A stretch of DNA of 64,000 nucleotides. Origin: an uncultured Lachnospiraceae bacterium (GTDB lineage Bacteria; Bacillota; Clostridia; Lachnospirales; Lachnospiraceae). Of this stretch, positions 1 through 64,000 are shown in pieces. Position 1 is the first letter of the stretch. Each line of letters begins with the position of its first letter. Position numbers and translations under genes: made by a program. The stretch lies in the NCBI GenBank assembly GCA_947172645.1, contig CAMWBY010000002.1, positions 124,001 through 188,000 on the forward strand. Reading direction: 5' to 3'. The notes below the pieces were generated by a model that made no database searches, was not told the origin of the DNA, and saw nothing but the letters and a program-made list of their open reading frames with translations.

Positions 1-2
1 AA

Positions 3-1667
3 ACGATTATCTCCCAGGCAAACCTTGCCCTGGATACCCTCCTACAAGATGCTTTCAAGGTTGCCGATATGCCTATCCTCAGCGACGATGTGAGAAAAGC
101 GATGGTCACCGACTATCAGGACGACTACCTGTCCTATGCCCAGACTTCCACCATGTTCAGGGATTTATTCAACCAGACCAACCGGCTCAACACGGACCTG
201 GAAGCCTGTATTTTTATGAACCGTTACGGTTTTACCTTTGAATACGGCGTGGTCAGCGCCCTCCACCGCAGGCAGATTGACCAGAACATCAGCCAGTGGG
301 TAGAACACGCCCGAAACTCACCCAACTACACTTATTTTGCGCCCCTGCAAAGCGGCGCCGACAACGGAACCGGCAAGAAGACGCTCCCCATGGTTAAAAT
401 CCTGCATGACAAATACGATTACAAGGAAATCGGTATCTGCTATTGCGAAATTAATTTTAAACCTATCGAGAATATTATCCTCTCCTCCCAAAACACAGAA
501 AACACTTTTTTCATATATAATGCAGACGGCGAGCTGACCTTCTCCTCCAACCCGGATTACACAAAAGAGCCGGGCAAATACACAGAATTACTGTCGGCCC
601 TCTCCGCCTTTAACGGCTCCCTTCATCCCTCTTCTTCCATTGTGGAAGAAGCCATCACAATAGGACACAGCCGCTATCAGGTGAACGGCTGCGTCAACAA
701 GACGACCAACTGGCGCCTCGTGCAGTTTGTGGACAACGAGGTCATCTCCCAAATTTACCGGGGCAACGTACTCAGCTATGTGCGCATCCTGTTTCTCTGC
801 ATCATACTGGGCATGTTACTGGCCGTCCTCCTTTCCGCCACCCTGACCAGGTCTATCCTGAAATTGTGCGGGCAGATTGATACGCTGAACGTGCAGAGCG
901 ACGAACAGATTGACGAAAAGACATGCGGTTCCAATCTGGAACTTCGTAAACTGATTGCCAGTTTTAACCATCTGAACAAGCGTCTTGCCACCAGCTTACA
1001 ACAAAACTATCAGATACAGTTGGCGGAACAGAAAATGAGGATTCAAATGCTGCAATTCCAGATTAACCACCATTTTCTCTACAATACGCTGAATGTCATC
1101 AGGTCCCTTGCCAACATCCACAATGTACCGCAGATTGAGACGATTTCCCTATGCATGTCCGACTTGCTGCGCTATAACCTGGAAAATTTCCCGGTTGCCC
1201 TTCTTGACGAGGAGCTACAGCAAATCAGGCGTTATATGACCATACAAGATATTCGCTTCCCGGGAAAATTTACCTTCGACATCAATATCTCACCCGATTA
1301 CCTGAAAATGCAGATTCCCGCTTTTCTATTGCAGCCCCTTGTAGAAAACAGTATCGAACACGGTTTCTCCACACGGGAAACGGGCTGTTATATCAGCATC
1401 AGCAGCCAGACATGTGAAGACGGGCTGCATATTTTCGTGGCTGACAACGGGCAGGGCATTCCTACTGCCATATTGGAACGTCTTAACAGGGATTGTGTCC
1501 AGGGCGTCACCGCGGAGACCAAAGAAGACGGGCATCATTCTATCGGCTTACAGAACGTAGGGCAAAGAATACGCAGCCACTTCGGGGACTCCTACGGGCT
1601 GACAATAGAAAGCCGGGAAGGTGAAGGCACCATCGTGAATCTTCTGCTGCCTGCCAACCCGGCTTAA
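3..1667 (+). CDS. YesM/LytS-type sensor histidine kinase, 5' end cut by window edge
   Basis: The frame is open from base 3, well before the first ATG at 69, and the upstream codons read like a normal extracellular sensor segment, so the true start lies outside the window. A large extracytoplasmic domain is followed by a membrane segment near nt 770-860, a HAMP-like linker, and a His_kinase (PF06580-type) domain. The phosphoacceptor box reads QINHHFLYNTLN (near nt 1060-1090); the usual form is NPHFLYN, so the Pro is His here. The N box is LVENSIEHGF and the G box DNGQGI, so ATP binding looks intact. Such kinases normally pair with an AraC-type response regulator, often for sugar uptake; that partner is not visible here. 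The gene ends 15 bp from the convergent hemerythrin gene. Confidence 0.9.
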   Translation, partial: TIISQANLALDTLLQDAFKVADMPILSDDVRKAMVTDYQDDYLSYAQTSTMFRDLFNQTNRLNTDLEACIFMNRYGFTFEYGVVSALHRRQIDQNISQWVEHARNSPNYTYFAPLQSGADNGTGKKTLPMVKILHDKYDYKEIGICYCEINFKPIENIILSSQNTENTFFIYNADGELTFSSNPDYTKEPGKYTELLSALSAFNGSLHPSSSIVEEAITIGHSRYQVNGCVNKTTNWRLVQFVDNEVISQIYRGNVLSYVRILFLCIILGMLLAVLLSATLTRSILKLCGQIDTLNVQSDEQIDEKTCGSNLELRKLIASFNHLNKRLATSLQQNYQIQLAEQKMRIQMLQFQINHHFLYNTLNVIRSLANIHNVPQIETISLCMSDLLRYNLENFPVALLDEELQQIRRYMTIQDIRFPGKFTFDINISPDYLKMQIPAFLLQPLVENSIEHGFSTRETGCYISISSQTCEDGLHIFVADNGQGIPTAILERLNRDCVQGVTAETKEDGHHSIGLQNVGQRIRSHFGDSYGLTIESREGEGTIVNLLLPANPA

Positions 1668-1682
1668 AACCATTTATCCTCT

Positions 1683-2564
1683 TCAATTTTGTTCAACGCA
1701 GAAAGCAAAATATCCATTCCCGGTATTGAATAACAGACTATAATCAAAATATTCAAGATAATACGTCTTCCGGAATTGCTCTATTGTTATGATATGATTG
1801 CTCTCCAGTTGATAACGCAAGTGCAGTCCAAAATACATGCCAATCTGCTCCGCCATATGCTGCGAAATTTCTTTGGCGGCGTTTGCCACCAACTTATCCA
1901 CCTTATTTAGCGGTATTCCCAACATAGAGCTTACGGCATGTAAAATCAAGTGCTCTTCAAATACCAGATAAACCTGCGCGCGTTTCCCGTCTTTCGTACA
2001 GTAAGTCAGCCGGTCGGCAATGCTGTTCCCGAAATAGTCTGCGGTATAATATTCGCTGACAATTTCCGGCTGCAATTTAAAAACCTTTTCAATGGTACTT
2101 GCCACGGCTTCTTCCATGACTGTCACATCTTTTCCCGTCTCATTTTCCTTCCATCTGTTGGATATTTTTCCTGTAATGGCCAAATCTTCAATCATAATAT
2201 GGGCGGTCAGCCATCCAAGACATATACCAAGAAAATGATGGATAGACTCTTCCGAATAGTTGGATTTTGTCATATCATTTTCAAGAGCCGGGAGTGTTTT
2301 ATATCGCATTTCATCATGCAGACGTTTGTGCATCTCATACCCCTTGTAGCCGACTGACTTCATATATGCTTCCTCATCGGTAAAATGTTCTATGGCATAA
2401 CTCTTGAAGTATTTGATACCCTCAGCACATGCCCACTGTCCGTTATTTTCTTTTTTGTCCAGATAAACAAGTTTACGTACGATTGAAAACAGTTTCCGGT
2501 GTGCATTGTCGATGGAATCAACTCCGATGTTAAACCGCTCGTTCCATTCCGCCTCTTTAGCCAT
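1683..2564 (-). CDS. Bacteriohemerythrin with C-terminal CheX-like domain
   Basis: Residues 1-140 form a complete hemerythrin-type di-iron site: His22, His60, Glu64, His79, His83, His122 and Asp127 sit in the usual H...HxxxE...HxxxH...HxxxxD spacing. Such domains bind O2 or respond to redox state. Residues ~150-293 are a separate alpha/beta domain resembling CheX/CheC phosphatases; the region where the ExxN motif is expected reads KEISQH, so phosphatase activity is uncertain. The start at 2564 is chosen because GGAG lies 6 bases upstream; an in-frame ATG four codons earlier has no ribosome site. Single gene, convergent with the sensor kinase and divergent from the permease. A role in oxygen sensing is inference. 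Confidence 0.8.
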   Translation of the reverse strand: MAKEAEWNERFNIGVDSIDNAHRKLFSIVRKLVYLDKKENNGQWACAEGIKYFKSYAIEHFTDEEAYMKSVGYKGYEMHKRLHDEMRYKTLPALENDMTKSNYSEESIHHFLGICLGWLTAHIMIEDLAITGKISNRWKENETGKDVTVMEEAVASTIEKVFKLQPEIVSEYYTADYFGNSIADRLTYCTKDGKRAQVYLVFEEHLILHAVSSMLGIPLNKVDKLVANAAKEISQHMAEQIGMYFGLHLRYQLESNHIITIEQFRKTYYLEYFDYSLLFNTGNGYFAFCVEQN

Positions 2565-2715
2565 TTTAGTCTCCATTCTTGTTCAGACAGGGAAAAATCT
2601 TCTATCTATAGATTTATCACAGTTTACTATATGCCAGGAAACGACAAAATGTGCATACGCTCCCTGTCTCCATGACCAAACATGGCTTTTTTATCCGCTC
2701 CACAGTATGTTTCCC

Positions 2716-2743
2716 TTGACTTTCAGGCTCATTCCATTACAAT
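2716..2743 (+). promoter_or_regulatory. Predicted sigma-A promoter of the PTS-IIC-like gene
   Basis: TTGACT (-35) and TACAAT (-10), each one base from consensus, are separated by 16 bp. They lie about 43 bp upstream of the ATG at 2787. Confidence 0.6.
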
Positions 2744-2786
2744 AAATCAAAAACATACATCTTTTCCCGAAAGGAAACATACTATT

Positions 2787-3836
2787 ATGAAAGATTTTTT
2801 CAGACGTAAAAACATTGTTTTCTCCTTGAAACGCTACGGGGTAGACTGCCTGGGCGCCATGGCGCAGGGACTGTTCTGCTCTCTCCTAATCGGCACAATC
2901 ATCAAGACATTGGGACAGCAGACAGGCATAGACTACCTGGTAACGGTCGGAACCTATGCTGCCGGAATGGCAGGCCCCGCCATGGCAATCTCCATCGGAT
3001 TCGCCCTGCAGGCGCCTCCTCTTGTGCTCTTCTCACTGGCAGCGGTGGGCGGCGCAGCCAATGAGTTGGGCGGCGCCGGAGGGCCCCTTGCCGTTCTCAT
3101 CATTGCCATCCTGGCCGCTGAATGCGGTAAAGTTGTCTCCAAAGAGACAAAGGTTGATATTCTGGTCACGCCTTTTGTGACTATTTTCACCGGCGTCGCC
3201 CTGTCTTCCCTTCTCGCTCCCGCCATAGGCGCCGCGGCAAGCTCCGTAGGAAGACTCATCATGTGGGCCACCGATTTACAGCCTTTCCTGATGGGCATTA
3301 TCGTGTCGGTGCTGGTGGGCATTGCGCTCACCTTGCCCATCTCCTCCGCGGCAATATGCGCCGCCCTGTCTCTGACCGGCCTCGCCGGAGGAGCGGCCGT
3401 CGCCGGGTGCTGCGCCAACATGATAGGTTTCGCAGCCATGAGCTTCAAAGAGAACAGATGGGGCGGCCTTATCTCCCAGGGTCTTGGCACATCTATGCTG
3501 CAAATGGGCAATATTGTGAAAAATCCTAAAATATGGATTCCGCCGATTATCGCATCCGCCGTCACAGGCCCTCTTGCGACTTGTGTATTTAAATTGCAGA
3601 TGAACGGCACGCCTGTCTCCTCCGGAATGGGCACCTGCGGCTTGGTGGGGCAAATCGGCGTCTACTCCGGATGGTTGGCAGACATAGCCGCCGGAAGCAA
3701 AACTTCCATAACCGCGATGGATTGGTTCGGCCTAATCATGGTCAGCTTCTTCCTGCCCGCCGTCATCTCCCTGGCGGCAGGAAATTTTCTGCGCCACATC
3801 GGTTGGATTAAAGAAAATGATTTGAAACTGGATTAA
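2787..3836 (+). CDS. PTS_EIIC_2-type membrane transporter
   Basis: A 349-residue, highly hydrophobic protein with about 8-10 membrane segments and Gly/Ala-rich repeats such as GGAANELGGAGGP. It resembles the PTS_EIIC_2 family (PF13303), integral membrane proteins related to sugar-specific IIC permeases. No IIA or IIB partner is encoded nearby, so transport may not be PEP-dependent and the substrate is unknown. The start at 2787 is supported by AAGGAA about 9 bases upstream; the open frame extends 35 codons further 5' but runs through the predicted promoter. Monocistronic on this strand. Confidence 0.75.
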   Translation: MKDFFRRKNIVFSLKRYGVDCLGAMAQGLFCSLLIGTIIKTLGQQTGIDYLVTVGTYAAGMAGPAMAISIGFALQAPPLVLFSLAAVGGAANELGGAGGPLAVLIIAILAAECGKVVSKETKVDILVTPFVTIFTGVALSSLLAPAIGAAASSVGRLIMWATDLQPFLMGIIVSVLVGIALTLPISSAAICAALSLTGLAGGAAVAGCCANMIGFAAMSFKENRWGGLISQGLGTSMLQMGNIVKNPKIWIPPIIASAVTGPLATCVFKLQMNGTPVSSGMGTCGLVGQIGVYSGWLADIAAGSKTSITAMDWFGLIMVSFFLPAVISLAAGNFLRHIGWIKENDLKLD

Positions 3837-3904
3837 CCGGACGGAATGTTGTGAATGGCCCAAAAAATGTAATGGAATCCAGGAAAAAATTTACTTTTCC
3901 CCTT

Positions 3905-3934
3905 TACAAATCGGTAGAAATGCCGAGATAATAT
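3905..3934 (+). promoter_or_regulatory. Predicted promoter of the FliD-like gene, partly sigma-28-like
   Basis: TTTACA and GATAAT are spaced by 18 bp, acceptable for sigma-A. The -10 area reads GCCGAGATAA, which also recalls the flagellar sigma-28 element GCCGATAA with two extra bases. The sequence does not decide which sigma factor applies. Confidence 0.5.
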
Positions 3935-3995
3935 ATGTAAGGTTAACTATGTTCAGACACGGAAGTCGTTAGATTACAACATGGAGGGATATCAT

Positions 3996-5222
3996 ATGGG
4001 TATTGGTTTAGGAGGTCTTAATTCCGGTCTCGCAGACACTTATTCCAGTTTATTAGGTGGTTCGAGTGCCGGTGGTGCTATGGGCACCTCTTCATTATTA
4101 TCAGATTACGCATCTATCAAGAACGGCAGCTACGGTAAGATGATGAAATCATATTATGCTAAGGTAAACGAGGAGGAAGAAGCAGAATCTTCCAAGAGCG
4201 GTTCCAAAGCGAAAGAAAAAGATGCCGCATCCGCCAGCGCGGCAAGGAAATTCTATGAGACGGCATCTGCAATGAATAAGCTCGATTACAGCGCAGACAA
4301 CATCGATGAACTTTATGACAAAGTTTCCGGGTTTGTGAAAGATTATAATTCTCTCATTACCAACGCTTCCAAGAGCAAGAATGCTTCCGTAAAAGCGCAG
4401 GCCGACGCTCTGGATTCTTATACTTACCAGAATTACAAGTTGTTTGCCAAAGTCGGCATCACGATGAATGCAGACCGTACCTTGTCGATTGACGAAGATA
4501 CGTTCAAGAAAGTAAATGAAAAAACAGGTTCTACCAATGTTCCTACCTTAACTACCTTGTTTAAGGGAATCGGCTCTTATGCCGACAAGGCTGCGGACAG
4601 GGCGAGCAAAATTTATCGTACCGCAGGGGACGGCGAGTCCGTTACTTCCTCAAAAGCAAAATATGTGGGCAATTCAGGAAGCGTTTCCTCAAGCGACAAG
4701 ACAGACAGCTCCTCCTCCGAAGTAGGAACGTCCAAGACAGCGAAAGACGCCGTTTCAGCGGCTTCCGCAAGCGCATTTTATAAGTCTGTCGAGAAGTTGG
4801 GCGCTATGTCCTTAGACAATGATAACAAGGACAATATCTTCGATGCGCTTTCAGGCTTCGTGAAAGACTATAACACGCTCCTTAAGGACACGGCGAAGAG
4901 TAAAAACTCCAACGTTATCAAACAGGCGGATAATTTGAAGACTCTCATAAACGGCAACAAGAGTGCCTTCGCTAAGATGGGCATCACGGTAAATTCCGAC
5001 AAGACATTGTCCATCGACGAAGAAAAATTCAAAGATTCCGATATGGGTAACGTCAAGAATATGTTTACCGGCGCATACTCCTTCGCAGAGAAGATGACCG
5101 ACAGGGTAAACCAGATTTACCGTTATGCTACGCAGGGACAGTCTTTGAACAACCAGACTTACACAAGCCAGGGAAGCTACAGTGCAGCCAGTACAGGCGC
5201 GACGTTAGATACGACCATGTAA
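3996..5222 (+). CDS. FliD-C-like tandem-repeat protein (flagellar/surface related)
   Basis: A 408-residue hydrophilic protein without signal peptide or membrane segment. After a Gly/Ser-rich start it holds two diverged copies of a ~130-residue unit (about residues 80-210 and 250-385). Each contains GFVKDYN, then (V/M)GIT(M/V)N, LSIDE and a terminal (K/N)QIYR or SKIYR-type helix. The spacing resembles the C-terminal part of the flagellar cap protein FliD. The N-terminal FliD domains are missing and no flagellar gene is nearby. The start at 3996 is chosen because GGAGG lies 8 bases upstream; that site itself contains the earlier in-frame ATG at 3981. It could be a flagellar accessory protein or a secreted Lachnospiraceae protein of unknown role. 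Confidence 0.65.
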   Translation: MGIGLGGLNSGLADTYSSLLGGSSAGGAMGTSSLLSDYASIKNGSYGKMMKSYYAKVNEEEEAESSKSGSKAKEKDAASASAARKFYETASAMNKLDYSADNIDELYDKVSGFVKDYNSLITNASKSKNASVKAQADALDSYTYQNYKLFAKVGITMNADRTLSIDEDTFKKVNEKTGSTNVPTLTTLFKGIGSYADKAADRASKIYRTAGDGESVTSSKAKYVGNSGSVSSSDKTDSSSSEVGTSKTAKDAVSAASASAFYKSVEKLGAMSLDNDNKDNIFDALSGFVKDYNTLLKDTAKSKNSNVIKQADNLKTLINGNKSAFAKMGITVNSDKTLSIDEEKFKDSDMGNVKNMFTGAYSFAEKMTDRVNQIYRYATQGQSLNNQTYTSQGSYSAASTGATLDTTM

Positions 5223-5297
5223 AAAAAACGAGCATAACTCGTTTGCGAGATTATAAGTATTCCTTCGGAAAACTTGTCGCAAACTCGAAAACATCCG
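5223..5297 (+). repeat. Post-stop structured element, copy 1
   Basis: Directly after the stop codon: an A-run, AGCATA, then CGTTTGCGA, which pairs with TCGCAAAC at 5277. An inner hairpin pairs AAGT and TTCC with GGAA and ACTT. Very similar flanks occur directly after the stop of the gene ending at 57289, with a different interior. Confidence 0.5.
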
Positions 5298-5323
5298 GGA
5301 ACTTTCCTATAAGTTAAAAAGAT

Positions 5324-5357
5324 GGCGCAGCCTAAATAAGCTGCGCCTCGTTTTTTT
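5324..5357. terminator. Bidirectional intrinsic terminator
   Basis: GGCGCAGC pairs with GCTGCGCC across an 8-base loop, followed by seven T on the plus strand; on the minus strand the stem is followed by ATCTTTTTAA. It separates the convergent FliD-like gene and the sugar isomerase gene. Confidence 0.9.
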
Positions 5358-5359
5358 CA

Positions 5360-6844
5360 TTATGCGAAGGGATTCTCTGTCGGGTAAGGCAGGCTCTTAG
5401 GCTGGTTATAACCAATCTCGCTCACATCCACACCGATATATTTGAACACTTCATACAATGCCTTGCCGAAATGTCCGAAAGCAACCGCACCGTGGTGAGG
5501 ATAGTTCTTCTCAATCAGCACATGGCGGTAGAACCTTCCCATCTCCGGAATAGCGAATACGCCGATGCCGCCGAAGGACTTGGTTGCAACCGGAAGCACC
5601 TCACCCTCCGCCACATAAGCGCGCAGGATATTATCGGCAGTGCTCTGCAGGCGGTAGAACGTGATATTGCCCGGCGTAATGTCGCCTTCCAATGTGCCTT
5701 GCGTCACTTCCTCTGGCAGCGTTCTCGCCATAATCATCTGATATTCCATACTGCACTTGGACAGCTTCTTGGAACATGTATTGCCACAGTGGAAGCCCAT
5801 GAAAGTATCCGTAAACTTGTAATCAAACTTTCCTTCGATGGATTCCCTGTACATATCCTTCGGAACGGAGTTGTTAATGTCAAGCAATGTTACGATATCG
5901 TCGCTGACCGCCTCGCCGATAAACTCGCTTAAACATCCATAGATGTCCACCTCACAGGATACCGGAATGCCTCTTCCTGTCAGACGGCTGTTTACGTAGC
6001 AGGGAACAAAGCCAAACTGTGTCTGGAATGCCGGCCAGCATTTTCCTGCGATTGCCACATACTCACGGTAACCTTTATGCTCCTCAATCCAGTCAAGAAG
6101 CGTCAACTCATACTGCGCCAGTTTAGGCAGAATAGCAGGTTTGTTATTTCCGTCGCCAAGCTCTTCCTCCATATCCTTTACCACATCAGGAATACGGGGG
6201 TCGTCGGCATGTTTATTGAACGCTTCAAACAAATCAAGCTCCGAGTTCTCCTCAATCTCGACACCCAGGTTATATAACTGTTTAATCGGCGCGTTGCATG
6301 CCAGGAAATTAAGCGGCCTGGGACCGAAAGAGATAATCTTTAAACTGGACAGTCCTGCAATCGCACGTGCAATCGGGACGAACTCATGAATCATATCCGC
6401 ACAGTCCTCGGCGTCCCCCACCGGATATTCGGGGATATATGCCCTTACATTGCGCAGCTTCAGATTGTAGCTTGCATTCAGCATACCGCAGTAAGCGTCG
6501 CCGCGCCCCTGAATCAAATCATCCTGGGACTCCTCAGCCGCAGCCACAAACATCTTCGGCCCTTCGAAGTGTTTTGCAAGCAGCGTCTCGGAAATTTCCG
6601 GTCCGAAGTTGCCCAGATATACGCAGAGGGCATTACAGCCGTTATCTTTAATGTCCTTCAATGCATTCACCATATCAATCTCGCTCTCGATAATGCAGAC
6701 AGGACACTCATAGATATCGGACTCGTCATATTTTGCCTTGTATGCCTCCACTAAAGCTTTTCTTCTGTTTACAGCCAATGACGCCGGAAAGCAGTCACGG
6801 CTTACGGCCACGATACCAATTTTAATTTTCGGTAAATTGTTCAT
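5360..6844 (-). CDS. L-fucose/L-arabinose isomerase family protein
   Basis: A 494-residue protein of the FucI/AraA-like isomerase family. It is cytoplasmic, with N-terminal and middle Rossmann-like parts (PKIKIGIVAVSRD near the start) and a C-terminal domain with conserved His and Glu residues likely to bind a divalent metal. Family members convert an aldose to a ketose; the substrate cannot be read from sequence. The start at 6844 has AGGAGG 6 bases upstream. It is last in a three-gene operon after xylulokinase and DUF4867 and ends at the bidirectional terminator. The kinase in the operon suggests the ketose product is phosphorylated next. Confidence 0.8.
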   Translation of the reverse strand: MNNLPKIKIGIVAVSRDCFPASLAVNRRKALVEAYKAKYDESDIYECPVCIIESEIDMVNALKDIKDNGCNALCVYLGNFGPEISETLLAKHFEGPKMFVAAAEESQDDLIQGRGDAYCGMLNASYNLKLRNVRAYIPEYPVGDAEDCADMIHEFVPIARAIAGLSSLKIISFGPRPLNFLACNAPIKQLYNLGVEIEENSELDLFEAFNKHADDPRIPDVVKDMEEELGDGNNKPAILPKLAQYELTLLDWIEEHKGYREYVAIAGKCWPAFQTQFGFVPCYVNSRLTGRGIPVSCEVDIYGCLSEFIGEAVSDDIVTLLDINNSVPKDMYRESIEGKFDYKFTDTFMGFHCGNTCSKKLSKCSMEYQMIMARTLPEEVTQGTLEGDITPGNITFYRLQSTADNILRAYVAEGEVLPVATKSFGGIGVFAIPEMGRFYRHVLIEKNYPHHGAVAFGHFGKALYEVFKYIGVDVSEIGYNQPKSLPYPTENPFA

Positions 6845-6912
6845 TTGATTTATCCTCCTTTTAACCGGATTATCCGGTATTTTACTGTCCATACTTTATT
6901 CTGTCAGCCGGT

Positions 6913-7533
6913 TCACTCCCGGACGTCCAGATTCTTCCCAATCAGCCCAATGTACGCGCCGGCATCCAATCCGCCTTCCGCATGCCCGATAAGCCATTTA
7001 TTCTTAGCCGTAATCAGGGCGTCTTCATAATCCGCATGTCCTTCTTCCAAAGGATAGTTGGTGCCCGCCGGCAGCACGATTCCCACTTTAAATTGCCCGT
7101 CCCCAACACTGCAAGGCGCATAGTGGAGAGTCGTCGCATAAATTTCCACCGCGGAGCCTGCGGGTACAAGAAACGCCTCCATCTTCGCCGTGTCGTAAGT
7201 GAAATCATCGGCAATGTCCTGCTGCATCCCAAGAATCAGCACTGCGTCCGTAGCCGCCACATTCACCTCAGAACTTTTATGGTATTCCACGGCATTCAGC
7301 TTATAATTGATGCCATTACAGTATCCTACCTGTATAGGCTGCTCTCCGTAAGTCTTTCTTCTCAGTTGCGCCGCTGTGGCTGTCGCTTCCAACTCCGCAA
7401 CGGAAGGTTCATATGCCACGCCATCATAATCCGGCGTCTGTTTCAGCGCCTCCACAAGCGGTGCAAAATCGTATCCCTCCACCACCTTGCCATACTTGCA
7501 AAACGCCTCGTCAGTAATGTTCTTAATCTCCAT
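6913..7533 (-). CDS. DUF4867 family protein
   Basis: A 206-residue cytoplasmic protein recognised as the DUF4867 type: MEIKNITDEAFCKYGKVVEGYDF-like opening, a His in VEYHKSSEVN, an ILGM segment and a GTNYPL motif near the end. The pattern of short beta segments suggests a cupin-like or ureidoglycolate-lyase-like fold. Its function is not established; here it lies between a FGGY sugar kinase and an isomerase, so a small role in sugar isomerisation or anomer handling is plausible. The start at 7533 is preceded by GGGAGAGGA; the open frame extends further upstream into the xylulokinase gene but that part is not protein-like. Confidence 0.75.
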   Translation of the reverse strand: MEIKNITDEAFCKYGKVVEGYDFAPLVEALKQTPDYDGVAYEPSVAELEATATAAQLRRKTYGEQPIQVGYCNGINYKLNAVEYHKSSEVNVAATDAVLILGMQQDIADDFTYDTAKMEAFLVPAGSAVEIYATTLHYAPCSVGDGQFKVGIVLPAGTNYPLEEGHADYEDALITAKNKWLIGHAEGGLDAGAYIGLIGKNLDVRE

Positions 7534-7564
7534 CGCTAATCCTCTCCCTTCCATCCCCGTTCCG

Positions 7565-9040
7565 CTACTGAATCGCCGCGAACAATTCCTTGCATGCCGG
7601 GTAAATCTGCCTGAATTTCTGGTAACGTGCCTCATATTTCTCTACCAGCGCCGGAACCGGCTCTACCGTATCTACAATCTTTACGATTCTGGCCGCCGCT
7701 TCCTCCACACTCTCATACTCGCCGCATGCCACCGCCGCAAGCATAGCGCCGCCCATGGCGGGTCCTTCTTCGCTCTCTATGACGTCTACTTTCAGATTCA
7801 TGATATTGGCAATCATCTTCTTCCAGAGCGGGCTTTTCGCGCCGCCGCCGCAAATCTTCGTCCTCTCAATCCTGATTCCAAGCGACTTCGCAACTTCCAG
7901 GGAATCACGCAGGGCAAATGCCACACCCTCCAAAACTGCCTGTGTTATATCCGCCCTCGTGGTATCCATCGTCATGCCAATCAGCGTACCTCTCGCATTC
8001 GGGTCATTGTGGGGAGAACGCTCTCCCATCAAATAAGGCAGGAAATAGACATGGTTCTCACCTAACTTGTCATCCGTAATCTCTTTCTGCTGTCCGGCAT
8101 AATCGTCCGTGCCGATGATATCGTCCATCCACCATTTATTGCAGGACGCCGCGCTCAACATGCATCCCATCAGGTGATAATGCCCGTCGGCATGGGCGAA
8201 AGCGTGAAGCGCATTATATTTGTCTACGCCAAACTGGTTGGACGAGATAAAAATCGTCCCGCTGGTCCCCAGAGAAATATTGCACATGCCATCCCCTACC
8301 GTTCCGGTCCCTACCGCCGCCGCCGCATTGTCGCCGCCGCCTGCCGCCACCTTCACTGTCCCGGGAATGCCAAGCTCCTCTGCAATTCCGGGCAGCACCG
8401 TCCCAACGGTCTCATAGCTCTCATAAACCTTGGCAAGCTGCTCTTCCTTCACGCCGCAGATATCGCACATCTCTTTGGACCAACAGCGATTCTTCACATC
8501 AAACAGCAGCATGCCGGACGCATCCGACACATCGGTACAATGGACACCCGTAAGCTTATAAGCTATATAATCCTTGGGAAGCATAATTTTCCTGATTTTT
8601 ACAAAGTTCTCCGGCTCCTTGTTCTTCACCCAGAGCACCTTCGGCGCCGTAAATCCCGTAAAGGAAATATTCGCCGTATATTCGGATAACTTCTCCTTGC
8701 CAATCACATTGTTTAAATAGTCACATTCCTCCGTGGTCCTTCCGTCGTTCCACAGAATCGCCGGCCGGATTATCCTGTCGTCCTCATCCAATATCACAAG
8801 ACCGTGCATCTGTCCTCCAAAACTGATTCCTGCGACCTGGCTCTTATCCGCATCGGCAATCAGTTCCTTAATGCCCTCCATAGTCTGTGCATACCAGTCT
8901 TCCGGTCTCTGCTCCGACCAGCCTGGATGTGGAAAATAAATCGGATACTCCTTCGACACGATATTGATAATCCTTCCGCTTCCCTCCATCAGAAGAAGTT
9001 TCACCGCACTGGTTCCCAAATCAACGCCAATATACAGCAT
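7565..9040 (-). CDS. xylB: Xylulokinase (FGGY family carbohydrate kinase)
   Basis: 491 residues, the normal length for XylB. The N-terminal phosphate motif is IGVDLGTSAVK, the substrate region has GGQMHGLV and WNDGRT, and the C-terminal adenosine motif is GGGAKSPLWKKM. It phosphorylates a ketopentose, D-xylulose in characterised members, using ATP. GGAGGG precedes the ATG. It is the first gene of the operon; the promoter and an 18-bp palindromic operator lie just upstream. Because the partner isomerase is of the fucose/arabinose family, not XylA, the natural substrate may be a different ketose. Confidence 0.9.
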   Translation of the reverse strand: MLYIGVDLGTSAVKLLLMEGSGRIINIVSKEYPIYFPHPGWSEQRPEDWYAQTMEGIKELIADADKSQVAGISFGGQMHGLVILDEDDRIIRPAILWNDGRTTEECDYLNNVIGKEKLSEYTANISFTGFTAPKVLWVKNKEPENFVKIRKIMLPKDYIAYKLTGVHCTDVSDASGMLLFDVKNRCWSKEMCDICGVKEEQLAKVYESYETVGTVLPGIAEELGIPGTVKVAAGGGDNAAAAVGTGTVGDGMCNISLGTSGTIFISSNQFGVDKYNALHAFAHADGHYHLMGCMLSAASCNKWWMDDIIGTDDYAGQQKEITDDKLGENHVYFLPYLMGERSPHNDPNARGTLIGMTMDTTRADITQAVLEGVAFALRDSLEVAKSLGIRIERTKICGGGAKSPLWKKMIANIMNLKVDVIESEEGPAMGGAMLAAVACGEYESVEEAAARIVKIVDTVEPVPALVEKYEARYQKFRQIYPACKELFAAIQ

Positions 9041-9073
9041 GACAGCCCTCCTTTACGCGCTACATAACCGCTT

Positions 9074-9091
9074 ACCGTGCACGTGCACGGT
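9074..9091. promoter_or_regulatory. Perfect 18-bp palindromic operator, likely LacI-family site
   Basis: ACCGTGCACGTGCACGGT is a perfect inverted repeat with a central CG, the usual design of LacI-family operators. It lies 14 bp downstream of the predicted -10 of the xylB operon, so a bound repressor would cover the transcription start. The divergent LacI-type regulator at 9371 is the obvious candidate to bind it. Confidence 0.75.
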
Positions 9092-9104
9092 GCTTCCTGA
9101 TTTC

Positions 9105-9133
9105 ATGATAGCCTTTGTCTGAAAGAAAATCAA
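9105..9133 (-). promoter_or_regulatory. Predicted sigma-A promoter of the xylB operon
   Basis: On the minus strand TTGATT and TATCAT are separated by exactly 17 bp. The start point would fall just before the palindromic operator at 9074-9091. Confidence 0.65.
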
Positions 9134-9248
9134 GACTGTAAAATATTTTCGGAAAAATATACAAAATGCAAGATAAATTATTGTCTATTGTAACAGTTCG
9201 GCTTTCGGCTCCACTGTCGCCGTCTGTTTCTGTAGAACCAAGATGCAT

Positions 9249-9277
9249 TTGACTTACACGCCCTGTTATGCTACTCT
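9249..9277 (+). promoter_or_regulatory. Possible promoter of the LacI-family regulator
   Basis: TTGACT, a 17-bp spacer, and TGCTACTCT, which has an extended -10 TG but a weak hexamer. It is the best candidate in the 330-bp divergent spacer 9041-9370. Nothing else clear was seen there besides the operator and the xylB promoter. Confidence 0.35.
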
Positions 9278-9370
9278 TTATCCGTATTATGTCATAGTCG
9301 GCTGTCTGCATATCTGCACATATATCAAGGCAGCCGAAGCCTATTTATTTTACAAAAGGAGTATCCCGAC

Positions 9371-10387
9371 TTGGCAACCATCAAAGAAATCGCACAACTG
9401 GCGGGCGTATCCCGCGGCACGGTAGACCGTGTGCTCAATCACCGCGGCTGCGTCAATCCACAAACCGAACAGAAAATACTGGAAATCGTACAGCAGCTTG
9501 ACTACAAGCCCAACAAAGCCGGTATCGTCCTTGCCGCCCGTAAGAAAAACCTGAAACTTGGCGTAGTCCTTCTGGGCCTGGGCACGGTTTTCTACGATGA
9601 AATTCTTGCAGGCGTCCGTGAGAAAGCCCTGGAGTTATCCGAGTACAACTGCTCCGTGCTAGTCAGACAGACAGAGTACAGCCTACAACAGCAGTTAAAT
9701 GCCATCGAGGAGTTGGTCGTGGAGGGAATCAACGGCTTGGCTATCTCCCCTTACAACGACAATGCCATCCGGGAAAAAATCAACGAGCTTGACGACAGAG
9801 GGATACCTGTGGTCACCCTCAATACCGATATTGAAAATTCCAGACGCATAGCCTACATCGGATGCCATTTCTACCGCTCAGGGGAAACGGCCGGGGGGCT
9901 TATGCGCCTGATGACCCATGGACCGGTCTGCGTGGGTATCATATCCGGGTCACAGAATATCTTATGCCATACCGAACGCATTGCCGGCTTTTCCCATGTG
10001 GCGGCCTCCTATGGCAATATCCATATTGTGGATATTATCAACAACAACGATGATGAGAATGAGAGTTACCGTCTGACTACGACGCTGCTCGCCAATCACC
10101 CCGAAATCAACGCGCTCTATTTTACTGCCGGGGGCGTTTACGGCGGATGCAAGGCCGTGACGGATGCGGGCCGCCATAAGGACACGACCATCATTACCTA
10201 CGATATGGTGAACACCACGAAAGAATTTATAGAAAAAGGACTGATTGCAGCTACCATCTGCCAACAGCCCTTCATACAAGGTTCGAAACCTCTTGCAATT
10301 TTATTTACTTACCTTACCACAGGCGAATTCCCTGCCGTGGAAAACGATTATGTGGATATTGACATCCGGATTAAAGAGAACCTGTGA
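9371..10387 (+). CDS. LacI family transcriptional regulator
   Basis: 338 residues. The helix-turn-helix MATIKEIAQLAGVSRGTVDRVLNHRG is at the very N-terminus and is followed by a periplasmic-binding-protein-like sugar-sensing domain (GVVLLG to about residue 330). The start codon is TTG, with AAAGGAG about 9 bases upstream; the helix position fixes this start. Divergent from the xylB operon, whose operator it probably binds. The effector is probably the sugar, or a phosphorylated derivative, of that operon (inference). Its last 17 bp overlap the convergent GGDEF-EAL gene. Confidence 0.9.
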   Translation: MATIKEIAQLAGVSRGTVDRVLNHRGCVNPQTEQKILEIVQQLDYKPNKAGIVLAARKKNLKLGVVLLGLGTVFYDEILAGVREKALELSEYNCSVLVRQTEYSLQQQLNAIEELVVEGINGLAISPYNDNAIREKINELDDRGIPVVTLNTDIENSRRIAYIGCHFYRSGETAGGLMRLMTHGPVCVGIISGSQNILCHTERIAGFSHVAASYGNIHIVDIINNNDDENESYRLTTTLLANHPEINALYFTAGGVYGGCKAVTDAGRHKDTTIITYDMVNTTKEFIEKGLIAATICQQPFIQGSKPLAILFTYLTTGEFPAVENDYVDIDIRIKENL

Positions 10388-12059
10388 GGTTCAAGAACTG
10401 TCTTTCAAACTGCTCTGCTGCTGAAGGCTTACCGAAATAATATCCCTGTATCATATCAGGTTTCGTCTTCAGCATCTTATTCAGTTCGTCCTTCTCCTCT
10501 ATCCCCTCCATACAGACAGAGAACCCGAGCCCATGCACCATATCGATAATATGGCTGATAATATTGTAATCATGCTCGTTCTCAAGGGCCTGCACGACAA
10601 AACTCCTGTCAAGCTTAACCGTCGAAGCCTCAATCTCTTTCAGATAACGCATATTGGAATATCCTGTCCCGAAATCATCCAACGCCAGGTCGATATTTCT
10701 CGCTTTCAGCTTCCTAAACAATTCCTTCATCCTGTTATCCGTCTCTATGTAACCGCTCTCCGTCAGCTCCAACACAAGGCTCCTTGGCGGAATCCCCACC
10801 TCATTGATACAGTTCTCCACATCATGAAGCAGGTCGCTCTTATTCATCTGGACATAGGACAGATTAATATTGACATGAAATTCAGGAAGTATCTGCCGCC
10901 ACTTCTTACAAGTCTTCGCCGCTTCCCACAAGACATATCTTCCTACCGGAATAATCAGTCCGCTTTCCTCCAGAATCGGAATAAACACCGCCGGAGATAC
11001 ACTACCGTACTTCTCACAGTTCCACCTTAGCAGCGCCTCCGCTCCAACCACTTCATAATCCGAAGCGGAAACAATCGGCTGGAAAAAGACCTGGAATCCC
11101 CTAAAGCGGTCATTAATATCCCTTCTCATCAGTTTACGGATATCTAACCGTCTTAAATATCCCTCATATTCTTCGTCGTCAAACAACATCATCTGGTTCC
11201 TGCCCGCCCGCTTCGCCTCATTCAAAGCAAACTCTGTCAGACGGAGAATATCCTGCGCGTTTCTATCCTCAAATCCATCCTGCATGACGCCTGCCGATAT
11301 CGTGTAAAAACAGCTATACTCCTTCTCGCGCACGGTCTGCGCAACCCGGTTCCTGATATCTTTATAAATTGCCAGTGTGTCTTGTTCTGTCCCGGAATAG
11401 GCATCCACAATCATAAACTCGTCCGCCATCAGACGGTATACGTCCACATTCTTATCAATTGTCTGCATAATACAGGCCGCAAGCTCTTTCAGCACCGTAT
11501 CGCCTGCCCCTATGCCTTCTTTCTGATTTATCTCCTTAAAATTATCGATGCCAATCCGCATCATATACCGGATTTCCTGCGGCCTGTCCCGCAGCAGCTC
11601 CTCTATGTCAAGCCGCAGCCTGACTTCCCTGCGCAGCCCCGTGACATTATCCGCCTTCGCCTCTTTACCAAGTTCCATCACCCTGCCTATCAGAAGTTTA
11701 TGGCCGCCCGCCCCTGTAATAACCGTGCCTCTGCAGTCAATCCATACAATCCGTTTCTCCTTGTCAATCCACCGGTACTCCATCTTATGAACCGTCTGTT
11801 CGCCCGCCGCACACCTGCCGATGTCGGCTTTCACCTTGGCATAATCAGAAGGATAGATAATCTCCTCCAACGCCGCCGTGGCATTCTCAATCACAACATC
11901 AGAAAACGGAAATCTGGCAAGCATCTTACTGGTCACCATATAGGTATCCGTATCCAAATCCATAATATAAATATAGGCGTCACAGGATTTCTGGAGCACT
12001 TCAATGACTGCGACAATCTGTTCCAACGACATATTCTGTAGAATTTGCGTATAATCCAT
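10371..12059 (-). CDS. PAS-GGDEF-EAL cyclic-di-GMP protein, degenerate GGDEF
   Basis: About 562 residues, no membrane segment. An N-terminal PAS-like sensor (~20-135) is followed by a GGDEF domain (~140-300) and an EAL domain (~320-555). The cyclase signature is MADEF where GGDEF is expected, so cyclase activity is unlikely. The EAL domain keeps EALLRW, NINLS, ELTESG, DDFGTGYSN, KLDRSF, EGIEE and QGYYFGKP, the usual catalytic set. It is therefore predicted to be a c-di-GMP phosphodiesterase with the GGDEF part as sensory domain. An alternative ATG lies at 12077; both have only modest ribosome sites. It overlaps the LacI gene tail to tail by 17 bp. Confidence 0.85.
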   Translation of the reverse strand: MDYTQILQNMSLEQIVAVIEVLQKSCDAYIYIMDLDTDTYMVTSKMLARFPFSDVVIENATAALEEIIYPSDYAKVKADIGRCAAGEQTVHKMEYRWIDKEKRIVWIDCRGTVITGAGGHKLLIGRVMELGKEAKADNVTGLRREVRLRLDIEELLRDRPQEIRYMMRIGIDNFKEINQKEGIGAGDTVLKELAACIMQTIDKNVDVYRLMADEFMIVDAYSGTEQDTLAIYKDIRNRVAQTVREKEYSCFYTISAGVMQDGFEDRNAQDILRLTEFALNEAKRAGRNQMMLFDDEEYEGYLRRLDIRKLMRRDINDRFRGFQVFFQPIVSASDYEVVGAEALLRWNCEKYGSVSPAVFIPILEESGLIIPVGRYVLWEAAKTCKKWRQILPEFHVNINLSYVQMNKSDLLHDVENCINEVGIPPRSLVLELTESGYIETDNRMKELFRKLKARNIDLALDDFGTGYSNMRYLKEIEASTVKLDRSFVVQALENEHDYNIISHIIDMVHGLGFSVCMEGIEEKDELNKMLKTKPDMIQGYYFGKPSAAEQFERQFLNLTGSL

Positions 12060-12241
12060 ATCTTTCACCCTTTCCATAGCTTTCCAAGGGACGCTATACA
12101 GATTTTATCTGAATGATTTTATGAAAAATTCTGACAAGTCTGATAATAGTGATTTGTAGTATATATGTTGTTTTTTATTATACGCGCCCCACTGTATAAT
12201 GTCAAACAAATGCGGTTAGTATATACAAAATCCCTTGTCTT

Positions 12242-12250
12242 TGGTATACT
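12242..12250 (+). promoter_or_regulatory. Extended -10 promoter of the carbamate-kinase-family gene
   Basis: TGGTATACT is an extended -10 element with no clear -35. It is the right arm of an imperfect inverted repeat whose left arm, around 12212-12225, reads GCGGTTAGTATATAC. This could be a regulator site. Confidence 0.5.
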
Positions 12251-12300
12251 AATGCTACCGCATATACAATCTCAGTTTTCAGCAAGAATGGAGGATTCAC

Positions 12301-13236
12301 ATGAGCAAGAAAAGAGCAGTCGTCTCACTGGGGCATGAGGCGCTTGGTTATACGACAACAGAACAATGGGACGCCGTAAGAGTCACGGCCAAGGCATTAG
12401 CAGATTTGGTAGAAGCTGATTATCAGCTTATCATCACACACAGCAACGGCAGGCAGGTCAGCATGATTCACAAGGCTATGACAGAGCTTCGCCGTGTATA
12501 CATCGATTACACGCCTGCTCCCATGTGCGTATGCTCCGCCATGAGCCAGGGTTATGTAGGATATGACATTCAGAACGCTTTACGGGCAGAACTGCTTAGC
12601 CGGGGCATTTCCAAGACAGTCAGCACCATTCTGACACAAGTGACTGTGGACCCCTATGACGAGGCATTCTATGAGCCTACCAAAGTCATCGGAAGATACA
12701 TGTCCAAGGAAGATGCTGAAATTGAAATAAAGAAAGGCAACTATGTAGTGGAAAATCCCGGCAAGGGTTTCCGGCGTGTTGTGGCGGCTCCCAAACCTAT
12801 CGATATCGTGGAAATCGACGCCATCCGCACACTGGCAGATGCAGGCCAAATCGTCATAGCCTGCGGCGGCGGCGGCATTCCTGTAATCGAACAAAACCAC
12901 ACCCTAAAAGGGGCCTCCGCAGTCATAGAGAAGGACTCCATCGCAGGAAAACTGGCAGGAGACTTGCTTGCCGACGAGCTGATTATCCTTACCGGCGTTC
13001 CATGCGTCTACAAAAATTTCGGCACACCGGAACAAGAACCTTTAAGCAAACTAACCGTCTCCGAAGCAAAAGAACTCCTCGCTCAGGGACAGTTCGGGGA
13101 AGGCACCATGCTGCCTAAAATCGAGGCTGCCATCGCGTATCTGGAAAAGAAGCCTGTCGGCAGCGTCCTAATCGCTTCCCTGAAAACCGTAGCCGATGCC
13201 ATCAAAGGCAAAAGCGGCACGATTATCACCGCTTAG
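12301..13236 (+). CDS. Carbamate kinase family protein with altered phosphate motifs
   Basis: 311 residues, the family's normal length, amino-acid-kinase fold. The C-terminal half is typical: IDIVEIDAIRTL, ACGGGGIPVI, VIEKDSIAGKLAGDLL and LTGVP. The N-terminal loop reads SLGHEALG where carbamate kinases have ALGGNAL, and the next motif is HSNGRQVS, not HGNGPQVG. Carbamate kinase makes ATP from carbamoyl phosphate and ADP; the altered loops suggest a diverged subfamily with a possibly different acid substrate. GGAGG lies 6 bases before the ATG. No arginine deiminase or carbamoyltransferase gene is nearby. Its terminator lies inside the convergent lspA gene. Confidence 0.8.
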   Translation: MSKKRAVVSLGHEALGYTTTEQWDAVRVTAKALADLVEADYQLIITHSNGRQVSMIHKAMTELRRVYIDYTPAPMCVCSAMSQGYVGYDIQNALRAELLSRGISKTVSTILTQVTVDPYDEAFYEPTKVIGRYMSKEDAEIEIKKGNYVVENPGKGFRRVVAAPKPIDIVEIDAIRTLADAGQIVIACGGGGIPVIEQNHTLKGASAVIEKDSIAGKLAGDLLADELIILTGVPCVYKNFGTPEQEPLSKLTVSEAKELLAQGQFGEGTMLPKIEAAIAYLEKKPVGSVLIASLKTVADAIKGKSGTIITA

Positions 13237-13711
13237 GCTGTTCACCGCTGCTTCCAATTACCATAAGAAGCGCGCCAATCATAATGCAAAAATCAGAAAT
13301 ATTGAACACAATATTTCTGATTTTTTTATTTTTCACCGGAAAACTGACATAATCCACAACATACTTGCGCACCAGGCGGTCATAGGTATTGCTGTAGCCG
13401 CCTCCCAGAAGAAGGGCAAGCCCCGCCCTGAGCATTCCATTCCCGCGGAAACTAAATGTCATAAGAAAAAGAACCGTGGCAGCAAGCGTCAAAACCAGTG
13501 ACAAAACCGCCACCAATCCTCGTTTCCTCTCCCCCGCATTGAGAAATGCGCCTTTATTATGGTATCTGCGCAGAAGAATCCTGCCGCCGCAGGCTGCTTC
13601 CTCCTCTCCCTCCACTCTGGTACGTTCCACATGATTCTTAATCAATAAGTCGAGCACAAACACTGCCACCGCCAGAAGCGTATATCCTAAAATTGCCATA
13701 ATGATAACCAT
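13226..13711 (-). CDS. lspA: Signal peptidase II (lipoprotein signal peptidase)
   Basis: 161 residues with four predicted membrane segments. The conserved boxes are present: NKGAFLN, GGGYSNTYDRLVRKYVVDYVSF (first catalytic Asp in YDR) and FNISDFCI (second catalytic Asp). It is an aspartic membrane protease that cleaves the signal peptide of diacylated prolipoproteins such as the SGNH lipoprotein at 62.5 kb. It overlaps the upstream convergent gene by 11 bp. The codons for IRNIVFNISD form a perfect inverted repeat that acts as terminator for the opposite gene. Confidence 0.9.
   Translation of the reverse strand: MVIIMAILGYTLLAVAVFVLDLLIKNHVERTRVEGEEEAACGGRILLRRYHNKGAFLNAGERKRGLVAVLSLVLTLAATVLFLMTFSFRGNGMLRAGLALLLGGGYSNTYDRLVRKYVVDYVSFPVKNKKIRNIVFNISDFCIMIGALLMVIGSSGEQPKR
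13290..13330 (+). terminator. Intrinsic terminator of the carbamate-kinase-family gene inside lspA
   Basis: ATCAGAAATATT pairs perfectly with AATATTTCTGAT across a 6-base loop, and TTTTTTATTT follows on the plus strand. It lies 54 bp after the stop at 13236 and entirely within the lspA coding sequence. On the lspA strand the same stem is followed by five T. Confidence 0.8.
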
Positions 13712-13817
13712 GTTCCTTTCTCAGCTTGCATATTCAGACATCCGGCTCAAGTATACGGTTGACAATTCCTATTCTCACTCAGGCTGTAGCGCAAAATTAC
13801 CTACTGGACTTTCTTCA

Positions 13818-15515
13818 TCATGTAAGTCTGGCAAGCACCTCGAATGTCCCGCTGATGTTTAACTTTCCAAATCCCCATCTGTTGTCCGGATATACAATGT
13901 TCTCTGTCCTGTCCGCCCCACGGATGAGATAACTTTTAATCCCACGGCTCTCCACCGTCGGTATATTGCCGTCTACCACCGCCCACTCCAGGAATTGGGC
14001 CACACACCCCGCCGCAATCGCAGCCGCCATACAGGAGCCGGTAGCCTGCCCCAACGCGGTAGATACCTGGACGCCAGGCGCAGACAAGTCGGGTTTGACA
14101 TTGCCGCCCTTCGTAAAGCCTCTGCCGGACTGTAAAAACCAACTGTCCGATATGCCATTATACGCCGATATCGTAATCACCCGTTCCGCATTGGACGGTT
14201 CCGTCAAAGTAACGTCGGGGCTGGGCTTGAGGAATGCCACCGTGGTCTCAAGAAACGCCGTAATCGGAAGCCACATATGGAACAGCCCCACGCCGTTCTG
14301 CTCATCCTCGGCATGGTAAACCTGCAAGTTCCACACCCCCGGCGTAGGATCCTCAAAACGGAAAAAAATCAACGGTTCCCCGGCGTCTCTCTCTACAATG
14401 AGATTGCTCACCAGGATACGCGTCCGCTCAAAAATGAAAGTAACTTCCGTATCTTCCCTGCTGCGGAAGTCAATTTCCCGGGACGTCTCACCGCCCGGAG
14501 AGCGCACCCTCACAGTATAGATATCCGGCAATATCCCCCACATTTCCAAGCAAAAGCCTTTTGTCTCCTCCGCCACACGGATTTCCACCGTATCCGGAAC
14601 ATTGCCTACATAGTGGTGTTCTTTGTCTCCTTCGTTTCCGCCGCATACGATAACAGCGCGGCTCCTTCGTCTCGCCACACTGTTCAGATAAGAAGCAAGC
14701 GGAGAAGTCCCATTATGGCTGCCTAAATTCGTCCCAATCCCCAACACGATGACTACCGGCCTATGTAAAGCAATCGCCATCCGTTCCAGATACTTAACAG
14801 CCTCCATGATATCATTTTCCTGAAAGGCAACCGCGTCATTGTCAATCAGGTAGTAATCCCTCAGATACTGCTTGGCTGCCTTCACTTTCACAACCGCTAT
14901 ATCAGCCTGGGGCGCTGCGCCTCTAAAAACTAATCCCTGGTTCAATATACTCCCAACCGCCACGGACGCCATCTGCGTGCCATGCCCGTCCGTATCCGTG
15001 GTAGGCACGCTCAATTCAGGCACATCATTCTGCAACGCGCCGTCTATCTGCGCCCTGGTATACTCCGTGCCATACAAAAATCCTTCGGGCGGCTCCCCAT
15101 CCTGGATTGTCTGGTCCCAAATCGCCATAATGCGGCTTGTTCCGTCATCCCGCCTGAATACATCCAGTTCATAACGGATACCGGTATCCACAAACCCTAC
15201 CACAACACCCGAACCTTGTAACGACAGCGGAGGGTTCTGCACACGGATGCTTCCCGTCTGCGCAAGATTTTCCGGATTAAAAATATCGCCGTCAACCTGC
15301 ATCAGCCCATATAATGCCGGAATCGCCGAATAGCCATAATATCCGACAGACATGGGCGGAACCATACTTCTGTTCACATTTACCACCCCGTATCCATCGT
15401 CTATCCCATGGAAGCAGAAATCAATAGGCGATGTCCCCGAAAGCTCATCGGCCACCACATAATCCGTAATTAAATCAGCATATTCATTGGATAATATTTT
15501 TTCCTTACAAGTCAT
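13818..15515 (-). CDS. S8 (subtilisin-type) peptidase with Cys at the catalytic Ser position
   Basis: 565 residues, clostridial S8 family related to the Csp germination proteases, with the long insertion of that group and no signal peptide. Asp110 (VGFVDTGI), His178 (DGHGTQMASV) and the oxyanion Asn (CGGNEGD) are present. The Ser box reads GSCMAAAIAAG where family members have GTSxAAA, so the nucleophile position is Cys495. It may be a pseudoprotease, as described for CspC and CspA of C. difficile, or a slow Cys enzyme. The start is uncertain: ATG at 15515 or TTG at 15524, neither with a clear ribosome site. It follows the ClpX-like gene on the same strand. Confidence 0.8.
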   Translation of the reverse strand: MTCKEKILSNEYADLITDYVVADELSGTSPIDFCFHGIDDGYGVVNVNRSMVPPMSVGYYGYSAIPALYGLMQVDGDIFNPENLAQTGSIRVQNPPLSLQGSGVVVGFVDTGIRYELDVFRRDDGTSRIMAIWDQTIQDGEPPEGFLYGTEYTRAQIDGALQNDVPELSVPTTDTDGHGTQMASVAVGSILNQGLVFRGAAPQADIAVVKVKAAKQYLRDYYLIDNDAVAFQENDIMEAVKYLERMAIALHRPVVIVLGIGTNLGSHNGTSPLASYLNSVARRRSRAVIVCGGNEGDKEHHYVGNVPDTVEIRVAEETKGFCLEMWGILPDIYTVRVRSPGGETSREIDFRSREDTEVTFIFERTRILVSNLIVERDAGEPLIFFRFEDPTPGVWNLQVYHAEDEQNGVGLFHMWLPITAFLETTVAFLKPSPDVTLTEPSNAERVITISAYNGISDSWFLQSGRGFTKGGNVKPDLSAPGVQVSTALGQATGSCMAAAIAAGCVAQFLEWAVVDGNIPTVESRGIKSYLIRGADRTENIVYPDNRWGFGKLNISGTFEVLARLT

Positions 15516-15572
15516 TTTTAACAATAACAGCCGATATCATACGCTGACTGTTCTTTCACATAGTCTTTCCTA

Positions 15573-17156
15573 CTATACTATGCCTGCATAATCTGTCCCG
15601 TTATCCTCAATCACATTCAGGCTATCCGGATGCTCCATAGAATTGCTTCGGATATCAATGATTGGCCCGCCCGTCTTTTCAATGTACTCCCTTGTAATCG
15701 TCACCCTGCCTATATTGTCATCTTTGGGCACCTCATACATGATATCAAGCATAAATTCCTCGATAATGGCGCGCAGCGCACGGGCTCCCGTATCCTTCTC
15801 CATCGCTTTCTCCGCGATTGCCTCCAACGCCCCCTGCTCGAACTCGAGTTTCACCTCATCCAGTTCGAGTAACTTCTGGTATTGTTTTAAGATGGCATTC
15901 CTGGGCTCTTTCAAAATCTTGACCATCATCTCCCTGCTCAGTCCTTCCAGGGTAAAGACGACCGGAAGTCTCCCGATAAATTCGGGAATCATGCCAAATT
16001 TCTTGATATCCTCCACCGTGACTCTGTTTAAAATATTTTTCTCTTTGTCATACTTATCGCGCAGTTCCGCATTATATCCGATGGACGTCCGTTTATTCAG
16101 CCGCTGCTTGATGATTTCCTCCAAATCCGGGAATGCTCCTCCACAGATAAACAGGATATTCCTCGTATTCACCGTGGCAAGCGGAACCATGGCGTTCTTG
16201 GAATTTGCCCCGACAGGCACCTCCACCTCCGCGCCCTCTAAAAGCTTCAACATCCCCTGCTGCACAGATTCCCCACTGACATCCCGGGAATTGGTATTCT
16301 TCTTCTTGGCAATCTTGTCAATTTCATCGATAAAAATGATGCCGCGCTCGGCCCGCTCCACGTCATTGTCAGCGGCAGCAAGCAGCTTCGATACGACGCT
16401 CTCGATATCATCCCCGATATAGCCTGCCTCCGTCAGGGAGGTGGCGTCCGTAATCGCAAGTGGCACGTCAAGGAGCTTCGCCAGCGTCTTGACAAGATAT
16501 GTCTTGCCGCAGCCTGTAGGCCCAATCATCAGCATATTAGACTTCTCAATCTCAATCTCGTCCATGGTGCCGGTCGCCACTCTCTTATAATGGTTGTACA
16601 CCGCCACGGACACCACTTTCTTGGCATGTTCCTGTCCCACCACATACTCATCCAGTTTTTCTTTAATTTTATGGGGCGGCAGGATGTTCCTGATATCAAT
16701 CTCCGGTTTTCCGTCTTTTTTCTTCTTTTTCTTGAGTTTCTGTTTATTCGGAATACCGCCGTCCCCCTGTAAATCTGCCAGATTGACGAAACTGATATTG
16801 GGAAATGCCTTACCCGTATTGATATCCGACATGTTCGGGCGGTTCAAAAGTCCCTGGTAATCGAACTGGCTGACTGTATCCATGGTCTTGTGCATACAAT
16901 CATCGCAGACGCATATATGATTGGGAAGACGGAACATCTTGCCCGCCTTACTTTCCGGCCTCCTGCATATAAAACAGACATCCTCATAATCGTCGTTAGG
17001 GTTGTCCTCTTTGTCTTCTTTACCGTCCTGTTTTTTGCTTCTCAGCTCGTTCCTCTGTTCTTCCCCGTCTTCCAATTCACGGAAGTCATAATTCCGGTTT
17101 GACCCGTCTTGCGTTTCATCCGTCTCATTTATATCATCAAATCTGTCATCTCTCAT
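15573..17156 (-). CDS. clpX: ClpX-like AAA+ unfoldase with N-terminal and linker extensions
   Basis: 527 residues against about 420 for ordinary ClpX. A hydrophilic, acidic ~58-residue N-terminal extension precedes a C4 zinc-binding domain (Cys61, Cys64, Cys84, Cys87). A ~55-residue linker with a Lys run (KLKKKKKKDGK) follows, then the AAA+ module: Walker A GPTGCGKT, pore loop GYIG, Walker B IIFIDEID and the sensor box PEFIGRLPV. A loop with SIGYNAE stands where ClpX has its ClpP-binding IGF loop. It should unfold proteins for ClpP. The start at 17156 has GGAAGGA upstream; a GTG seven codons earlier overlaps that site. Whether the genome also has a standard clpX cannot be seen here. Confidence 0.85.
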   Translation of the reverse strand: MRDDRFDDINETDETQDGSNRNYDFRELEDGEEQRNELRSKKQDGKEDKEDNPNDDYEDVCFICRRPESKAGKMFRLPNHICVCDDCMHKTMDTVSQFDYQGLLNRPNMSDINTGKAFPNISFVNLADLQGDGGIPNKQKLKKKKKKDGKPEIDIRNILPPHKIKEKLDEYVVGQEHAKKVVSVAVYNHYKRVATGTMDEIEIEKSNMLMIGPTGCGKTYLVKTLAKLLDVPLAITDATSLTEAGYIGDDIESVVSKLLAAADNDVERAERGIIFIDEIDKIAKKKNTNSRDVSGESVQQGMLKLLEGAEVEVPVGANSKNAMVPLATVNTRNILFICGGAFPDLEEIIKQRLNKRTSIGYNAELRDKYDKEKNILNRVTVEDIKKFGMIPEFIGRLPVVFTLEGLSREMMVKILKEPRNAILKQYQKLLELDEVKLEFEQGALEAIAEKAMEKDTGARALRAIIEEFMLDIMYEVPKDDNIGRVTITREYIEKTGGPIIDIRSNSMEHPDSLNVIEDNGTDYAGIV

Positions 17157-17235
17157 ATTATTTTGTGTCCTTCCCACGCACTGTATTTCTGTTCCCGCTG
17201 TACCCTACACACTAACTTCCATGATTTCGCTTTGC

Positions 17236-17337
17236 GGAGAATGCCAGTATTTTGGGCATTCTCCAGTGTAAGAAAAGTCTGCATAGCAGACTTGTACTTC
17301 TTGGCGAAATGCCCTCTGGCATGAGTCCTAGAAGTAC
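17236..17337. repeat. Three consecutive hairpins in the clpX-htrA spacer
   Basis: The spacer 17157-17463 holds no gene. It contains GGAGAATGCC/GGCATTCTCC (17236-17264, 9-base loop), AAGTCTGC/GCAGACTT (17275-17293), and GTACTTCT/AGAAGTAC (17294-17337) enclosing ATGCC/GGCAT. The stems follow one another almost without gaps. None ends in a T-run. The first stem recurs at 62424. Confidence 0.7.
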
Positions 17338-17463
17338 TTCTCACACTATCATAGTATAAAAAGACGCTTCCCACAAGTAAACATTTTCTTAAATAGCCGG
17401 CGCCATCACGTAACAAAGGGCCATTGCATTTTGCAACAGCCCTCTATATAACGCAATCTGCCT

Positions 17464-18993
17464 TTAATTCGAGACCTTATTTCCCAATGTCAGCTGGACC
17501 TGCCTGTCTGTATACCCGTTAATATCCGCCGACATCACGGTAATATCCACAGTTTCGCCTATGGCATGAAATTCCAGCTCATGCTGCAATTCATCCATGG
17601 AAGCAATCTTCTCCCCGTCGAACTCCGTGATGATATCGCCCTTGCGCAGCCCTGCGCGCTCTGCGGCCGTATTCTCATACACCTGGGAAATAAATACACC
17701 TTCCGGCATCCCATATGTCTCCGATACGTACTGTGTGACGCTGATACCTGAAATACCCAGATAACCTCTTTCCTCTTCCGCCACTTTATTCTTGGTTTCC
17801 TTCAGCATTAACTCCGCTATGATGGGGCTTGCCGAAGAAATCGGAATCGCATAGCCCATGCCTTCCACGGCGCTGCCGCCTATTTTATTGGAATTGATAC
17901 CGATTACTTCACCTTTCATGTTCAAAAGCGCACCGCCCGAATTACCGGGGTTAATCGCGGCGTCTGTCTGGATAAACGTGCCGTCCGAACCGTCAGAAAG
18001 GGAAATCGTTCTGTTGAGCGCACTGATTACGCCTGTCGTAACAGACTGTCCATACCCCAGTGAATTGCCGATGGCAATGGCGGGTTCTCCTACCACCAGG
18101 GAATCGGAATCGCCTAACGTGGCAACCGTAATCTTCTCCATCGTATCATTCTCTATGCTGCCAATAGGAACCGCCAACACCGCCAAATCCATATCCGCGT
18201 CGGTTCCTTTAATCGAAGCTTCCGCCTCGCTTCCTTCCACAAACTGTACGGTCAGTTTATCTGTATCCGCAATGACATGATGGTTCGTCACAATCAACAG
18301 TTCCGTGTCGTTTTTTCCTACGATAATGCCGGAACCGCTGGCGTCCGCCTCATTGATGATGTTTTCTCCAAAGAAGGACATTTTCTCGGTATAATGGTTA
18401 TTGATGGATACAATTGCGGGCATCGCCCCGTTCACTACTTCCGAAACATCCGCCACAATTGTGCTGACATTACTTGTCATCTGCAGTCCGCTCTCCGCCT
18501 TCGCATCGTCTGTGCCTGCCGCTTCTTTCTCCGGTAATACTTCTTCCGCCATGGCTTCCTCCGCCTGGAGCGCTTCCGTCTGTGCGCTGTCCTTTGCAGA
18601 CATACCGGTCAGCGTCTGCACGGCATACAGCCCTAAACCTGCGCATATACCAAAGATTAACCCCAGCGAGACGTTGACCAACGCTCTTTTCCAATAGGAT
18701 TTACCCGGCTGCTTCCCGTCCGAGCGCTTCCGCTCCTTATGCCTGCCATGCTGTTCGTATGCATTCGGATAAGTATCTCCGTACTGGTAAGCGCCCGCGC
18801 CATATGGGTTTCTTGCTGTTCCCTGGGTATAAGCGTTATTCTGGTAAGTGTTGTGGTAATAACCTCCTGTACTCTGCCCATTATAGGTATTCTGGTTCTG
18901 GCTAAGATTCTGTTCCTGATTCTGTGCTGTCGCATTTGTCGTGTTATCTTCTCTCGATGGAAGGTTTGTATTTGGATATTGGTTGTCGTACAT
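17464..18993 (-). CDS. HtrA/DegP-type membrane-anchored serine protease
   Basis: 509 residues. A ~100-residue cytoplasmic tail very rich in Asn, Gln and Tyr is followed by one membrane anchor (~103-128), a linker, a trypsin-like protease domain (~175-385) and a PDZ domain (~400-500). The catalytic triad is His239 (VTNHHV), Asp269 (DMDLAV) and Ser352 (NPGNSGGAL). It degrades or refolds damaged proteins outside the membrane. AAAGGGG stands upstream of the ATG. The Tyr-rich tail is unusual and is shared in style with the LCP and large GH25 proteins of this window. Confidence 0.93.
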   Translation of the reverse strand: MYDNQYPNTNLPSREDNTTNATAQNQEQNLSQNQNTYNGQSTGGYYHNTYQNNAYTQGTARNPYGAGAYQYGDTYPNAYEQHGRHKERKRSDGKQPGKSYWKRALVNVSLGLIFGICAGLGLYAVQTLTGMSAKDSAQTEALQAEEAMAEEVLPEKEAAGTDDAKAESGLQMTSNVSTIVADVSEVVNGAMPAIVSINNHYTEKMSFFGENIINEADASGSGIIVGKNDTELLIVTNHHVIADTDKLTVQFVEGSEAEASIKGTDADMDLAVLAVPIGSIENDTMEKITVATLGDSDSLVVGEPAIAIGNSLGYGQSVTTGVISALNRTISLSDGSDGTFIQTDAAINPGNSGGALLNMKGEVIGINSNKIGGSAVEGMGYAIPISSASPIIAELMLKETKNKVAEEERGYLGISGISVTQYVSETYGMPEGVFISQVYENTAAERAGLRKGDIITEFDGEKIASMDELQHELEFHAIGETVDITVMSADINGYTDRQVQLTLGNKVSN

Positions 18994-19129
18994 AATACTT
19001 TACCCCTTTCTATATATTTGGCCTGACGGCCATCGTTTTCTTTGAACTTGAGGTCAGTATATTATCCAATTGTGTATAAAGTGTGACAGCTTTTTATTAA
19101 TTTTGTGTTTTTTGTTAAAATATCATATT

Positions 19130-20956
19130 TTATTCGACTGTAACGGATTTTGCCAGGTTCCTGGGCTTATCTACATCGCATCCTTTTCCCACGGCAACAT
19201 AATACCCGAAAAGCTGAAGCGGAATAATCGCCAGTGAATTGGTAAAATATGGATTCGTCTCGGGAATATAGATAACATAATCCGCCGCTTTCTCGATTTC
19301 CTTATTTTCCTCGCAGGTAACCGCCAACACAAAAGCGCCTCTTGCTTTGACCTCCACCATATTGCTGATGGTCTTTGCATACAAATCAGGCTGCGTGGAC
19401 ACCGCCGCCACAAGCGTCCCTTCCTCAATCAGAGAGATGGTCCCATGTTTCAATTCTCCCGCCGCATACGCCTCAGAATGAATATAAGAAATTTCTTTCA
19501 GTTTCAGCGAACCTTCCAGTGAGATTGCATAGTCGATTCCTCTGCCGATAAAGAACACGTCTTTGGCGCCTATGTAACGGTTGGCAAATTTCTGTATTTT
19601 CAGTTTATTATTAAGCAGCATCTCTATCTGATTGGGCAGTCGCTTCAAATCACCAAGCAGGGAAGCAAAGGTCTTATCGTCAATCTTTCCTCTCGCCCTT
19701 CCAAACTTCATGGCAAGCAGATACAGGGCAACCAACTGCGCGCTGTAGGCTTTCGTCGTGGCCACGGCAATCTCCGGCCCCGCCCAGGTGTACATGACAT
19801 TGTCCGCTTCTCTTGCAATGGAGCTGCCCACCACATTGACGATGCCAAGCACCTTGAATCCTCTCGCCTTGGACTCCCGCAGCGCCGCCAATGTGTCGGC
19901 CGTCTCGCCGGACTGGCTGATGACTATCACCATGGCGCCCTCTTCCAAAATCGGATTACGGTATCTGAACTCAGAGGCCAAATCCACTTCCACCGGGATA
20001 CGCGCCAGTCCTTCTATCACATATTTGCCCGTCACACCCGCATGATAAGCCGAGCCGCACGCGACAATATGGATTTTATTGATGGCATTTAATTCCTCAT
20101 CCGACATATTCAGCTCTTCTATGACAATATCCCTGCCCTTAATTCTGGGCAAAAGCGTATCCGTCACGGTCTTAGGCTGCTCATACATCTCTTTTAACAT
20201 GAAATGCTCATACCCCGCCTTCTCCGCGGCATTTGCATCCCACTCGATAGTGACGGGCTCCTTCGTCATCTCCTCTTCATCCACAGAGTAGAAATGCATA
20301 TGGTCTGCCCGCAGCCTGACAACCTCCTGATTGTCCACGTAGTAAACTTTCCTCGTATATTTCAGAATCGCAGGCACGTCAGAGGCAATGAAGCATCCGT
20401 CCCCGTTCTGCCCTACCACCAGGGGGGAATCCTTCCTAGCCGCAAATATCTGGTCAGGGCAGTCTGCAAAAAGAATGCCCAGCGCATAGGAGCCCTCTAC
20501 CCTGTGAAGCACCTTCGTTACCGCCTCCATGGGATTGCCTTTATAATAATAGTCCAACAAATGCGCAAGCACTTCCGTGTCCGTCTCGGATACAAACTTG
20601 TACCCCTTATCCGACAGCATCTGGCGCAGATGCAGGTAATTCTCGATAATGCCATTATGTACTACCGTGATGGTCTCGTCCGCATTGAAATGAGGATGGG
20701 CGTTTGTGTCGCTCGGCACGCCATGGGTCGCCCACCTCGTATGGCCGATGCCGCATATACCGGGCATCGTCTCGCCCCCATGGGTCAGGTTCTCCAATAC
20801 CTTCAGCCTTCCCACCGATTTCGTGATGTTAATCTTGCCGCCGTCGTAAATTGCCATACCCGCCGAATCGTACCCCCGGTACTCCAGCTTTGACAATCCG
20901 TCCAAAATAATCGGCGCAGCCTGTTTTGTTCCGATATACCCTACAATTCCACACAT
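19130..20956 (-). CDS. glmS: Glutamine--fructose-6-phosphate aminotransferase
   Basis: 608 residues, full length. The N-terminal amidotransferase domain begins with the nucleophile Cys2 (MCGIVGYIG) and is followed by two SIS sugar-isomerase domains (SQSGETADT is the phosphosugar loop) and the C-terminal KSVTVE. It makes glucosamine-6-phosphate for peptidoglycan and wall glycans. GGAGG lies upstream of the start. Only 28 bp separate it from the upstream glycosyltransferase, so it is probably co-transcribed and there is no room for a glmS ribozyme. Confidence 0.97.
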   Translation of the reverse strand: MCGIVGYIGTKQAAPIILDGLSKLEYRGYDSAGMAIYDGGKINITKSVGRLKVLENLTHGGETMPGICGIGHTRWATHGVPSDTNAHPHFNADETITVVHNGIIENYLHLRQMLSDKGYKFVSETDTEVLAHLLDYYYKGNPMEAVTKVLHRVEGSYALGILFADCPDQIFAARKDSPLVVGQNGDGCFIASDVPAILKYTRKVYYVDNQEVVRLRADHMHFYSVDEEEMTKEPVTIEWDANAAEKAGYEHFMLKEMYEQPKTVTDTLLPRIKGRDIVIEELNMSDEELNAINKIHIVACGSAYHAGVTGKYVIEGLARIPVEVDLASEFRYRNPILEEGAMVIVISQSGETADTLAALRESKARGFKVLGIVNVVGSSIAREADNVMYTWAGPEIAVATTKAYSAQLVALYLLAMKFGRARGKIDDKTFASLLGDLKRLPNQIEMLLNNKLKIQKFANRYIGAKDVFFIGRGIDYAISLEGSLKLKEISYIHSEAYAAGELKHGTISLIEEGTLVAAVSTQPDLYAKTISNMVEVKARGAFVLAVTCEENKEIEKAADYVIYIPETNPYFTNSLAIIPLQLFGYYVAVGKGCDVDKPRNLAKSVTVE

Positions 20957-20984
20957 ACTAATCCTCCATTCTTACTTAGCTTAC

Positions 20985-21911
20985 TCACTGCCAGTATTCT
21001 TTGTTGGAAGACATCGCAACCACCATCTTCCGGGGCAGCATACGGTAATGTTTCCCGAACTGATATCCTATGTATTTCAATCCGCTCTGTAAAATAACAT
21101 ATGGTATCTTTCGTTTCATCCTTATTTCGCAAAGATGTCCTATCGTCAGTTTGACCAGGCGGATACCTTCCGATTCCGAAGGGTATGCCGCAAACACTTC
21201 CGGATGGTCGGCCTGCGAGACGCCCAGGTCAAAATTCCTGTGGAACTGTTCCATATGGCTAAAGGTATGCGAATGGTACACTTTCGCCTCCGCAGTGTAC
21301 GCAATTCCATATCCCGCCTTCACGGCTTTTGCCGAATAGACCATATCCTCATTGAATATTGTATGCTTGATAAAACCGCCCAATGTGTCGAAAATTTCCC
21401 TATTATATGCGGCGCATACATTCGAGCAGAAAAAAGTCTTAATGCCCAGCCTGTCCAAATCTTTCTCTGTTTTTACAACGGATTCTTCCGGATAATTGAA
21501 ACTCCTCGTGTATTTCTCCACCTCGCCGCTGTTCTCGTCTGCAAGCTGTCTGGCATATGCCACCGCTACCCGCTCCTTGTGGAGCTGCTCTAACATTTTC
21601 TCCACCAAATACTCGTCCGCCGGTACCGCATCGTCCGTCATCATAATAAAATAATCCGCGTCCGAGAGCTGCACCCCTTGGTTTCTCGTCTTCCCATGGT
21701 CAAACTCCCTCTTCGAGATGTGCCTTACGGTAATGTTCTGATAAACTTTGTGGAAAGGCGTACCATAGACGAGCCTGTCAAAATATTTCTGCTCCGTATT
21801 CATAACAATAATTCGGTTCACCGGGATACTTTGGTGTTCCAAACGTTCAATCAATGCCAGAAACTTCTCTCCGGGCTTATATGCGGGGATGATAATATCC
21901 ACTTTATCCAC
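20985..21911 (-). CDS. Family 2 glycosyltransferase, rhamnosyltransferase-like
   Basis: 308 residues. The GT-A fold starts directly with VDIIIPAYKPGEKF; the metal site is MMTDDAVP and the acceptor region NEDMVYSAKAVKAGY, as in RfbN/WbbL-like rhamnosyltransferases. The start is GTG at 21911, supported by GGAGGA 7 bases upstream; in-frame ATGs further upstream lack a site and add residues unlike the family. It is probably part of the wall-glycan pathway encoded around it. The sugar donor cannot be told from sequence. Confidence 0.8.
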   Translation of the reverse strand: MDKVDIIIPAYKPGEKFLALIERLEHQSIPVNRIIVMNTEQKYFDRLVYGTPFHKVYQNITVRHISKREFDHGKTRNQGVQLSDADYFIMMTDDAVPADEYLVEKMLEQLHKERVAVAYARQLADENSGEVEKYTRSFNYPEESVVKTEKDLDRLGIKTFFCSNVCAAYNREIFDTLGGFIKHTIFNEDMVYSAKAVKAGYGIAYTAEAKVYHSHTFSHMEQFHRNFDLGVSQADHPEVFAAYPSESEGIRLVKLTIGHLCEIRMKRKIPYVILQSGLKYIGYQFGKHYRMLPRKMVVAMSSNKEYWQ

Positions 21912-21976
21912 GCTACTGTCCTCCATCACTGCATAAATTCCCATTTCGGGGAAAATCTCCGTTTTTTTACAGAACA

Positions 21977-22006
21977 AAAGGGCCCCTGTATAAAACCGGC
22001 CCCTTT
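21977..22006 (-). terminator. Terminator-like hairpin after the LCP gene
   Basis: On the minus strand AAAGGGGCC pairs with GGGCCCTTT with one bulge, followed by TTGTTCTGT. It stands between the LCP stop and the next glycosyltransferase and may be partial, since the downstream gene has no obvious promoter. Confidence 0.5.
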
Positions 22007-22016
22007 GCTCAGCTTA

Positions 22017-23222
22017 TTATTTGTTTAAATATCCATTTGTATCGGAATATATCTTGTCGCTGCATTCCTTCACTGTCGCTGACGGCTCATAATCGTAATC
22101 GTTGAACAAGAACTGGTGCAGCCACTTCACATTGTCCTCCAGGCTAAGCGGAATGACACAGGAACCCTTGGAACCAATCGTTCCCGTGGTACGGTTAGAC
22201 TCCTGCGGGAATCCCGCCGTATCGGAAATATAATAAGTGCCCACCTCGCCTAACATCTCGATAATCTCAGACAAATCCAAAGATGTATACGTCTCGTTAA
22301 ATACCTTGTTGGCTGTCTCCGTCAGCTGCGGCAGGGAAGCTTTCTTCGCCTGGTCCGCCACTGCGGAAAGCACCTCTCGCTGTCTCTCCGCACGCTTGAA
22401 GTCATCGCCCGCCGTGTAACGGATACGGCAGTAGCCCGTCGCTTGCAAACCGTCTAAAAGCTGATATCCTGTGGAAGCCACCGGCGTGTAAGTACGCTTC
22501 AAGTCCTCTGCAATACAGAGCTGGTAATTGTTCAAATGGCTAATCTCCGCGTCGTCTACATCAATATATACGCCGCCGAGCGCATCAATCGTATCTGTCA
22601 GCCCCGCAAAACCGACCGTGACAAAATCTGTGATATTCATATCCAGATTCATGTTCAACATGCTGATTGCCATCTCCGGTCCGCCCTTGGCATAGGCCGC
22701 ATTACACTTGTTATAAGAATCATTGCTCAAATTCAGATAAGTATCACGGTAAACCGATACAAGTTTACATTCGCCCGTATCCTGGTTGATGGACGCTATC
22801 ATAATCGTATCGCTTCGTGTATTCTTCGTCAGTGCGCCGGAAGTGGAATCCACGCCGAACAAGGCGATATTGCGGTAACCCTTCATGGTGGTCTCCTGCG
22901 CTTCCTTGACGGTGTCGTTGATAATAACGTCGTCCTCCTCCAGAACCATTTTACCGCTCTTGGTAGTCATCATGACGCTGTATAGTACAAACACAGCCAC
23001 AAGCAGAATCATAATCTCGACAACAAAAATAATAATTCTCCTGCGCTGTTTCTTAGCCTGCTCTTTCTTGCTCTTCTTCTTGCCCGACCCCTTTTTGCCG
23101 GAGCCTTTCTTACCGGAACCCTTGCTGCCCCCAGAGGATTTCTTACTGCTTCCATGCCCTCCGGAAGAGGATTTCTTTCTCGGCCGTTCTTCGTATTCGT
23201 ATTCATCTTCATATTTAGCCAT
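22017..23222 (-). CDS. LytR-CpsA-Psr (LCP) family glycopolymer ligase
   Basis: 401 residues. A cytoplasmic tail begins with an acidic Tyr-rich stretch (YEDEYEYEERP) and continues with GSGKK repeats and many Lys. A membrane anchor (~62-85) and an extracellular LCP domain (~115-340) follow. The LCP core has NTRSDTIMI, VYRDTYL, ALGGV and YCRIRYTAGDDFKRAERQ, including the Arg and Asp residues that bind the polyprenyl pyrophosphate. LCP proteins transfer lipid-linked glycans to peptidoglycan. GGGGAG lies before the ATG. Its position next to the priming transferase fits a role in attaching the glycan made by this region. Confidence 0.92.
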   Translation of the reverse strand: MAKYEDEYEYEERPRKKSSSGGHGSSKKSSGGSKGSGKKGSGKKGSGKKKSKKEQAKKQRRRIIIFVVEIMILLVAVFVLYSVMMTTKSGKMVLEEDDVIINDTVKEAQETTMKGYRNIALFGVDSTSGALTKNTRSDTIMIASINQDTGECKLVSVYRDTYLNLSNDSYNKCNAAYAKGGPEMAISMLNMNLDMNITDFVTVGFAGLTDTIDALGGVYIDVDDAEISHLNNYQLCIAEDLKRTYTPVASTGYQLLDGLQATGYCRIRYTAGDDFKRAERQREVLSAVADQAKKASLPQLTETANKVFNETYTSLDLSEIIEMLGEVGTYYISDTAGFPQESNRTTGTIGSKGSCVIPLSLEDNVKWLHQFLFNDYDYEPSATVKECSDKIYSDTNGYLNK

Positions 23223-23308
23223 ACGTTGTACTCCCCTAACTTAAACTTAATCGTAATTAGTGCCTCTGCCCACACCGTATCATGCCAAACTTCATAATAC
23301 CAGGTACT

Positions 23309-23337
23309 ATTTTCTCACACACAGGCTTAAAAGTCAA
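23309..23337 (-). promoter_or_regulatory. Possible promoter of the LCP gene
   Basis: Minus-strand TTGACT, 17-bp spacer, GAAAAT. It lies about 87 bp upstream of the LCP start in an otherwise featureless 250-bp spacer. Confidence 0.4.
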
Positions 23338-23473
23338 ACATCACGCACGGGCACAACGATACTATAATATATCTATCACGGCATAAATGCAATATCTTAG
23401 CCATTTCTTTGGCAAATCTTTCTAAAATCTTAAGAATTAACGGCCAGTTTACAACACATAAATTATTATCCCA

Positions 23474-24883
23474 CTAATAGGCATTTTTATTAATGAAGCC
23501 TTTGAAAATCGTAAGGAACATAATCTTGATGTCAAAAGACATCGTCCAGTTTTCGATATAAAAAATGTCACATTCTATCCTGCGCTTAATGGATGTATCA
23601 CCCCGGTATCCATTAATCTGCGCCCATCCGGTAAGCCCCGGCCTGACCTGATGTTTCACCATATAGCGGGGGATTTCCTCTTTAAATTTATCCACAAACT
23701 GCGGACGTTCCGGCCTGGGCCCGACAACGCTCATATCCCCTTTGAGCACATTGAAAAACTGGGGAAATTCATCGATGCTTGTCCTGCGTAAAAATTTACC
23801 TACCTTTGTGACACGCTGGTCATCTTTGGTCGTCCATCCCTTCTCCTCCACCGACGGCTTCTGCACCTCCATGGTGCGGAACTTGTACATTTTAAACGGC
23901 CTGTTATGAAGCCCGATACGTTCCTGCTTGAAAATAACCGGGCCTCTCGAAGTGCACTTCACCGCTATCGCCGCGGCAAGCATAATCGGAGAGAACACGA
24001 CCAAAGCCACCAAGGAAGTGACAACGTCCACAGCGCGCTTGGCGAGCCAGTTGAGCGTATTGGTCAACGGCACATACCGGATATTGATGACCGGAAGCCC
24101 CATCAAATCTTCCGTATACGGCCTGCTCGGGAACAGGCTGTTATAGTCCGGGATGAACTTCGTATGCACGCCCGATTTCTCGCACATATCCACAATATGT
24201 TCCAGATGGTCATAATCTTTCAGGGAAAGCGTAATCGCAATCTCATCCAACTTGCTCTGGGGGAGGATATAAAGCAGATTTTCAATCGTGCCAATCACCT
24301 TAACGCCTTTGTACAGCGTGCCCCGCGGTACGCTGTCATCCAGGATGCCCCGCACCACATAGCCCCACTGGGGGTTCGAGTTGATACGGTTGATATATTC
24401 CTCCGCCGCGCGGGAATAGCCCACCAACAGAATAAATTTCAGGTTGTAGCCTTTTTCACGGAAATATTGCAGAAGGTAACGGATAAGGGAGCGCGCCAGC
24501 GTGGCGGCAATGATATTGATGACGTAGAAATACGCCATCATAGCACGTGAAAAATGAATCTGGGAGACAAGATACCATCCTGCCATCAGCAGCACAAGAC
24601 CCACCGTATTGGCCTGGAAGATATTGAGTATCTCGTATTTATGGACGGTAGCGCGCTTGGGCGTGTACAGATTAAAATTGTAATACAGGATAAGATAACC
24701 CGGCACGATAACATAGAGCATCTCAAAATATGTGCGCGTCGGAAGGACACCCACATCAAGCCCGATGTCGGAGAAAGGGCTGGCAAATTTCAAATACCAC
24801 GCCAACATATAGGACGCCACTATAATCATGGCGTCCAGCACTACGTGCAGTCTGTTGAAATACTTCTGGTTATCCTTAATCAT
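23474..24883 (-). CDS. Undecaprenyl-phosphate sugar phosphotransferase (priming enzyme)
   Basis: 469 residues, WcaJ/WbaP-like. Four to five N-terminal membrane segments (to ~140), a CoA-binding-like Rossmann domain (ILLVGYSRAAEEY, ~150-250), a further membrane hairpin (~285-305) and the catalytic domain: FKQERIGLHNRPFKMYKFRTM, TSIDEFPQFFNVLKGDMSVVGPRPE and VRPGLTGWAQING. It transfers a sugar-1-phosphate, glucose in many homologues, to undecaprenyl phosphate on the inner face of the membrane. This is the first step of a lipid-linked glycan. The ribosome site is weak. It lies just upstream of the LCP gene on the same strand. Confidence 0.92.
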   Translation of the reverse strand: MIKDNQKYFNRLHVVLDAMIIVASYMLAWYLKFASPFSDIGLDVGVLPTRTYFEMLYVIVPGYLILYYNFNLYTPKRATVHKYEILNIFQANTVGLVLLMAGWYLVSQIHFSRAMMAYFYVINIIAATLARSLIRYLLQYFREKGYNLKFILLVGYSRAAEEYINRINSNPQWGYVVRGILDDSVPRGTLYKGVKVIGTIENLLYILPQSKLDEIAITLSLKDYDHLEHIVDMCEKSGVHTKFIPDYNSLFPSRPYTEDLMGLPVINIRYVPLTNTLNWLAKRAVDVVTSLVALVVFSPIMLAAAIAVKCTSRGPVIFKQERIGLHNRPFKMYKFRTMEVQKPSVEEKGWTTKDDQRVTKVGKFLRRTSIDEFPQFFNVLKGDMSVVGPRPERPQFVDKFKEEIPRYMVKHQVRPGLTGWAQINGYRGDTSIKRRIECDIFYIENWTMSFDIKIMFLTIFKGFINKNAY

Positions 24884-24990
24884 ATCTTTATCTTCATTAA
24901 TCTTTTTCTATTATAAGTCACTATCTTACAATATTTTTGCCAAAAACACAACCCGCAGTTATCAGCGCGCCCGTGCCGGTTCATGAATAT

Positions 24991-25959
24991 TTATTGCATT
25001 AGCCTCATAAATATATTTTGCCATAATTCCAATTGTATGACCGCATAATGATAGAAATGTTCCCGCCGGAAACGCACCTTATGCGCCCTGCCTTCCTCGG
25101 ATTTGCAAAGTCTGAATCCTTTCCACAATCCGTTCAGGTAAGTCCCGCCCAATCCTTTTCTTGCAAAAAAAAGAAATTTGATTGTAAATCCCACAAACAA
25201 TAACGGTAGATTCAATAACAGTTGTATTGCCGGCATGTTCTTATATATCAAATATATGCTGTTTTTGGATGTTAAATCTACTTTAAATTTATTGTGCCTT
25301 GAGCCGGAAACAGCGCTTCCCGCATGATATACCACCGCACCCGGAATATACAGGTTGCGGTATCCATGGATTCTTCCCCGGTATCCTAAATCCACATCTT
25401 CCAAATACGCAAAATGATTCTCATCCATAACACCCAGTTCGTCGAACAATTTTCTCCGGTAAATCGCCGCGCCGCCACAGGCCGAGAAAACATAGCATTT
25501 CTTTTCGTAATCCTGCGCCCGTTTATCCTTTCCCCGCGCAAACGCCCATCCTAACGCGCAGTAATAATCTCCCGCGTCATCTATCAGCTCCGGTTTATGC
25601 ATATTGCGCATCTGCGCCGAACCGGAAAACACTTCCGGGTGCCGCTCCATGGGCTCCTCCAGCGCGCGCACAAATCCGGGCTGCACCTGGGTATCATTGT
25701 TCAGAAGAATCACATATGGCGTTGTGCTATGGGCGATTCCCACATTTACGGCTTTACAAAAACCATAATTTTGGTCCAGGCAGACTAATTGTGCCTGGGG
25801 AAACTTCTCTTTCACCACTTCCCTGCTGCCGTCCGCGGAACCATTGTCCACCACGACGACCCTGGCGGGTTCCCCTGCAAGAGAACGCAGACATTTCTCT
25901 ATATACTGTATCCCATTATAATTGGGAATAATAACCGTGGAACGTATCTTTCTCCCCAT
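24991..25959 (-). CDS. Family 2 glycosyltransferase
   Basis: 322 residues. The GT-A fold opens with STVIIPNYNG, has the donor motif LLNNDTQV and the ACGGAAIYRR and YLEDVDLGYRGR segments found in rhamnosyl/galactofuranosyl-type GT2 enzymes. A hydrophobic stretch near residues 245-265 suggests membrane association. The start at 25959 has GGGGA 7 bases upstream; an ATG four codons earlier has none. It lies between another GT2 and the priming transferase, probably in one transcript. Confidence 0.85.
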   Translation of the reverse strand: MGRKIRSTVIIPNYNGIQYIEKCLRSLAGEPARVVVVDNGSADGSREVVKEKFPQAQLVCLDQNYGFCKAVNVGIAHSTTPYVILLNNDTQVQPGFVRALEEPMERHPEVFSGSAQMRNMHKPELIDDAGDYYCALGWAFARGKDKRAQDYEKKCYVFSACGGAAIYRRKLFDELGVMDENHFAYLEDVDLGYRGRIHGYRNLYIPGAVVYHAGSAVSGSRHNKFKVDLTSKNSIYLIYKNMPAIQLLLNLPLLFVGFTIKFLFFARKGLGGTYLNGLWKGFRLCKSEEGRAHKVRFRREHFYHYAVIQLELWQNIFMRLMQ

Positions 25960-26007
25960 ACCAATCCCCATTTCCGTTTCATCTACAGCCCTGGCTTGTT
26001 CACCCCT

Positions 26008-26030
26008 CCCAAGCTCTTATCCGGCTTGGG
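26008..26030. other. Small intergenic hairpin between two glycosyltransferase genes
   Basis: CCCAAGC pairs with GCTTGGG over a 9-base loop. There is no T-run, so it is not a standard terminator. It may shape mRNA stability between the two genes. Confidence 0.45.
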
Positions 26031-26032
26031 CC

Positions 26033-27481
26033 TTAACCCCGTGACGCCAGAACAGACATCCTTGGGTTCCAAATTACAAAATAGCCAAGATTCTCCGCCG
26101 CTTTCGATAATTCCAGGCTCAGTTTGCGGTAACCTGCCTCATCACAGACAAGCCTTGTCACATCCGCAATCTGTATCCGGGCGGCATGTCTCCCCTTCCC
26201 GCAGCGGATTGTCCGTTCCTCATAGGGCAGTCCGGTGATATGCTCAAATTCCCTGCGCAGCTCTTCCCTGACTTGCATACAGCGGATGTCCACAGCGGGC
26301 ACGTCCTGCTTCAATGTAGCCCGATGGGTATTTCCTCCGCTGTATTCTTTGTGCAACCCTTCATACAGGCAGCTTCCGTCCACATCCATAGCGCCCCCGC
26401 AAATCCTTCCATGAGCATCCAGAATCCTTCCGCCTACAATCCCCGCCTCCTGCCTGGCCGTAAGGATATCCGGCTGATAGTCCACCTCATAGAAACCAAG
26501 ATGCAGACCATGCCTGACTTGTGCCTGCCACCCTCTGCTGGCGCAGAAATCAGCTAACGCCGCCTTGCCCGCCTCATAGGCATACGTCTTACTGGAAGTG
26601 TTTTCCGCCGTGGAATCCGCATGGCTTCGCCAATGGTAAAGAATCCTGGGGATATGGACAATCTTATCCGGCAGGTCATGAAGAAGTTTGTGTACAGGTG
26701 TTATTTTATACAGCTCCCCGATGACCCGCAGCACCAGGTCATAATCCTGCGCCCCATCAAACTCTTCCCGCAGCAAAAGCCTTTTCAACAGGCAAGCCTC
26801 GACCGCCATAAAGTGGCAGATATAGTTGTTTGATAAAATTAAATCTAAATTAAAGTCCTTTTTTCTGTGTGGATTTAGATGATAACTTCCGTTATTGTCA
26901 TATTTATCTTCGTCCGTATAAAGCAAAACAGGCGTTACACCACGGTTCCTTGCACGCTGAAGGCCCACCGCCATATGGTACAGGGCATCCGGCGCCAAAA
27001 AATCGTCATGGTCAAGCAGTGCAATATAGTCCCCCGCCGCCAGCGCTATCGCCGCATTCGTGTTGCATGAAATGCCCCTGTTTTCTTCCAAACGTCTGTA
27101 TTTTATGCGACAGTCCCCACTCCGCCCTATGACTTCCTCCACAACGTTTCTCACAATGTCACTGGTGCTTGCATCCGCAATTATCAGTTCCCATTTAGGA
27201 TAGCTCTGTCTGCGCACAGATTCCATCATCTCCCGCAGAAATTCTTCTTTCGTCTCATAAGCGGGCACTACAATACTGAACAGCTCCGGATACGCCGCGC
27301 TGTCCCTGCGCTGCGCCTCCAAAAGCTCGGCCGATGGCTTCCTATAGCAATAATCCGCTCTGCGCTCCTCCTCAATCCGCTCCTTCGCCGCATAGAACGC
27401 ATGGCGCACTCCGTTCTTCTTAATATAGTTGACCGTCTTCTTCAAATTGTTCATCTTGAATATCTTATTTCTCACTGCCAT
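26033..27481 (-). CDS. Family 2 glycosyltransferase with C-terminal extension
   Basis: 482 residues. A basic N-terminal helix region (~1-60) precedes a GT2 domain (~66-300): FSIVVPAYET, LLDHDDFL (DXD-type metal site), LYTDEDKYD and QDYDLVLRV. The C-terminal third resembles the second half of two-domain GT2 enzymes but lacks a full catalytic core. It has the style of the larger GT2 proteins at 29.4 and 31.5 kb. GAGGG stands just before the ATG. The terminator at 27536-27562 separates it from phosphoglucomutase. Confidence 0.85.
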   Translation of the reverse strand: MAVRNKIFKMNNLKKTVNYIKKNGVRHAFYAAKERIEEERRADYCYRKPSAELLEAQRRDSAAYPELFSIVVPAYETKEEFLREMMESVRRQSYPKWELIIADASTSDIVRNVVEEVIGRSGDCRIKYRRLEENRGISCNTNAAIALAAGDYIALLDHDDFLAPDALYHMAVGLQRARNRGVTPVLLYTDEDKYDNNGSYHLNPHRKKDFNLDLILSNNYICHFMAVEACLLKRLLLREEFDGAQDYDLVLRVIGELYKITPVHKLLHDLPDKIVHIPRILYHWRSHADSTAENTSSKTYAYEAGKAALADFCASRGWQAQVRHGLHLGFYEVDYQPDILTARQEAGIVGGRILDAHGRICGGAMDVDGSCLYEGLHKEYSGGNTHRATLKQDVPAVDIRCMQVREELRREFEHITGLPYEERTIRCGKGRHAARIQIADVTRLVCDEAGYRKLSLELSKAAENLGYFVIWNPRMSVLASRG

Positions 27482-27535
27482 GCCCTCCCTCTTGGCAAAA
27501 AGTTAACGGAGCGCTTCCCTGCCAAGTAAAAGAAC

Positions 27536-27562
27536 CATCGCCCTGCTCTATGCAGGGCGATG
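27536..27562. terminator. Intrinsic terminator after phosphoglucomutase
   Basis: CATCGCCCTG pairs perfectly with CAGGGCGATG (10 bp, 7-base loop). On the minus strand GTTCTTTTACTT follows, giving a moderate U-rich tail. Confidence 0.75.
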
Positions 27563-27586
27563 TATCTATCTTGATTATTTTAATTC

Positions 27587-29308
27587 TTACAGATATGCTT
27601 TCAAATCTTCTGTCAATTTATTCAGTCTTTCTTGTGCGTCTTCCAGACTCGTGCCCTTGACGCCCATATAGAATTTAATCTTCGGCTCTGTGCCGGACGG
27701 ACGTGCGCAGCACCAGGAATCATTCGTCAGCTCGAAATACAGCACGTTAGACTGCGGAAGCCCTGTCGTGCCTTCCTCTCCGGATTCCGGTTTCAGTGTC
27801 TTTCCCGTCGTATAATCCCTAAATTCTTTGACCTTCAAGTCGCCAAACTCCTTGGGAGGATTGCTTCTCAGCTTATTCATAATCTCTTCAATCTGCTGGG
27901 CGCCGTCAATACCCTTCATCGTGATAGAGTACTGGCTCTCCTTGAAATAACCATATTTCTCATACAGCGCAATCATCTGGTCCCATACAGTCTTGCCGTT
28001 CTTCTTGCACCATGCCGCCATCTCGCACAGGCACATAACCGCAACGACGGCGTCCTTATCCCTTGCGTGGGTTCCCGCCAGGCATCCGTAGCTTTCTTCC
28101 AAACCGAAGACATAATTGTTGGAGCCTGTCTGCTCGAAGAGTTTAATCTGTTCGCCGATGAACTTAAATCCTGTCAGTACTTCGATAAATTTCACTTTAT
28201 AATCGTCTGAGATAGCGCGCGCCATATTTGTTGTAACAATAGTAGTAACAAGCGCGGGATTCTCCGGCATCTTACCTGTAGCGGTGCGTTCCCTCAGAAG
28301 GTATTCCGCAATCAGCATACCGGACATATTTCCCGTAAAAGGAACATACTCCCCGGATTTCGTGTCGAGCGCATAGATACCCAGCCTGTCTGCATCGGGG
28401 TCGGTAGCAAGCACGATATCCGCATTCTTTTCTTTCGCCAGTTTGAGGGCAAGGGTAAATGCCTTGGGGTCTTCCGGGTTCGGATAATCCAGTGTGGTGA
28501 AATCCGGGTCGGGCATCTCCTGCTCAGGCACCACATAAACATTCTTGAAGCCAAGCTCTGACAAAATCCGTCTGACAGGCACGTTGCCGGTTCCATTGAA
28601 CGGAGAGTACACAATCTTCATGTCCTCCGCCATCTCCTGAATCACTTCCGGATGGATAATCTGCTTCTTCAGCTCTTCCATATATTTATCGTCAATCTCT
28701 TGACCGATTACCACGTAGAGTCCGGCCTTCTTCGCCTCTTCTTTGTCCATCGTCTTTACCGTATGGTAATCTGTCACATTGTTCACTTCCGTAATAATCT
28801 CTTTATCTTTAGGCGCCGTAACCTGGGCGCCATCTTCCCAGTAGCACTTGTATCCGTTATACTCCGGCGGATTGTGGCTTGCCGTAATCACAATACCTGA
28901 GATACAGCCGAGTTCACGAAGCGCAAAGGATAATTCCGGCGTGGGCCTGAGCGCATCGAACACATATGCCTTAATACCGTTGGCAGCCAGGCACAGCGCA
29001 GCCTCATCCGCAAATTCAGGGGACATTCTCCTGGAATCATATGCAATCGCAACGCCTTTGTCCTCTCCGCCCTGTTTCTTTATGTAATTGGCAAGACCCT
29101 GTGTAGCCTTGCGCACCGTGTAGATGTTCATGCGGTTTGTTCCTGCGCCAATCACGCCTCGCAGGCCGCCCGTTCCAAACGCAAGCTCTTTGTAAAAACG
29201 GTCTTCAATCTCTTTCTCGTCATTTCTGATTGCCAGAAGCTCCTGTTTCGTCGCATCATCGAAATAGGAATCTTCTACCCAAAAGTCAAATTGTTCCTTG
29301 TAACCCAT
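27587..29308 (-). CDS. Phospho-sugar mutase (alpha-phosphoglucomutase, PgcA type)
   Basis: 573 residues, full length. The active-site loop is TASHNPPEYNGYK with the phosphoserine Ser, the Mg loop DPDADRLG, the sugar loop GLEESYGC and the C-terminal phosphate loop RPSGTEPKIKFY. It interconverts glucose-6-phosphate and glucose-1-phosphate, the substrate of RfbA in the operon next door. GGAGG lies 7 bases before the ATG, and it has its own promoter and terminator, so it is a single-gene unit between two glycan gene groups. Confidence 0.93.
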   Translation of the reverse strand: MGYKEQFDFWVEDSYFDDATKQELLAIRNDEKEIEDRFYKELAFGTGGLRGVIGAGTNRMNIYTVRKATQGLANYIKKQGGEDKGVAIAYDSRRMSPEFADEAALCLAANGIKAYVFDALRPTPELSFALRELGCISGIVITASHNPPEYNGYKCYWEDGAQVTAPKDKEIITEVNNVTDYHTVKTMDKEEAKKAGLYVVIGQEIDDKYMEELKKQIIHPEVIQEMAEDMKIVYSPFNGTGNVPVRRILSELGFKNVYVVPEQEMPDPDFTTLDYPNPEDPKAFTLALKLAKEKNADIVLATDPDADRLGIYALDTKSGEYVPFTGNMSGMLIAEYLLRERTATGKMPENPALVTTIVTTNMARAISDDYKVKFIEVLTGFKFIGEQIKLFEQTGSNNYVFGLEESYGCLAGTHARDKDAVVAVMCLCEMAAWCKKNGKTVWDQMIALYEKYGYFKESQYSITMKGIDGAQQIEEIMNKLRSNPPKEFGDLKVKEFRDYTTGKTLKPESGEEGTTGLPQSNVLYFELTNDSWCCARPSGTEPKIKFYMGVKGTSLEDAQERLNKLTEDLKAYL

Positions 29309-29389
29309 TGTCCTACCTCCATATTATATTTTTGCCCATAAAAGCTTATATGCAGAAAGATGCCCGTCGCAGGCACTTCCTGACATTCA

Positions 29390-29419
29390 TTTTACCACAA
29401 TGTGATTCCACTCGTAAAC
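29390..29419 (-). promoter_or_regulatory. Promoter of the phosphoglucomutase gene
   Basis: Minus-strand TTTACG, 18-bp spacer, and TGGTAAAAT with an extended -10 TG. It lies about 80 bp upstream of the start. Confidence 0.6.
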
Positions 29420-29445
29420 ACATTTTGGAAATTCGGCCCGGTACG

Positions 29446-31446
29446 CTAACTTATCACCTGCAATGCGAAGTCGCTTCTGTCCAGAGAGAAATTCGGATTA
29501 TAGTAGGGGTCTCCCTTCTCCAAAACCTCGTTCCATTTTTCCCGGAAAGCAGCGGATTCTCTGTCGTAGCGTTCCGCACTTGCCCCCTGGCTGTCCGAAC
29601 CGCGGGAAACCGACTCGAAATGATATAGCTCTGCAAACGGGGTAAACACATTGACATACCCCGCTTTCCATGCGCGGACGCACAAATCCACGTCGTTCAA
29701 GGACACTGCAAAATCTTCATCCAATCCTCCAAGCTGTGTAAACAGCGACTTTTTCATCATCAGACACGCCCCCGTCACCGCCATCACATTCTGCGCATAG
29801 CACAACCTGCCCATATACCCCAGATTGTTGCTGCTGACACGGTAATGGCTGTGCCCCGCCGTCCTGTGCTGTCCAAGCCCAAGAACGACTCCTGCATGTT
29901 GAATCGTCCTGTCCTCATAATAGAGCTTCGCGCCTACCGCGCCCACATCACGCCTCTGGGCATACATAAGCAGCTCTTCAATCCAGTCAAGCGTAATCAC
30001 CTGCGTATCATTGTTCAGAAGAAGGATATATTCTCCCCGCGCCTCGGATACGCCAAGGTTATTTATCTTGGAATAATTAAAATCGCCATGGTACTGGAAT
30101 ACCCGCACATTGGGCGTTTCCTGGAGGGTTTTATAGTAATCGAAGATTTCATCTGTTTCGCTGTTATTCTCCACCACGATAATCTCATAATTATCATACG
30201 TGCTCTTCTCCTGAATCGAAGTGACGCAGCGCCGTAAATCTTCGATATGATCCTTATTCGGAATAATGATGCTCACCATGGGATTTCCCTGTATCTCATA
30301 TTTAATCTGGAAAATCGTCTCAAAAGCCTTGGTGGAACTAATCTCGAAGTTCTCAAAGCCCTGTTCCCTAAGGTGCGAAGCCACCGCGCCCTTTGCCGCC
30401 TCGATGGCGTAGCTCTTGGCGTTGATATCGGCCGCCACGCTGCCCGCATGGGAACGCCAGTAATAGAGAAGCTTCGGCACATGCACCACACATTTCGCCC
30501 TGGCTGTGAGCCGCAGAATCATGTCATGGTCCTGGCTACCGTCAAACTGCGGACGGAATAGCTGCATCCCCGTCAGGAGATTTTTATCAAAAGCGCTGAA
30601 ATGGCAGATATAATTATTTGCCCGCAGGTTATCCGGCGCAAAATCCGGCTTAAAATGCAGGGTAATCATATCGTCAATCGTCTTGTTGCCTTTAAAAGTC
30701 GCCTCGTCGCAGTAAATGTAGTCCGCCCCTTTGTCGCAGATAACTTTCATATACTCATATAATACGCTCGGATGAAGCACATCGTCGTGGTCAAAAAGCG
30801 CAATGTAATCGCCAGAAGCCATCCCGAGACAGGCGTTGGTATTCCCGGAAATCCCTTCATTCTTCGGCAGTTTCCGGTAAATAATCCTGGAATCCGCAGC
30901 GGCGTATTCTCTGCAAATCTGTTCCACCTCGCCGTGCTCCCCGTCGGAACCGTCCGCAAGACACAATTCCCACTTGCCGTAAGTCTGCGCCCGGACAGAA
31001 TCAACCGCCTGGCGCAGGAATTTGACAGGCGTATTATAGAGCGGCATAAGGATACTGAATTTAATATTTCTCTCAAACTTCTCCTCGCTCTGCCGTTTTG
31101 CCTCCTGCGCGTCCGGGAAGCTGGCCGTGCCATGCCGTATTCTTGCCTTGCGCTCGATGCTCTTGGCATTCAGCTTGCGCAGGACGCCTTTCAGGCTGCC
31201 GTAATACCCCAGACGCTCCTTCGTGCGCCGCATCCAATGCACAAGAGAACGCAAGGGCTTGGATAACCGCCAGAAAACGCTGCCCTTTATACGGGCAAGT
31301 TTCCCTTCCAGGTCTGCGTTCTTTTGCTGCGCATTATTCAATTTGTCCGCCAACACACTGCCTTTTTTGCACTCACGCTCATACGCGGCTTTGTAAAAAG
31401 ACAACGCCTCTTCCTCTGACATTTGGTTTTGTTGCTTCTGTTCCAT
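29446..31446 (-). CDS. Two-domain family 2 glycosyltransferase
   Basis: 666 residues. An N-terminal coiled-coil segment (~10-60) and a basic linker precede two GT2 domains. The first (~127-350) has FSILMPLYNTP and LFDHDDVL; the second (~385-640) has VSIIIPNKDH, LLNNDTQVI and SLNDVDLCVRAWKAGY. Both metal motifs are intact, so it may add two sugars or make an alternating disaccharide repeat, as in other bifunctional polymerising GT2 proteins. GGGGAAGG precedes the ATG. It is the last gene of the rfb operon. Confidence 0.88.
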   Translation of the reverse strand: MEQKQQNQMSEEEALSFYKAAYERECKKGSVLADKLNNAQQKNADLEGKLARIKGSVFWRLSKPLRSLVHWMRRTKERLGYYGSLKGVLRKLNAKSIERKARIRHGTASFPDAQEAKRQSEEKFERNIKFSILMPLYNTPVKFLRQAVDSVRAQTYGKWELCLADGSDGEHGEVEQICREYAAADSRIIYRKLPKNEGISGNTNACLGMASGDYIALFDHDDVLHPSVLYEYMKVICDKGADYIYCDEATFKGNKTIDDMITLHFKPDFAPDNLRANNYICHFSAFDKNLLTGMQLFRPQFDGSQDHDMILRLTARAKCVVHVPKLLYYWRSHAGSVAADINAKSYAIEAAKGAVASHLREQGFENFEISSTKAFETIFQIKYEIQGNPMVSIIIPNKDHIEDLRRCVTSIQEKSTYDNYEIIVVENNSETDEIFDYYKTLQETPNVRVFQYHGDFNYSKINNLGVSEARGEYILLLNNDTQVITLDWIEELLMYAQRRDVGAVGAKLYYEDRTIQHAGVVLGLGQHRTAGHSHYRVSSNNLGYMGRLCYAQNVMAVTGACLMMKKSLFTQLGGLDEDFAVSLNDVDLCVRAWKAGYVNVFTPFAELYHFESVSRGSDSQGASAERYDRESAAFREKWNEVLEKGDPYYNPNFSLDRSDFALQVIS

Positions 31447-31509
31447 GGATTATCCTTCCCCGCCAACCGTCTATATGAAAAATCAGTGACTTTCCTCTAT
31501 TTGCCCTAT

Positions 31510-33870
31510 TCATATCTCACAGGTTTTATCGCTCCATGCAAGTTCCTTAGCGCCGCTTGCCTGATTGACACATAACATCCCTATCTGGTAAGTCCCGGAC
31601 ACTAAGTCCTCCCGCAGGACGCGCAGCACAAAGCCCGCGAGGCAGATGTTGCGTTCCATAGGTAAAATCTCCTCCACGTCCCTGCGATACCAGTTCTCAG
31701 GCACTGCCGTATAATCATCACCGTCTATCCGTCTTAATAACAGGTGTTTCTCATAAACGGCGTTGTCGGCGCCAGGCACGTAACACCAACCCATAATCCA
31801 AAGAATATCCGGTTCCCCGGCATGAACCTTATGCTGTATCTGCGCCCTGTCGACGGTAAGCTGCAGCCTACCTATATTGGCTTTCCTGCACAATTCCCCC
31901 GAAACCGGTTCCGCCGCGACAGTATGCAGGCGCTGCTCATAGGGGAATTTATAATTGCACACATAATCCGAGGCATTGTCAATCAACGCCTTGTTATAAA
32001 AAGGATCGTACCCTTTCATCTGGGGGTGTCTCGTATAAAGATTCTCCTTCTCTTCCAAAAGCCTGCCCCATTTTCCATCATCCTGCTCGTCCAATCCTCT
32101 GCTCAAAGACTCATGATGGAACAACACCGCATCGTTGCGCTGTACATTGTAATATCCTGCCTCGGACAGCTTAAAGCATAAGTCCACGTCATTGTAAGAA
32201 ACCGCCATCGTTTCATCCATGCCGCCCACTTGCTCATACTTACTGCGGCTGACCATCAGGCAAGCCGCCGTCACGCCGGCCATATCGTAAGCCACTCTGT
32301 TGCGTCCATAGTAATAATCTTTGTCGTCGGGAAAAGTAACTAACTTGTGGGACGGCCCAATCTCCATATTGGTGATGCCTACATGCTGTATTCTCTGCGT
32401 GTCCGCATACCATAGTTTCGCGCCCACCGCGCCTACATGCTGCTGCAACGCCTGCCCTGCCATACGTCTGAGCCAACTTTGCTCTATAATTTCCACGTCG
32501 TCATTGAGGAATAAAAGCAGGTCGCCCCTGGCTTTCGCCGCTCCCATATTGCACATCCTGGAAAAATTAAAGTCCATCTTCTCATACAGATACGTGAAGC
32601 CGTATTCCCGCCGTAATTCTTCCATCTTGGCACGGTTTTCCTCATTGCTTCCGTTATCCACCACAATCCACTCATAATACCGGTACTCCGTCTTCCTACG
32701 GAAGGATTCCAGACACCTTCTGAGCACGTCCGGATGGTCTTTCGAAGGAATCACCACGGAAACCTCATGATGCGGCGCCACATGGCGGTCTGCGCTGCGC
32801 GCGCGGGCGCACCGCTCCGCGCCGGATATGGATGTGTCGTAAACGATATGGTAAAGCCCCGGCTCCTGCCCGCCCGTAAGGCTTCCTTTCAGCCCACGCC
32901 TCCTAAGCGCCGCCTCCCGCACCGCGCAATACTCTTCCCCCGCCCCGGCGGTATACTGTCCGTTTTCCAGTTCTTCCCCCAGACGCCTCTTGGCCAACCG
33001 GAACCTTTCTTCCGGTTCTCTGCATTCTTCAAGCTCTTTTGCAACTTTCCCTGAAGGTTCATAAGCCCGATGATAGAGCACGCCGTCAATATGGCATATT
33101 CCCTCTTGCAGCGATACGCCTTCCAAACGGCAGCGTCTGAAAGCTTCCTCTTCCATACACAGACACAAATCATAAAACCTGACCGCCTGGCTCGTCTGTC
33201 TTGTGCGGCTCTCCATTTTTTGCCCGGAAAGCACCACAGACAGTAAATCCGCTTTCACCGCCACCAGATGTCCCCAATAATGGAAGGAGAGCATCGTGTC
33301 CGGGGAATACCCAGGCTTGAACCATGGATGCATACGGCCAGATAAATCTTCCCAATAAAAATCTTCGTCCGCATATGCTATTTTGCAATATTTATTTGTA
33401 TTAAAACATGATTTAACTTCAGAAAACGTATTTTTATCTAGGATACCTCTGCCATATGCGAGAAGGATGATATCGGAATCAGGCACACGCAAGGATTGCC
33501 ATCCGTTTACTGAAAAACAGTCGTTTTCATAACTATCGTTATTTTGTTTCCCTATCCATTCTTGATAAGGATTTTGCTGTCTCCTGACTTCCTCCATATA
33601 GTACAGCAAGTACGGGTCCGCTTCCGGGCTTCCATCCTGATACCGGCTGTGCCGGGCAACATTCTTCGCACCATGGTACAGCTTACGGAAAGGAGCCGTC
33701 AGTTTCCAGAATGTATTGGCATAGATACGGTTCAGATTGTCGTTCAAGTCTGCCTGCCGCCTCTCGGCGTCCGCAATCTTGCCCGCCAGCACAATATTCT
33801 TTTTGCGTTCTCTCTCATATGCGGCCGCATAATACGCCGCCCAGCCATACCGGTTCCCTTGTTCATTCAT
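31510..33870 (-). CDS. Large family 2 glycosyltransferase with degenerate first domain
   Basis: 786 residues. An N-terminal coiled coil (AYERERKKNIVLAGKI-like, ~10-50) matches that of the neighbouring GT2. The first GT-like region (~100-290) lacks a clear opening motif and has YADEDFYWED in the metal position. The second domain (~370-600) is complete: VSVVIPSKDHP, LFLNDDVEI and SYNDVDLCFKLSEAGY. A C-terminal ~130-residue beta-rich domain follows. It starts 3 bp after the stop of the methyltransferase-kinase gene, so the two are translationally coupled. Confidence 0.85.
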   Translation of the reverse strand: MNEQGNRYGWAAYYAAAYERERKKNIVLAGKIADAERRQADLNDNLNRIYANTFWKLTAPFRKLYHGAKNVARHSRYQDGSPEADPYLLYYMEEVRRQQNPYQEWIGKQNNDSYENDCFSVNGWQSLRVPDSDIILLAYGRGILDKNTFSEVKSCFNTNKYCKIAYADEDFYWEDLSGRMHPWFKPGYSPDTMLSFHYWGHLVAVKADLLSVVLSGQKMESRTRQTSQAVRFYDLCLCMEEEAFRRCRLEGVSLQEGICHIDGVLYHRAYEPSGKVAKELEECREPEERFRLAKRRLGEELENGQYTAGAGEEYCAVREAALRRRGLKGSLTGGQEPGLYHIVYDTSISGAERCARARSADRHVAPHHEVSVVIPSKDHPDVLRRCLESFRRKTEYRYYEWIVVDNGSNEENRAKMEELRREYGFTYLYEKMDFNFSRMCNMGAAKARGDLLLFLNDDVEIIEQSWLRRMAGQALQQHVGAVGAKLWYADTQRIQHVGITNMEIGPSHKLVTFPDDKDYYYGRNRVAYDMAGVTAACLMVSRSKYEQVGGMDETMAVSYNDVDLCFKLSEAGYYNVQRNDAVLFHHESLSRGLDEQDDGKWGRLLEEKENLYTRHPQMKGYDPFYNKALIDNASDYVCNYKFPYEQRLHTVAAEPVSGELCRKANIGRLQLTVDRAQIQHKVHAGEPDILWIMGWCYVPGADNAVYEKHLLLRRIDGDDYTAVPENWYRRDVEEILPMERNICLAGFVLRVLREDLVSGTYQIGMLCVNQASGAKELAWSDKTCEI

Positions 33871-33873
33871 CTG

Positions 33874-36009
33874 TCAAAACAGCCCTCTCTTCTGCATGTG
33901 TTTCACCGTATCCTCCGGCAGCTTCGTCACTTCCATCGCCATCTGCAATACATTGTTTTCCTCACCGGAAAGCCCTGATAACGATATGGTAATATTCGGG
34001 TCCTTCGTAGGAAAAACATAAGTGTTCTCCCCGGCTTTCCATCCATTGACCTGAATCTGCTTTCCTTTCCACGGAATCAAAACGCCATTCCATCTAATAT
34101 CACGGATATAAACCAGGCAATAATCGCTGCACGGGTCAATACGGAGCGCGCTCCTGCCGCCGGGAACCGCCACTGTAAGCTCTGTCATTCCCTCCGGAGT
34201 CACATGAATCTGTTCCTCCGCCGCTTCGTCCAGAAAGAATGACTGTTCCTCATTGAATCCTCTGCCCGTATCCTCATAAATCTGTATATAATCTTTATGC
34301 CTGGCAAGTTCCTGTCCCTGACAGAACGCTTCCACAGTATACACCGGACACCCGATGGCGTCCCGTATCTCCGCCATGGACATATTCTTCCCTGTCACAT
34401 ATTTTTGAAATTTCATTTCCTGCCTGCGATATTGTTCCGCATCAGATTGTCCGATTTTCAGTTTATCAATAATTAAATCAAGATTTAAACTATTCCTTTT
34501 TTCATTTTCCAGCAGATAACAGTACACCGCCCGGAAAGCAATCTGCTTCGCCTCTACAGCCTTCCCAAAGCTCCACTCAAAATCAATAACATTCCATGTG
34601 TTATCGATATCGTCCGGCACCACAACGTTTGCAAATATCAGATCATAATCGGAAATCTCCGCCCCCTCCCCATAGGAAATACGGCGCAGATATTCGTCGA
34701 ATAAACGGTGGAACCCCTCCACGTCATTGCGCTCCAGGCAGCCGTCCATCAGCTCCTCCAGCCGGATGCCTTCCACATATTCCAATTGCAGATACGGCTG
34801 CTTCTCTCCCTCGTTTCCGTTATTGTCTTTATCCTGTCCCTGCACGGCATTTTCCTGGACGTCATACACCAACTTACAGCGGTTGACGGACAGCCCGCTG
34901 CCTTCGTAACGTTCTGTCAGCCTCTCATACGCCCTCGCAGTATTCTCGATATGCCTCCATGCCTCTTTCGATAACGGATGTTTTTCTATGATTTTTCCGG
35001 TTGCACTCTCTTTCAGCACCGTCTTGATACAAAATTCCGGTTTCCTGTCATTAGAATATTTCACATATTTTTCTTCCAGTTCCGGGCCAAGGAGCATCAT
35101 ATACGAATTGGAAAATAATGGGAACTGCCGCTCCCGGATAATTGTATCAAACACTTTCTTTTCATCAAACAACTGCAATCTGTCCCTGTCAAAATTCCTG
35201 AGATTAGAGGACAATTCCCCTACCTGGGGAAGTCTGTCGTCGGAATACAGAGTCGTCATAAACTTATAGTCCGGATAAGGATAATACATATGGGCATGTT
35301 CAAAACCGCATTTTTCTGCAATGCCACGCAGTCCGTCAGCCGTAAAAGTCCGCACGACGCCGCCTTCCGGATAGTTTTCCAAGCTGCTGAAATATGTTCC
35401 CAGGTGGTCTTCCCTGCACCCTGCCCAATATTTCAGCCCAAATTTGTTCTCGATGGCAATCGCGATATGCCCCTGGGGGTTCATATGCTTCCTGACAATA
35501 TTCAGAAAGTCCACGTACGGCGTCTCAGACTGGATATAAGCCTGCGCATACTCAAAAGCGCCAATCAGGCAGATATAATCATAGTCACAGGGAAGGTCCG
35601 GCTCAACATCCTGGAAATTCCCCACATGTATCGTGACGTTCTTTGCATCCATGTGCCTGTAAGCGTTAATCCGACTACGTTTCCTGGACAGTTCAATACA
35701 AGTCACTTCCCCCGCTTTCCTTGACAGGACACCGGTAATCGCCCCGCAGCCTGAACCGACCTCAAGCACCTTCATATCCTTCGTAATCGGAAGCCACTCC
35801 ACGATATTCTCCCGCCCGGAAGAAAGGTGATACAGCACCGGCCAGTTCTTCCTCTCCTCAATTATCCGCGGATACTCTACCGCCGCATAATCCCGCGTAA
35901 TTTGAAGCAGTTCATCTTCTATATCACCGTCACAGTAATAGTCTTCACCCGGATAGTGGGTTAAGTCCAGTTTTATTTTTCCAATTTCTTCGATGTTGTT
36001 CTCCGGCAT
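33874..36009 (-). CDS. Methyltransferase-kinase fusion, WbdD-like glycan-capping candidate
   Basis: 711 residues. The N-terminal class I SAM methyltransferase (~60-260) has motif I VLEVGSGCGAITG at 81-93 and an acidic ribose-binding CIELSRK. A kinase-like region follows (~325-500): CIKTVLKES, a hinge YLQLEYVEG, a catalytic-loop-like DYDLIFANVV (454-463) and IDFEWSFG (475-482), as in aminoglycoside-phosphotransferase-like folds. Residues ~560-711 are beta-rich. In E. coli O8/O9a, WbdD joins kinase and methyltransferase activities to cap the O-antigen and stop growth, and the Wzt C-domain reads that cap. Here the gene lies directly before the GT2 genes and after an ATPase with a Wzt-like C-domain. 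The domain assignment is by motif only; the capping role is inference. Confidence 0.7.
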   Translation of the reverse strand: MPENNIEEIGKIKLDLTHYPGEDYYCDGDIEDELLQITRDYAAVEYPRIIEERKNWPVLYHLSSGRENIVEWLPITKDMKVLEVGSGCGAITGVLSRKAGEVTCIELSRKRSRINAYRHMDAKNVTIHVGNFQDVEPDLPCDYDYICLIGAFEYAQAYIQSETPYVDFLNIVRKHMNPQGHIAIAIENKFGLKYWAGCREDHLGTYFSSLENYPEGGVVRTFTADGLRGIAEKCGFEHAHMYYPYPDYKFMTTLYSDDRLPQVGELSSNLRNFDRDRLQLFDEKKVFDTIIRERQFPLFSNSYMMLLGPELEEKYVKYSNDRKPEFCIKTVLKESATGKIIEKHPLSKEAWRHIENTARAYERLTERYEGSGLSVNRCKLVYDVQENAVQGQDKDNNGNEGEKQPYLQLEYVEGIRLEELMDGCLERNDVEGFHRLFDEYLRRISYGEGAEISDYDLIFANVVVPDDIDNTWNVIDFEWSFGKAVEAKQIAFRAVYCYLLENEKRNSLNLDLIIDKLKIGQSDAEQYRRQEMKFQKYVTGKNMSMAEIRDAIGCPVYTVEAFCQGQELARHKDYIQIYEDTGRGFNEEQSFFLDEAAEEQIHVTPEGMTELTVAVPGGRSALRIDPCSDYCLVYIRDIRWNGVLIPWKGKQIQVNGWKAGENTYVFPTKDPNITISLSGLSGEENNVLQMAMEVTKLPEDTVKHMQKRGLF

Positions 36010-36071
36010 TTTCTTCCTGCCTTCCCTTGTGATATGTTGGCATTTCTTTATACATGTGTTATTTTTATATA

Positions 36072-37421
36072 TTATTCAACCTTACATACTTTTATAGACG
36101 AGTTCATATCATAGAACCCTACCGTATCTTTATCTGAAATCACCGTCAGGTTCAGCACGTCGTACAGTCTGTGGTACACCGTAAAATCATCATTCTCATA
36201 TCCGGTAACGCCTAATGACAACAGATAATCGCCCCCCTGCAGATTCATCTCCTGGGTAAAAGTCACTTCCCTCACTTCCCCTGCTTCCACAGGGTCTAAA
36301 AACGCCTTTTCAAACATGGTGTTGGTTCCTGTAATCTCAGTCCCTCGCACATTTTTAATTGTAAAAGCAAAGATAGGCGCATGGAGGCTCTCCGACATCT
36401 TCACTCTCATACAGATTGTAAAGCGGCTTCCTTTCAGGATTGCGGAGGTTCTTGTCCCCTTCTCGTCCGTAATATAGTATTCCGTAATGAGCGCTTTCTT
36501 AGACCCATACTCCAAAAGTTCCGGATTCTCCGCAATGCCGCCGGAAGACTGTTCCTGCAACGTAGTTTCCTTTGACGCCCCGGCTGTCTGCCGTGTATCC
36601 GCCGTTTTGCGCCCCGACGCTGCCCGGCGTACATCCTCATCATCCAAAAGGCTGCCATGCCCGGACTCCAAATCAGGAACCGTATACTGCCCGACAAGTA
36701 CTTGCTTATAAATATCAATCATTTGTTTCGGCGCGCCTTCGCCCAGTTTCGTTCCCTGGTTTAAAAGCACCACCCTGTCGCAGTATTTGCTGATACTGCT
36801 CAGGTCATGGCTGACAAACACGATGGTCTTTCCCATCTCTTTAAACTCTTCAAATTTATGGTAACATTTCGCCTGAAAAAAAACGTCGCCCACGGAAAGC
36901 GCCTCGTCCACAATCAGAATCTCCGGGTCGATATTGATTGCCACCGCGAAAGCAAGACGCACAAACATACCGCTGGAATATGTCTTTACAGGCTGATATA
37001 CATATTCGCCGATATCTGCAAATTCGAGAATGGAATCCATCTTCTCATCAATTTCTTTCTCGCTGAATCCAATCATTGTCCCATTTAAATAGATATTCTC
37101 GATTCCGTTATATTCCATATTAAAGCCTGCCCCTAACTCAAGCAGCGCAGAAATACGGCCATTCACCATCACATCGCCGCGGGTAGGCGTCAATACGCCC
37201 GTAATAATCTTCAAAATGGTGGATTTGCCGGAACCGTTGGTGCCGATAATGCCCACGCACTCGCCCTGCCTGATGGTCATATTGACCCCTTTCAGGGCAT
37301 GGTGCTCCCTGTGGTGTTTCCCGCGCCCAAAGCCCATGGCTTCCTTGATGCGGTCGGAAGGCTTATCGTACAGCTTATATATTTTCTCTACATCCGTGAC
37401 TTGAATCGTAATATTATCCAT
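36072..37421 (-). CDS. Glycan ABC exporter ATPase with Wzt-like C-terminal domain
   Basis: 449 residues, longer than TagH-type ATPases. The ATPase (~1-245) has Walker A GTNGSGKST, signature YSSGMFVRLAFA, Walker B ILIVDEALSVGD and switch His in FVSHD. After a low-complexity linker (~255-310) a C-terminal beta-sandwich (~315-449) resembles the carbohydrate-binding domain of Wzt in O8/O9a strains. In those strains it recognises the chain-end modification before export. AGGAAAAC precedes the ATG. It is in the same operon as its permease, but 327 bp of repeat DNA separate the two genes. Confidence 0.9.
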   Translation of the reverse strand: MDNITIQVTDVEKIYKLYDKPSDRIKEAMGFGRGKHHREHHALKGVNMTIRQGECVGIIGTNGSGKSTILKIITGVLTPTRGDVMVNGRISALLELGAGFNMEYNGIENIYLNGTMIGFSEKEIDEKMDSILEFADIGEYVYQPVKTYSSGMFVRLAFAVAINIDPEILIVDEALSVGDVFFQAKCYHKFEEFKEMGKTIVFVSHDLSSISKYCDRVVLLNQGTKLGEGAPKQMIDIYKQVLVGQYTVPDLESGHGSLLDDEDVRRAASGRKTADTRQTAGASKETTLQEQSSGGIAENPELLEYGSKKALITEYYITDEKGTRTSAILKGSRFTICMRVKMSESLHAPIFAFTIKNVRGTEITGTNTMFEKAFLDPVEAGEVREVTFTQEMNLQGGDYLLSLGVTGYENDDFTVYHRLYDVLNLTVISDKDTVGFYDMNSSIKVCKVE

Positions 37422-37463
37422 TTTGTTTTCCTATCTGCTCTCGTGCCAGCACATCGCTTACTC

Positions 37464-37685
37464 GCTTCCCTCTACTTCGCAGCGCAGCTCGAATTCGCTT
37501 CGCTTCTTCTCGCTCGCGGGCTTCGCGTCTCTCTCCCGCTTCCCTCTACTTCGCAGTGCAGCTCGAATTCGCTTTGCTTCTTCTCGCTCGCGGGCTTCGC
37601 GTCTCTCTCCCGCTTCCCTCTATCCCGCAGCGCAGCTCGAATTCGCTTCGCTTCTTCTCGCTCGCGGGCTGTCGCCCTATCGAAA
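37464..37685. repeat. 74-bp direct repeat, three tandem copies
   Basis: Units beginning GCTTCCCTCTA start at 37464, 37538 and 37612, exactly 74 bp apart and nearly identical; the third changes near its end into the hairpin element. They are C/T-rich on this strand and contain TCGAATTCGCTT and CTCGCGGGCT. Open frames on both strands through the repeats are artefacts of the repeat. They fill most of the 327-bp spacer between exporter permease and ATPase. Confidence 0.9.
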
Positions 37686-37752
37686 TATATACAAGAATCT
37701 GCTCCTGTGCTAGCACATCGCAGATTCTTGTATATATTTCGGCACTGCTCAT
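37672..37752. repeat. Conserved-flank hairpin element, copy 1
   Basis: A perfect 22-bp inverted repeat (37681-37702 with 37720-37741, beginning CGAAATATATAC) encloses a 17-base loop containing the palindrome TGTGCTAGCACA. It is bordered by TCGCCCTATC on the left and GGCACTGCTCAT on the right, overlapping the stem by one base at each end. The same borders surround a different stem at 55539-55615. Confidence 0.85.
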
Positions 37753-38786
37753 AGCACATCCGCAAAGTGGATGCGCATGCGGCGGAAGATTAGGGTTCCG
37801 ATACAGAATAAGCTGATTGTAAATATCCAGAAATAGGTGGATGAATAAAAGTGTTCCCAGAACCATACTTCTTCATAAATCGCACTGCGGTAGCCATTGA
37901 CTACATAGACCAGGGGATTCAGCTTGAAGAGCGTCTTCATATTGTCGGTTTTAAGCATTGTAATGCTCCACAAAATCGGCGTCGCCCACATGCCAATCTG
38001 TAGGGCGATATTGATAATCTGCTGTAAGTCCCTGATAAACACAACCAGGGCGCAGGTCAGATAGCTCATGCCAAGCACAAGCAGAAACATGCAAAAACTG
38101 TAATATATAATCTGTAATGTATAGATATTGGGATAATAACCGTATCCGATGGACACGAGCAAAAGTATGACCACAAAAAAAATGTGGATAAAAGTCGCCG
38201 CGATTACTTTGATAATAGGAAGAATGCTGATGTTAAACACAACCTTCTTGACCAGATAATTGTATTCGACCAGCGCCATGGTACCTTGTGTAATCGCCTC
38301 GGAGAAATAGAACCATGGCACAAGTCCGGCCATAAGATAAAGCACGTAAGGCACTTCCAACCCGCTTGCCACCATCTGGCTCCTCGTATCGAAAACCTTA
38401 TCAAAAACAATCCAATACATCAGTACGGTCACCACCGGCTGCGCCATCGCCCAGACGATTCCAAGATAAGAGCCTGCGTAACGCTTCTTGAAATCATTCT
38501 TGGCGAGTTTCCAAATCAGCTTCCGGCTCTGGAAAAGTTCCACCGGGATTGTCATGATTCTTTCATAGTAAATCGCATAAATGATACATGTGAACGTAAT
38601 CAACACACATCCGCTGACCTTCTTCATGCGTTCCGTCACCTGGTCGGCCAAAGGATTATGGTGATTCACAAGCACCAACGCCAAAACCAAACCAAGCCCC
38701 CAGAAAATAGCGACTCCTGCGGGCTTTCCTAAATGTTTGATACTTTTCTTCGAATGTTCCGTATGTTCTGTCTTCTTCAAATCCAT
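37749..38786 (-). CDS. Glycan ABC exporter permease (Wzm/TagG type)
   Basis: 345 residues. Two extra N-terminal membrane segments (~20-75) precede the ABC-2 permease core of six segments with KNDFKKRYAGSYLGIVWAMAQP, the amphipathic start typical of Wzm/TagG. It forms the channel for lipid-linked polysaccharide together with the ATPase encoded next. The ribosome site is weak. It follows rfbC by 55 bp in the same operon. The N-terminal extension is longer than in classical Wzm. Confidence 0.9.
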   Translation of the reverse strand: MDLKKTEHTEHSKKSIKHLGKPAGVAIFWGLGLVLALVLVNHHNPLADQVTERMKKVSGCVLITFTCIIYAIYYERIMTIPVELFQSRKLIWKLAKNDFKKRYAGSYLGIVWAMAQPVVTVLMYWIVFDKVFDTRSQMVASGLEVPYVLYLMAGLVPWFYFSEAITQGTMALVEYNYLVKKVVFNISILPIIKVIAATFIHIFFVVILLLVSIGYGYYPNIYTLQIIYYSFCMFLLVLGMSYLTCALVVFIRDLQQIINIALQIGMWATPILWSITMLKTDNMKTLFKLNPLVYVVNGYRSAIYEEVWFWEHFYSSTYFWIFTISLFCIGTLIFRRMRIHFADVL

Positions 38787-38841
38787 TCTTATCTCTTATC
38801 TGCAATGTGCATGATTGCTTTCCATTTACAGTAAATCTAGG

Positions 38842-39405
38842 CTATCTGCGGTACTTTTCCGTAAAAGCGGCAATCCCTTCCCGTCCTGTATCCTTGGCCG
38901 ACAAAATAGGCTGCGTTCCCTCCGGGACAGGCCATTTGATTCCTATCTCCGGGTCGTCCCAGGCAATGCCGCCCTCGTCGTTGGGATGATAGAAATCCGA
39001 ACATTTATAGGCAAATTCCGCATAGTCAGACACTACATAGAATCCATGGGCAAAATTTTTAGGTACAAAAAACTGCTTCTTATTCTCTGCGGAAAGCAGC
39101 ACGCCATACCACTGCCCATAGGTCGGCGAATCTTTCCGCAAGTCCACCGCCACATCATAGACTTCTCCGCTTAGGACGCGCACAAGCTTATCCTGTGGAT
39201 ACTGAATCTGGAAATGCAGCCCACGAAGTACGCCCTTTGTGGAAGCAGACTGGTTGTCCTGTACAAACACCTGGTCAATTCCCGCTTCCTTAAAGTCATT
39301 ATAATTATACGTCTCTATGAAATAGCCCCTGGCATCCTTAAACACAGTAGGCGTGATGATTTTCAGTCCTTCTATTTCACAAGTCTCTACCGTTATCTTA
39401 CCCAT
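38842..39405 (-). CDS. rfbC: dTDP-4-dehydrorhamnose 3,5-epimerase
   Basis: 187 residues, full length cupin-fold epimerase. RGLHFQ carries the catalytic His, VDLRKDSPTYGQW the His/Asp partner region, and FAHGFYVVSD the substrate pocket. It is the third step of dTDP-L-rhamnose synthesis. Located in the rfb operon, but separated from rfbA by a GH25 gene. No rfbD (dTDP-4-dehydrorhamnose reductase) follows; the next gene is the exporter permease. Confidence 0.95.
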   Translation of the reverse strand: MGKITVETCEIEGLKIITPTVFKDARGYFIETYNYNDFKEAGIDQVFVQDNQSASTKGVLRGLHFQIQYPQDKLVRVLSGEVYDVAVDLRKDSPTYGQWYGVLLSAENKKQFFVPKNFAHGFYVVSDYAEFAYKCSDFYHPNDEGGIAWDDPEIGIKWPVPEGTQPILSAKDTGREGIAAFTEKYRR

Positions 39406-39516
39406 TATCCCTAATCCTTTCCCTCTTTTTCTCTAACTCCAAGATAATCCCCAGTCCCTCGCAACAGAGAACTTGGACAACGTTTAAAGCGTTTTAGCGA
39501 AAAAACTAATTTTAAG

Positions 39517-40866
39517 TTAATCACCGTCGCCCACAGTGGGCACATTGCCGCTGTCGCCATTGATGACGCCAGAATACCCTGCCGCACCTTTGGCATGGTT
39601 GATTGACGTATCAATGTTCATGTAGCACAGGTTCAAATCTACCCCCGTCCCAATGCCCGGAACCGTGCCCTTGGAAGTGTACTGCCACATATGATAATAT
39701 TCATCGTATGCAGGCACATCCGCATATTCCGCCAGCCATGTCTTATAATCTGACAGTTCTGTCATGTCTACTTCGTCATTCAGCCAGTTTCTGGAACCGT
39801 AGATACCTGTCTCATAACCTGCCGCGGAAATAGTCTCCAGAAAAGCCTTATGTATCTTCGTCCTTTCTTCTGCATCCAATACATCCGCACGCCCTTTGCC
39901 CCCGGCGCTCTCGCTGTCTAGGAATACCGGATAATCCACGTCATAATCTTCTATGAGCCGGATTACCATACTCGCCTCTTCCACAGCCTCCACCTCGTTT
40001 GTAGCCTGGGTGAAGAAATACACGCCTACCGGGACTCCCGCCGCAATGGCCCCCTTGATGTTCTCCTCATACATAGGATCCAGTACAAGGGCGCCGCTGG
40101 ACGCGCCTCTGTAACCACACCGGATGATGGCAAATTCGATGCCCGCATCTTCCACCTGTTCCCAATCTATAGTCTTATTCCACTTGGACACATCGATTCC
40201 CAACCTGGCGCCGTCGCCCGAGAACTGCAAGTCTGTATTCTCACTGCCGTCCGCCGCTTCCTCCGCGCCGTTCACGGCCTTATCTTCTTTCTCCACATCA
40301 ATGTCGTTTTCTGTCATAATCAGGTATTCGATGTCATCCAGCACACGGTATTCTATCTGCTCTCTTACCTGTATCGAAGTGACGGTATTGGGAACAATAA
40401 ATCCCTCCGCTTCCTCCAACGATACATGATATTCCCCCGCGCGCAGCCCGTCAATATAAACGACCCCGTCCTCATCTGAATCCGTATACTCCCCGACTCC
40501 CTGTATTTTGATGACAAAAGGCGCTCCTGTCACTAACTTGCCCACACTGTCCACAATCATAATGCGCAAATCTTTTGATACGGAACTCATCACAAGAAAT
40601 ACGCTTCTGCCGGAGTAAGTCTCTATGCTCTTAAACTTAACCTCCGGGTCGAAAAAGGTTTCATCATGCAGAAAGCCGGATAAATTATTCCCCAGCTGTG
40701 CGCCTTCCGTCTCCTCGGACGCCACTGCCTCCACCGCCTGGTCTTCCTCGGATAAACCCAACTTTGTTTTCACCGCATCCAGATTCATATATGCGATGAC
40801 TGCCACCAGGACAAGGAACATGACAATCATGGCAAACAGCATTCTTTTTGTTTTCCTAGAGCCCAT
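39517..40866 (-). CDS. Membrane-anchored GH25 lysozyme-like protein
   Basis: 449 residues. A short basic cytoplasmic N-terminus, a membrane anchor (~8-27), a beta-sandwich domain (~85-180) containing [16 protein letters not shown] and GLRAGEYHV like Spa-A/Cna-B-type folds, and a GH25 domain (~210-430). The GH25 active site is LGIDVSKWN and YPVFLDSES, with the DxE pair intact. It should cleave the glycan backbone of peptidoglycan outside the membrane. The start at 40866 has GAGG 6 bases upstream and overlaps the end of rfbA by 11 bp, so translation is coupled. The insertion of a wall hydrolase between rfbA and rfbC is unusual. Confidence 0.9.
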
Positions 40867-41725
40867 TCGCAACCTCAACCATATATTGACCGTACTGTGT
40901 CTTCATCAGCGGTTCCGCTAATTTCAGAAGCTGTTCCTTCGTGATAAAACCCCTTTTATAGGCGATTTCTTCAATACAGGAAATATACAGCCCCTGCCTT
41001 TTCTGGAAAGCGGCCACGAAATCCGCCGCATCAAGCAGGGAATCGTGATTGCCCGTATCCAACCATGCAAATCCGCGCCCCAGAGTTTCCACATACAGCA
41101 AATCCCTGCGTAAATATTCATTGTTAATGCTTGTAATCTCTATCTCGCCCCTGGCGGAAGGTTTCACGTCGGCCGCAATCCCCACCACGTCATTGTCATA
41201 GAAATACAGCCCCGGCACCGCATAATTGCTCCTGGGGCGTTCCGGCTTCTCTTCGATGGAAAGGGCCTTTCCACTCTCGTCAAATTCCACCACGCCATAT
41301 TCCCGCGGGTCCCTGACATAATAGCCGAAGATAGTCGCGCCTTTCTGTCTGGACGCCACTTCCCTGAGCACCCTGGAAAAACTCTGCCCATAGAAAATAT
41401 TGTCCCCGAGTATCAGCGCCACACTGTCCTTCCCGATAAAATCCGCACCGATAATAAACGCATCCGCAAGTCCTCTGGGCTGCTCCTGCACGGCGTACTC
41501 CATATGCAGCCCAAGCTGCTCGCCCGTGCCGAACAATTCCCTAAAAACAGGAAGGTCCCTGGGCGTAGAGATAATGAGTATTTCCCTGATTCCCGCCAAC
41601 ATCAATATAGAGAGCGGATAATAAATCATCGGTTTGTCATATACCGGCATTATCTGTTTGGATACCGCCTTCGTCAACGGATATAAACGGGTTCCCGAAC
41701 CTCCCGCCAATATAATTCCTTTCAT
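40856..41725 (-). CDS. rfbA: Glucose-1-phosphate thymidylyltransferase
   Basis: 289 residues, standard length. The start motif is [18 protein letters not shown], with [19 protein letters not shown] and [19 protein letters not shown]. It makes dTDP-glucose from glucose-1-phosphate and dTTP. The start at 41725 is set by the family N-terminus, with AAGG 8 bases upstream; the open frame runs 12 codons further. It lies 42 bp after rfbB and overlaps the GH25 gene. Confidence 0.96.
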
Positions 41726-41767
41726 CTGCAAAACCTTGCCTTTCCCCGCACCCGTGTGCAAGCGCCA

Positions 41768-42847
41768 TTACTCCTGATACATTTCCTCATAGTATTTCTG
41801 ATAGTCTCCGCTTGTGACATTCTTCATCCACTCTTCATTCTCGAAGAACCACTGGATTGTCCTGCGGATGCCCTGTTCAAACATCGTCTCCGGCTCCCAT
41901 CCGATTTCCGCCTTAATCTTGTCCGGCGCAATGGCGTATCTTCTGTCGTGCCCTTTACGGTCTTCCACATAAGTAATCAAATCCTCGCTGACAAACTCCC
42001 TGCGCGGGTCGTTCTCCGGAAGCATTTCCTGTAAGGTAGACAGAATAATTTTGATAATTTCAATATTCTGCTTCTCGTTATGGCCGCCAACATTGTATGT
42101 CTCAAACAGCCTGCCTTTTTCCTGAACCATATCAATCGCCTTGGCATGGTCTTCCACATACAGCCAGTCGCGGACGTTCTTGCCGTCGCCATAGACAGGC
42201 AGTTTCTTTCCCTGCAGCGCATTGTTGATAATAAGCGGAATCAATTTCTCCGGGAATTGGTAAGGGCCATAATTGTTGGAGCAATTGGTGATATTCGCCG
42301 GGAATTTATAGGTGTCCATATAGGACTTCACCAACATATCAGAACCCGCTTTGCTCGCCGAATAAGGACTGTGCGGCGCATAGGGAGTCGTCTCATAGAA
42401 ATAACCGCCGTCATCCTCCAGGGAACCATACACTTCATCCGTAGACACATGCAGAAACTTCTTGTCCGGCTTGAAACTACCGTCCGGCAGTTCCCACGCC
42501 GCCTTGGCGCAGTTTAGCATGACTCCGGTTCCAAGCACGTTGGTCTGCAGGAATACTTCCGGGCTGCGGATACTCCTGTCCACATGCGTCTCCGCCGCAA
42601 AATGTACTACCCTGTCAATCTCGTTCTCCGCAAAAATCTTCCAAATCGCCTCTTTGTCACAAATATCCGCCTTGACAAAAGTATAATTGTCCCTGCCCTC
42701 AATATCCCTCAAATTCTCCAAATTACCCGCATAAGTCAATGCATCCACATTGATAATCCGAATCTCCTTGTCATACTTGCGAAACATATACTGAATATAA
42801 TTAGAGCCGATAAACCCCGCCCCACCTGTCACTAAATATGTCCTCAT
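41768..42847 (-). CDS. rfbB: dTDP-glucose 4,6-dehydratase
   Basis: 359 residues. The NAD motif is TGGAGFIGSNY, the catalytic region STDEVYGSL and YSASKAGSD (Tyr-xxx-Lys), with the Asp-Glu pair in TDEV. It converts dTDP-glucose to dTDP-4-keto-6-deoxyglucose. GGAGGG precedes the start at 42847; the open frame extends further 5' only because it reads through the 37-bp repeats of the leader. It is the first gene of the rfb-export operon. Confidence 0.96.
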   Translation of the reverse strand: MRTYLVTGGAGFIGSNYIQYMFRKYDKEIRIINVDALTYAGNLENLRDIEGRDNYTFVKADICDKEAIWKIFAENEIDRVVHFAAETHVDRSIRSPEVFLQTNVLGTGVMLNCAKAAWELPDGSFKPDKKFLHVSTDEVYGSLEDDGGYFYETTPYAPHSPYSASKAGSDMLVKSYMDTYKFPANITNCSNNYGPYQFPEKLIPLIINNALQGKKLPVYGDGKNVRDWLYVEDHAKAIDMVQEKGRLFETYNVGGHNEKQNIEIIKIILSTLQEMLPENDPRREFVSEDLITYVEDRKGHDRRYAIAPDKIKAEIGWEPETMFEQGIRRTIQWFFENEEWMKNVTSGDYQKYYEEMYQE

Positions 42848-42870
42848 ATAACCCTCCGTTATTATTTTAT

Positions 42871-43061
42871 GCATTCTCCATTGCCTCAAAAGAATGCACG
42901 TATTTTGCATTCCCCGATAGCTACAGAAGAATGCACACTTTTTGCATTCCCCAATAGCTACAGAAAAATGCACACTTTTTGCATTCCCCGATAGCTACAG
43001 AAGAATGCACGCTTTTTGCATTCCCCAATAGCTACAGAAGAATGCATGCTTTTTGCATTCT
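42871..43061. repeat. 37-bp tandem hairpin array in the rfb leader
   Basis: The core TTTTGCATTC occurs with its G at 42907, 42944, 42981, 43018 and 43055, exactly every 37 bp, with a degenerate sixth copy at 42871 (36 bp away). Each unit reads AATGCA(C/T), a T-rich loop, GCATTC, then CCC(C/A/G)ATAGCTACAG, so each can form a hairpin pairing GAATGC with GCATTC. There are no spacers between copies. The array lies in the predicted untranslated leader between the promoter at 43126 and rfbB. Confidence 0.95.
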
Positions 43062-43064
43062 TCT

Positions 43065-43124
43065 AAAGATGATTTAGATGTACTTAGACTACGTTTTTTG
43101 TAGTCTTAGCACATCTTCATCTTT
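43065..43124. promoter_or_regulatory. Large imperfect hairpin at the start of the rfb leader
   Basis: AAAGATGA pairs with TCATCTTT at the base, and AGACTAC with GTAGTCT at the top around GTTTTTT, with further paired bases between (AGATGT/ACATC). On the minus strand it would begin at the predicted transcription start of the rfb operon. Confidence 0.7.
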
Positions 43125-43125
43125 T

Positions 43126-43154
43126 ATTATCCTTCAATACTCCTCAAATTGCAA
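43126..43154 (-). promoter_or_regulatory. Predicted promoter of the rfb-export operon
   Basis: Minus-strand TTGCAA, 17-bp spacer, GATAAT. It lies between the large GH25 gene and rfbB and would give a leader of about 270 nt that contains the hairpin and the 37-bp array. Confidence 0.6.
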
Positions 43155-43180
43155 GCACAATCATATAGCGCGCCCGGTTG

Positions 43181-46100
43181 CTAATAATTCATATAGCTGA
43201 TATTCATGTCTACATTGCCGTTAATTCCGCTGACCTTTCCCTTGGAGGAGTACTGCCACATGTCATACCTGGTCGCCGAATAGGTAGGCGCGCTGGCATA
43301 CTGCGCAAGCCAAATCTTATAACTGGTCAGGCTGCCTGTATTGATTTTCTCACTGAACCAGTTCTTATTCGCATAGATTCCTGCGGAATAGCCTGAATTT
43401 TGTACCGTTGCGCAGAACGCCTTGCACACTTCCGTCCTCGTCTCTTTGCTGATGCCGTCTCCGCGCCCGCCGCTAGACTCCACATCCAGGAAAATCGGAT
43501 AATTCAGTCCATAGCCGCTGGCCAGGTTAATGGCCATGGACGCTTCTTCCACGGCTTCCACCTCGTTGACCGCCTGGCTGAAGAAATAAACGCCTACCTT
43601 CAGGCCCGCCGCTTTCGCGCCCTTGATATTGCTCCTGAATTTCGGGTCTTCAATCAGCGCCCCCGTGGAGGAACCCCTGTAACCGCACCGGATAATCACA
43701 TAAGATACGCCGGAATTTTTAACCGCATTCCAGTCGATGTTTCCATTCCATTTCGACACGTCGATTCCCATGGAGCCGGAACCATTGGACATCTTTCCGT
43801 CACTGCCGAAATTATATTTGGCGCCCTGGATGACCTGTTCTCCCGTTACATATTTTCCCTCTTTGTCAAAGAAATACACATGGCCGTCAATGGTTTGCCA
43901 TCCTGTATACTTATACTCCGATGCCTCCGATTTTTTCTTGAAAAATTTGTCATATTTCTTATAGTCGTCGTAGGTCGCTTCTTTATACTCACCCGACGAG
44001 TTCAGGTAATACATCTGGTTGCCGTCTTTGTCTTTCAGCTTGGCTTTGCCGTCCACCACGCTCTTCTTGACTGTCATCTTATATGTCGCGAAAGTCTCCG
44101 GCGCATCGGTACATGCCGCCTTGATATTTACCGTCCCTTCCGCCACGCCGGTGACTACGCCCTTGCTGTCCACTTTGGCAAGTTTCTCATTGTCGCTGCT
44201 CCACGTAATCTTGCCATCCTTCGGCTCGGTCTGCGCCGTAAGCGTAGCAGTCTGTCCGATGCCTACTTCCGCCGGGCCGCTTATGGTAACTTTCCCATAA
44301 GTAGATTTGACTGTCACGGTACATGTCAAATCCTGTTTCTTGCCGTCCTGGGCCGTCACAGTCGCCGTCACGGTCGCGCTGCCCGCCTCTTTCGCCGTCA
44401 CCTTACCGCTGCCGTCCACAGACACGATTTTGTCATTGCTGCTCTTCCATGTGGTAGACGCTGCGCTGCCCTCGGTAACTTTCACTGCAATGGTCGTGCT
44501 TTCGCCTTTCTTAAGTTCTATGCTCTTCTTATCCAATTCGGCTTTCAACGCCTGAGGTGGAGCCGCGTCAGCTTTGACTGTCACACTGCATGTTAAATCC
44601 TGTTTGGCTCCGTCCGATGAAGCCACCGTCGCCGTAATCGTCGCGCTCCCTGCTTCTTTCGCCGTCACCCTGCCGCTGCCATCCACGGAGGCAACCCTGT
44701 CGTCACTGCTTTTCCATGTGGTGGAGGCTGCGCTTCCTTCGGTAATCCTCACTGAGATGGTTGTACTTTCACCCTTTTTAAGCTCTACACTCTTCTTATC
44801 CAGTTCTGCTTTCAACGGTTTCGGCGTATTACCGCCCTGGTTACCGCCTTGATTGCCGCCTTGGTTTCCGCCCTGATTACCATCGTTTCCACCCTGGTCC
44901 GTATCATTGCCCGAAATGGAGGTTTTACCCAAGTCCACGAGCTTTCTGTACGCGCTGCTGACCTTCCAAGGGTCGGCGATATTCTTCTTGTCAACCGCCT
45001 CATAGACCGCTTTCTCTTCTCCTATCGGCGTCTTGGTGGACTCCACCCACTCTACCGTATCCTTCAGGACAGATTCCACGACTGTCTCCTGCACTGCGGT
45101 ATCCTCTGCAGCCGCATTGACTTCCGCCTCGGTCTTGACCTCGTCCGCCACCTCTACCTTTTTATAGGCAATGGTATCGGTAACCTTCACGCTGCTCGCC
45201 GACGTGGGAAGCTTATAATCCGCGTACTGGCCGCCTTCAAAAGGTACGACCTTCACGCTGTATTCTCCTGCTGGCACTTCCGTATGATAGATAATGCCGT
45301 CCTCGTTTTCATCCTTCCACTCCATTGTCTTGGAGCCGCCCGCCACTTCCACTTCAAAGGGCACGCCGCTAACTAATTTGCCTGTCTTCTTATTGACAAA
45401 CTTTATCTTCAGGTCGGACTGGATGGAAGTGAGATTGATATTCACCTCGACGGTCTTATCCGTCTCCTCCGGCTCTTCTTCCTGCTCCTCCGGCTCTTCT
45501 TCCGGTTCCGCTTCCAAATCCACCATACTGCCAAGTCTCGCCGATTCCGCCACCGCAACAAGCCCGCTCTCTCCGATAACGGAAATACCTTCAACCTGCT
45601 CTCCCACGCTTGCAAAACCTTCCGCCTGCTTCTCGATGGATTTCGCATTGATGTAGAGCCCGCCCGTGATAATCACACCTGCCGCCACAACAACTCCAAG
45701 CACGGCGACTACCATGTCAAGCGTATTCAGGTCTGCCAGAAAATCTTTGAATCTCACAAAGATGCCGTCTTCTTCGTCATCGTACTCGTCATACTCCTCG
45801 TCGTCCTCATCATCTTCGTAGTATTCGTCATCCTCATCGCCTTCGATTTCATAATATTCCACCCCGTCCTCATCGGTTTCATAGTACTCCATCCCGTCTT
45901 CATCGGTTTCATAATACTCCACCCCATCCTCGTCGGCTTCATAATATTCTGTCCCGTCTTCGTCATCATCGTAATCTTCATCGCCGTAGGCGTCTTCTAT
46001 TTCATCCTCGTCCCCGTAATACTCCTCATCCGTCTCATAGTATTCTTCTGTATACCCGTCGCCGTCCTCCTCATAATACTCCTCTTCTTCCTCATCAGCG

Positions 46101-46438
46101 CCGTAGTACTCTTCGTCGGTTTCAGCTTCATAATAAACCGCTTCATCTTCGTAATACCCGTCATCCGCTTCCTTGCTGCGCTTATCTTTTTTTTGCGCAC
46201 GTTTTTTCCCGGAAGCTGCCTTATCTGAAGCGGAACGCTTATTGCTGCGCTGATATGCCTCTATCGTCTCATCGTCCAGACTTAAGAACTGTAATGTATC
46301 GTCAGTCACTTCGTCCTCGTCTTCTTCATCAAATAGGCCGCCCTCGCGAAGAAAATCTTCCATTTTAATCTCTTTTTTGACACTTTTTTTCACTTCCCTC
46401 TTCGCTGCGCTTTTCCTGCTGTTCTTTTTACCCTGCAT
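43181..46438 (-). CDS. Giant membrane-anchored GH25 protein with Ig-like domains and acidic Tyr-rich tail
   Basis: 1085 residues. In order: a basic N-terminus; an Asp/Glu/Tyr-rich cytoplasmic region (~92-225, about 27 Tyr) with 10-residue repeats EYYETDEDG(V/M); a membrane anchor (~240-264); an acidic linker; a beta-sandwich as in the smaller GH25; GGNQ repeats (~515-538); three bacterial Ig-like (Big_2) domains (~542-790), the first two nearly identical; wall-binding-type repeats (GWQTIDGHVYFFDKEGKYV); and GH25 (~890-1085). The active site is MGIDVSKWN (Asp893) and FLDVE (Asp985, Glu987). It should be a surface peptidoglycan muramidase. Start 46438 is chosen because GGAGGA lies just upstream; an ATG at 46453 has no site. 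Confidence 0.9.
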   Translation of the reverse strand: MQGKKNSRKSAAKREVKKSVKKEIKMEDFLREGGLFDEEDEDEVTDDTLQFLSLDDETIEAYQRSNKRSASDKAASGKKRAQKKDKRSKEADDGYYEDEAVYYEAETDEEYYGADEEEEEYYEEDGDGYTEEYYETDEEYYGDEDEIEDAYGDEDYDDDEDGTEYYEADEDGVEYYETDEDGMEYYETDEDGVEYYEIEGDEDDEYYEDDEDDEEYDEYDDEEDGIFVRFKDFLADLNTLDMVVAVLGVVVAAGVIITGGLYINAKSIEKQAEGFASVGEQVEGISVIGESGLVAVAESARLGSMVDLEAEPEEEPEEQEEEPEETDKTVEVNINLTSIQSDLKIKFVNKKTGKLVSGVPFEVEVAGGSKTMEWKDENEDGIIYHTEVPAGEYSVKVVPFEGGQYADYKLPTSASSVKVTDTIAYKKVEVADEVKTEAEVNAAAEDTAVQETVVESVLKDTVEWVESTKTPIGEEKAVYEAVDKKNIADPWKVSSAYRKLVDLGKTSISGNDTDQGGNDGNQGGNQGGNQGGNQGGNTPKPLKAELDKKSVELKKGESTTISVRITEGSAASTTWKSSDDRVASVDGSGRVTAKEAGSATITATVASSDGAKQDLTCSVTVKADAAPPQALKAELDKKSIELKKGESTTIAVKVTEGSAASTTWKSSNDKIVSVDGSGKVTAKEAGSATVTATVTAQDGKKQDLTCTVTVKSTYGKVTISGPAEVGIGQTATLTAQTEPKDGKITWSSDNEKLAKVDSKGVVTGVAEGTVNIKAACTDAPETFATYKMTVKKSVVDGKAKLKDKDGNQMYYLNSSGEYKEATYDDYKKYDKFFKKKSEASEYKYTGWQTIDGHVYFFDKEGKYVTGEQVIQGAKYNFGSDGKMSNGSGSMGIDVSKWNGNIDWNAVKNSGVSYVIIRCGYRGSSTGALIEDPKFRSNIKGAKAAGLKVGVYFFSQAVNEVEAVEEASMAINLASGYGLNYPIFLDVESSGGRGDGISKETRTEVCKAFCATVQNSGYSAGIYANKNWFSEKINTGSLTSYKIWLAQYASAPTYSATRYDMWQYSSKGKVSGINGNVDMNISYMNY
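45833..45952. repeat. 30-bp coding repeats for the acidic Tyr tail
   Basis: Four consecutive 30-bp units encode (T/V/M)EYYE(A/T/I)DEDG-like decapeptides in the N-terminal tail of the large GH25 protein. Alternative frames here give open Met/Lys-rich frames that are not genes. Confidence 0.85.
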
Positions 46439-46552
46439 TTTTCCTCCATCCATAATGTTTCATTTTTGTTTAAATTTTCCACTACTTAAACGTTCTTTCT
46501 TTTAAAAATACGTAACCTTATGTAAACCCTTCCTTTTTAACATTTTTGTAAC

Positions 46553-46581
46553 ATTGTAGCACAAAATGTCAATACTTTCAA
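46553..46581 (-). promoter_or_regulatory. Promoter of the large GH25 gene
   Basis: Minus-strand TTGAAA, 17-bp spacer, TACAAT, each one base from consensus. A TTGACA inside the spacer could pair with TACAAA further down. The leader would be about 105 nt. The rest of the 330-bp divergent spacer 46439-46768 shows only AT-rich DNA and the plus-strand promoter. Confidence 0.65.
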
Positions 46582-46682
46582 GGCAATTTACTCCCCGCGG
46601 AATTTTGACAAGATTTACATAATATTTGGGCTTTCACGCGATATTTAAAAACGCCCATCTGCCATATTTCGTTAAAATATGC

Positions 46683-46711
46683 TTGACTTTTTCAACCGTA
46701 ACTGACACAAT
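46683..46711 (+). promoter_or_regulatory. Promoter of the zinc-ribbon protein gene
   Basis: TTGACT, 17-bp spacer, CACAAT. It lies about 58 bp upstream of the start at 46769. Confidence 0.55.
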
Positions 46712-46768
46712 ACAAGTGCAACGTTACAATTTCAACATTCATTTTAGCAAAAGAAAGGGAATTTTACT

Positions 46769-47092
46769 ATGATGTACATGCACTATTGTAAGCGTTGCCA
46801 TCGGGTCTATATGCTGAACGGGCATAAGCAGTCCTGTCCGAAGTGCCGTGAGAGTATTGCGGAACTGAAAATCACTTATATGGATTATGTCACCATGGAT
46901 TCGGCAGAGCGGGAACATTTCTCTACCTGCTGTGCGGATGAAGAGCAGTTGCAGAAGCTAAGCACTACATACCGTATGTACAAATACAGTAAGTGGTACA
47001 AAGAACTGCAAGCCCCTTTTCCGCAAACCACAATTATTACCTATTCATTGGCTGACAGAACCCCGATGGAAGACGCTGTATCGATGGTCTGA
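46769..47092 (+). CDS. Small zinc-ribbon protein of unknown function
   Basis: 107 residues. Two CxxC pairs (CKRC at 7-10 and CPKC at 23-26) spaced as in a zinc ribbon, followed by a helical, Tyr-rich part without membrane segment. AAAGAAAGGG lies upstream. It is a single-gene unit with its own promoter and a strong terminator. I do not recognise a function; such proteins can bind nucleic acid or another protein. Its position between two surface-glycan units may be chance. Confidence 0.7.
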   Translation: MMYMHYCKRCHRVYMLNGHKQSCPKCRESIAELKITYMDYVTMDSAEREHFSTCCADEEQLQKLSTTYRMYKYSKWYKELQAPFPQTTIITYSLADRTPMEDAVSMV

Positions 47093-47117
47093 CCACCGCG
47101 TAACACTATCCGATGAA

Positions 47118-47159
47118 GAGCGTTTCCAAAAATCCACGGATTTTGGGAAACGCTCTTTT
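47118..47159 (+). terminator. Intrinsic terminator after the zinc-ribbon gene
   Basis: GAGCGTTTCC pairs with GGAAACGCTC, with AAAATCC/GGATTTT continuing inside, followed by TTTT. A long near-perfect stem 26 bp after the stop. Confidence 0.85.
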
Positions 47160-47292
47160 GCGCCAAAAAACAAAAGATTTTATTAAAAAGATGTACAAGC
47201 CATGGATTTTTATCAAATTTCATAGTACACTACATATAAATTGCGCTGTCCGGAATACAGGCAGGCACATGGGCAATATAAAGGAGGCAGTT

Positions 47293-48315
47293 ATGGAACA
47301 GAAACAAAACCAAAGCAAAAAAAACAGCCGCGAGGACGCTTCGCCCAAGAAGCAGGCAGGCAGGCAGATAAACTTACATATCATTCTTTTATGTGCCATC
47401 GTCCTTACCGTGGCATTTTCCGCCTACAGGCTATATATATGGAACAAAGGTGTTCCGTCCGACTACGACCCTACCGAGCAGACCGACGCTTTCGACGTGG
47501 AAGCGATGGACAATATCATTCCCCTTGCGCCCGACAAGTTGGAAGGGCGGGAAGACGATGGCGTAACTACTATCCTATGCCTCGGCGACGACCCTTTCTC
47601 CATGGACCAGGGAGAGGGCGGCCTGGCGGAGCAGATTGCCAAGAAGACAGGCGCCACCGTCCATAACGGCGCCTTTACCGGCACCACCATGGCAGCGCAG
47701 TTCGCCTCATACAACGACGGCTACATCCTGGACGCTTTCTCCTTCTCCTATGTGGCCGAAAGCCTGGCTTCCGGCAATTTCGACCTGATGAAGACGGCCG
47801 CTACCTACAGTTACGATGAAGCCTTCCCACGCACCACAGAAATGCTTTCCACCCTTGATATGAACACTGTGGACCTCATCTGCATTATGTATGACGGCAG
47901 CGACTATATCAACAGACGTCCCTGCGACGACCCCAACGACCCTTACGCAATCGTAACCTATACAGGGGCGCTGCGGTCAGGAGTGACAGCCATCCAGGAG
48001 GCTTACCCTCATATCCGCATCGTAGTAATGTCCCATACGTTCTGCCATACCATCAATGAGGAAGGCAACTTCGAGAACGGTGACCGGGTGGATTTGGGCA
48101 ACGGCACATTGAGCCATTACCTGCAGAAAGAACTGGACGCTTCCAGCGACTGCGGCGTCTCCCTGATTGATAACTTCTACGGTTCCATCAATGAGGACAA
48201 TTACCTGGACTACATGACAGATTATATCCATTTCAACGACGCAGGCCGGGAGCTGTTGGCGGACAGATTCGTGCAGTGCATCTTCCCCGACCTGACAGAG
48301 ACGGAATCCGAATAG
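47293..48315 (+). CDS. Membrane-anchored SGNH-like protein lacking the catalytic Ser
   Basis: 340 residues. A basic cytoplasmic N-terminus, a membrane anchor (~27-48), then an extracellular SGNH/GDSL-like domain. Block I reads CLGDDPFS, so the nucleophile position after Gly-Asp is Asp100 where Ser is expected. The C-terminal block DYIHFNDAG keeps the Asp and His. It may be an inactive or binding variant. AAGGAGG lies 5 bases before the ATG at 47293; the open frame runs 60 codons further 5', through the preceding terminator. It faces the MBOAT/SGNH pair, suggesting a role in surface acylation (inference). Confidence 0.75.
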   Translation: MEQKQNQSKKNSREDASPKKQAGRQINLHIILLCAIVLTVAFSAYRLYIWNKGVPSDYDPTEQTDAFDVEAMDNIIPLAPDKLEGREDDGVTTILCLGDDPFSMDQGEGGLAEQIAKKTGATVHNGAFTGTTMAAQFASYNDGYILDAFSFSYVAESLASGNFDLMKTAATYSYDEAFPRTTEMLSTLDMNTVDLICIMYDGSDYINRRPCDDPNDPYAIVTYTGALRSGVTAIQEAYPHIRIVVMSHTFCHTINEEGNFENGDRVDLGNGTLSHYLQKELDASSDCGVSLIDNFYGSINEDNYLDYMTDYIHFNDAGRELLADRFVQCIFPDLTETESE

Positions 48316-48347
48316 TCGGGGCTTATTCCTTATAAAGATAAAGCAAA

Positions 48348-48388
48348 AAGCCTTCCCGCATCTTCATCACGGCGATGCAGGAAGGCTT
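48348..48388. terminator. Bidirectional intrinsic terminator
   Basis: AAGCCTTCC pairs with GGAAGGCTT, extended by GCATC/GATGC. T-rich on the plus side (CTTGTTT) and TTTTGCTTT on the minus side. It lies between convergent SGNH genes. Confidence 0.85.
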
Positions 48389-48393
48389 CTTGT

Positions 48394-49464
48394 TTAATAT
48401 TCCACGGAAAACAATTCCTCAAAATCGAATCGTCCAATCATATCCCTTGTGTTGTCCAGGACTTCCTGCATCTGCGCCCCGCTGTGCACTTCGCATGTTC
48501 CGTCCGCAAAGCATTCCGTCATATAGCGGTTGATGTCCCTGTGGTAATGAGTATAATCCGCATAATGGTTCAAATCGGTCACAATCCATTCCTGGTCCGG
48601 GAAATAAAATATACGCACATTGTCATAAGCAGACAAGGTATCCGCAATAAATCTGTACTCCTCCATAGTCGCCTCAAGATGGTTCTCCTGTATCACATCA
48701 TTCCAATACAAAATACTATAGGGCGGGAAAAAGATATAAAAAACGGTATCCGGGTTTTTCTCGATATAAGGGCGGATATTGGCCTGTAAGTTCCTGTCCA
48801 CACTGGCGATATATTCGTCGGACGGCGTCTCTTCTTCCACCTTCTTTGGCGGTTCATAGTTATGCATCACCCATTGGATATTATAGTACTCATCCGTCCA
48901 CCAACTCTGGTAAACTGTAGACAAATCCGTCTTATCCGGGTCAGCCAAAGGACGCAGGATATAATTTAACACCACATCCTTGTTAAAAAGATACTGTACG
49001 TCATTGAGATAATTATCGTCGTAAAGATACGCCGGAATCGGATACTTCGTCTCGTCAACCCCTCCCGTATAGGTCATCACATCCACTCCCAGGAAGACCG
49101 ACTTCACCTTGTTTCCACTGCGGAAAATAATATCCATGATATTCGCCTGGTCTTTCGGATAAGCGCCGCTGTAATTCAGTTTGATTGTATCAAGGCCAAG
49201 CAGCTCCTCAAACCAGTCGGTATTGAAATTCACCGTCATGGACGACCCCAGGATAACACTGTCATATTCCATATGTTTAGCCATCCCCGGATTCTGGCTG
49301 AGTTGGTTGTCCACCAGATAAGGAAATTCCTCCAATGGTGCATGGTACTGGAAAAAGGGGTCCACATAAACCACCAATGCAGCGGTCCCCGCAAGCAACG
49401 CCACGAATACCGCCGCCAGGGATACCGTCCATTTTTTAAACCGATTACCGGAAATTCTCTTCAT
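48394..49464 (-). CDS. SGNH-type (DHHW-like) partner of the MBOAT acyltransferase
   Basis: 356 residues. A membrane anchor (~12-33), then an extracellular domain with VILGSSMTVNF (Ser nucleophile) near residues 68-78 and a C-terminal DYTHYH carrying Asp and His. This is the layout of AlgJ/DltD/DHHW-type proteins that act with MBOAT proteins to O-acylate polysaccharides. It is encoded 91 bp downstream of the MBOAT gene. The start is uncertain: ATG at 49464 or GTG at 49476, which has AAAAGGA just upstream. The open frame extends further 5' into the MBOAT gene. Confidence 0.75.
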   Translation of the reverse strand: MKRISGNRFKKWTVSLAAVFVALLAGTAALVVYVDPFFQYHAPLEEFPYLVDNQLSQNPGMAKHMEYDSVILGSSMTVNFNTDWFEELLGLDTIKLNYSGAYPKDQANIMDIIFRSGNKVKSVFLGVDVMTYTGGVDETKYPIPAYLYDDNYLNDVQYLFNKDVVLNYILRPLADPDKTDLSTVYQSWWTDEYYNIQWVMHNYEPPKKVEEETPSDEYIASVDRNLQANIRPYIEKNPDTVFYIFFPPYSILYWNDVIQENHLEATMEEYRFIADTLSAYDNVRIFYFPDQEWIVTDLNHYADYTHYHRDINRYMTECFADGTCEVHSGAQMQEVLDNTRDMIGRFDFEELFSVEY

Positions 49465-49555
49465 GTCCGTTTCCACGCTTTCCTTTTCACCTCCATGTCT
49501 GAGCAATTTTTGCGAAGTCCGCGAGCCAAATTTCAAATTTGACACTTTCCTTCCA

Positions 49556-51040
49556 TTAAAAATTAAAATACAGGAAAGTGCTGACCTTGGAGAAAGTGAG
49601 CACGCACCAGAGTGCAATCACGGCAAGGGCCGCCGCCGAAACAGGTTGAAACTTCATGCGTTCCACCCGTCCTGCCGCATTCCTCCCCAACACGGCAAGA
49701 TAAAGCCCTGCCGCCAGGATGACCCACATCAGGATGTATCTGCTGTAAGGCTTATCGTCAAGCCGCAGTACTTTGAGCACATACCAGAATTCGTCTACCT
49801 GGAAGCATTCTGCAAGCTCCATGGAAACTTTCTGCACCGTGCCCCGCAAAGCAACATGCAGCATCCGGTTCGCCTGGGCGATACTCTGCGCACGGAAATA
49901 GACCCATGCCACTCCCACATAACAAAAGAGCAACATACGTGACACATATGTCATAATTATATTTCCTACAGTTTTAGGCACGCGCAAAAGGCGCGGTTTG
50001 AGATTTTTTATCCAGAATCTTGTGAGCACATACAGCCCGCCGTGCATAGCGCCCCAGACAATATAATTCCACCCCGCCCCATGCCACAGACCGCTTAGAA
50101 GAAACACAACCATCAGGTTCCGGTACATCTTCGCCTGTCCTTTTCTGTTGCCGCCCAGGGGGATGTATACATATTTCGTAAAAAAACGATTCAGTGTAAT
50201 ATGCCATCTTTTCCAGAAATCAATGATGTTTCCTGCCTGATAAGGCGAATCGAAATTCACCGGAATCTCTATGCCGAGCATCCTGCCGATTCCCCGGGCC
50301 ATATCGCAGTAACCGCTGAAATCGAAATAGAGCTGTAACGTATAAAAAATAATGACAAGCGCCGCGTCCAGACGCCCAAGCAGTTCCAGGTTCCCGTACC
50401 CGTAATCCACACCCGCGCCGAAAACATCCGCAATCAGCACCTTTTTGGCAAGCCCCAGGATAAAAAGCGCAAGTCCTTTGGCAATCCGTTCCCAGTCTGT
50501 CCTTTCTTTTCCCATACGGGCAAATTGCGGAAGCATCTCCTCATGGCTGACGATAGGGCCTGCAATTAACTGCGGAAAGAACGACACAAACAGAGCGTAA
50601 TCGGTTAAGGTAGCATCCTTCACTTCCCCACGGTAAGTGTCCACGATAAAAGAAATCTGCTGGAACGTAAAGAAACTGATTCCCAAAGGCAACAGGATAT
50701 TTCGAAGCGCTATGGAAGTCCCAAACACCGTATTCACCGAAGAGAGGAAAAAATCAAAATATTTAAAATAAAATAAAACGCCCAGATTCGCCGCCACGGC
50801 TAAAACCATGACAAGGCGCCTCCTCCTATCCGACAATATCCGGTGAAATATGTAATTGCCCCCGATACTGCACACCATAATCAACAGATAGGCCACGTTA
50901 AAATACCCATAGAACCAGAAAGACATGGCAATCAAAAAAGCCTTGGCTGCCCTGACCTGTCCAAAATGCATCAGGCCATAATAGCCAAGGAGGCATATGG
51001 GGAAAAACAAAAATACAAAGATATAAGAATTAAATAACAC
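49556..51040 (-). CDS. MBOAT family O-acyltransferase (AlgI/PatA-like)
   Basis: 494 residues, about ten membrane segments. The core has FFPQLIAGPI, LYFDFSGYCDMARG, NFDSPYQAGNIIDFWKRWHITL and the catalytic His in LSGLWHGAGWNYIVWG. It carries acyl groups, usually acetyl, across the membrane for transfer to a surface glycan. The start is GTG at 51040 with GGAGG 8 bases upstream; MLFNSYIF is the usual family start. Paired with the following SGNH protein. Confidence 0.92.
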   Translation of the reverse strand: MLFNSYIFVFLFFPICLLGYYGLMHFGQVRAAKAFLIAMSFWFYGYFNVAYLLIMVCSIGGNYIFHRILSDRRRRLVMVLAVAANLGVLFYFKYFDFFLSSVNTVFGTSIALRNILLPLGISFFTFQQISFIVDTYRGEVKDATLTDYALFVSFFPQLIAGPIVSHEEMLPQFARMGKERTDWERIAKGLALFILGLAKKVLIADVFGAGVDYGYGNLELLGRLDAALVIIFYTLQLYFDFSGYCDMARGIGRMLGIEIPVNFDSPYQAGNIIDFWKRWHITLNRFFTKYVYIPLGGNRKGQAKMYRNLMVVFLLSGLWHGAGWNYIVWGAMHGGLYVLTRFWIKNLKPRLLRVPKTVGNIIMTYVSRMLLFCYVGVAWVYFRAQSIAQANRMLHVALRGTVQKVSMELAECFQVDEFWYVLKVLRLDDKPYSRYILMWVILAAGLYLAVLGRNAAGRVERMKFQPVSAAALAVIALWCVLTFSKVSTFLYFNF

Positions 51041-51106
51041 CGTCCCTACCTCCTGCACCTTGAAACGGCCGCCTGTCCAATCTGCATTGCACCATCCATA
51101 TCTGTC

Positions 51107-51874
51107 TCATCCTGTCGTCTCCGTATCCTGGTAAACCAAATATTCCCCTACCTGTCCATACAGGATATATCCATGGTCCGTCAAGGGCTCTTCCACTGCC
51201 CGGTCCGTCTTCAACACAATATAAGCGCAGGGATATTCTCTGGCCAGACGGGCAAATTCTTCCGTCTCAATCACATCCGCCTTCTCCATAGCTTCATACA
51301 TGGCATGATGGTAATCCCATCTTGCAATCAGCATTTCCCTGCCATAGGGCAGTTCTATGTTCGTACTGTACTGGCGCACATAATAAATCAAGTCCGCCGG
51401 CACAAGCACTGTGATGCGTCCCTCCTGCGGCTCGACCATATCCACAATATCTATCGCATCCTGGGGAAGATGGTATGCATTCTCCGCCTTCGTGATATGT
51501 TCGCTGTCATAGACATAACCGCCGCATAACACAATCAACGCGCCCATCACCACAAGGCCAACCCTGCGGAACCTGCCGCACAGACTAAGCACGCCATATG
51601 CGGTGACGATACTCATCTGCAAAAGCCACAGCAGACGGTAGTAGGTCTCCGAGTCTTCTAACAGCTTCACAAACAGCTTGCGGAACAAAGGACAGAAAAA
51701 CATCAAAAGAAGAAGCGTGGGCGCGTAAACAAAAACCGCCCGCCTGCGTTTATCCTTCTCCGCCAGCCACAGATACAACAGCATAAGAAGGTAAAGAAAC
51801 GCAAGATAACCGTTTTCATGGAATCCCATATAATTCTTAAAGATTACGACGCTCTCTAAAAAGATACCCCACAT
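51107..51874 (-). CDS. Polytopic membrane protein of unknown function
   Basis: 255 residues. Four or five membrane segments in the first ~125 residues, then a soluble ~130-residue domain with VLVPADLIYYVRQYSTNIELPYG. This resembles the C-terminal part of membrane proteins encoded next to DUF6077 genes. The start at 51874 has GGGGAG 6 bases upstream and lies 20 bp after the stop of the DUF6077-like gene, so the two probably act together or are one split protein. No catalytic motif was recognised. Confidence 0.6.
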   Translation of the reverse strand: MWGIFLESVVIFKNYMGFHENGYLAFLYLLMLLYLWLAEKDKRRRAVFVYAPTLLLLMFFCPLFRKLFVKLLEDSETYYRLLWLLQMSIVTAYGVLSLCGRFRRVGLVVMGALIVLCGGYVYDSEHITKAENAYHLPQDAIDIVDMVEPQEGRITVLVPADLIYYVRQYSTNIELPYGREMLIARWDYHHAMYEAMEKADVIETEEFARLAREYPCAYIVLKTDRAVEEPLTDHGYILYGQVGEYLVYQDTETTG

Positions 51875-51893
51875 AGACATCTCCCCTGTTTCG

Positions 51894-53147
51894 TCACCGC
51901 AACAGATAACTGTATCCCACAATCACATAAATAGCCATATAAATCACATTCGGGATGCATACCGCCCCCATCTTAAGAAGCACCCTGTAATCCCGTTCTA
52001 CCACCGCCAGGCAAAGAGCCGTGACGGCAATCAGAATGGATGCAAGGAACACCGCAATAGAACTGCACACCCCTGCCGACATATTGACGCATACAAACAC
52101 AAGCCACATGCCAGCCTCCGGGTGCCGCCTCTTGCCTGCGCTGCCATATATCCATAAAAACATCCAGAACAGCGCCGGAATCACTAAACTGCCCGCCACG
52201 GCCTTCCCCTGCCATGTCCTGGTCAGGAAAAAAGTCTCGTTGGTATAAATGGATACGTTCCCGAATATCTGGAACAGCGCCATCAGCACCATAAAAGCCG
52301 GAAGGTTTTCTTTATAAAACACGCTGTCCGCCTCTATCGCCTCCCTGGTTTTTCTGTCCATCTTCCCCTGCGGCGCACCGCGGCGTCTCCGCCTTATGCG
52401 TCTCTTCACGCCGATGCCAAAGAGTACTCTGCCCGCCTCATAGTAGACAAGATACCCAAGCGGTATCAATACGAGCGGCATAACGGAATGTGACACGATT
52501 GTCGCATGAATGCCGCTTCTTTTTGCAACAAAAGCAATCCACATCGGGAACACGGCCAGAGCGTGTCTGATGTCCAAATCCGTAGGCCTCCCCGTGTAAG
52601 GCAGGATACGGTACATGACGTCCGCCTGCTGCGCAATCAGGGATTCTACCACATAGTAGGCGTCGTCGCCGTCAAAAGACGCATAGGCCTCCGCCTTATA
52701 AAGCTGAAAGACGAGCAGAATAAAAAATAACAGCCATTCAATTCTCTCAGCCCAGGACATTTTCACGACATGCCTCACCCCACGCTCCAGAAGCCTTTTA
52801 ACCAAATTGACACCTATGTCGTCAATATTGTCGTCCCATCCGCTGCTGCCAAACATAAGCCCCGGCCGGTTCATCCGCCAGTTTCGGAAGACAAGCCAAA
52901 GCCCCGCCCCCGCACATAAAATTCCCAACACCGTAAAACACACGGACGCCGCCTTAAAATTATTGTATTTCACGAAGAGCACCGCCGGAATTGCCACCAC
53001 CTCAAATAACGCCCACATAACAAAATAACCGGCAAGCAGTACGAAGCCGGGATGTCTCTTCTTGGCAGATATGAAGTTCGCCGGAATAAAACCCATGCAG
53101 CCGGGCACGATAACCAGCCAGAATAACAAGCTAAGTATGTGTAGCAT
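51894..53147 (-). CDS. DUF6077-like polytopic membrane protein
   Basis: 417 residues, about nine membrane segments. Features seen are ASFDGDDAYYVVESLIAQ and TNETFFLTRTWQGKA in loops, as in the DUF6077 family found near glycan genes of Lachnospiraceae. Function unknown; the pattern of long hydrophobic helices with short polar loops would fit a GT-C-type or glycan-handling membrane protein. The ATG at 53147 has GAGGA 9 bases upstream. Encoded between two GT4 genes and the smaller membrane protein in one direction. Confidence 0.65.
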   Translation of the reverse strand: MLHILSLLFWLVIVPGCMGFIPANFISAKKRHPGFVLLAGYFVMWALFEVVAIPAVLFVKYNNFKAASVCFTVLGILCAGAGLWLVFRNWRMNRPGLMFGSSGWDDNIDDIGVNLVKRLLERGVRHVVKMSWAERIEWLLFFILLVFQLYKAEAYASFDGDDAYYVVESLIAQQADVMYRILPYTGRPTDLDIRHALAVFPMWIAFVAKRSGIHATIVSHSVMPLVLIPLGYLVYYEAGRVLFGIGVKRRIRRRRRGAPQGKMDRKTREAIEADSVFYKENLPAFMVLMALFQIFGNVSIYTNETFFLTRTWQGKAVAGSLVIPALFWMFLWIYGSAGKRRHPEAGMWLVFVCVNMSAGVCSSIAVFLASILIAVTALCLAVVERDYRVLLKMGAVCIPNVIYMAIYVIVGYSYLLR

Positions 53148-53160
53148 ACGCAATCTTCCT

Positions 53161-54261
53161 CTATTTAGAAGCCATGACTTTCATGAATTGTCCCGCACAG
53201 TAAACATTCGAAAGCTTTTCGCGGTAGCGGACACAGTTTTGCGCATACACTGCATAATCTGCGCAAATCTCCTCAAGCGTCTCTTCGCCCCAATTTTCCT
53301 TGACGATGCCAAGTTTTTCTTTCTCAATATAATAAGCGTTATAAGGCACAGGCGTGGTGACCACAGGCGTTCCTGCCGCGATACTCTCCGCGACGGACAC
53401 CATGTTATTGTCCTTCTCGGTGGACACAAGAAGGGCCTGGGACTGTGCCACCAAAGGCAGCAGTTTGTCATGGGTAAGCTGCCCGCAGAAAATAATGCTT
53501 TCTTCCATACGAAGACGCTTTACCTGGGCTTTCAATTCCGCTTCCAGTTCTCCCCTGCCTATAATATATAATTTGTATTCCCGATGCCCCTTATTCCAAA
53601 ACTTCGCAAAACTGTCTATCGTCCTGTCAATCCTTTTCCTGCCGATTAACTGTGACACCGCCACAAACTGGCTATTTCTCTGCGGCGCCTGCATTGCGGC
53701 TATCTTTTCTGTCTCTACGCCATGGTCTATGACCGTATCAGACACATTGCAAGTAAAATGCCTGATAAAGTCCGCCGCCGCTTTAGACCTTGGGATGACA
53801 GTCACCCTGCGCATCAAGAACCTGGCCACCAGATTGTACCAAACCTTGGACGGCATCTGGCGCAGCATATTGTTATGTTTCGCCAGCTCATGCCATACCA
53901 CCGCCTTATCCGGGCATACCCGCGCCACGGTATAGGACCATGTGGCAAACATCTCGCTGGATATAATATAATCGTATTCCGTGTGTTTTCTCAGAAATCC
54001 ACGCAGCCCTGGCATATAAGGGAAACATCTGGGCTGGAATACCCGGTGCATAACCGTATCCATAAAGACAACGGGAAAATCATATGCCTCTTCCTTCTCC
54101 GGGCGGTAATCCCGGGCGGCAATCAATGTCACCTGCTGTCCCTTCTTCAAAAATCCCAGGCAGAGCGTGTAAATCATCGTATCCTTGATGGACTGTACCC
54201 TGGGGATTCGATTGGTCTCCGATGTATATAAAATTGGGTTGATAATGAGTATACGACTCAT
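53161..54261 (-). CDS. Family 4-type glycosyltransferase
   Basis: 366 residues, GT-B fold. An N-terminal Rossmann domain with acceptor region and a C-terminal domain with FVAVSQLIGRKRIDR, IIGRGELEAEL and SVAESIAAGTPVVTT, which carries the donor-binding Glu. The start overlaps the stop of the upstream GT4 gene by 4 bp (ATGA), with AGGAAAGAGG upstream, so translation is coupled. It probably adds a sugar to a lipid-linked glycan; donor unknown. Confidence 0.88.
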   Translation of the reverse strand: MSRILIINPILYTSETNRIPRVQSIKDTMIYTLCLGFLKKGQQVTLIAARDYRPEKEEAYDFPVVFMDTVMHRVFQPRCFPYMPGLRGFLRKHTEYDYIISSEMFATWSYTVARVCPDKAVVWHELAKHNNMLRQMPSKVWYNLVARFLMRRVTVIPRSKAAADFIRHFTCNVSDTVIDHGVETEKIAAMQAPQRNSQFVAVSQLIGRKRIDRTIDSFAKFWNKGHREYKLYIIGRGELEAELKAQVKRLRMEESIIFCGQLTHDKLLPLVAQSQALLVSTEKDNNMVSVAESIAAGTPVVTTPVPYNAYYIEKEKLGIVKENWGEETLEEICADYAVYAQNCVRYREKLSNVYCAGQFMKVMASK

Positions 54262-55316
54262 CGCCTCTTTCCTCCCGCCAAGGCAAGGAACTTATCCGCT
54301 ATCTGTTCCACACGGTTCCTCTCCTGCAATTTACGCCCTTCCCTGCCAAGAGCCGCGCCAAACGCCTCGTCATCCGCAATCCGGCACATCGCCGCCCGCA
54401 GCGCCTCTTTCTCTCCCACAGGCACTAGCAGCCCGTTCACGCCGTCCTCAATATACATCTTTGAGCCGCCGATGGGACAGTCTGTGGCAATCACAGGGAT
54501 GCCAAGCGCAAGCGCCTCCAACATGGAGTTGGAAATTCCTTCATAGTCGGAGGAGAGCACATACATTGCCGCACTGTTAATCTCCTCCTTTACCTTACCC
54601 GAAAAACCGCGAAACCGAACCTGTTCCCTGACGCCAAGCGTTGCCGCAAGCCGTTTCAGTTCCTCTTCCAGTTCTCCCTTGCCATATATGTCTAATGTGT
54701 AATCCTCATGAGTCTCGGCAAACGCTGCAAATGCCTGAATCAGTAACTTATGATTCTTCTGAGGCTCCAACCGTCCCACCGCTGCAATTCTGCGCTCCCG
54801 CTTTCCCTCATAGGGCTGTAAAGAGCCGATATCTACCGGATTCGGCACCACCGTAGACTTTTTCACAATGCCTGCCGGGAATCCGCCCACCGCATCCTCC
54901 GTCTGGCATACCACCACATCCGCAAAGCGGTAAGCTCCATTCCTGATTTTCTTATGGTCATAGCGGTTAGGGTCGTTGCGCTCCGACACGAGGAAGAAAT
55001 GTCTCTGCCCAAACGCAGCGATAGCGGAAAAGACGGCTCCCATCACACTGAACGCCCATATCTGGCACCCCTTATTCCTGGCATAATACTGCCGCATCCT
55101 GCCAAGCCGCTTTAACCTGTCCGCTATCCGCCCACCGGAGGGGCCGCCGACGCTCACTACCTCAATCCGTTCATCCAGAGGATATGCAGTCTCATCCCCT
55201 GCAAACAAAAGTATGGCAGTCTCGATTCCCCTGCGGCAGTATTCATTGGCGAGAAGGGACACCACACGCTCCGTCCCGCCTCCCGGCATGTCCGGAATGA
55301 CAAATACAATTTTCAT
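54258..55316 (-). CDS. Family 4 glycosyltransferase
   Basis: 352 residues, complete GT-B enzyme. The N-terminal loop is PDMPGGGTERVV and the C-terminal domain has IAAVGRLEPQKNH, DIYGKGELEEEL and SSDYEGISNSMLEALALGIPVIAT with the EX7E-type donor site. GGGAGAGAGA precedes the ATG. It is the first gene of the unit 55316-51107 (two GT4, two membrane proteins). Confidence 0.92.
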   Translation of the reverse strand: MKIVFVIPDMPGGGTERVVSLLANEYCRRGIETAILLFAGDETAYPLDERIEVVSVGGPSGGRIADRLKRLGRMRQYYARNKGCQIWAFSVMGAVFSAIAAFGQRHFFLVSERNDPNRYDHKKIRNGAYRFADVVVCQTEDAVGGFPAGIVKKSTVVPNPVDIGSLQPYEGKRERRIAAVGRLEPQKNHKLLIQAFAAFAETHEDYTLDIYGKGELEEELKRLAATLGVREQVRFRGFSGKVKEEINSAAMYVLSSDYEGISNSMLEALALGIPVIATDCPIGGSKMYIEDGVNGLLVPVGEKEALRAAMCRIADDEAFGAALGREGRKLQERNRVEQIADKFLALAGGKRR

Positions 55317-55503
55317 TCTCTCTCCCTCTGCTCCGCAGTGCTAGTGCACTGGCACGTTCATTTTCAGGCAAATAGCGCTGAATGAATTTTCAGTCTGTAA
55401 GGCGGCTGAATGAGGCGATGCGGTGGCATCGTTGAATGAAGCCAACGCAACAGATGGAAATTCAGGCAAGCAATTTGTCGAAAGATGAACATGTCAGTAC
55501 ACA

Positions 55504-55626
55504 AGCTCGCTTTCGCTCACTCGCGGGCTTCGCCCTATCATAATGCAAGCTTACAAAACCGCCTGCAAGCTTACAAAACCGCCTGCAAGCAGTCGGTTTG
55601 GCTTCTTGCATTATGGCACTGCTCAT
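55504..55626. repeat. Conserved-flank hairpin element, copy 2, with internal 20-bp duplication
   Basis: CATAATGCAAG (55539-55549) pairs with CTTGCATTATG (55605-55615). The borders TCGCCCTATC and GGCACTGCTCAT match copy 1 at 37672-37752. Inside, a 20-bp unit GCAAGCTTACAAAACCGCCT is present twice in tandem. The remaining spacer 55317-55503 holds small hairpins (CAGTGC/GCACTG, GCGATGC/GCATCG) and three TGAATGA motifs. No gene was seen in 55317-55744. Confidence 0.85.
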
Positions 55627-55744
55627 TGCCATCGCGTACATTATACCATACTGTACAATTTCCCGCAAATGTGGTAGACTTATTTCTGTTACTATGGTTT
55701 TTATGAAAGGGTATAAATTCTATACTTGAATGTGAGGGTATTCC

Positions 55745-57289
55745 ATGAAGAAAGTATATATCATCGGCGCGGGTCCTGCGGGGCTGACCGCTGCGTATGA
55801 ATTATTAAAACAGAGCAAGGACTACGAGGTCGTAGTGCTGGAAGAGAGCGACGCCATGGGCGGTATATCCAAAACCGTCAATTATAAGGGCAACCGCATG
55901 GATATGGGCGGCCACCGTTTCTTTTCCAAGGTCCCCGAAGTGAACGAATGGTGGAACAATATGCTTCCACTGCAGGGTTCTCCCACTTACGACGATATTA
56001 TCCTCGACCGTAAAATGACGCTGTCCCCCGGCGGACCTGACCCGGAGAAAGAAGACCGTGTTATGCTCAGACGGCACAGAGTATCCCGCATTTATTTCAA
56101 CAAGAGATTTTTCGATTATCCGATTTCTTTTACATGTTTCAAAAACATGTCCTTCATAGATATTATGCAGGCAGGGTTCAGTTATCTCGCATCCTTGATT
56201 CATAAGCGGAAAGAAAATTCCCTGGAAGACTTTTATATCAACCGTTTTGGCAGAAAGCTCTATTCCATGTTCTTCGAATACTACACGGAAAACCTCTGGG
56301 GCAGGCATCCCCGCGACATAGCCCCCGACTGGGGTTCGCAACGAGCCAAGGGACTGTCCATCACCGCCATTGTCAAAGACATGGTGGGCAAACTGCTTCC
56401 GGGAAAGAAAAACCGCAAAGTTGAGACTTCTCTTATCGAAGAATTTAGCTATCCGAAATTGGGCCCCGGTCAGTTATGGGATGTGACGGCACAGGAGATA
56501 GAGAAGATGGGCGGAACGATTCTACGCCAATGCAGAGCGGTAAAATTCCACAAAAATGCCGACAATCACATTACTTCCCTGACTTACGAAAGCAGTGGCA
56601 AAGAGGTTACCGTAGAAGGAGATATTTTCATCTCCTCCATGCCTGTCAGGGATTTGGTTGCAGGAATGAACGACGTGCCTTCCGAACCTGCGAGGATTGC
56701 CGCCGGGCTGCCATACAGGGATTACATGACCGTCGGACTGCTGCTGCCGAAACTGAATCTGAAAAATAAGACGAAAATAAAGACCGTCAACAATATCGTC
56801 CCGGACTGTTGGATTTATGTGCAAGACCGTTCCGTACAGCTTGGCCGTTTCCAGATTTACAACAACTGGTCTCCTTATATGATTAAAGACCTGGAACACA
56901 CGGTATGGATTGGCCTGGAATATTTCGTGGATGAAGGGGACAAGTATTGGACGATGGAAGACGCGGAATTTACCCGTTTTGCGGTAAAAGAAATTCTAAG
57001 CATGGGGCTGATTGACAAACCTGAAGATGTGATGGACTCTCATGTGGAGCGCGTCAAAAAAGCTTATCCGGCTTATTTCGATACCTATAAAGAGATTGAC
57101 ACTCTGATAGACTACCTGAAAACCATCGACAATCTCTACTGTGTAGGACGCAACGGGCAGCACCGTTACAACAACATTGACCATTCCATGGTCACATCCT
57201 TCGAGGCAGTGAAAAATATCATAAACGGTATTAAAAATAAAGATAATGTGTGGAACGTCAATACGGAGAAAGAGTATCACGAAGCCTGA
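55745..57289 (+). CDS. UDP-galactopyranose-mutase-like FAD-dependent protein
   Basis: 514 residues. The FAD motif [14 protein letters not shown] is at the start, followed by [12 protein letters not shown] and [11 protein letters not shown], as in the UGM/protoporphyrinogen-oxidase-like group. It is about 130 residues longer than classical UGM (Glf), so galactofuranose formation is not certain. Such genes often stand near glycan clusters. GAGGG lies 8 bases before the ATG. It is a single gene on the plus strand among minus-strand glycan genes. A structured repeat and a terminator follow. Confidence 0.8.
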
Positions 57290-57340
57290 AAAAACAAGCA
57301 TAGCCCATTTGCGGGTTCCGCTTCGCAGACTCGGAAAATA
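57290..57340 (+). repeat. Post-stop structured element, copy 2
   Basis: AAAAACAAGCATAGCCCATTTGCGGG and, further on, TCGCAGACTCGGAAAA match the two ends of the element at 5223-5297, with a shorter and different middle. Both copies begin directly at the stop codon. Confidence 0.5.
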
Positions 57341-57351
57341 CTGGCAGATAA

Positions 57352-57391
57352 AAAGGCGCATGGTTCATAATTCACTGTTCCATGTGCCTTT
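57352..57391. terminator. Bidirectional terminator between convergent genes
   Basis: AAAGGCGCATGG pairs with CCATGTGCCTTT with one G-T pair. On the minus strand five T follow; on the plus strand TTTACTAATG follows. Confidence 0.75.
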
Positions 57392-57409
57392 ACTAATGTT
57401 TCCCTGGAC

Positions 57410-58468
57410 TTATCTGTCGACCAACCGGCGCCCGGACACATAATTGACACCTATCACAACCATTCCGACAATCAGCAGGAAATAGAAACTGATTCCCCGT
57501 GTAACATACATCGACGGCATCAGGTAACCGCCTGTGAAAATCCTGCCGAATATATTTCTGTACATCAGTTCCGTAATCCCCTGTGCGCCTGGAACCGGAA
57601 GCATGTCCACCGCGATATAGACCGATGCCTGCAGGCACATAACCGTCGCCGCATCCGCCCCCTGCAACGGAAAACCACAGTAAATAATCCAAGTCAACGC
57701 AAAGACACTGCATCTCTGGAGCAGTGTGAACAGACACACGTTCCATACTTTTCCCTTATTATCCAACAGAAACCGTACTGCGCCTTGATAGCTTCCCACG
57801 AACTGCCTAATCTTCTCCCTTCTTTGGTCTGAGGGTTTTAGAATCCTGAATTTCACCAATATTTTTTCACTCTGGAGAATCAGATTCTTCATCATTTCCG
57901 GCGCAAGCATCACCGCAAGCAAAAGAAGCACCAAAAGCAAGTTTAACGCCAGTCCCAGAAGATACAGAGGGAAATATTCCCGCAGATGGCTTTTTAACGG
58001 CCTATGCCAGAAAACCAGAATTGCAATGCCAATCAACACCAACACAAACTTATAAAGCAGCGCCACCGTCATAAGCACTACGGAGGACTGTGGCATGCCG
58101 TTCTTATCCTTGCACATATAGTAAAGCTGCATAGGTTGTCCGCCAGTAGCGGAAGGCGTGATGCCCGAGTAGAAAAAACCGATAAAAGAATATCCGATGC
58201 ATTTCGTCAGGCTGCTTTTCCCGTTCAGGGAACGAAGCAGGTAATATATCATAATGCCTTCCGCACTGACAAAAAACAACGCCGTAAGCAGCGCAAGGCA
58301 CAGGGCGGCCGGGGAAAGGGTTGCCAGCGCCGCCGCCACGCGTCTCATATTCTGCCCACGAAAAACCGTATAAAAAGACAGTCCCATCACCGACAGGAAA
58401 AACCCTGCCTCTAAAACCCTTTTTCTACTGACCTGCCGCTTACCGCCATTGCCACAACTAACATCCAT
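57410..58468 (-). CDS. YbhN/AglD-type (LPG synthase TM-like) membrane protein
   Basis: 352 residues with eight or more membrane segments. The family signature region YSFIGFFYSGITPSATGGQP is present, and the late motif VDMLPVPGAQGITE. Members are thought to move or attach lipids and lipid-linked glycans across the membrane. No MprF synthetase domain is attached. GGAGG is only 3 bases before the ATG. The first 11 bp overlap the end of the preceding papain-like gene. Confidence 0.85.
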   Translation of the reverse strand: MDVSCGNGGKRQVSRKRVLEAGFFLSVMGLSFYTVFRGQNMRRVAAALATLSPAALCLALLTALFFVSAEGIMIYYLLRSLNGKSSLTKCIGYSFIGFFYSGITPSATGGQPMQLYYMCKDKNGMPQSSVVLMTVALLYKFVLVLIGIAILVFWHRPLKSHLREYFPLYLLGLALNLLLVLLLLAVMLAPEMMKNLILQSEKILVKFRILKPSDQRREKIRQFVGSYQGAVRFLLDNKGKVWNVCLFTLLQRCSVFALTWIIYCGFPLQGADAATVMCLQASVYIAVDMLPVPGAQGITELMYRNIFGRIFTGGYLMPSMYVTRGISFYFLLIVGMVVIGVNYVSGRRLVDR

Positions 58469-59048
58469 ATGCCTCCGCCGTCCTTCCCTCGCCCTGCAAA
58501 CCGGTATCCGCCATTGTTCCTGCCAAGCGAATAAATTCTGTCAGCTTTCCTTCATAAATCTTCTTTTTATCCGGATATATATAGAAATCTTTCGGTGTCA
58601 CAAGCGAAAAGTGTTTCTTGGATACCATGATGCCATTTTCCTGCAAAATCCTGGCAATATAGGAAGAGCAGGTGTAATGGTTTTTCTGGTAAAAAGGAAT
58701 GCTATATAAGATAAAAGGCAGCCCGAACACCGCATAATGATAATGCAGCCGTCGCCTGTAATCTTCCCGGAGCTGCCGCCAGACTCCCTCTTTCTGTTCC
58801 GGGCTGCATTCCAGTTCACATACCATATATTCCGCCGTCGGAAATGCCCTTGCAATCCGTTCCTTTTCCTCCCGCTCAAAGCCCGCAAAAAACGGGATAA
58901 ACGGATTTCTTCTTCCAAAACTGTAGGCCTCCTCCATGTGTCTGTCCATAGAAAGCACCACATGTATATATTTCTGCCCAAGAAATTTTCTGATTAAGTA
59001 TGCAAATATCCCCGGCGTATCCACCAAGGCAATATAAATATGCGCCAT
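58458..59048 (-). CDS. Putative permuted papain-like (YiiX/NlpC-type) protein
   Basis: 196 residues, no signal peptide. A His in KYIHVVLSMD near the start and a Cys in HYTCSSYIARILQ in the second half give the permuted His-then-Cys order of the YiiX-type papain-like fold. Such proteins may act on amides or lipids. The start at 59048 is chosen because GAGG lies 7 bases upstream; an ATG two codons earlier overlaps it. Encoded between GT2 and the YbhN-like gene, tightly spaced. Confidence 0.6.
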   Translation of the reverse strand: MAHIYIALVDTPGIFAYLIRKFLGQKYIHVVLSMDRHMEEAYSFGRRNPFIPFFAGFEREEKERIARAFPTAEYMVCELECSPEQKEGVWRQLREDYRRRLHYHYAVFGLPFILYSIPFYQKNHYTCSSYIARILQENGIMVSKKHFSLVTPKDFYIYPDKKKIYEGKLTEFIRLAGTMADTGLQGEGRTAEAYGC

Positions 59049-59071
59049 ATCCATACCTCAAGTCCATCTTT

Positions 59072-60121
59072 TTACTGGAACTGGTAAATCTTACGCGCCG
59101 CACGGTAACCGCCCTTTGTCAGCATACCGCCCACTCTGCCAGGCAGATAAGTAAGCCCGCTAAGCGTTGTGTATTTCAGACGGAAATACAATCTTATATT
59201 CTCTTGCTTAATGTTATCCCAAAGCTGTTTGCGTTTCCCATAGGCCTCCCGTGAATCGATAAGAAGAAGATGAATCGACGAAATCGCCATCATTATAGAG
59301 ATGTTGCGGCACATGTATTCCGCCAGTTTCGGATATACTTCCCGCACTTCTTTTAGGTCAACACATTTAAAAACTATCTGCGTCACTCGAATTTGTTGGT
59401 CAATACGGCTCATCAATACTTTTTCATTGACCGACTGGTCTTCCCTGCCGATATAATAATGATACAGGTCTATGTCCATATAATAGATATGTCGTACATA
59501 AGGCAGAGGTTTATATGCAAAGATATTATCCACATAAAAAGTGTGTTCCGGTAATACCACCTCCGCCCTGCGCAGAATCTGTGTCCTGAACACCAGTGCG
59601 TGCATAATCAAATACTGAGACGTGTGGAATCTTCCGATATCATTCCAGTCGCATGTCTCTTCCACCGGAAAAACATTCCTGTAATGCACGGTATGGGACG
59701 TTCCTTCGTCCAGATGGTCATAAGTATAGTTACAGACAAACAAATCCGGCATTTCTCCGGACAGTCCTGCCTCTTTCATGGTACAAAACCGTTTTATTCT
59801 ATTCAGTAATTTAAGATACGAGTCTTTGTCCAGCCAGTCATCCGAATCCACCACCTTAAAGAACATCCCCTGCGCCAGTTCCAGGCCCTTGTTGACCCCT
59901 GCCCCATGTCCTCCATTCTCCTGATGTACCGCCCTCACAATGCCAGGATATAACCGCTCATAATCATCCGCTATTTCCCCGGTGGCATCCCTGGAGCCGT
60001 CGTCTATCACGATAATCTCCACATCTTCTCCTCCGGGAAGAAGGGACTCGATGCACCGTTTCATATAATCCTGCGAATTGTAGCAAGGAACCGTAAATGT
60101 TATGTATTTTGTCTCTTCCAT
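59072..60121 (-). CDS. Family 2 glycosyltransferase
   Basis: 349 residues. ITFTVPCYNSQDYM at the start, VIDDGSRDATGE, VDSDDWLDKDSY (DXD metal site) and an aromatic-rich middle. The layout is that of capsular GT2 enzymes. GGGGAGG precedes the ATG. It heads a three-gene unit (GT2, papain-like, YbhN-like) that ends at 57352. Confidence 0.9.
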   Translation of the reverse strand: MEETKYITFTVPCYNSQDYMKRCIESLLPGGEDVEIIVIDDGSRDATGEIADDYERLYPGIVRAVHQENGGHGAGVNKGLELAQGMFFKVVDSDDWLDKDSYLKLLNRIKRFCTMKEAGLSGEMPDLFVCNYTYDHLDEGTSHTVHYRNVFPVEETCDWNDIGRFHTSQYLIMHALVFRTQILRRAEVVLPEHTFYVDNIFAYKPLPYVRHIYYMDIDLYHYYIGREDQSVNEKVLMSRIDQQIRVTQIVFKCVDLKEVREVYPKLAEYMCRNISIMMAISSIHLLLIDSREAYGKRKQLWDNIKQENIRLYFRLKYTTLSGLTYLPGRVGGMLTKGGYRAARKIYQFQ

Positions 60122-60279
60122 GTTTTCCTCCCCTTTTGTAGATAGACGCTTGTGTTTCGCATCCTCTCTATATTCTCTATGGTTCTTTCACTTTCTGTAT
60201 ATCATAACGGGCAAAACCATGTTTTTTCTTCAAGTAAATATTAAGAATTATTTAATTTAACCTTGTTCTAATGTAAAAA

Positions 60280-60342
60280 ACTCCGGTATACCTTAAAAAG
60301 TTTACTTTTCTGCAAAAGTCCCTTTCCAAAATATACCGGAGT
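60280..60342 (-). terminator. Long-range terminator hairpin after the polytopic protein gene
   Basis: ACTCCGGTATA pairs perfectly with TATACCGGAGT across 41 bases that are themselves partly self-complementary; six T follow on the minus strand. The rest of the 297-bp spacer 60122-60418 is AT-rich without other clear features. Confidence 0.65.
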
Positions 60343-60418
60343 CTGTTTTATTATATGATTTTCCCTTTTGAAATATGCTGATTATCCTGCCGGGAGCGTA
60401 TAAAATAATTATCAGATA

Positions 60419-62374
60419 TCAACGAATCACAATCCCGAATCTCCCATCCTCATCCCGCACGGCGCAAAGCGACGCCACATTCCCTGTCAGAGTCCTGTAC
60501 CGTGACGCATCCACCGGGTCCTGGTAATAATCCATGTCATTTTCACAGACCCATGGAATCTCCGCGCAGGTGAGTTTCACTTTCAGGTATTGGAGATAGA
60601 ACTGGCAGTCCGACACCATGCTCAAGTCTTCAATCCTGACGCCGTCGTACTCCGCAAGCTGCCCTGTATCAAAATCAAAATCCGCCTCCATTTTCAGTCC
60701 CGCAATCATGTCGGACGGATAATTGCCGCGGTAGCCAAGTCCCGCCCAGTTCACTTTCATGTCATTGCACCACCATGTCACCATTCCGATATTGGATATC
60801 GCCAATACAACCGCCACAAGAAACGCCAGCTTTTCGGCAATATCCCGACATTGTTTTATCCGCAGCGCCGGCACGCACAAGAACGCATACAGATAGGGGG
60901 AAATATAGTACAGTAACTTCCCCGCGCTCCAAGCCTTGCCTGCCGCCCACATCCCAAGCACCGCCACAAAGCCTGTCAACGATAAAATCCACAAAGCCCA
61001 TACCGGCTTCTCCGTCTTTTTCACAAAAAATCTACACATGCAAAATATGATAAGAAGTGCAAACAGCACTGAAAGCCCTGTCAGGGCAAGCGCCGTCATT
61101 CCATAATACCTCTCATAATTAGGCGTCATATTATACATGCCAAAAAGAGACATGACACGGTTCGCCACGCCGCTGACAGGCCCCGTTATCCGTCCCTCGT
61201 CAATGCCATAACGCCCAAGCCACCATGCGTTAAAATAGTTGGCCCAAGACTGCCTCACATCGCTCACGGAAGTATGAATCTGCCCCGACAGGAAATGCAC
61301 AATCCTGTAATTTACGAGCACAAGTATCCCAAGCGACAGAACCGGAATGCCTGCAAGATGCACGGTCTGTCGTCTTGTCAATTTCGCTTTGCCGTATATA
61401 AGCAGCGCAATCCCAGTCACAAAATACAGCGCGCCATGCACCAGTGCGCTTTCCAGATACAAAGCAAGACCCCCCGACGCAAGCAGGACCATGGCCAGAT
61501 ATCTTTTCCTGTCCCATGGACTTTCCTGTTCCTTCGCCATCTCCCGTCCTTCCGTCAACTCCTGTGCATATTGTATAAACACGGCAGTCAATGCCACAAG
61601 CACCGCAATCGAGGAAATCTGAGATACGGCATCGATGTCATACTGAATCTGCCCCCAGAACCCCACACAGTATAACGCTGCCGCAATCCCCCACAAAGCT
61701 CTCTGAAAAAATCCCGCTTCCGCCGTATGCTCCAACACCGTAATAAACAGATAAAGCAATGAACTCATTGTCATCGCCAACACAAACATCCTGTATAAAT
61801 AAACCACCCAATAAACCTCTCCCGAAGGATTCGCTCTCATCATGGCAATCATAAGTCCTGCGGAGGGCCTGTCCTTCACCGCCCAGCGGTATCCTCTCCA
61901 CAGCACATCACTGACCTCCTCGATTTCTTCCCTGGAACGGCTCTCGTACCATCCAATGGGATGCATGGAGAGCGCCACTGTCTCCTCCACATAAGTCTGT
62001 TGGTCCGTACAGTTTCCCCGGTACACATAGTACTGGTCTCCTCCCGCCAGACCCGGAAGCAGCATCACAAGCCACAAGCCAATCACGCCAAGCAACACCG
62101 CCAACGCGGCTTTGTCTATCCTGTGCCGCCTGACCAAATCTATAAGCGCCGCAAGGCCAAGCGCAAGACATACAATACGGATTCCCTGCACCGGCATCCT
62201 GCATGTAAAATAAAGCAATGTTGACACCAATGTCAGTTCAGAAAATCCAAGGGCAAAAGAAAGCAGGCAGGCGCCCTTCGCATGACTGCCTGCAAAAAGC
62301 TTTCCTGCCGTCCATTGTCCAACAATCCAAACAATTCCGATATAACACACTGCCGCCGCAAAATCAAGTACCAT
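60419..62374 (-). CDS. Large polytopic membrane protein, GT-C-like
   Basis: About 651 residues with 12 or more membrane segments and a short C-terminal extracellular domain. The loop QYYVYRGNCTDQQTYVEE after an early segment would fit the acidic first loop of GT-C glycosyltransferases; this is suggestion only. Related in style to the DUF6077-like protein at 52 kb. The start is uncertain: ATG at 62374 has GAAAGG 15 bases upstream, while the open frame reaches 62455, but that stretch contains the GGAGAATGC hairpin. It is in the same direction as the SGNH lipoprotein gene. Confidence 0.65.
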   Translation of the reverse strand: MVLDFAAAVCYIGIVWIVGQWTAGKLFAGSHAKGACLLSFALGFSELTLVSTLLYFTCRMPVQGIRIVCLALGLAALIDLVRRHRIDKAALAVLLGVIGLWLVMLLPGLAGGDQYYVYRGNCTDQQTYVEETVALSMHPIGWYESRSREEIEEVSDVLWRGYRWAVKDRPSAGLMIAMMRANPSGEVYWVVYLYRMFVLAMTMSSLLYLFITVLEHTAEAGFFQRALWGIAAALYCVGFWGQIQYDIDAVSQISSIAVLVALTAVFIQYAQELTEGREMAKEQESPWDRKRYLAMVLLASGGLALYLESALVHGALYFVTGIALLIYGKAKLTRRQTVHLAGIPVLSLGILVLVNYRIVHFLSGQIHTSVSDVRQSWANYFNAWWLGRYGIDEGRITGPVSGVANRVMSLFGMYNMTPNYERYYGMTALALTGLSVLFALLIIFCMCRFFVKKTEKPVWALWILSLTGFVAVLGMWAAGKAWSAGKLLYYISPYLYAFLCVPALRIKQCRDIAEKLAFLVAVVLAISNIGMVTWWCNDMKVNWAGLGYRGNYPSDMIAGLKMEADFDFDTGQLAEYDGVRIEDLSMVSDCQFYLQYLKVKLTCAEIPWVCENDMDYYQDPVDASRYRTLTGNVASLCAVRDEDGRFGIVIR

Positions 62375-62423
62375 ACTGCCAGTCCCATACCTTTCTTGTA
62401 AGCTGCCTGCCCTAAACCAATGC

Positions 62424-62450
62424 GGAGAATGCCCGCCCAAAGCATTCTCC
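62424..62450. repeat. GGAGAATGC hairpin, second copy
   Basis: GGAGAATGC pairs with GCATTCTCC over a 9-base loop. The stem and the flanks GCGGAGAATGC and GCATTCTCCAG are shared with 17236-17264, also with a 9-base loop. Confidence 0.75.
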
Positions 62451-62496
62451 AGCATATCCGTCGCCGGCAGGCCGCGCTTTTACCGCCCGTAGATTA

Positions 62497-63474
62497 TCAA
62501 TATACACCCTGCAAACCGCCCAGCACTGCCTCTTTTACACACGCCATGCCGGCAGGAGTCAGATGCACGCCGTCGGAGGTCATCTCCTGCAAATTGTCAA
62601 TCCCGATTCCACAGTCGTTCAGTTCAATCACCGATACCCCTTTATTCTGCGCGATGATGCGAATCCGCTCTGAATAGTCTTCCGCCGTAAACCCGCGGTG
62701 GTTCTTAAAAACAACAAAGGGCTGGTCTGTCCCCCACTCCCCAACAGGAGTCAGGCTGCAACAATACACCTGGGAAATAGGATAATCGCTCGCCAGTTTA
62801 TCCAGAATGAGACAGTAGGCGTCGCTGAAATTGTCCACCACGCCTTCCTCCACCAACTGCGTGCCGTCATTTTCCCCAAGCGGCACGCCCTTTAACAAAT
62901 CATTGATTCCCATATAGACGACGATAATATCCGGCATCTTCCCCTGCTTGCCCATCAAAAGGGAAATCCGTCCGCCGCTGCATCCATAGGAAGGGTCTTC
63001 GGCACATAAAGAATCACCCGTGCAAGTACTCCCTGCACTGGAATTGTTGGCGCACAGCTCCATGCCTGTCTCTTCAATAAGCTGCATCCACCATGTTTCT
63101 GACACATCTGTCACTTCTCCGTCCCTGGGATAAAAAACAGTACATTCCCCCGGTATCCACCCGTCAAAGGTGGATATGCTGTCGCCAAGAATGGACAGGC
63201 TCATTCCCTCTAACTGAATGCCCTGCGCAAGCAGCTGCTCCTCCTCCGATGCATCTTCGCCAGAACCGTCTGCACTTCCTTCTTGTGCAGCAGCACTATC
63301 CCCATCGGCATCCTCAAGTTCTTCACTATCCCGTTCACTTTCCGTATCTTCGCCTGCCCCGGCGTCCTGACCCTCCGCAGCGCTTTCTGCATCCTTCCCC
63401 ACGCTTCCGCAGCCTGCAAGCCCCATTACCGTAAGTCCCACGCATAACAGCATGCTTATCCATCTGTTCTTCAT
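62497..63474 (-). CDS. SGNH/GDSL hydrolase lipoprotein
   Basis: 325 residues. The N-terminal signal ends in a lipobox (GLAGCG, Cys near residue 22), so it should be processed by LspA. A low-complexity acidic linker (Asp/Glu/Ala/Ser, ~25-80) precedes an SGNH hydrolase domain. Block I is ILGDSIS (Ser), block III YMGINDLL and block V SDGVHLTPAG (Asp, His), so it looks active. It probably removes ester groups such as acetyl from a surface glycan or peptidoglycan. The ATG at 63474 has AAAGGA 12 bases upstream. Confidence 0.85.
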   Translation of the reverse strand: MKNRWISMLLCVGLTVMGLAGCGSVGKDAESAAEGQDAGAGEDTESERDSEELEDADGDSAAAQEGSADGSGEDASEEEQLLAQGIQLEGMSLSILGDSISTFDGWIPGECTVFYPRDGEVTDVSETWWMQLIEETGMELCANNSSAGSTCTGDSLCAEDPSYGCSGGRISLLMGKQGKMPDIIVVYMGINDLLKGVPLGENDGTQLVEEGVVDNFSDAYCLILDKLASDYPISQVYCCSLTPVGEWGTDQPFVVFKNHRGFTAEDYSERIRIIAQNKGVSVIELNDCGIGIDNLQEMTSDGVHLTPAGMACVKEAVLGGLQGVY

Positions 63475-63538
63475 AAGTTCATCCATTCCTTTATATCTAA
63501 CTTCCTACATGCAAACCTTCCGCACCACAAACAACCCC

Positions 63539-64000
63539 TTACTTCTTAAACACCGATTGCCTCGCCCCGTGCAGTTTCTCATGGTGCTTGAGCACATCGT
63601 CCACCGCATCCATGCGCAGCCCCGCATCGATGAAATCGCAGTTTTTGCAGAAAGGGTAGTTCTGTCTGCCGCTTTTAATCGCCTGGCGCAGTTTCTGGTA
63701 TGGCTTACTGTTCCACCCGTCTTTCAAGGACACTTCGTTTAAATCCGCAAGATTGGTCTTCTCGAAATTGTCACAGCAACATATTCCCAATTTCCCGTTT
63801 GGCATAATCCACATATCCGTGAACGGCATCAGGCAAGTCTCCTTGATGACCTTATCTGTCGCAGGTTTATTGGGCGCGCTGCCGGCCCGGTTCGTGAGCA
63901 CCTCCTTCTCATACCGGATTTGGATGAGAATGTCCACGTCCTTAAACTCCTCCGGGTGCGCTTTGACATAATCATGGATAACCTTCACGTTATCATGCAT
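63539..64000 (-). CDS. Radical SAM/SPASM domain protein, C-terminal part only
   Basis: The 5' part lies beyond the right edge; 153 residues of the C-terminus are seen. CLMPFTDMWIMPNGKLGICC, then a Cys-containing FCKNCDF, form a SPASM-type auxiliary iron-sulfur cluster region. The radical SAM CxxxCxxC core would be upstream, outside the window. Such proteins often modify sugars or peptides in glycan clusters; the substrate is unknown. Confidence 0.75.
   Translation of the reverse strand: MHDNVKVIHDYVKAHPEEFKDVDILIQIRYEKEVLTNRAGSAPNKPATDKVIKETCLMPFTDMWIMPNGKLGICCCDNFEKTNLADLNEVSLKDGWNSKPYQKLRQAIKSGRQNYPFCKNCDFIDAGLRMDAVDDVLKHHEKLHGARQSVFKK

What the first reader, a model, noticed from the sequence alone, without database searches (positions are those of the whole stretch)
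33874..37421. WbdD-like methyltransferase-kinase beside a Wzt-type exporter ATPase in a Gram-positive genome
Seen: one protein carries a SAM methyltransferase motif (VLEVGSGCGAITG) and a kinase-like loop (DYDLIFANVV then IDFEW), and the next gene encodes an ABC ATPase with a ~135-residue C-terminal beta domain. Known: in E. coli O8/O9a, WbdD kinase-methyltransferase caps the O-antigen and the Wzt C-domain recognises that cap. Inference: this operon may use a capped, chain-end-gated export route for a wall glycan in Clostridia. I am not aware that this has been described.
Basis: partly seen in the sequence, partly recalled or inferred. Interest (0 to 1): 0.8.

Follow-up and report, generated by a model that had tools for sequence, protein, structure and literature searches.

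The report
Methylphosphate-capping enzyme for clostridial wall glycans
A bacterium's sugar-polymer operon pairs a two-part enzyme, predicted to put a phosphate and then a methyl group on the end of a rhamnose-rich chain, with an exporter whose ATPase carries the kind of domain that reads such end-caps; the enzyme type is known from Gram-negative bacteria, and here it turns up widely in a family of clostridia.

Summary
Window 33874-36009(-) encodes a 711-aa protein: a SAM methyltransferase, a cryptic kinase-fold domain that Pfam misses, and a beta-rich C-terminal domain. Next to it, 36072-37421(-) encodes an ABC ATPase with Wzt_C (E 1.3e-42), closest to E. coli O9a Wzt (2r5o).

The catalytic half is of the Klebsiella O7 (ORF6-N) type, shown in 2024 to put methylphosphate on terminal rhamnose; the link runs through a Pseudomonas homologue carrying the published ORF6 residues. 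WbdD shows no detectable kinase similarity.

Of 78 clostridial Wzts read, all 26 with a kinase homologue in the same stretch have arginine where two known methyl-cap readers have tryptophan; of the other 52, three do. These form one clade with O9a, so the pattern is not independent evidence.

Phosphate caps (C. difficile Ox247) and methyl caps (Geobacillus) with ABC export were already reported or proposed in Gram-positives. Apparently new: an ORF6-type terminator in Clostridia, matched in 77 of 150 genomes of the window's family (taken to be Lachnospiraceae), without the usual coiled-coil ruler. The chemistry is untested.

The parts
33874..36009 (-). 711-aa methyltransferase-kinase (predicted chain terminator, called MTK here)
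   Evidence: ORF; Pfam MT; invariant kinase residues; kinase fold
35080..36009 (-). MTK residues 1-310: SAM methyltransferase part; Y25, Y60, G85, G87, E106, Y154 correspond to residues reported for Klebsiella ORF6-O7
   Evidence: the model of this part is poor
34375..35070 (-). MTK residues 314-545: cryptic kinase-fold domain with K343, D456, N461, D476, E478
33877..34302 (-). MTK residues 570-711: beta-rich domain after the kinase, in the place of the Ig-like CBM of ORF6-O7
   Evidence: strands and pLDDT 74-92 in residues 571-700; only a weak profile match to the Pseudomonas homologue, E 0.077
36072..37421 (-). Wzt: ABC ATPase with C-terminal carbohydrate-binding domain
   Evidence: ABC_tran and Wzt_C; closest solved full chain 8dku, closest solved C-domain 2r5o
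36105..36512 (-). Wzt_C domain, residues 304-439; R418 (codon 36168-36170) aligns with the methyl-pocket Trp362 of A. aeolicus Wzt
37749..38786 (-). Wzm: ABC-2 permease
   Evidence: PF01061 E 8.6e-17
31510..33870 (-). GT2 glycosyltransferase (786 aa) with N-terminal stretch ending in FWKLTAPFR
29446..31446 (-). double-GT2 glycosyltransferase (666 aa) with N-terminal stretch ending in FWRLSKPLR
38842..39405 (-). RmlC, dTDP-4-dehydrorhamnose 3,5-epimerase
   Evidence: PF00908 E 1.1e-72
40856..41761 (-). RmlA, glucose-1-phosphate thymidylyltransferase
   Evidence: PF00483; name by homology and neighbourhood
41768..42973 (-). RmlB, dTDP-glucose 4,6-dehydratase type
   Evidence: PF16363; name by homology and neighbourhood
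27587..29308 (-). phosphoglucomutase
   Evidence: PGM domains I-III
26033..27481 (-). GT2 glycosyltransferase
24991..25971 (-). GT2 glycosyltransferase
23474..24883 (-). bacterial sugar transferase, likely the initiating polyprenyl-phosphate enzyme
   Evidence: PF02397 E 9e-73; role from the family
22017..23222 (-). LytR-CpsA-Psr protein, likely attaches the glycan to the wall
   Evidence: PF03816 E 3.5e-34; attachment is inference from the family
20985..21977 (-). GT2 glycosyltransferase

Best explanation
The operon makes a rhamnose-containing surface glycan on a lipid carrier inside the cell, ends it with a cap, and exports only capped chains. The 711-aa protein is the terminator: its kinase domain phosphorylates the non-reducing terminal sugar (probably rhamnose) with ATP, and its methyltransferase domain then methylates that phosphate with SAM, blocking further elongation. 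The Wzt C-domain binds the methylphosphate end and admits the chain to the Wzm/Wzt channel; an LCP protein then probably attaches it to the wall. Shown here: domain content, kinase fold and conserved catalytic residues, homology of the catalytic half to O7-type terminators, a Wzt_C domain of the O9a clade, conserved gene order and co-occurrence. Inferred: the chemistry, the sugar, the order of reactions, the gate and the wall attachment.
For: Kinase fold and conserved catalytic residues. Homology to two gammaproteobacterial proteins encoded beside ABC permease and ATPase genes (tblastn E 2e-32 and 2e-34; in a small search set, MT profile E 1e-53 and 7e-51, kinase profile 0.004 and 5e-8). The Pseudomonas protein has Y28, Y66, G91, G93, E112 and Y158, the numbers reported for ORF6-O7 (its Asp is 443, ORF6's 441); these align with Y25, Y60, G85, G87, E106, Y154, D456 here. 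ORF6-O7 phosphorylates, and partly methylates, O3 of a terminal rhamnose in vitro, and D441A is inactive (PMC11231755, section 11 part 1 and discussion part 1 read). The Wzt C-domain is nearest to O9a Wzt-C, whose glycan is phosphorylated and then methylated at the end. Arginine at position 418 in 26 of 26 clostridial Wzts with a kinase homologue in the same stretch, against 3 of 52 others. In 150 genomes of the window's family, 75 of 77 with an MTK-profile match have Wzt_C, and 74 of 76 with strong Wzt_C (E<1e-38) have an MTK match; the other two have MT and kinase next to the Wzt when read. In some relatives the kinase is fused to a glycosyltransferase (L064, L067, L070). RmlA, B and C are in the operon, an RmlD-family match (E 2.5e-95) elsewhere in the genome.
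Against: No biochemistry; glycan structure unknown. The ORF6-O7 sequence was not in hand. K343 is Arg/His in the two gammaproteobacterial homologues, and D476 is Glu in Citrobacter. The terminator lacks the coiled coil called characteristic of such systems (here). R-type Wzts are one clade, so the arginine pattern may be descent rather than cap specificity. L112 has Arg but sits beside a kinase-less MT-GT. Some MTK carriers lack a Wzt_C match: G006 (its neighbouring Wzt, in L041, is 244 aa, without a C-domain) and G159 in the class, G365 and G379 in the family (no long Wzt in the 16 kb read for G365). C. difficile shows that a cyclophosphate end is another possible outcome.
Confidence: 0.8

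Rival explanations
1. Both domains act on the chain end but the cap is a different phosphate form (phosphate alone, or a cyclic phosphate as in C. difficile Ox247), or methyl and phosphate sit on different hydroxyls.
For: C. difficile Ox247 glycan ends in 2,3-cyclophosphoryl-rhamnose (PMC6254364, passages). ORF6-O7 itself methylated only part of its product in vitro. WbdD's phosphate-methylation His residues are not matched here.
Against: ORF6-O7, to whose catalytic half this protein appears homologous, makes methylphosphate; strong MT homologues read in the class survey have a kinase homologue in the same stretch.
Confidence: 0.12
2. The MT-kinase decorates the glycan along its length or on side chains, and Wzt-C reads something else.
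For: Nothing here locates the modification on the chain; four genomes with an MTK match have no Wzt_C match.
Against: Place between Wzt and the glycosyltransferases in 28 of 28 relatives, homology to a shown terminator, Wzt_C of the O9a clade, near one-to-one occurrence with Wzt_C in the family.
Confidence: 0.05
3. The kinase-fold domain is a catalytically dead binding module and the cap is a plain methyl group, as in E. coli O8, A. aeolicus and Geobacillus.
For: Sequence drift at K343 and D476 in gammaproteobacterial homologues.
Against: K, D, N, D, E residues invariant in 26 sequences and kept in the split and GT-fused kinases aligned; the plain-methyl readers O8 and A. aeolicus have Trp at the pocket position, this one Arg.
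Confidence: 0.03

Closest known systems
Klebsiella pneumoniae O7 ORF6-N methyltransferase-kinase terminator (PMC11231755)
   Same: N-terminal SAM MT, cryptic ~223-aa kinase, then a beta domain; six reported MT residues and the kinase Asp map onto conserved residues via a Pseudomonas homologue; ABC-exported rhamnose-containing glycan
   Different: Clostridial; no coiled coil and no GT modules in the same protein; the paper lists orthologues from alpha- and gammaproteobacteria and cyanobacteria, and homologues in Gluconacetobacter and the archaeon Methanoculleus
E. coli O9/O9a WbdD with Wzm/Wzt (PMC3482155; E. coli HS locus L061)
   Same: MT followed by kinase, ~710 aa, gene order wzm-wzt-terminator-GT; Wzt C-domain of the same clade with Arg at the same place
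   Different: No detectable kinase sequence similarity; Pfam sees APH and Pkinase in WbdD but not here; MT His132/His133 not matched; WbdD carries a coiled coil
Clostridioides difficile Ox247 S-layer glycan (PMC6254364)
   Same: Rhamnose-containing glycan, ABC exporter, phosphate on the terminal rhamnose, authors invoke O9a
   Different: Cap is 2,3-cyclophosphate; the words kinase and methyltransferase do not occur in its main text; whether it has an MTK was not tested here
Geobacillus stearothermophilus WsaE and Wzm/Wzt (PMC2943079)
   Same: Gram-positive rhamnan, terminal cap, predicted cap reading by Wzt
   Different: 2-O-methyl cap, no kinase described in the passages seen; MT fused to two GTs
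Aquifex aeolicus Wzm/Wzt (PMC9445017)
   Same: Closest solved full ATPase; cap-reading C-domain
   Different: Reads a 3-O-methyl sugar with Trp362; Arg here

Membership tests
Klebsiella O7 ORF6-N type MT-kinase terminator | MT residues Y28, Y66, G91, G93, E112, Y158 | tested here: met
   Pseudomonas homologue has all six at the same numbers; they align with Y25, Y60, G85, G87, E106, Y154 here. ORF6 sequence itself not available
Klebsiella O7 ORF6-N type MT-kinase terminator | Cryptic kinase after the MT with catalytic Asp (D441) | tested here: met
   Kinase fold at about 310-550; D456 invariant in 26 sequences and aligned with Pseudomonas D443
Klebsiella O7 ORF6-N type MT-kinase terminator | Ig-like CBM after the kinase | tested here: inconclusive
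   Beta-rich domain in that place; profile match to Pseudomonas only E 0.077; a separate fold was poor
Klebsiella O7 ORF6-N type MT-kinase terminator | Extended coiled coil in the terminator protein | tested here: not met
   Longest helix after residue 545 is 13 residues in the model; home-made heptad score 1.26 against 1.56-1.64 for WbdD and gamma homologues and about 1.3 for unrelated window proteins. So filed as a variant, not as a full member
Klebsiella O7 ORF6-N type MT-kinase terminator | Transfers phosphate then methyl to terminal rhamnose | not testable with these tools
   needs purified protein
[quoted passage not shown]
   hhalign probability 1.3; BLASTP best E 1.4; kinase profile does not list WbdD at E<=10
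WbdD (O9a) | His132/His133 for phosphate methylation | tested here: not met
   Aligned with E153/Y154; the alignment is weak (probability 59). Arg203 lies outside it
WbdD (O9a) | C-terminal coiled coil | tested here: not met
Wzt with cap-reading C-domain | PF14524 domain after the NBD | tested here: met
   E 1.3e-42, residues 304-439; 2r5o E 2.3e-8
Wzt with cap-reading C-domain | Binds the capped chain end | not testable with these tools
   needs a binding assay
APH / Bud32 / protein-kinase-like fold | Kinase fold with K, DxxxxN and DxE-type residues | tested here: met

The most novel reading that the evidence does not exclude
A cap code links writer and reader across phyla: Arg at the pocket position of Wzt-C marks methylphosphate (or phosphate) caps and Trp marks methyl caps, whatever enzyme writes them. 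About half of the species in the window's family would then carry methylphosphate-ended rhamnose glycans made by a ruler-less terminator, with chain length set elsewhere, perhaps by the short N-terminal helices of the glycosyltransferases.
Probability: 0.4. Interest if true: 0.78.

Novelty: new variant of a known kind. Interest (0 to 1): 0.6.

Why it matters
It predicts a specific end-group on surface glycans of a common bacterial family (77 of 150 sampled genomes match the enzyme's profile; the family is taken to be Lachnospiraceae, abundant in the gut, from recalled knowledge and the titles of relatives). It gives a function to a protein that Pfam and NCBIfam see only as a generic methyltransferase, extends to Clostridia an enzyme type whose activity was shown in Klebsiella, offers a one-residue hypothesis for reading cap chemistry from a genome, and raises the question of how length is set without a coiled-coil ruler.

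Tried and rejected
WbdD kinship by sequence: BLASTP, hhalign and profile searches gave only a weak MT-core match. WbdD is not among the 50 rows shown by VIA-align, which says nothing about the fold.

Idea that Arg/Trp switches within the R clade with kinase loss: rejected; Arg is in all 18 sequences of A3, and most apparent MT-only loci turned out to have a kinase in the next ORF.

Arg as independent repeated evidence: rejected; one clade including O9a, and O9a is a long branch.

Trp as a full marker of methyl caps: not shown. Of 19 kinase-less, non-Trp class Wzts with a downstream gene scanned, 4 (L080, L083, L088, L090) also have a methyltransferase there; for a few of the 19 the gene scanned was not the very next ORF.

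Ruler moved to the glycosyltransferases: kept only as a hint. A loose motif is in 23 of 28 GT666 relatives, 8 of 28 GT786 relatives and 0 of 28 MTKs. The heptad score is home-made (GT786 1.48, GT666 1.38, unrelated window proteins 1.28-1.32). A first pattern was badly built and found one protein only; it was loosened.

The C-terminal domain was folded alone as a single sequence by oversight instead of with its alignment; pLDDT 48, not used.

Of 46 class genomes with Wzt_C over the cut-off, the window's own and 39 others were read; 6 were not fetched. The 40 family stretches were chosen on purpose (Wzt_C without MTK, genomes with two Wzts, some typical ones, one MTK without Wzt_C), not at random. 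Some stretches end at contig ends, so 'no kinase' is weaker there. Many Wzts are close kin (for example L082 and L083 are identical in the tree).

R. gnavus glucorhamnan: one search, nothing on capping in the listing; not followed. Statements about what is in print rest on searches, whose listings are capped, in an open-licence library.

Full report
WHAT IS THERE. The two ORFs of the finding are real and lie where stated. The 711-aa protein (MTK below) has a SAM methyltransferase domain by Pfam (Methyltransf_23, E 2.3e-8, residues 75-237); all other Pfam and NCBIfam matches listed are methyltransferase-type models too, those of NCBIfam far below their cut-offs. The 449-aa neighbour is an ABC ATPase with Wzt_C (E 1.3e-42, residues 304-439), with an ABC-2 permease gene upstream. 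The genome has one Wzt_C match and one MTK; the only other MTK match, E 0.045, covers 48 residues of the methyltransferase core.

SURROUNDINGS. The order Wzm-Wzt-MTK-GT786-GT666-PGM is the same in 28 of 28 relatives, 27 with all six genes and L002 without Wzm at its contig end. Twenty of the 28 records are titled Lachnospiraceae; the other eight carry mixed or vague labels. I therefore take the window's unnamed family to be Lachnospiraceae; this is inference. The operon also holds RmlC, RmlA and RmlB; an RmlD-family match (E 2.5e-95) is elsewhere in the genome. Further along lie three GT2 genes, a bacterial sugar transferase and an LCP-family protein. That is nearly a full set for a lipid-linked, ABC-exported, rhamnose-containing wall glycan; the sugar and the attachment are inference.

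WHICH FAMILY. In the yardstick E. coli HS (O9), wzm, wzt, a 708-aa methyltransferase gene and wbdA lie in the same order; the 708-aa protein is WbdD, since H132, H133, R203, Y230, E274, W355, N356 and D369 of the WbdD paper fall at those numbers. WbdD and MTK share no detectable kinase similarity (hhalign probability 1.3; not listed by the kinase profile) and only a weak MT-core match; WbdD His132/His133 align with E153/Y154. Pfam recognises a kinase in WbdD but not in MTK. A 2024 paper on Klebsiella O7 describes a different MT-kinase, ORF6-N: an N-terminal MT, an unannotated 223-residue kinase, an Ig-like CBM, then a coiled coil and GTs; it adds phosphate and, partly, methyl to O3 of terminal rhamnose in vitro, and D441A abolishes the activity (PMC11231755, section 11 part 1 and discussion part 1 read). 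tblastn of MTK in plasmids found two records, Citrobacter braakii and Pseudomonas asturiensis, each with ABC permease and ATPase genes just upstream. The Pseudomonas protein has Y28, Y66, G91, G93, E112 and Y158 at the published ORF6 numbers and its Asp at 443; these align with Y25, Y60, G85, G87, E106, Y154 and D456 of MTK. Clostridial MT and kinase profiles find the Pseudomonas protein at 7e-51 and 5e-8, and Citrobacter at 1e-53 and 0.004 (small search set). Against this, K343 is His/Arg in the two, and D476 is Glu in Citrobacter. I conclude that the catalytic half is of the ORF6-N type. The ORF6 sequence itself was not available.

MODULE SHUFFLING. In the class survey the strong MT homologues have a kinase homologue in the same stretch: fused, in the next ORF (L066, L074), or fused to the front of a glycosyltransferase directly downstream (L064, L067, L070). 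The 429-aa MT of L079 has no kinase of its own, but a fused MT-kinase gene lies about 1.2 kb further on. In the family survey single ORFs of 1118 to 1890 aa carry both MT and kinase matches (L115, L118, L124, L129). The catalytic residues are kept in all 14 kinase sequences aligned.

READER AND WRITER. The Wzt C-domain matches O9a Wzt-C (2r5o, E 2.3e-8) better than A. aeolicus Wzt-C (0.014). In A. aeolicus, Trp362 lids the methyl pocket (PMC9445017, passages). The aligned residue is Trp in E. coli O8, Arg in O9a and Arg418 here. I read 78 clostridial Wzts besides the window's: 39 from the class and 39 from the family. All 26 with a kinase homologue in the same stretch have Arg. Of the other 52, 49 do not. 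The three that do are L069, whose genome has the MT-kinase pair on another contig (L070); L113, a 5-kb contig of a genome with an MTK match on another contig; and L112, of the same genome as L113, next to an MT-GT without kinase, a true exception as far as can be seen. The Citrobacter and Pseudomonas Wzts also have Arg. Seven of the eight Trp-type clostridial Wzts have a methyltransferase directly downstream and no kinase match (L081, L085, L087, L089, L092; L114, L116); the eighth, L138, is at a contig end. But 4 of 19 kinase-less, non-Trp class Wzts scanned also have a methyltransferase downstream, so Trp is not needed for an MT partner. A tree of 43 C-domains puts the Arg rows, O9a included, in one clade (99/95). 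This may be one ancient reader lineage used with two unlike writer enzymes, not repeated invention. That the same reader clade goes with unlike MT-kinases (WbdD, ORF6 type) fits a shared ligand but does not prove it.

HOW COMMON. Of 150 family genomes, 77 match the MTK profile at E<=1e-20 (in some the listed match covers only the MT or only the kinase part) and 94 have Wzt_C at E<=0.001; 75 have both, and G365 and G379 have MTK only. Of 76 with strong Wzt_C (E<1e-38), 74 have an MTK match, and the two others (G309, G370) show MT and kinase beside the Wzt when read. Of 291 class genomes, 58 match MTK at E<=0.001, but only 17 of these at E<=1e-19; the rest are short methyltransferase-type or other partial matches. 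Two of the 17, G006 and G159, have no Wzt_C match; in G006 the Wzt next to a fused MT-kinase is 244 aa long, without a C-domain. So a Wzt_C partner is usual, not universal.

WHAT DIFFERS. The O7 paper calls an extended coiled coil a characteristic marker, shown to be a molecular ruler in two systems. MTK has none: the model shows only short helices after the kinase. WbdD of O9a and O8 have a stretch of high heptad score followed by SRSWRMTKGYR and SRSWRITQPLR; similar strings follow a short N-terminal stretch in the two window glycosyltransferases and lie near the end of two distant clostridial MT-kinases (L078, L079), with uneven conservation. That the ruler has moved to the glycosyltransferases is a guess.

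PRIOR ART. Cap and Wzt reading were proposed for Geobacillus. A phosphate-capped rhamnose glycan and an O9a-like role were proposed for C. difficile Ox247. An analysis of terminators and binding modules exists (citation only) and may include clostridial cases. The O7 authors name orthologues in alpha- and gammaproteobacteria and cyanobacteria and homologues in Gluconacetobacter and Methanoculleus. I saw no paper on a clostridial MT-kinase in the listings of searches of an open-licence library.

VERDICT. Observation confirmed; mechanism likely (0.8); family corrected from WbdD to ORF6-O7 type; a new variant of a known kind.

Noticed in passing
39517-40878 (-): A GH25 (lysozyme-type) protein with a weak SpaA-like domain sits between RmlA and RmlC; a homologue lies there in the relatives whose stretch covers it. 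Possibly a wall-remodelling partner of the glycan.
   Followed up: partly
43181-46453 (-): A 1090-aa GH25 protein with Big_2 Ig-like repeats and a choline-binding repeat lies next to RmlB.
   Followed up: no
48394-51058 (-): An MBOAT O-acyltransferase next to a 407-aa protein without a Pfam match, suggesting O-acylation of an extracellular polymer.
   Followed up: no
51894-53153 (-): DUF6077 protein (E 3.5e-116) next to a glycosyltransferase gene.
   Followed up: no
L112:3117-4487: Second Wzt of genome G355 with Arg at the cap position but an adjacent kinase-less methyltransferase-glycosyltransferase; it lacks the R.YD context.
   Followed up: partly
L041:724-1455: A 244-aa Wzt without a C-domain next to a fused MT-kinase (genome G006), so some MT-kinase systems may do without a built-in cap reader.
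   Followed up: partly
L104:8947-10896: A Citrobacter plasmid typed as conjugative carries rmlBACD-type genes, an ABC exporter, an MT-kinase and glycosyltransferases, i.e. a possibly mobile capped-glycan cluster.
   Followed up: partly
L087:9534-11171: A methyltransferase with a coiled-coil-like tail in Pfam's weak matches beside a Trp-type Wzt, resembling the E. coli O8 arrangement; it lacks the SRSWR-type motif.
   Followed up: no
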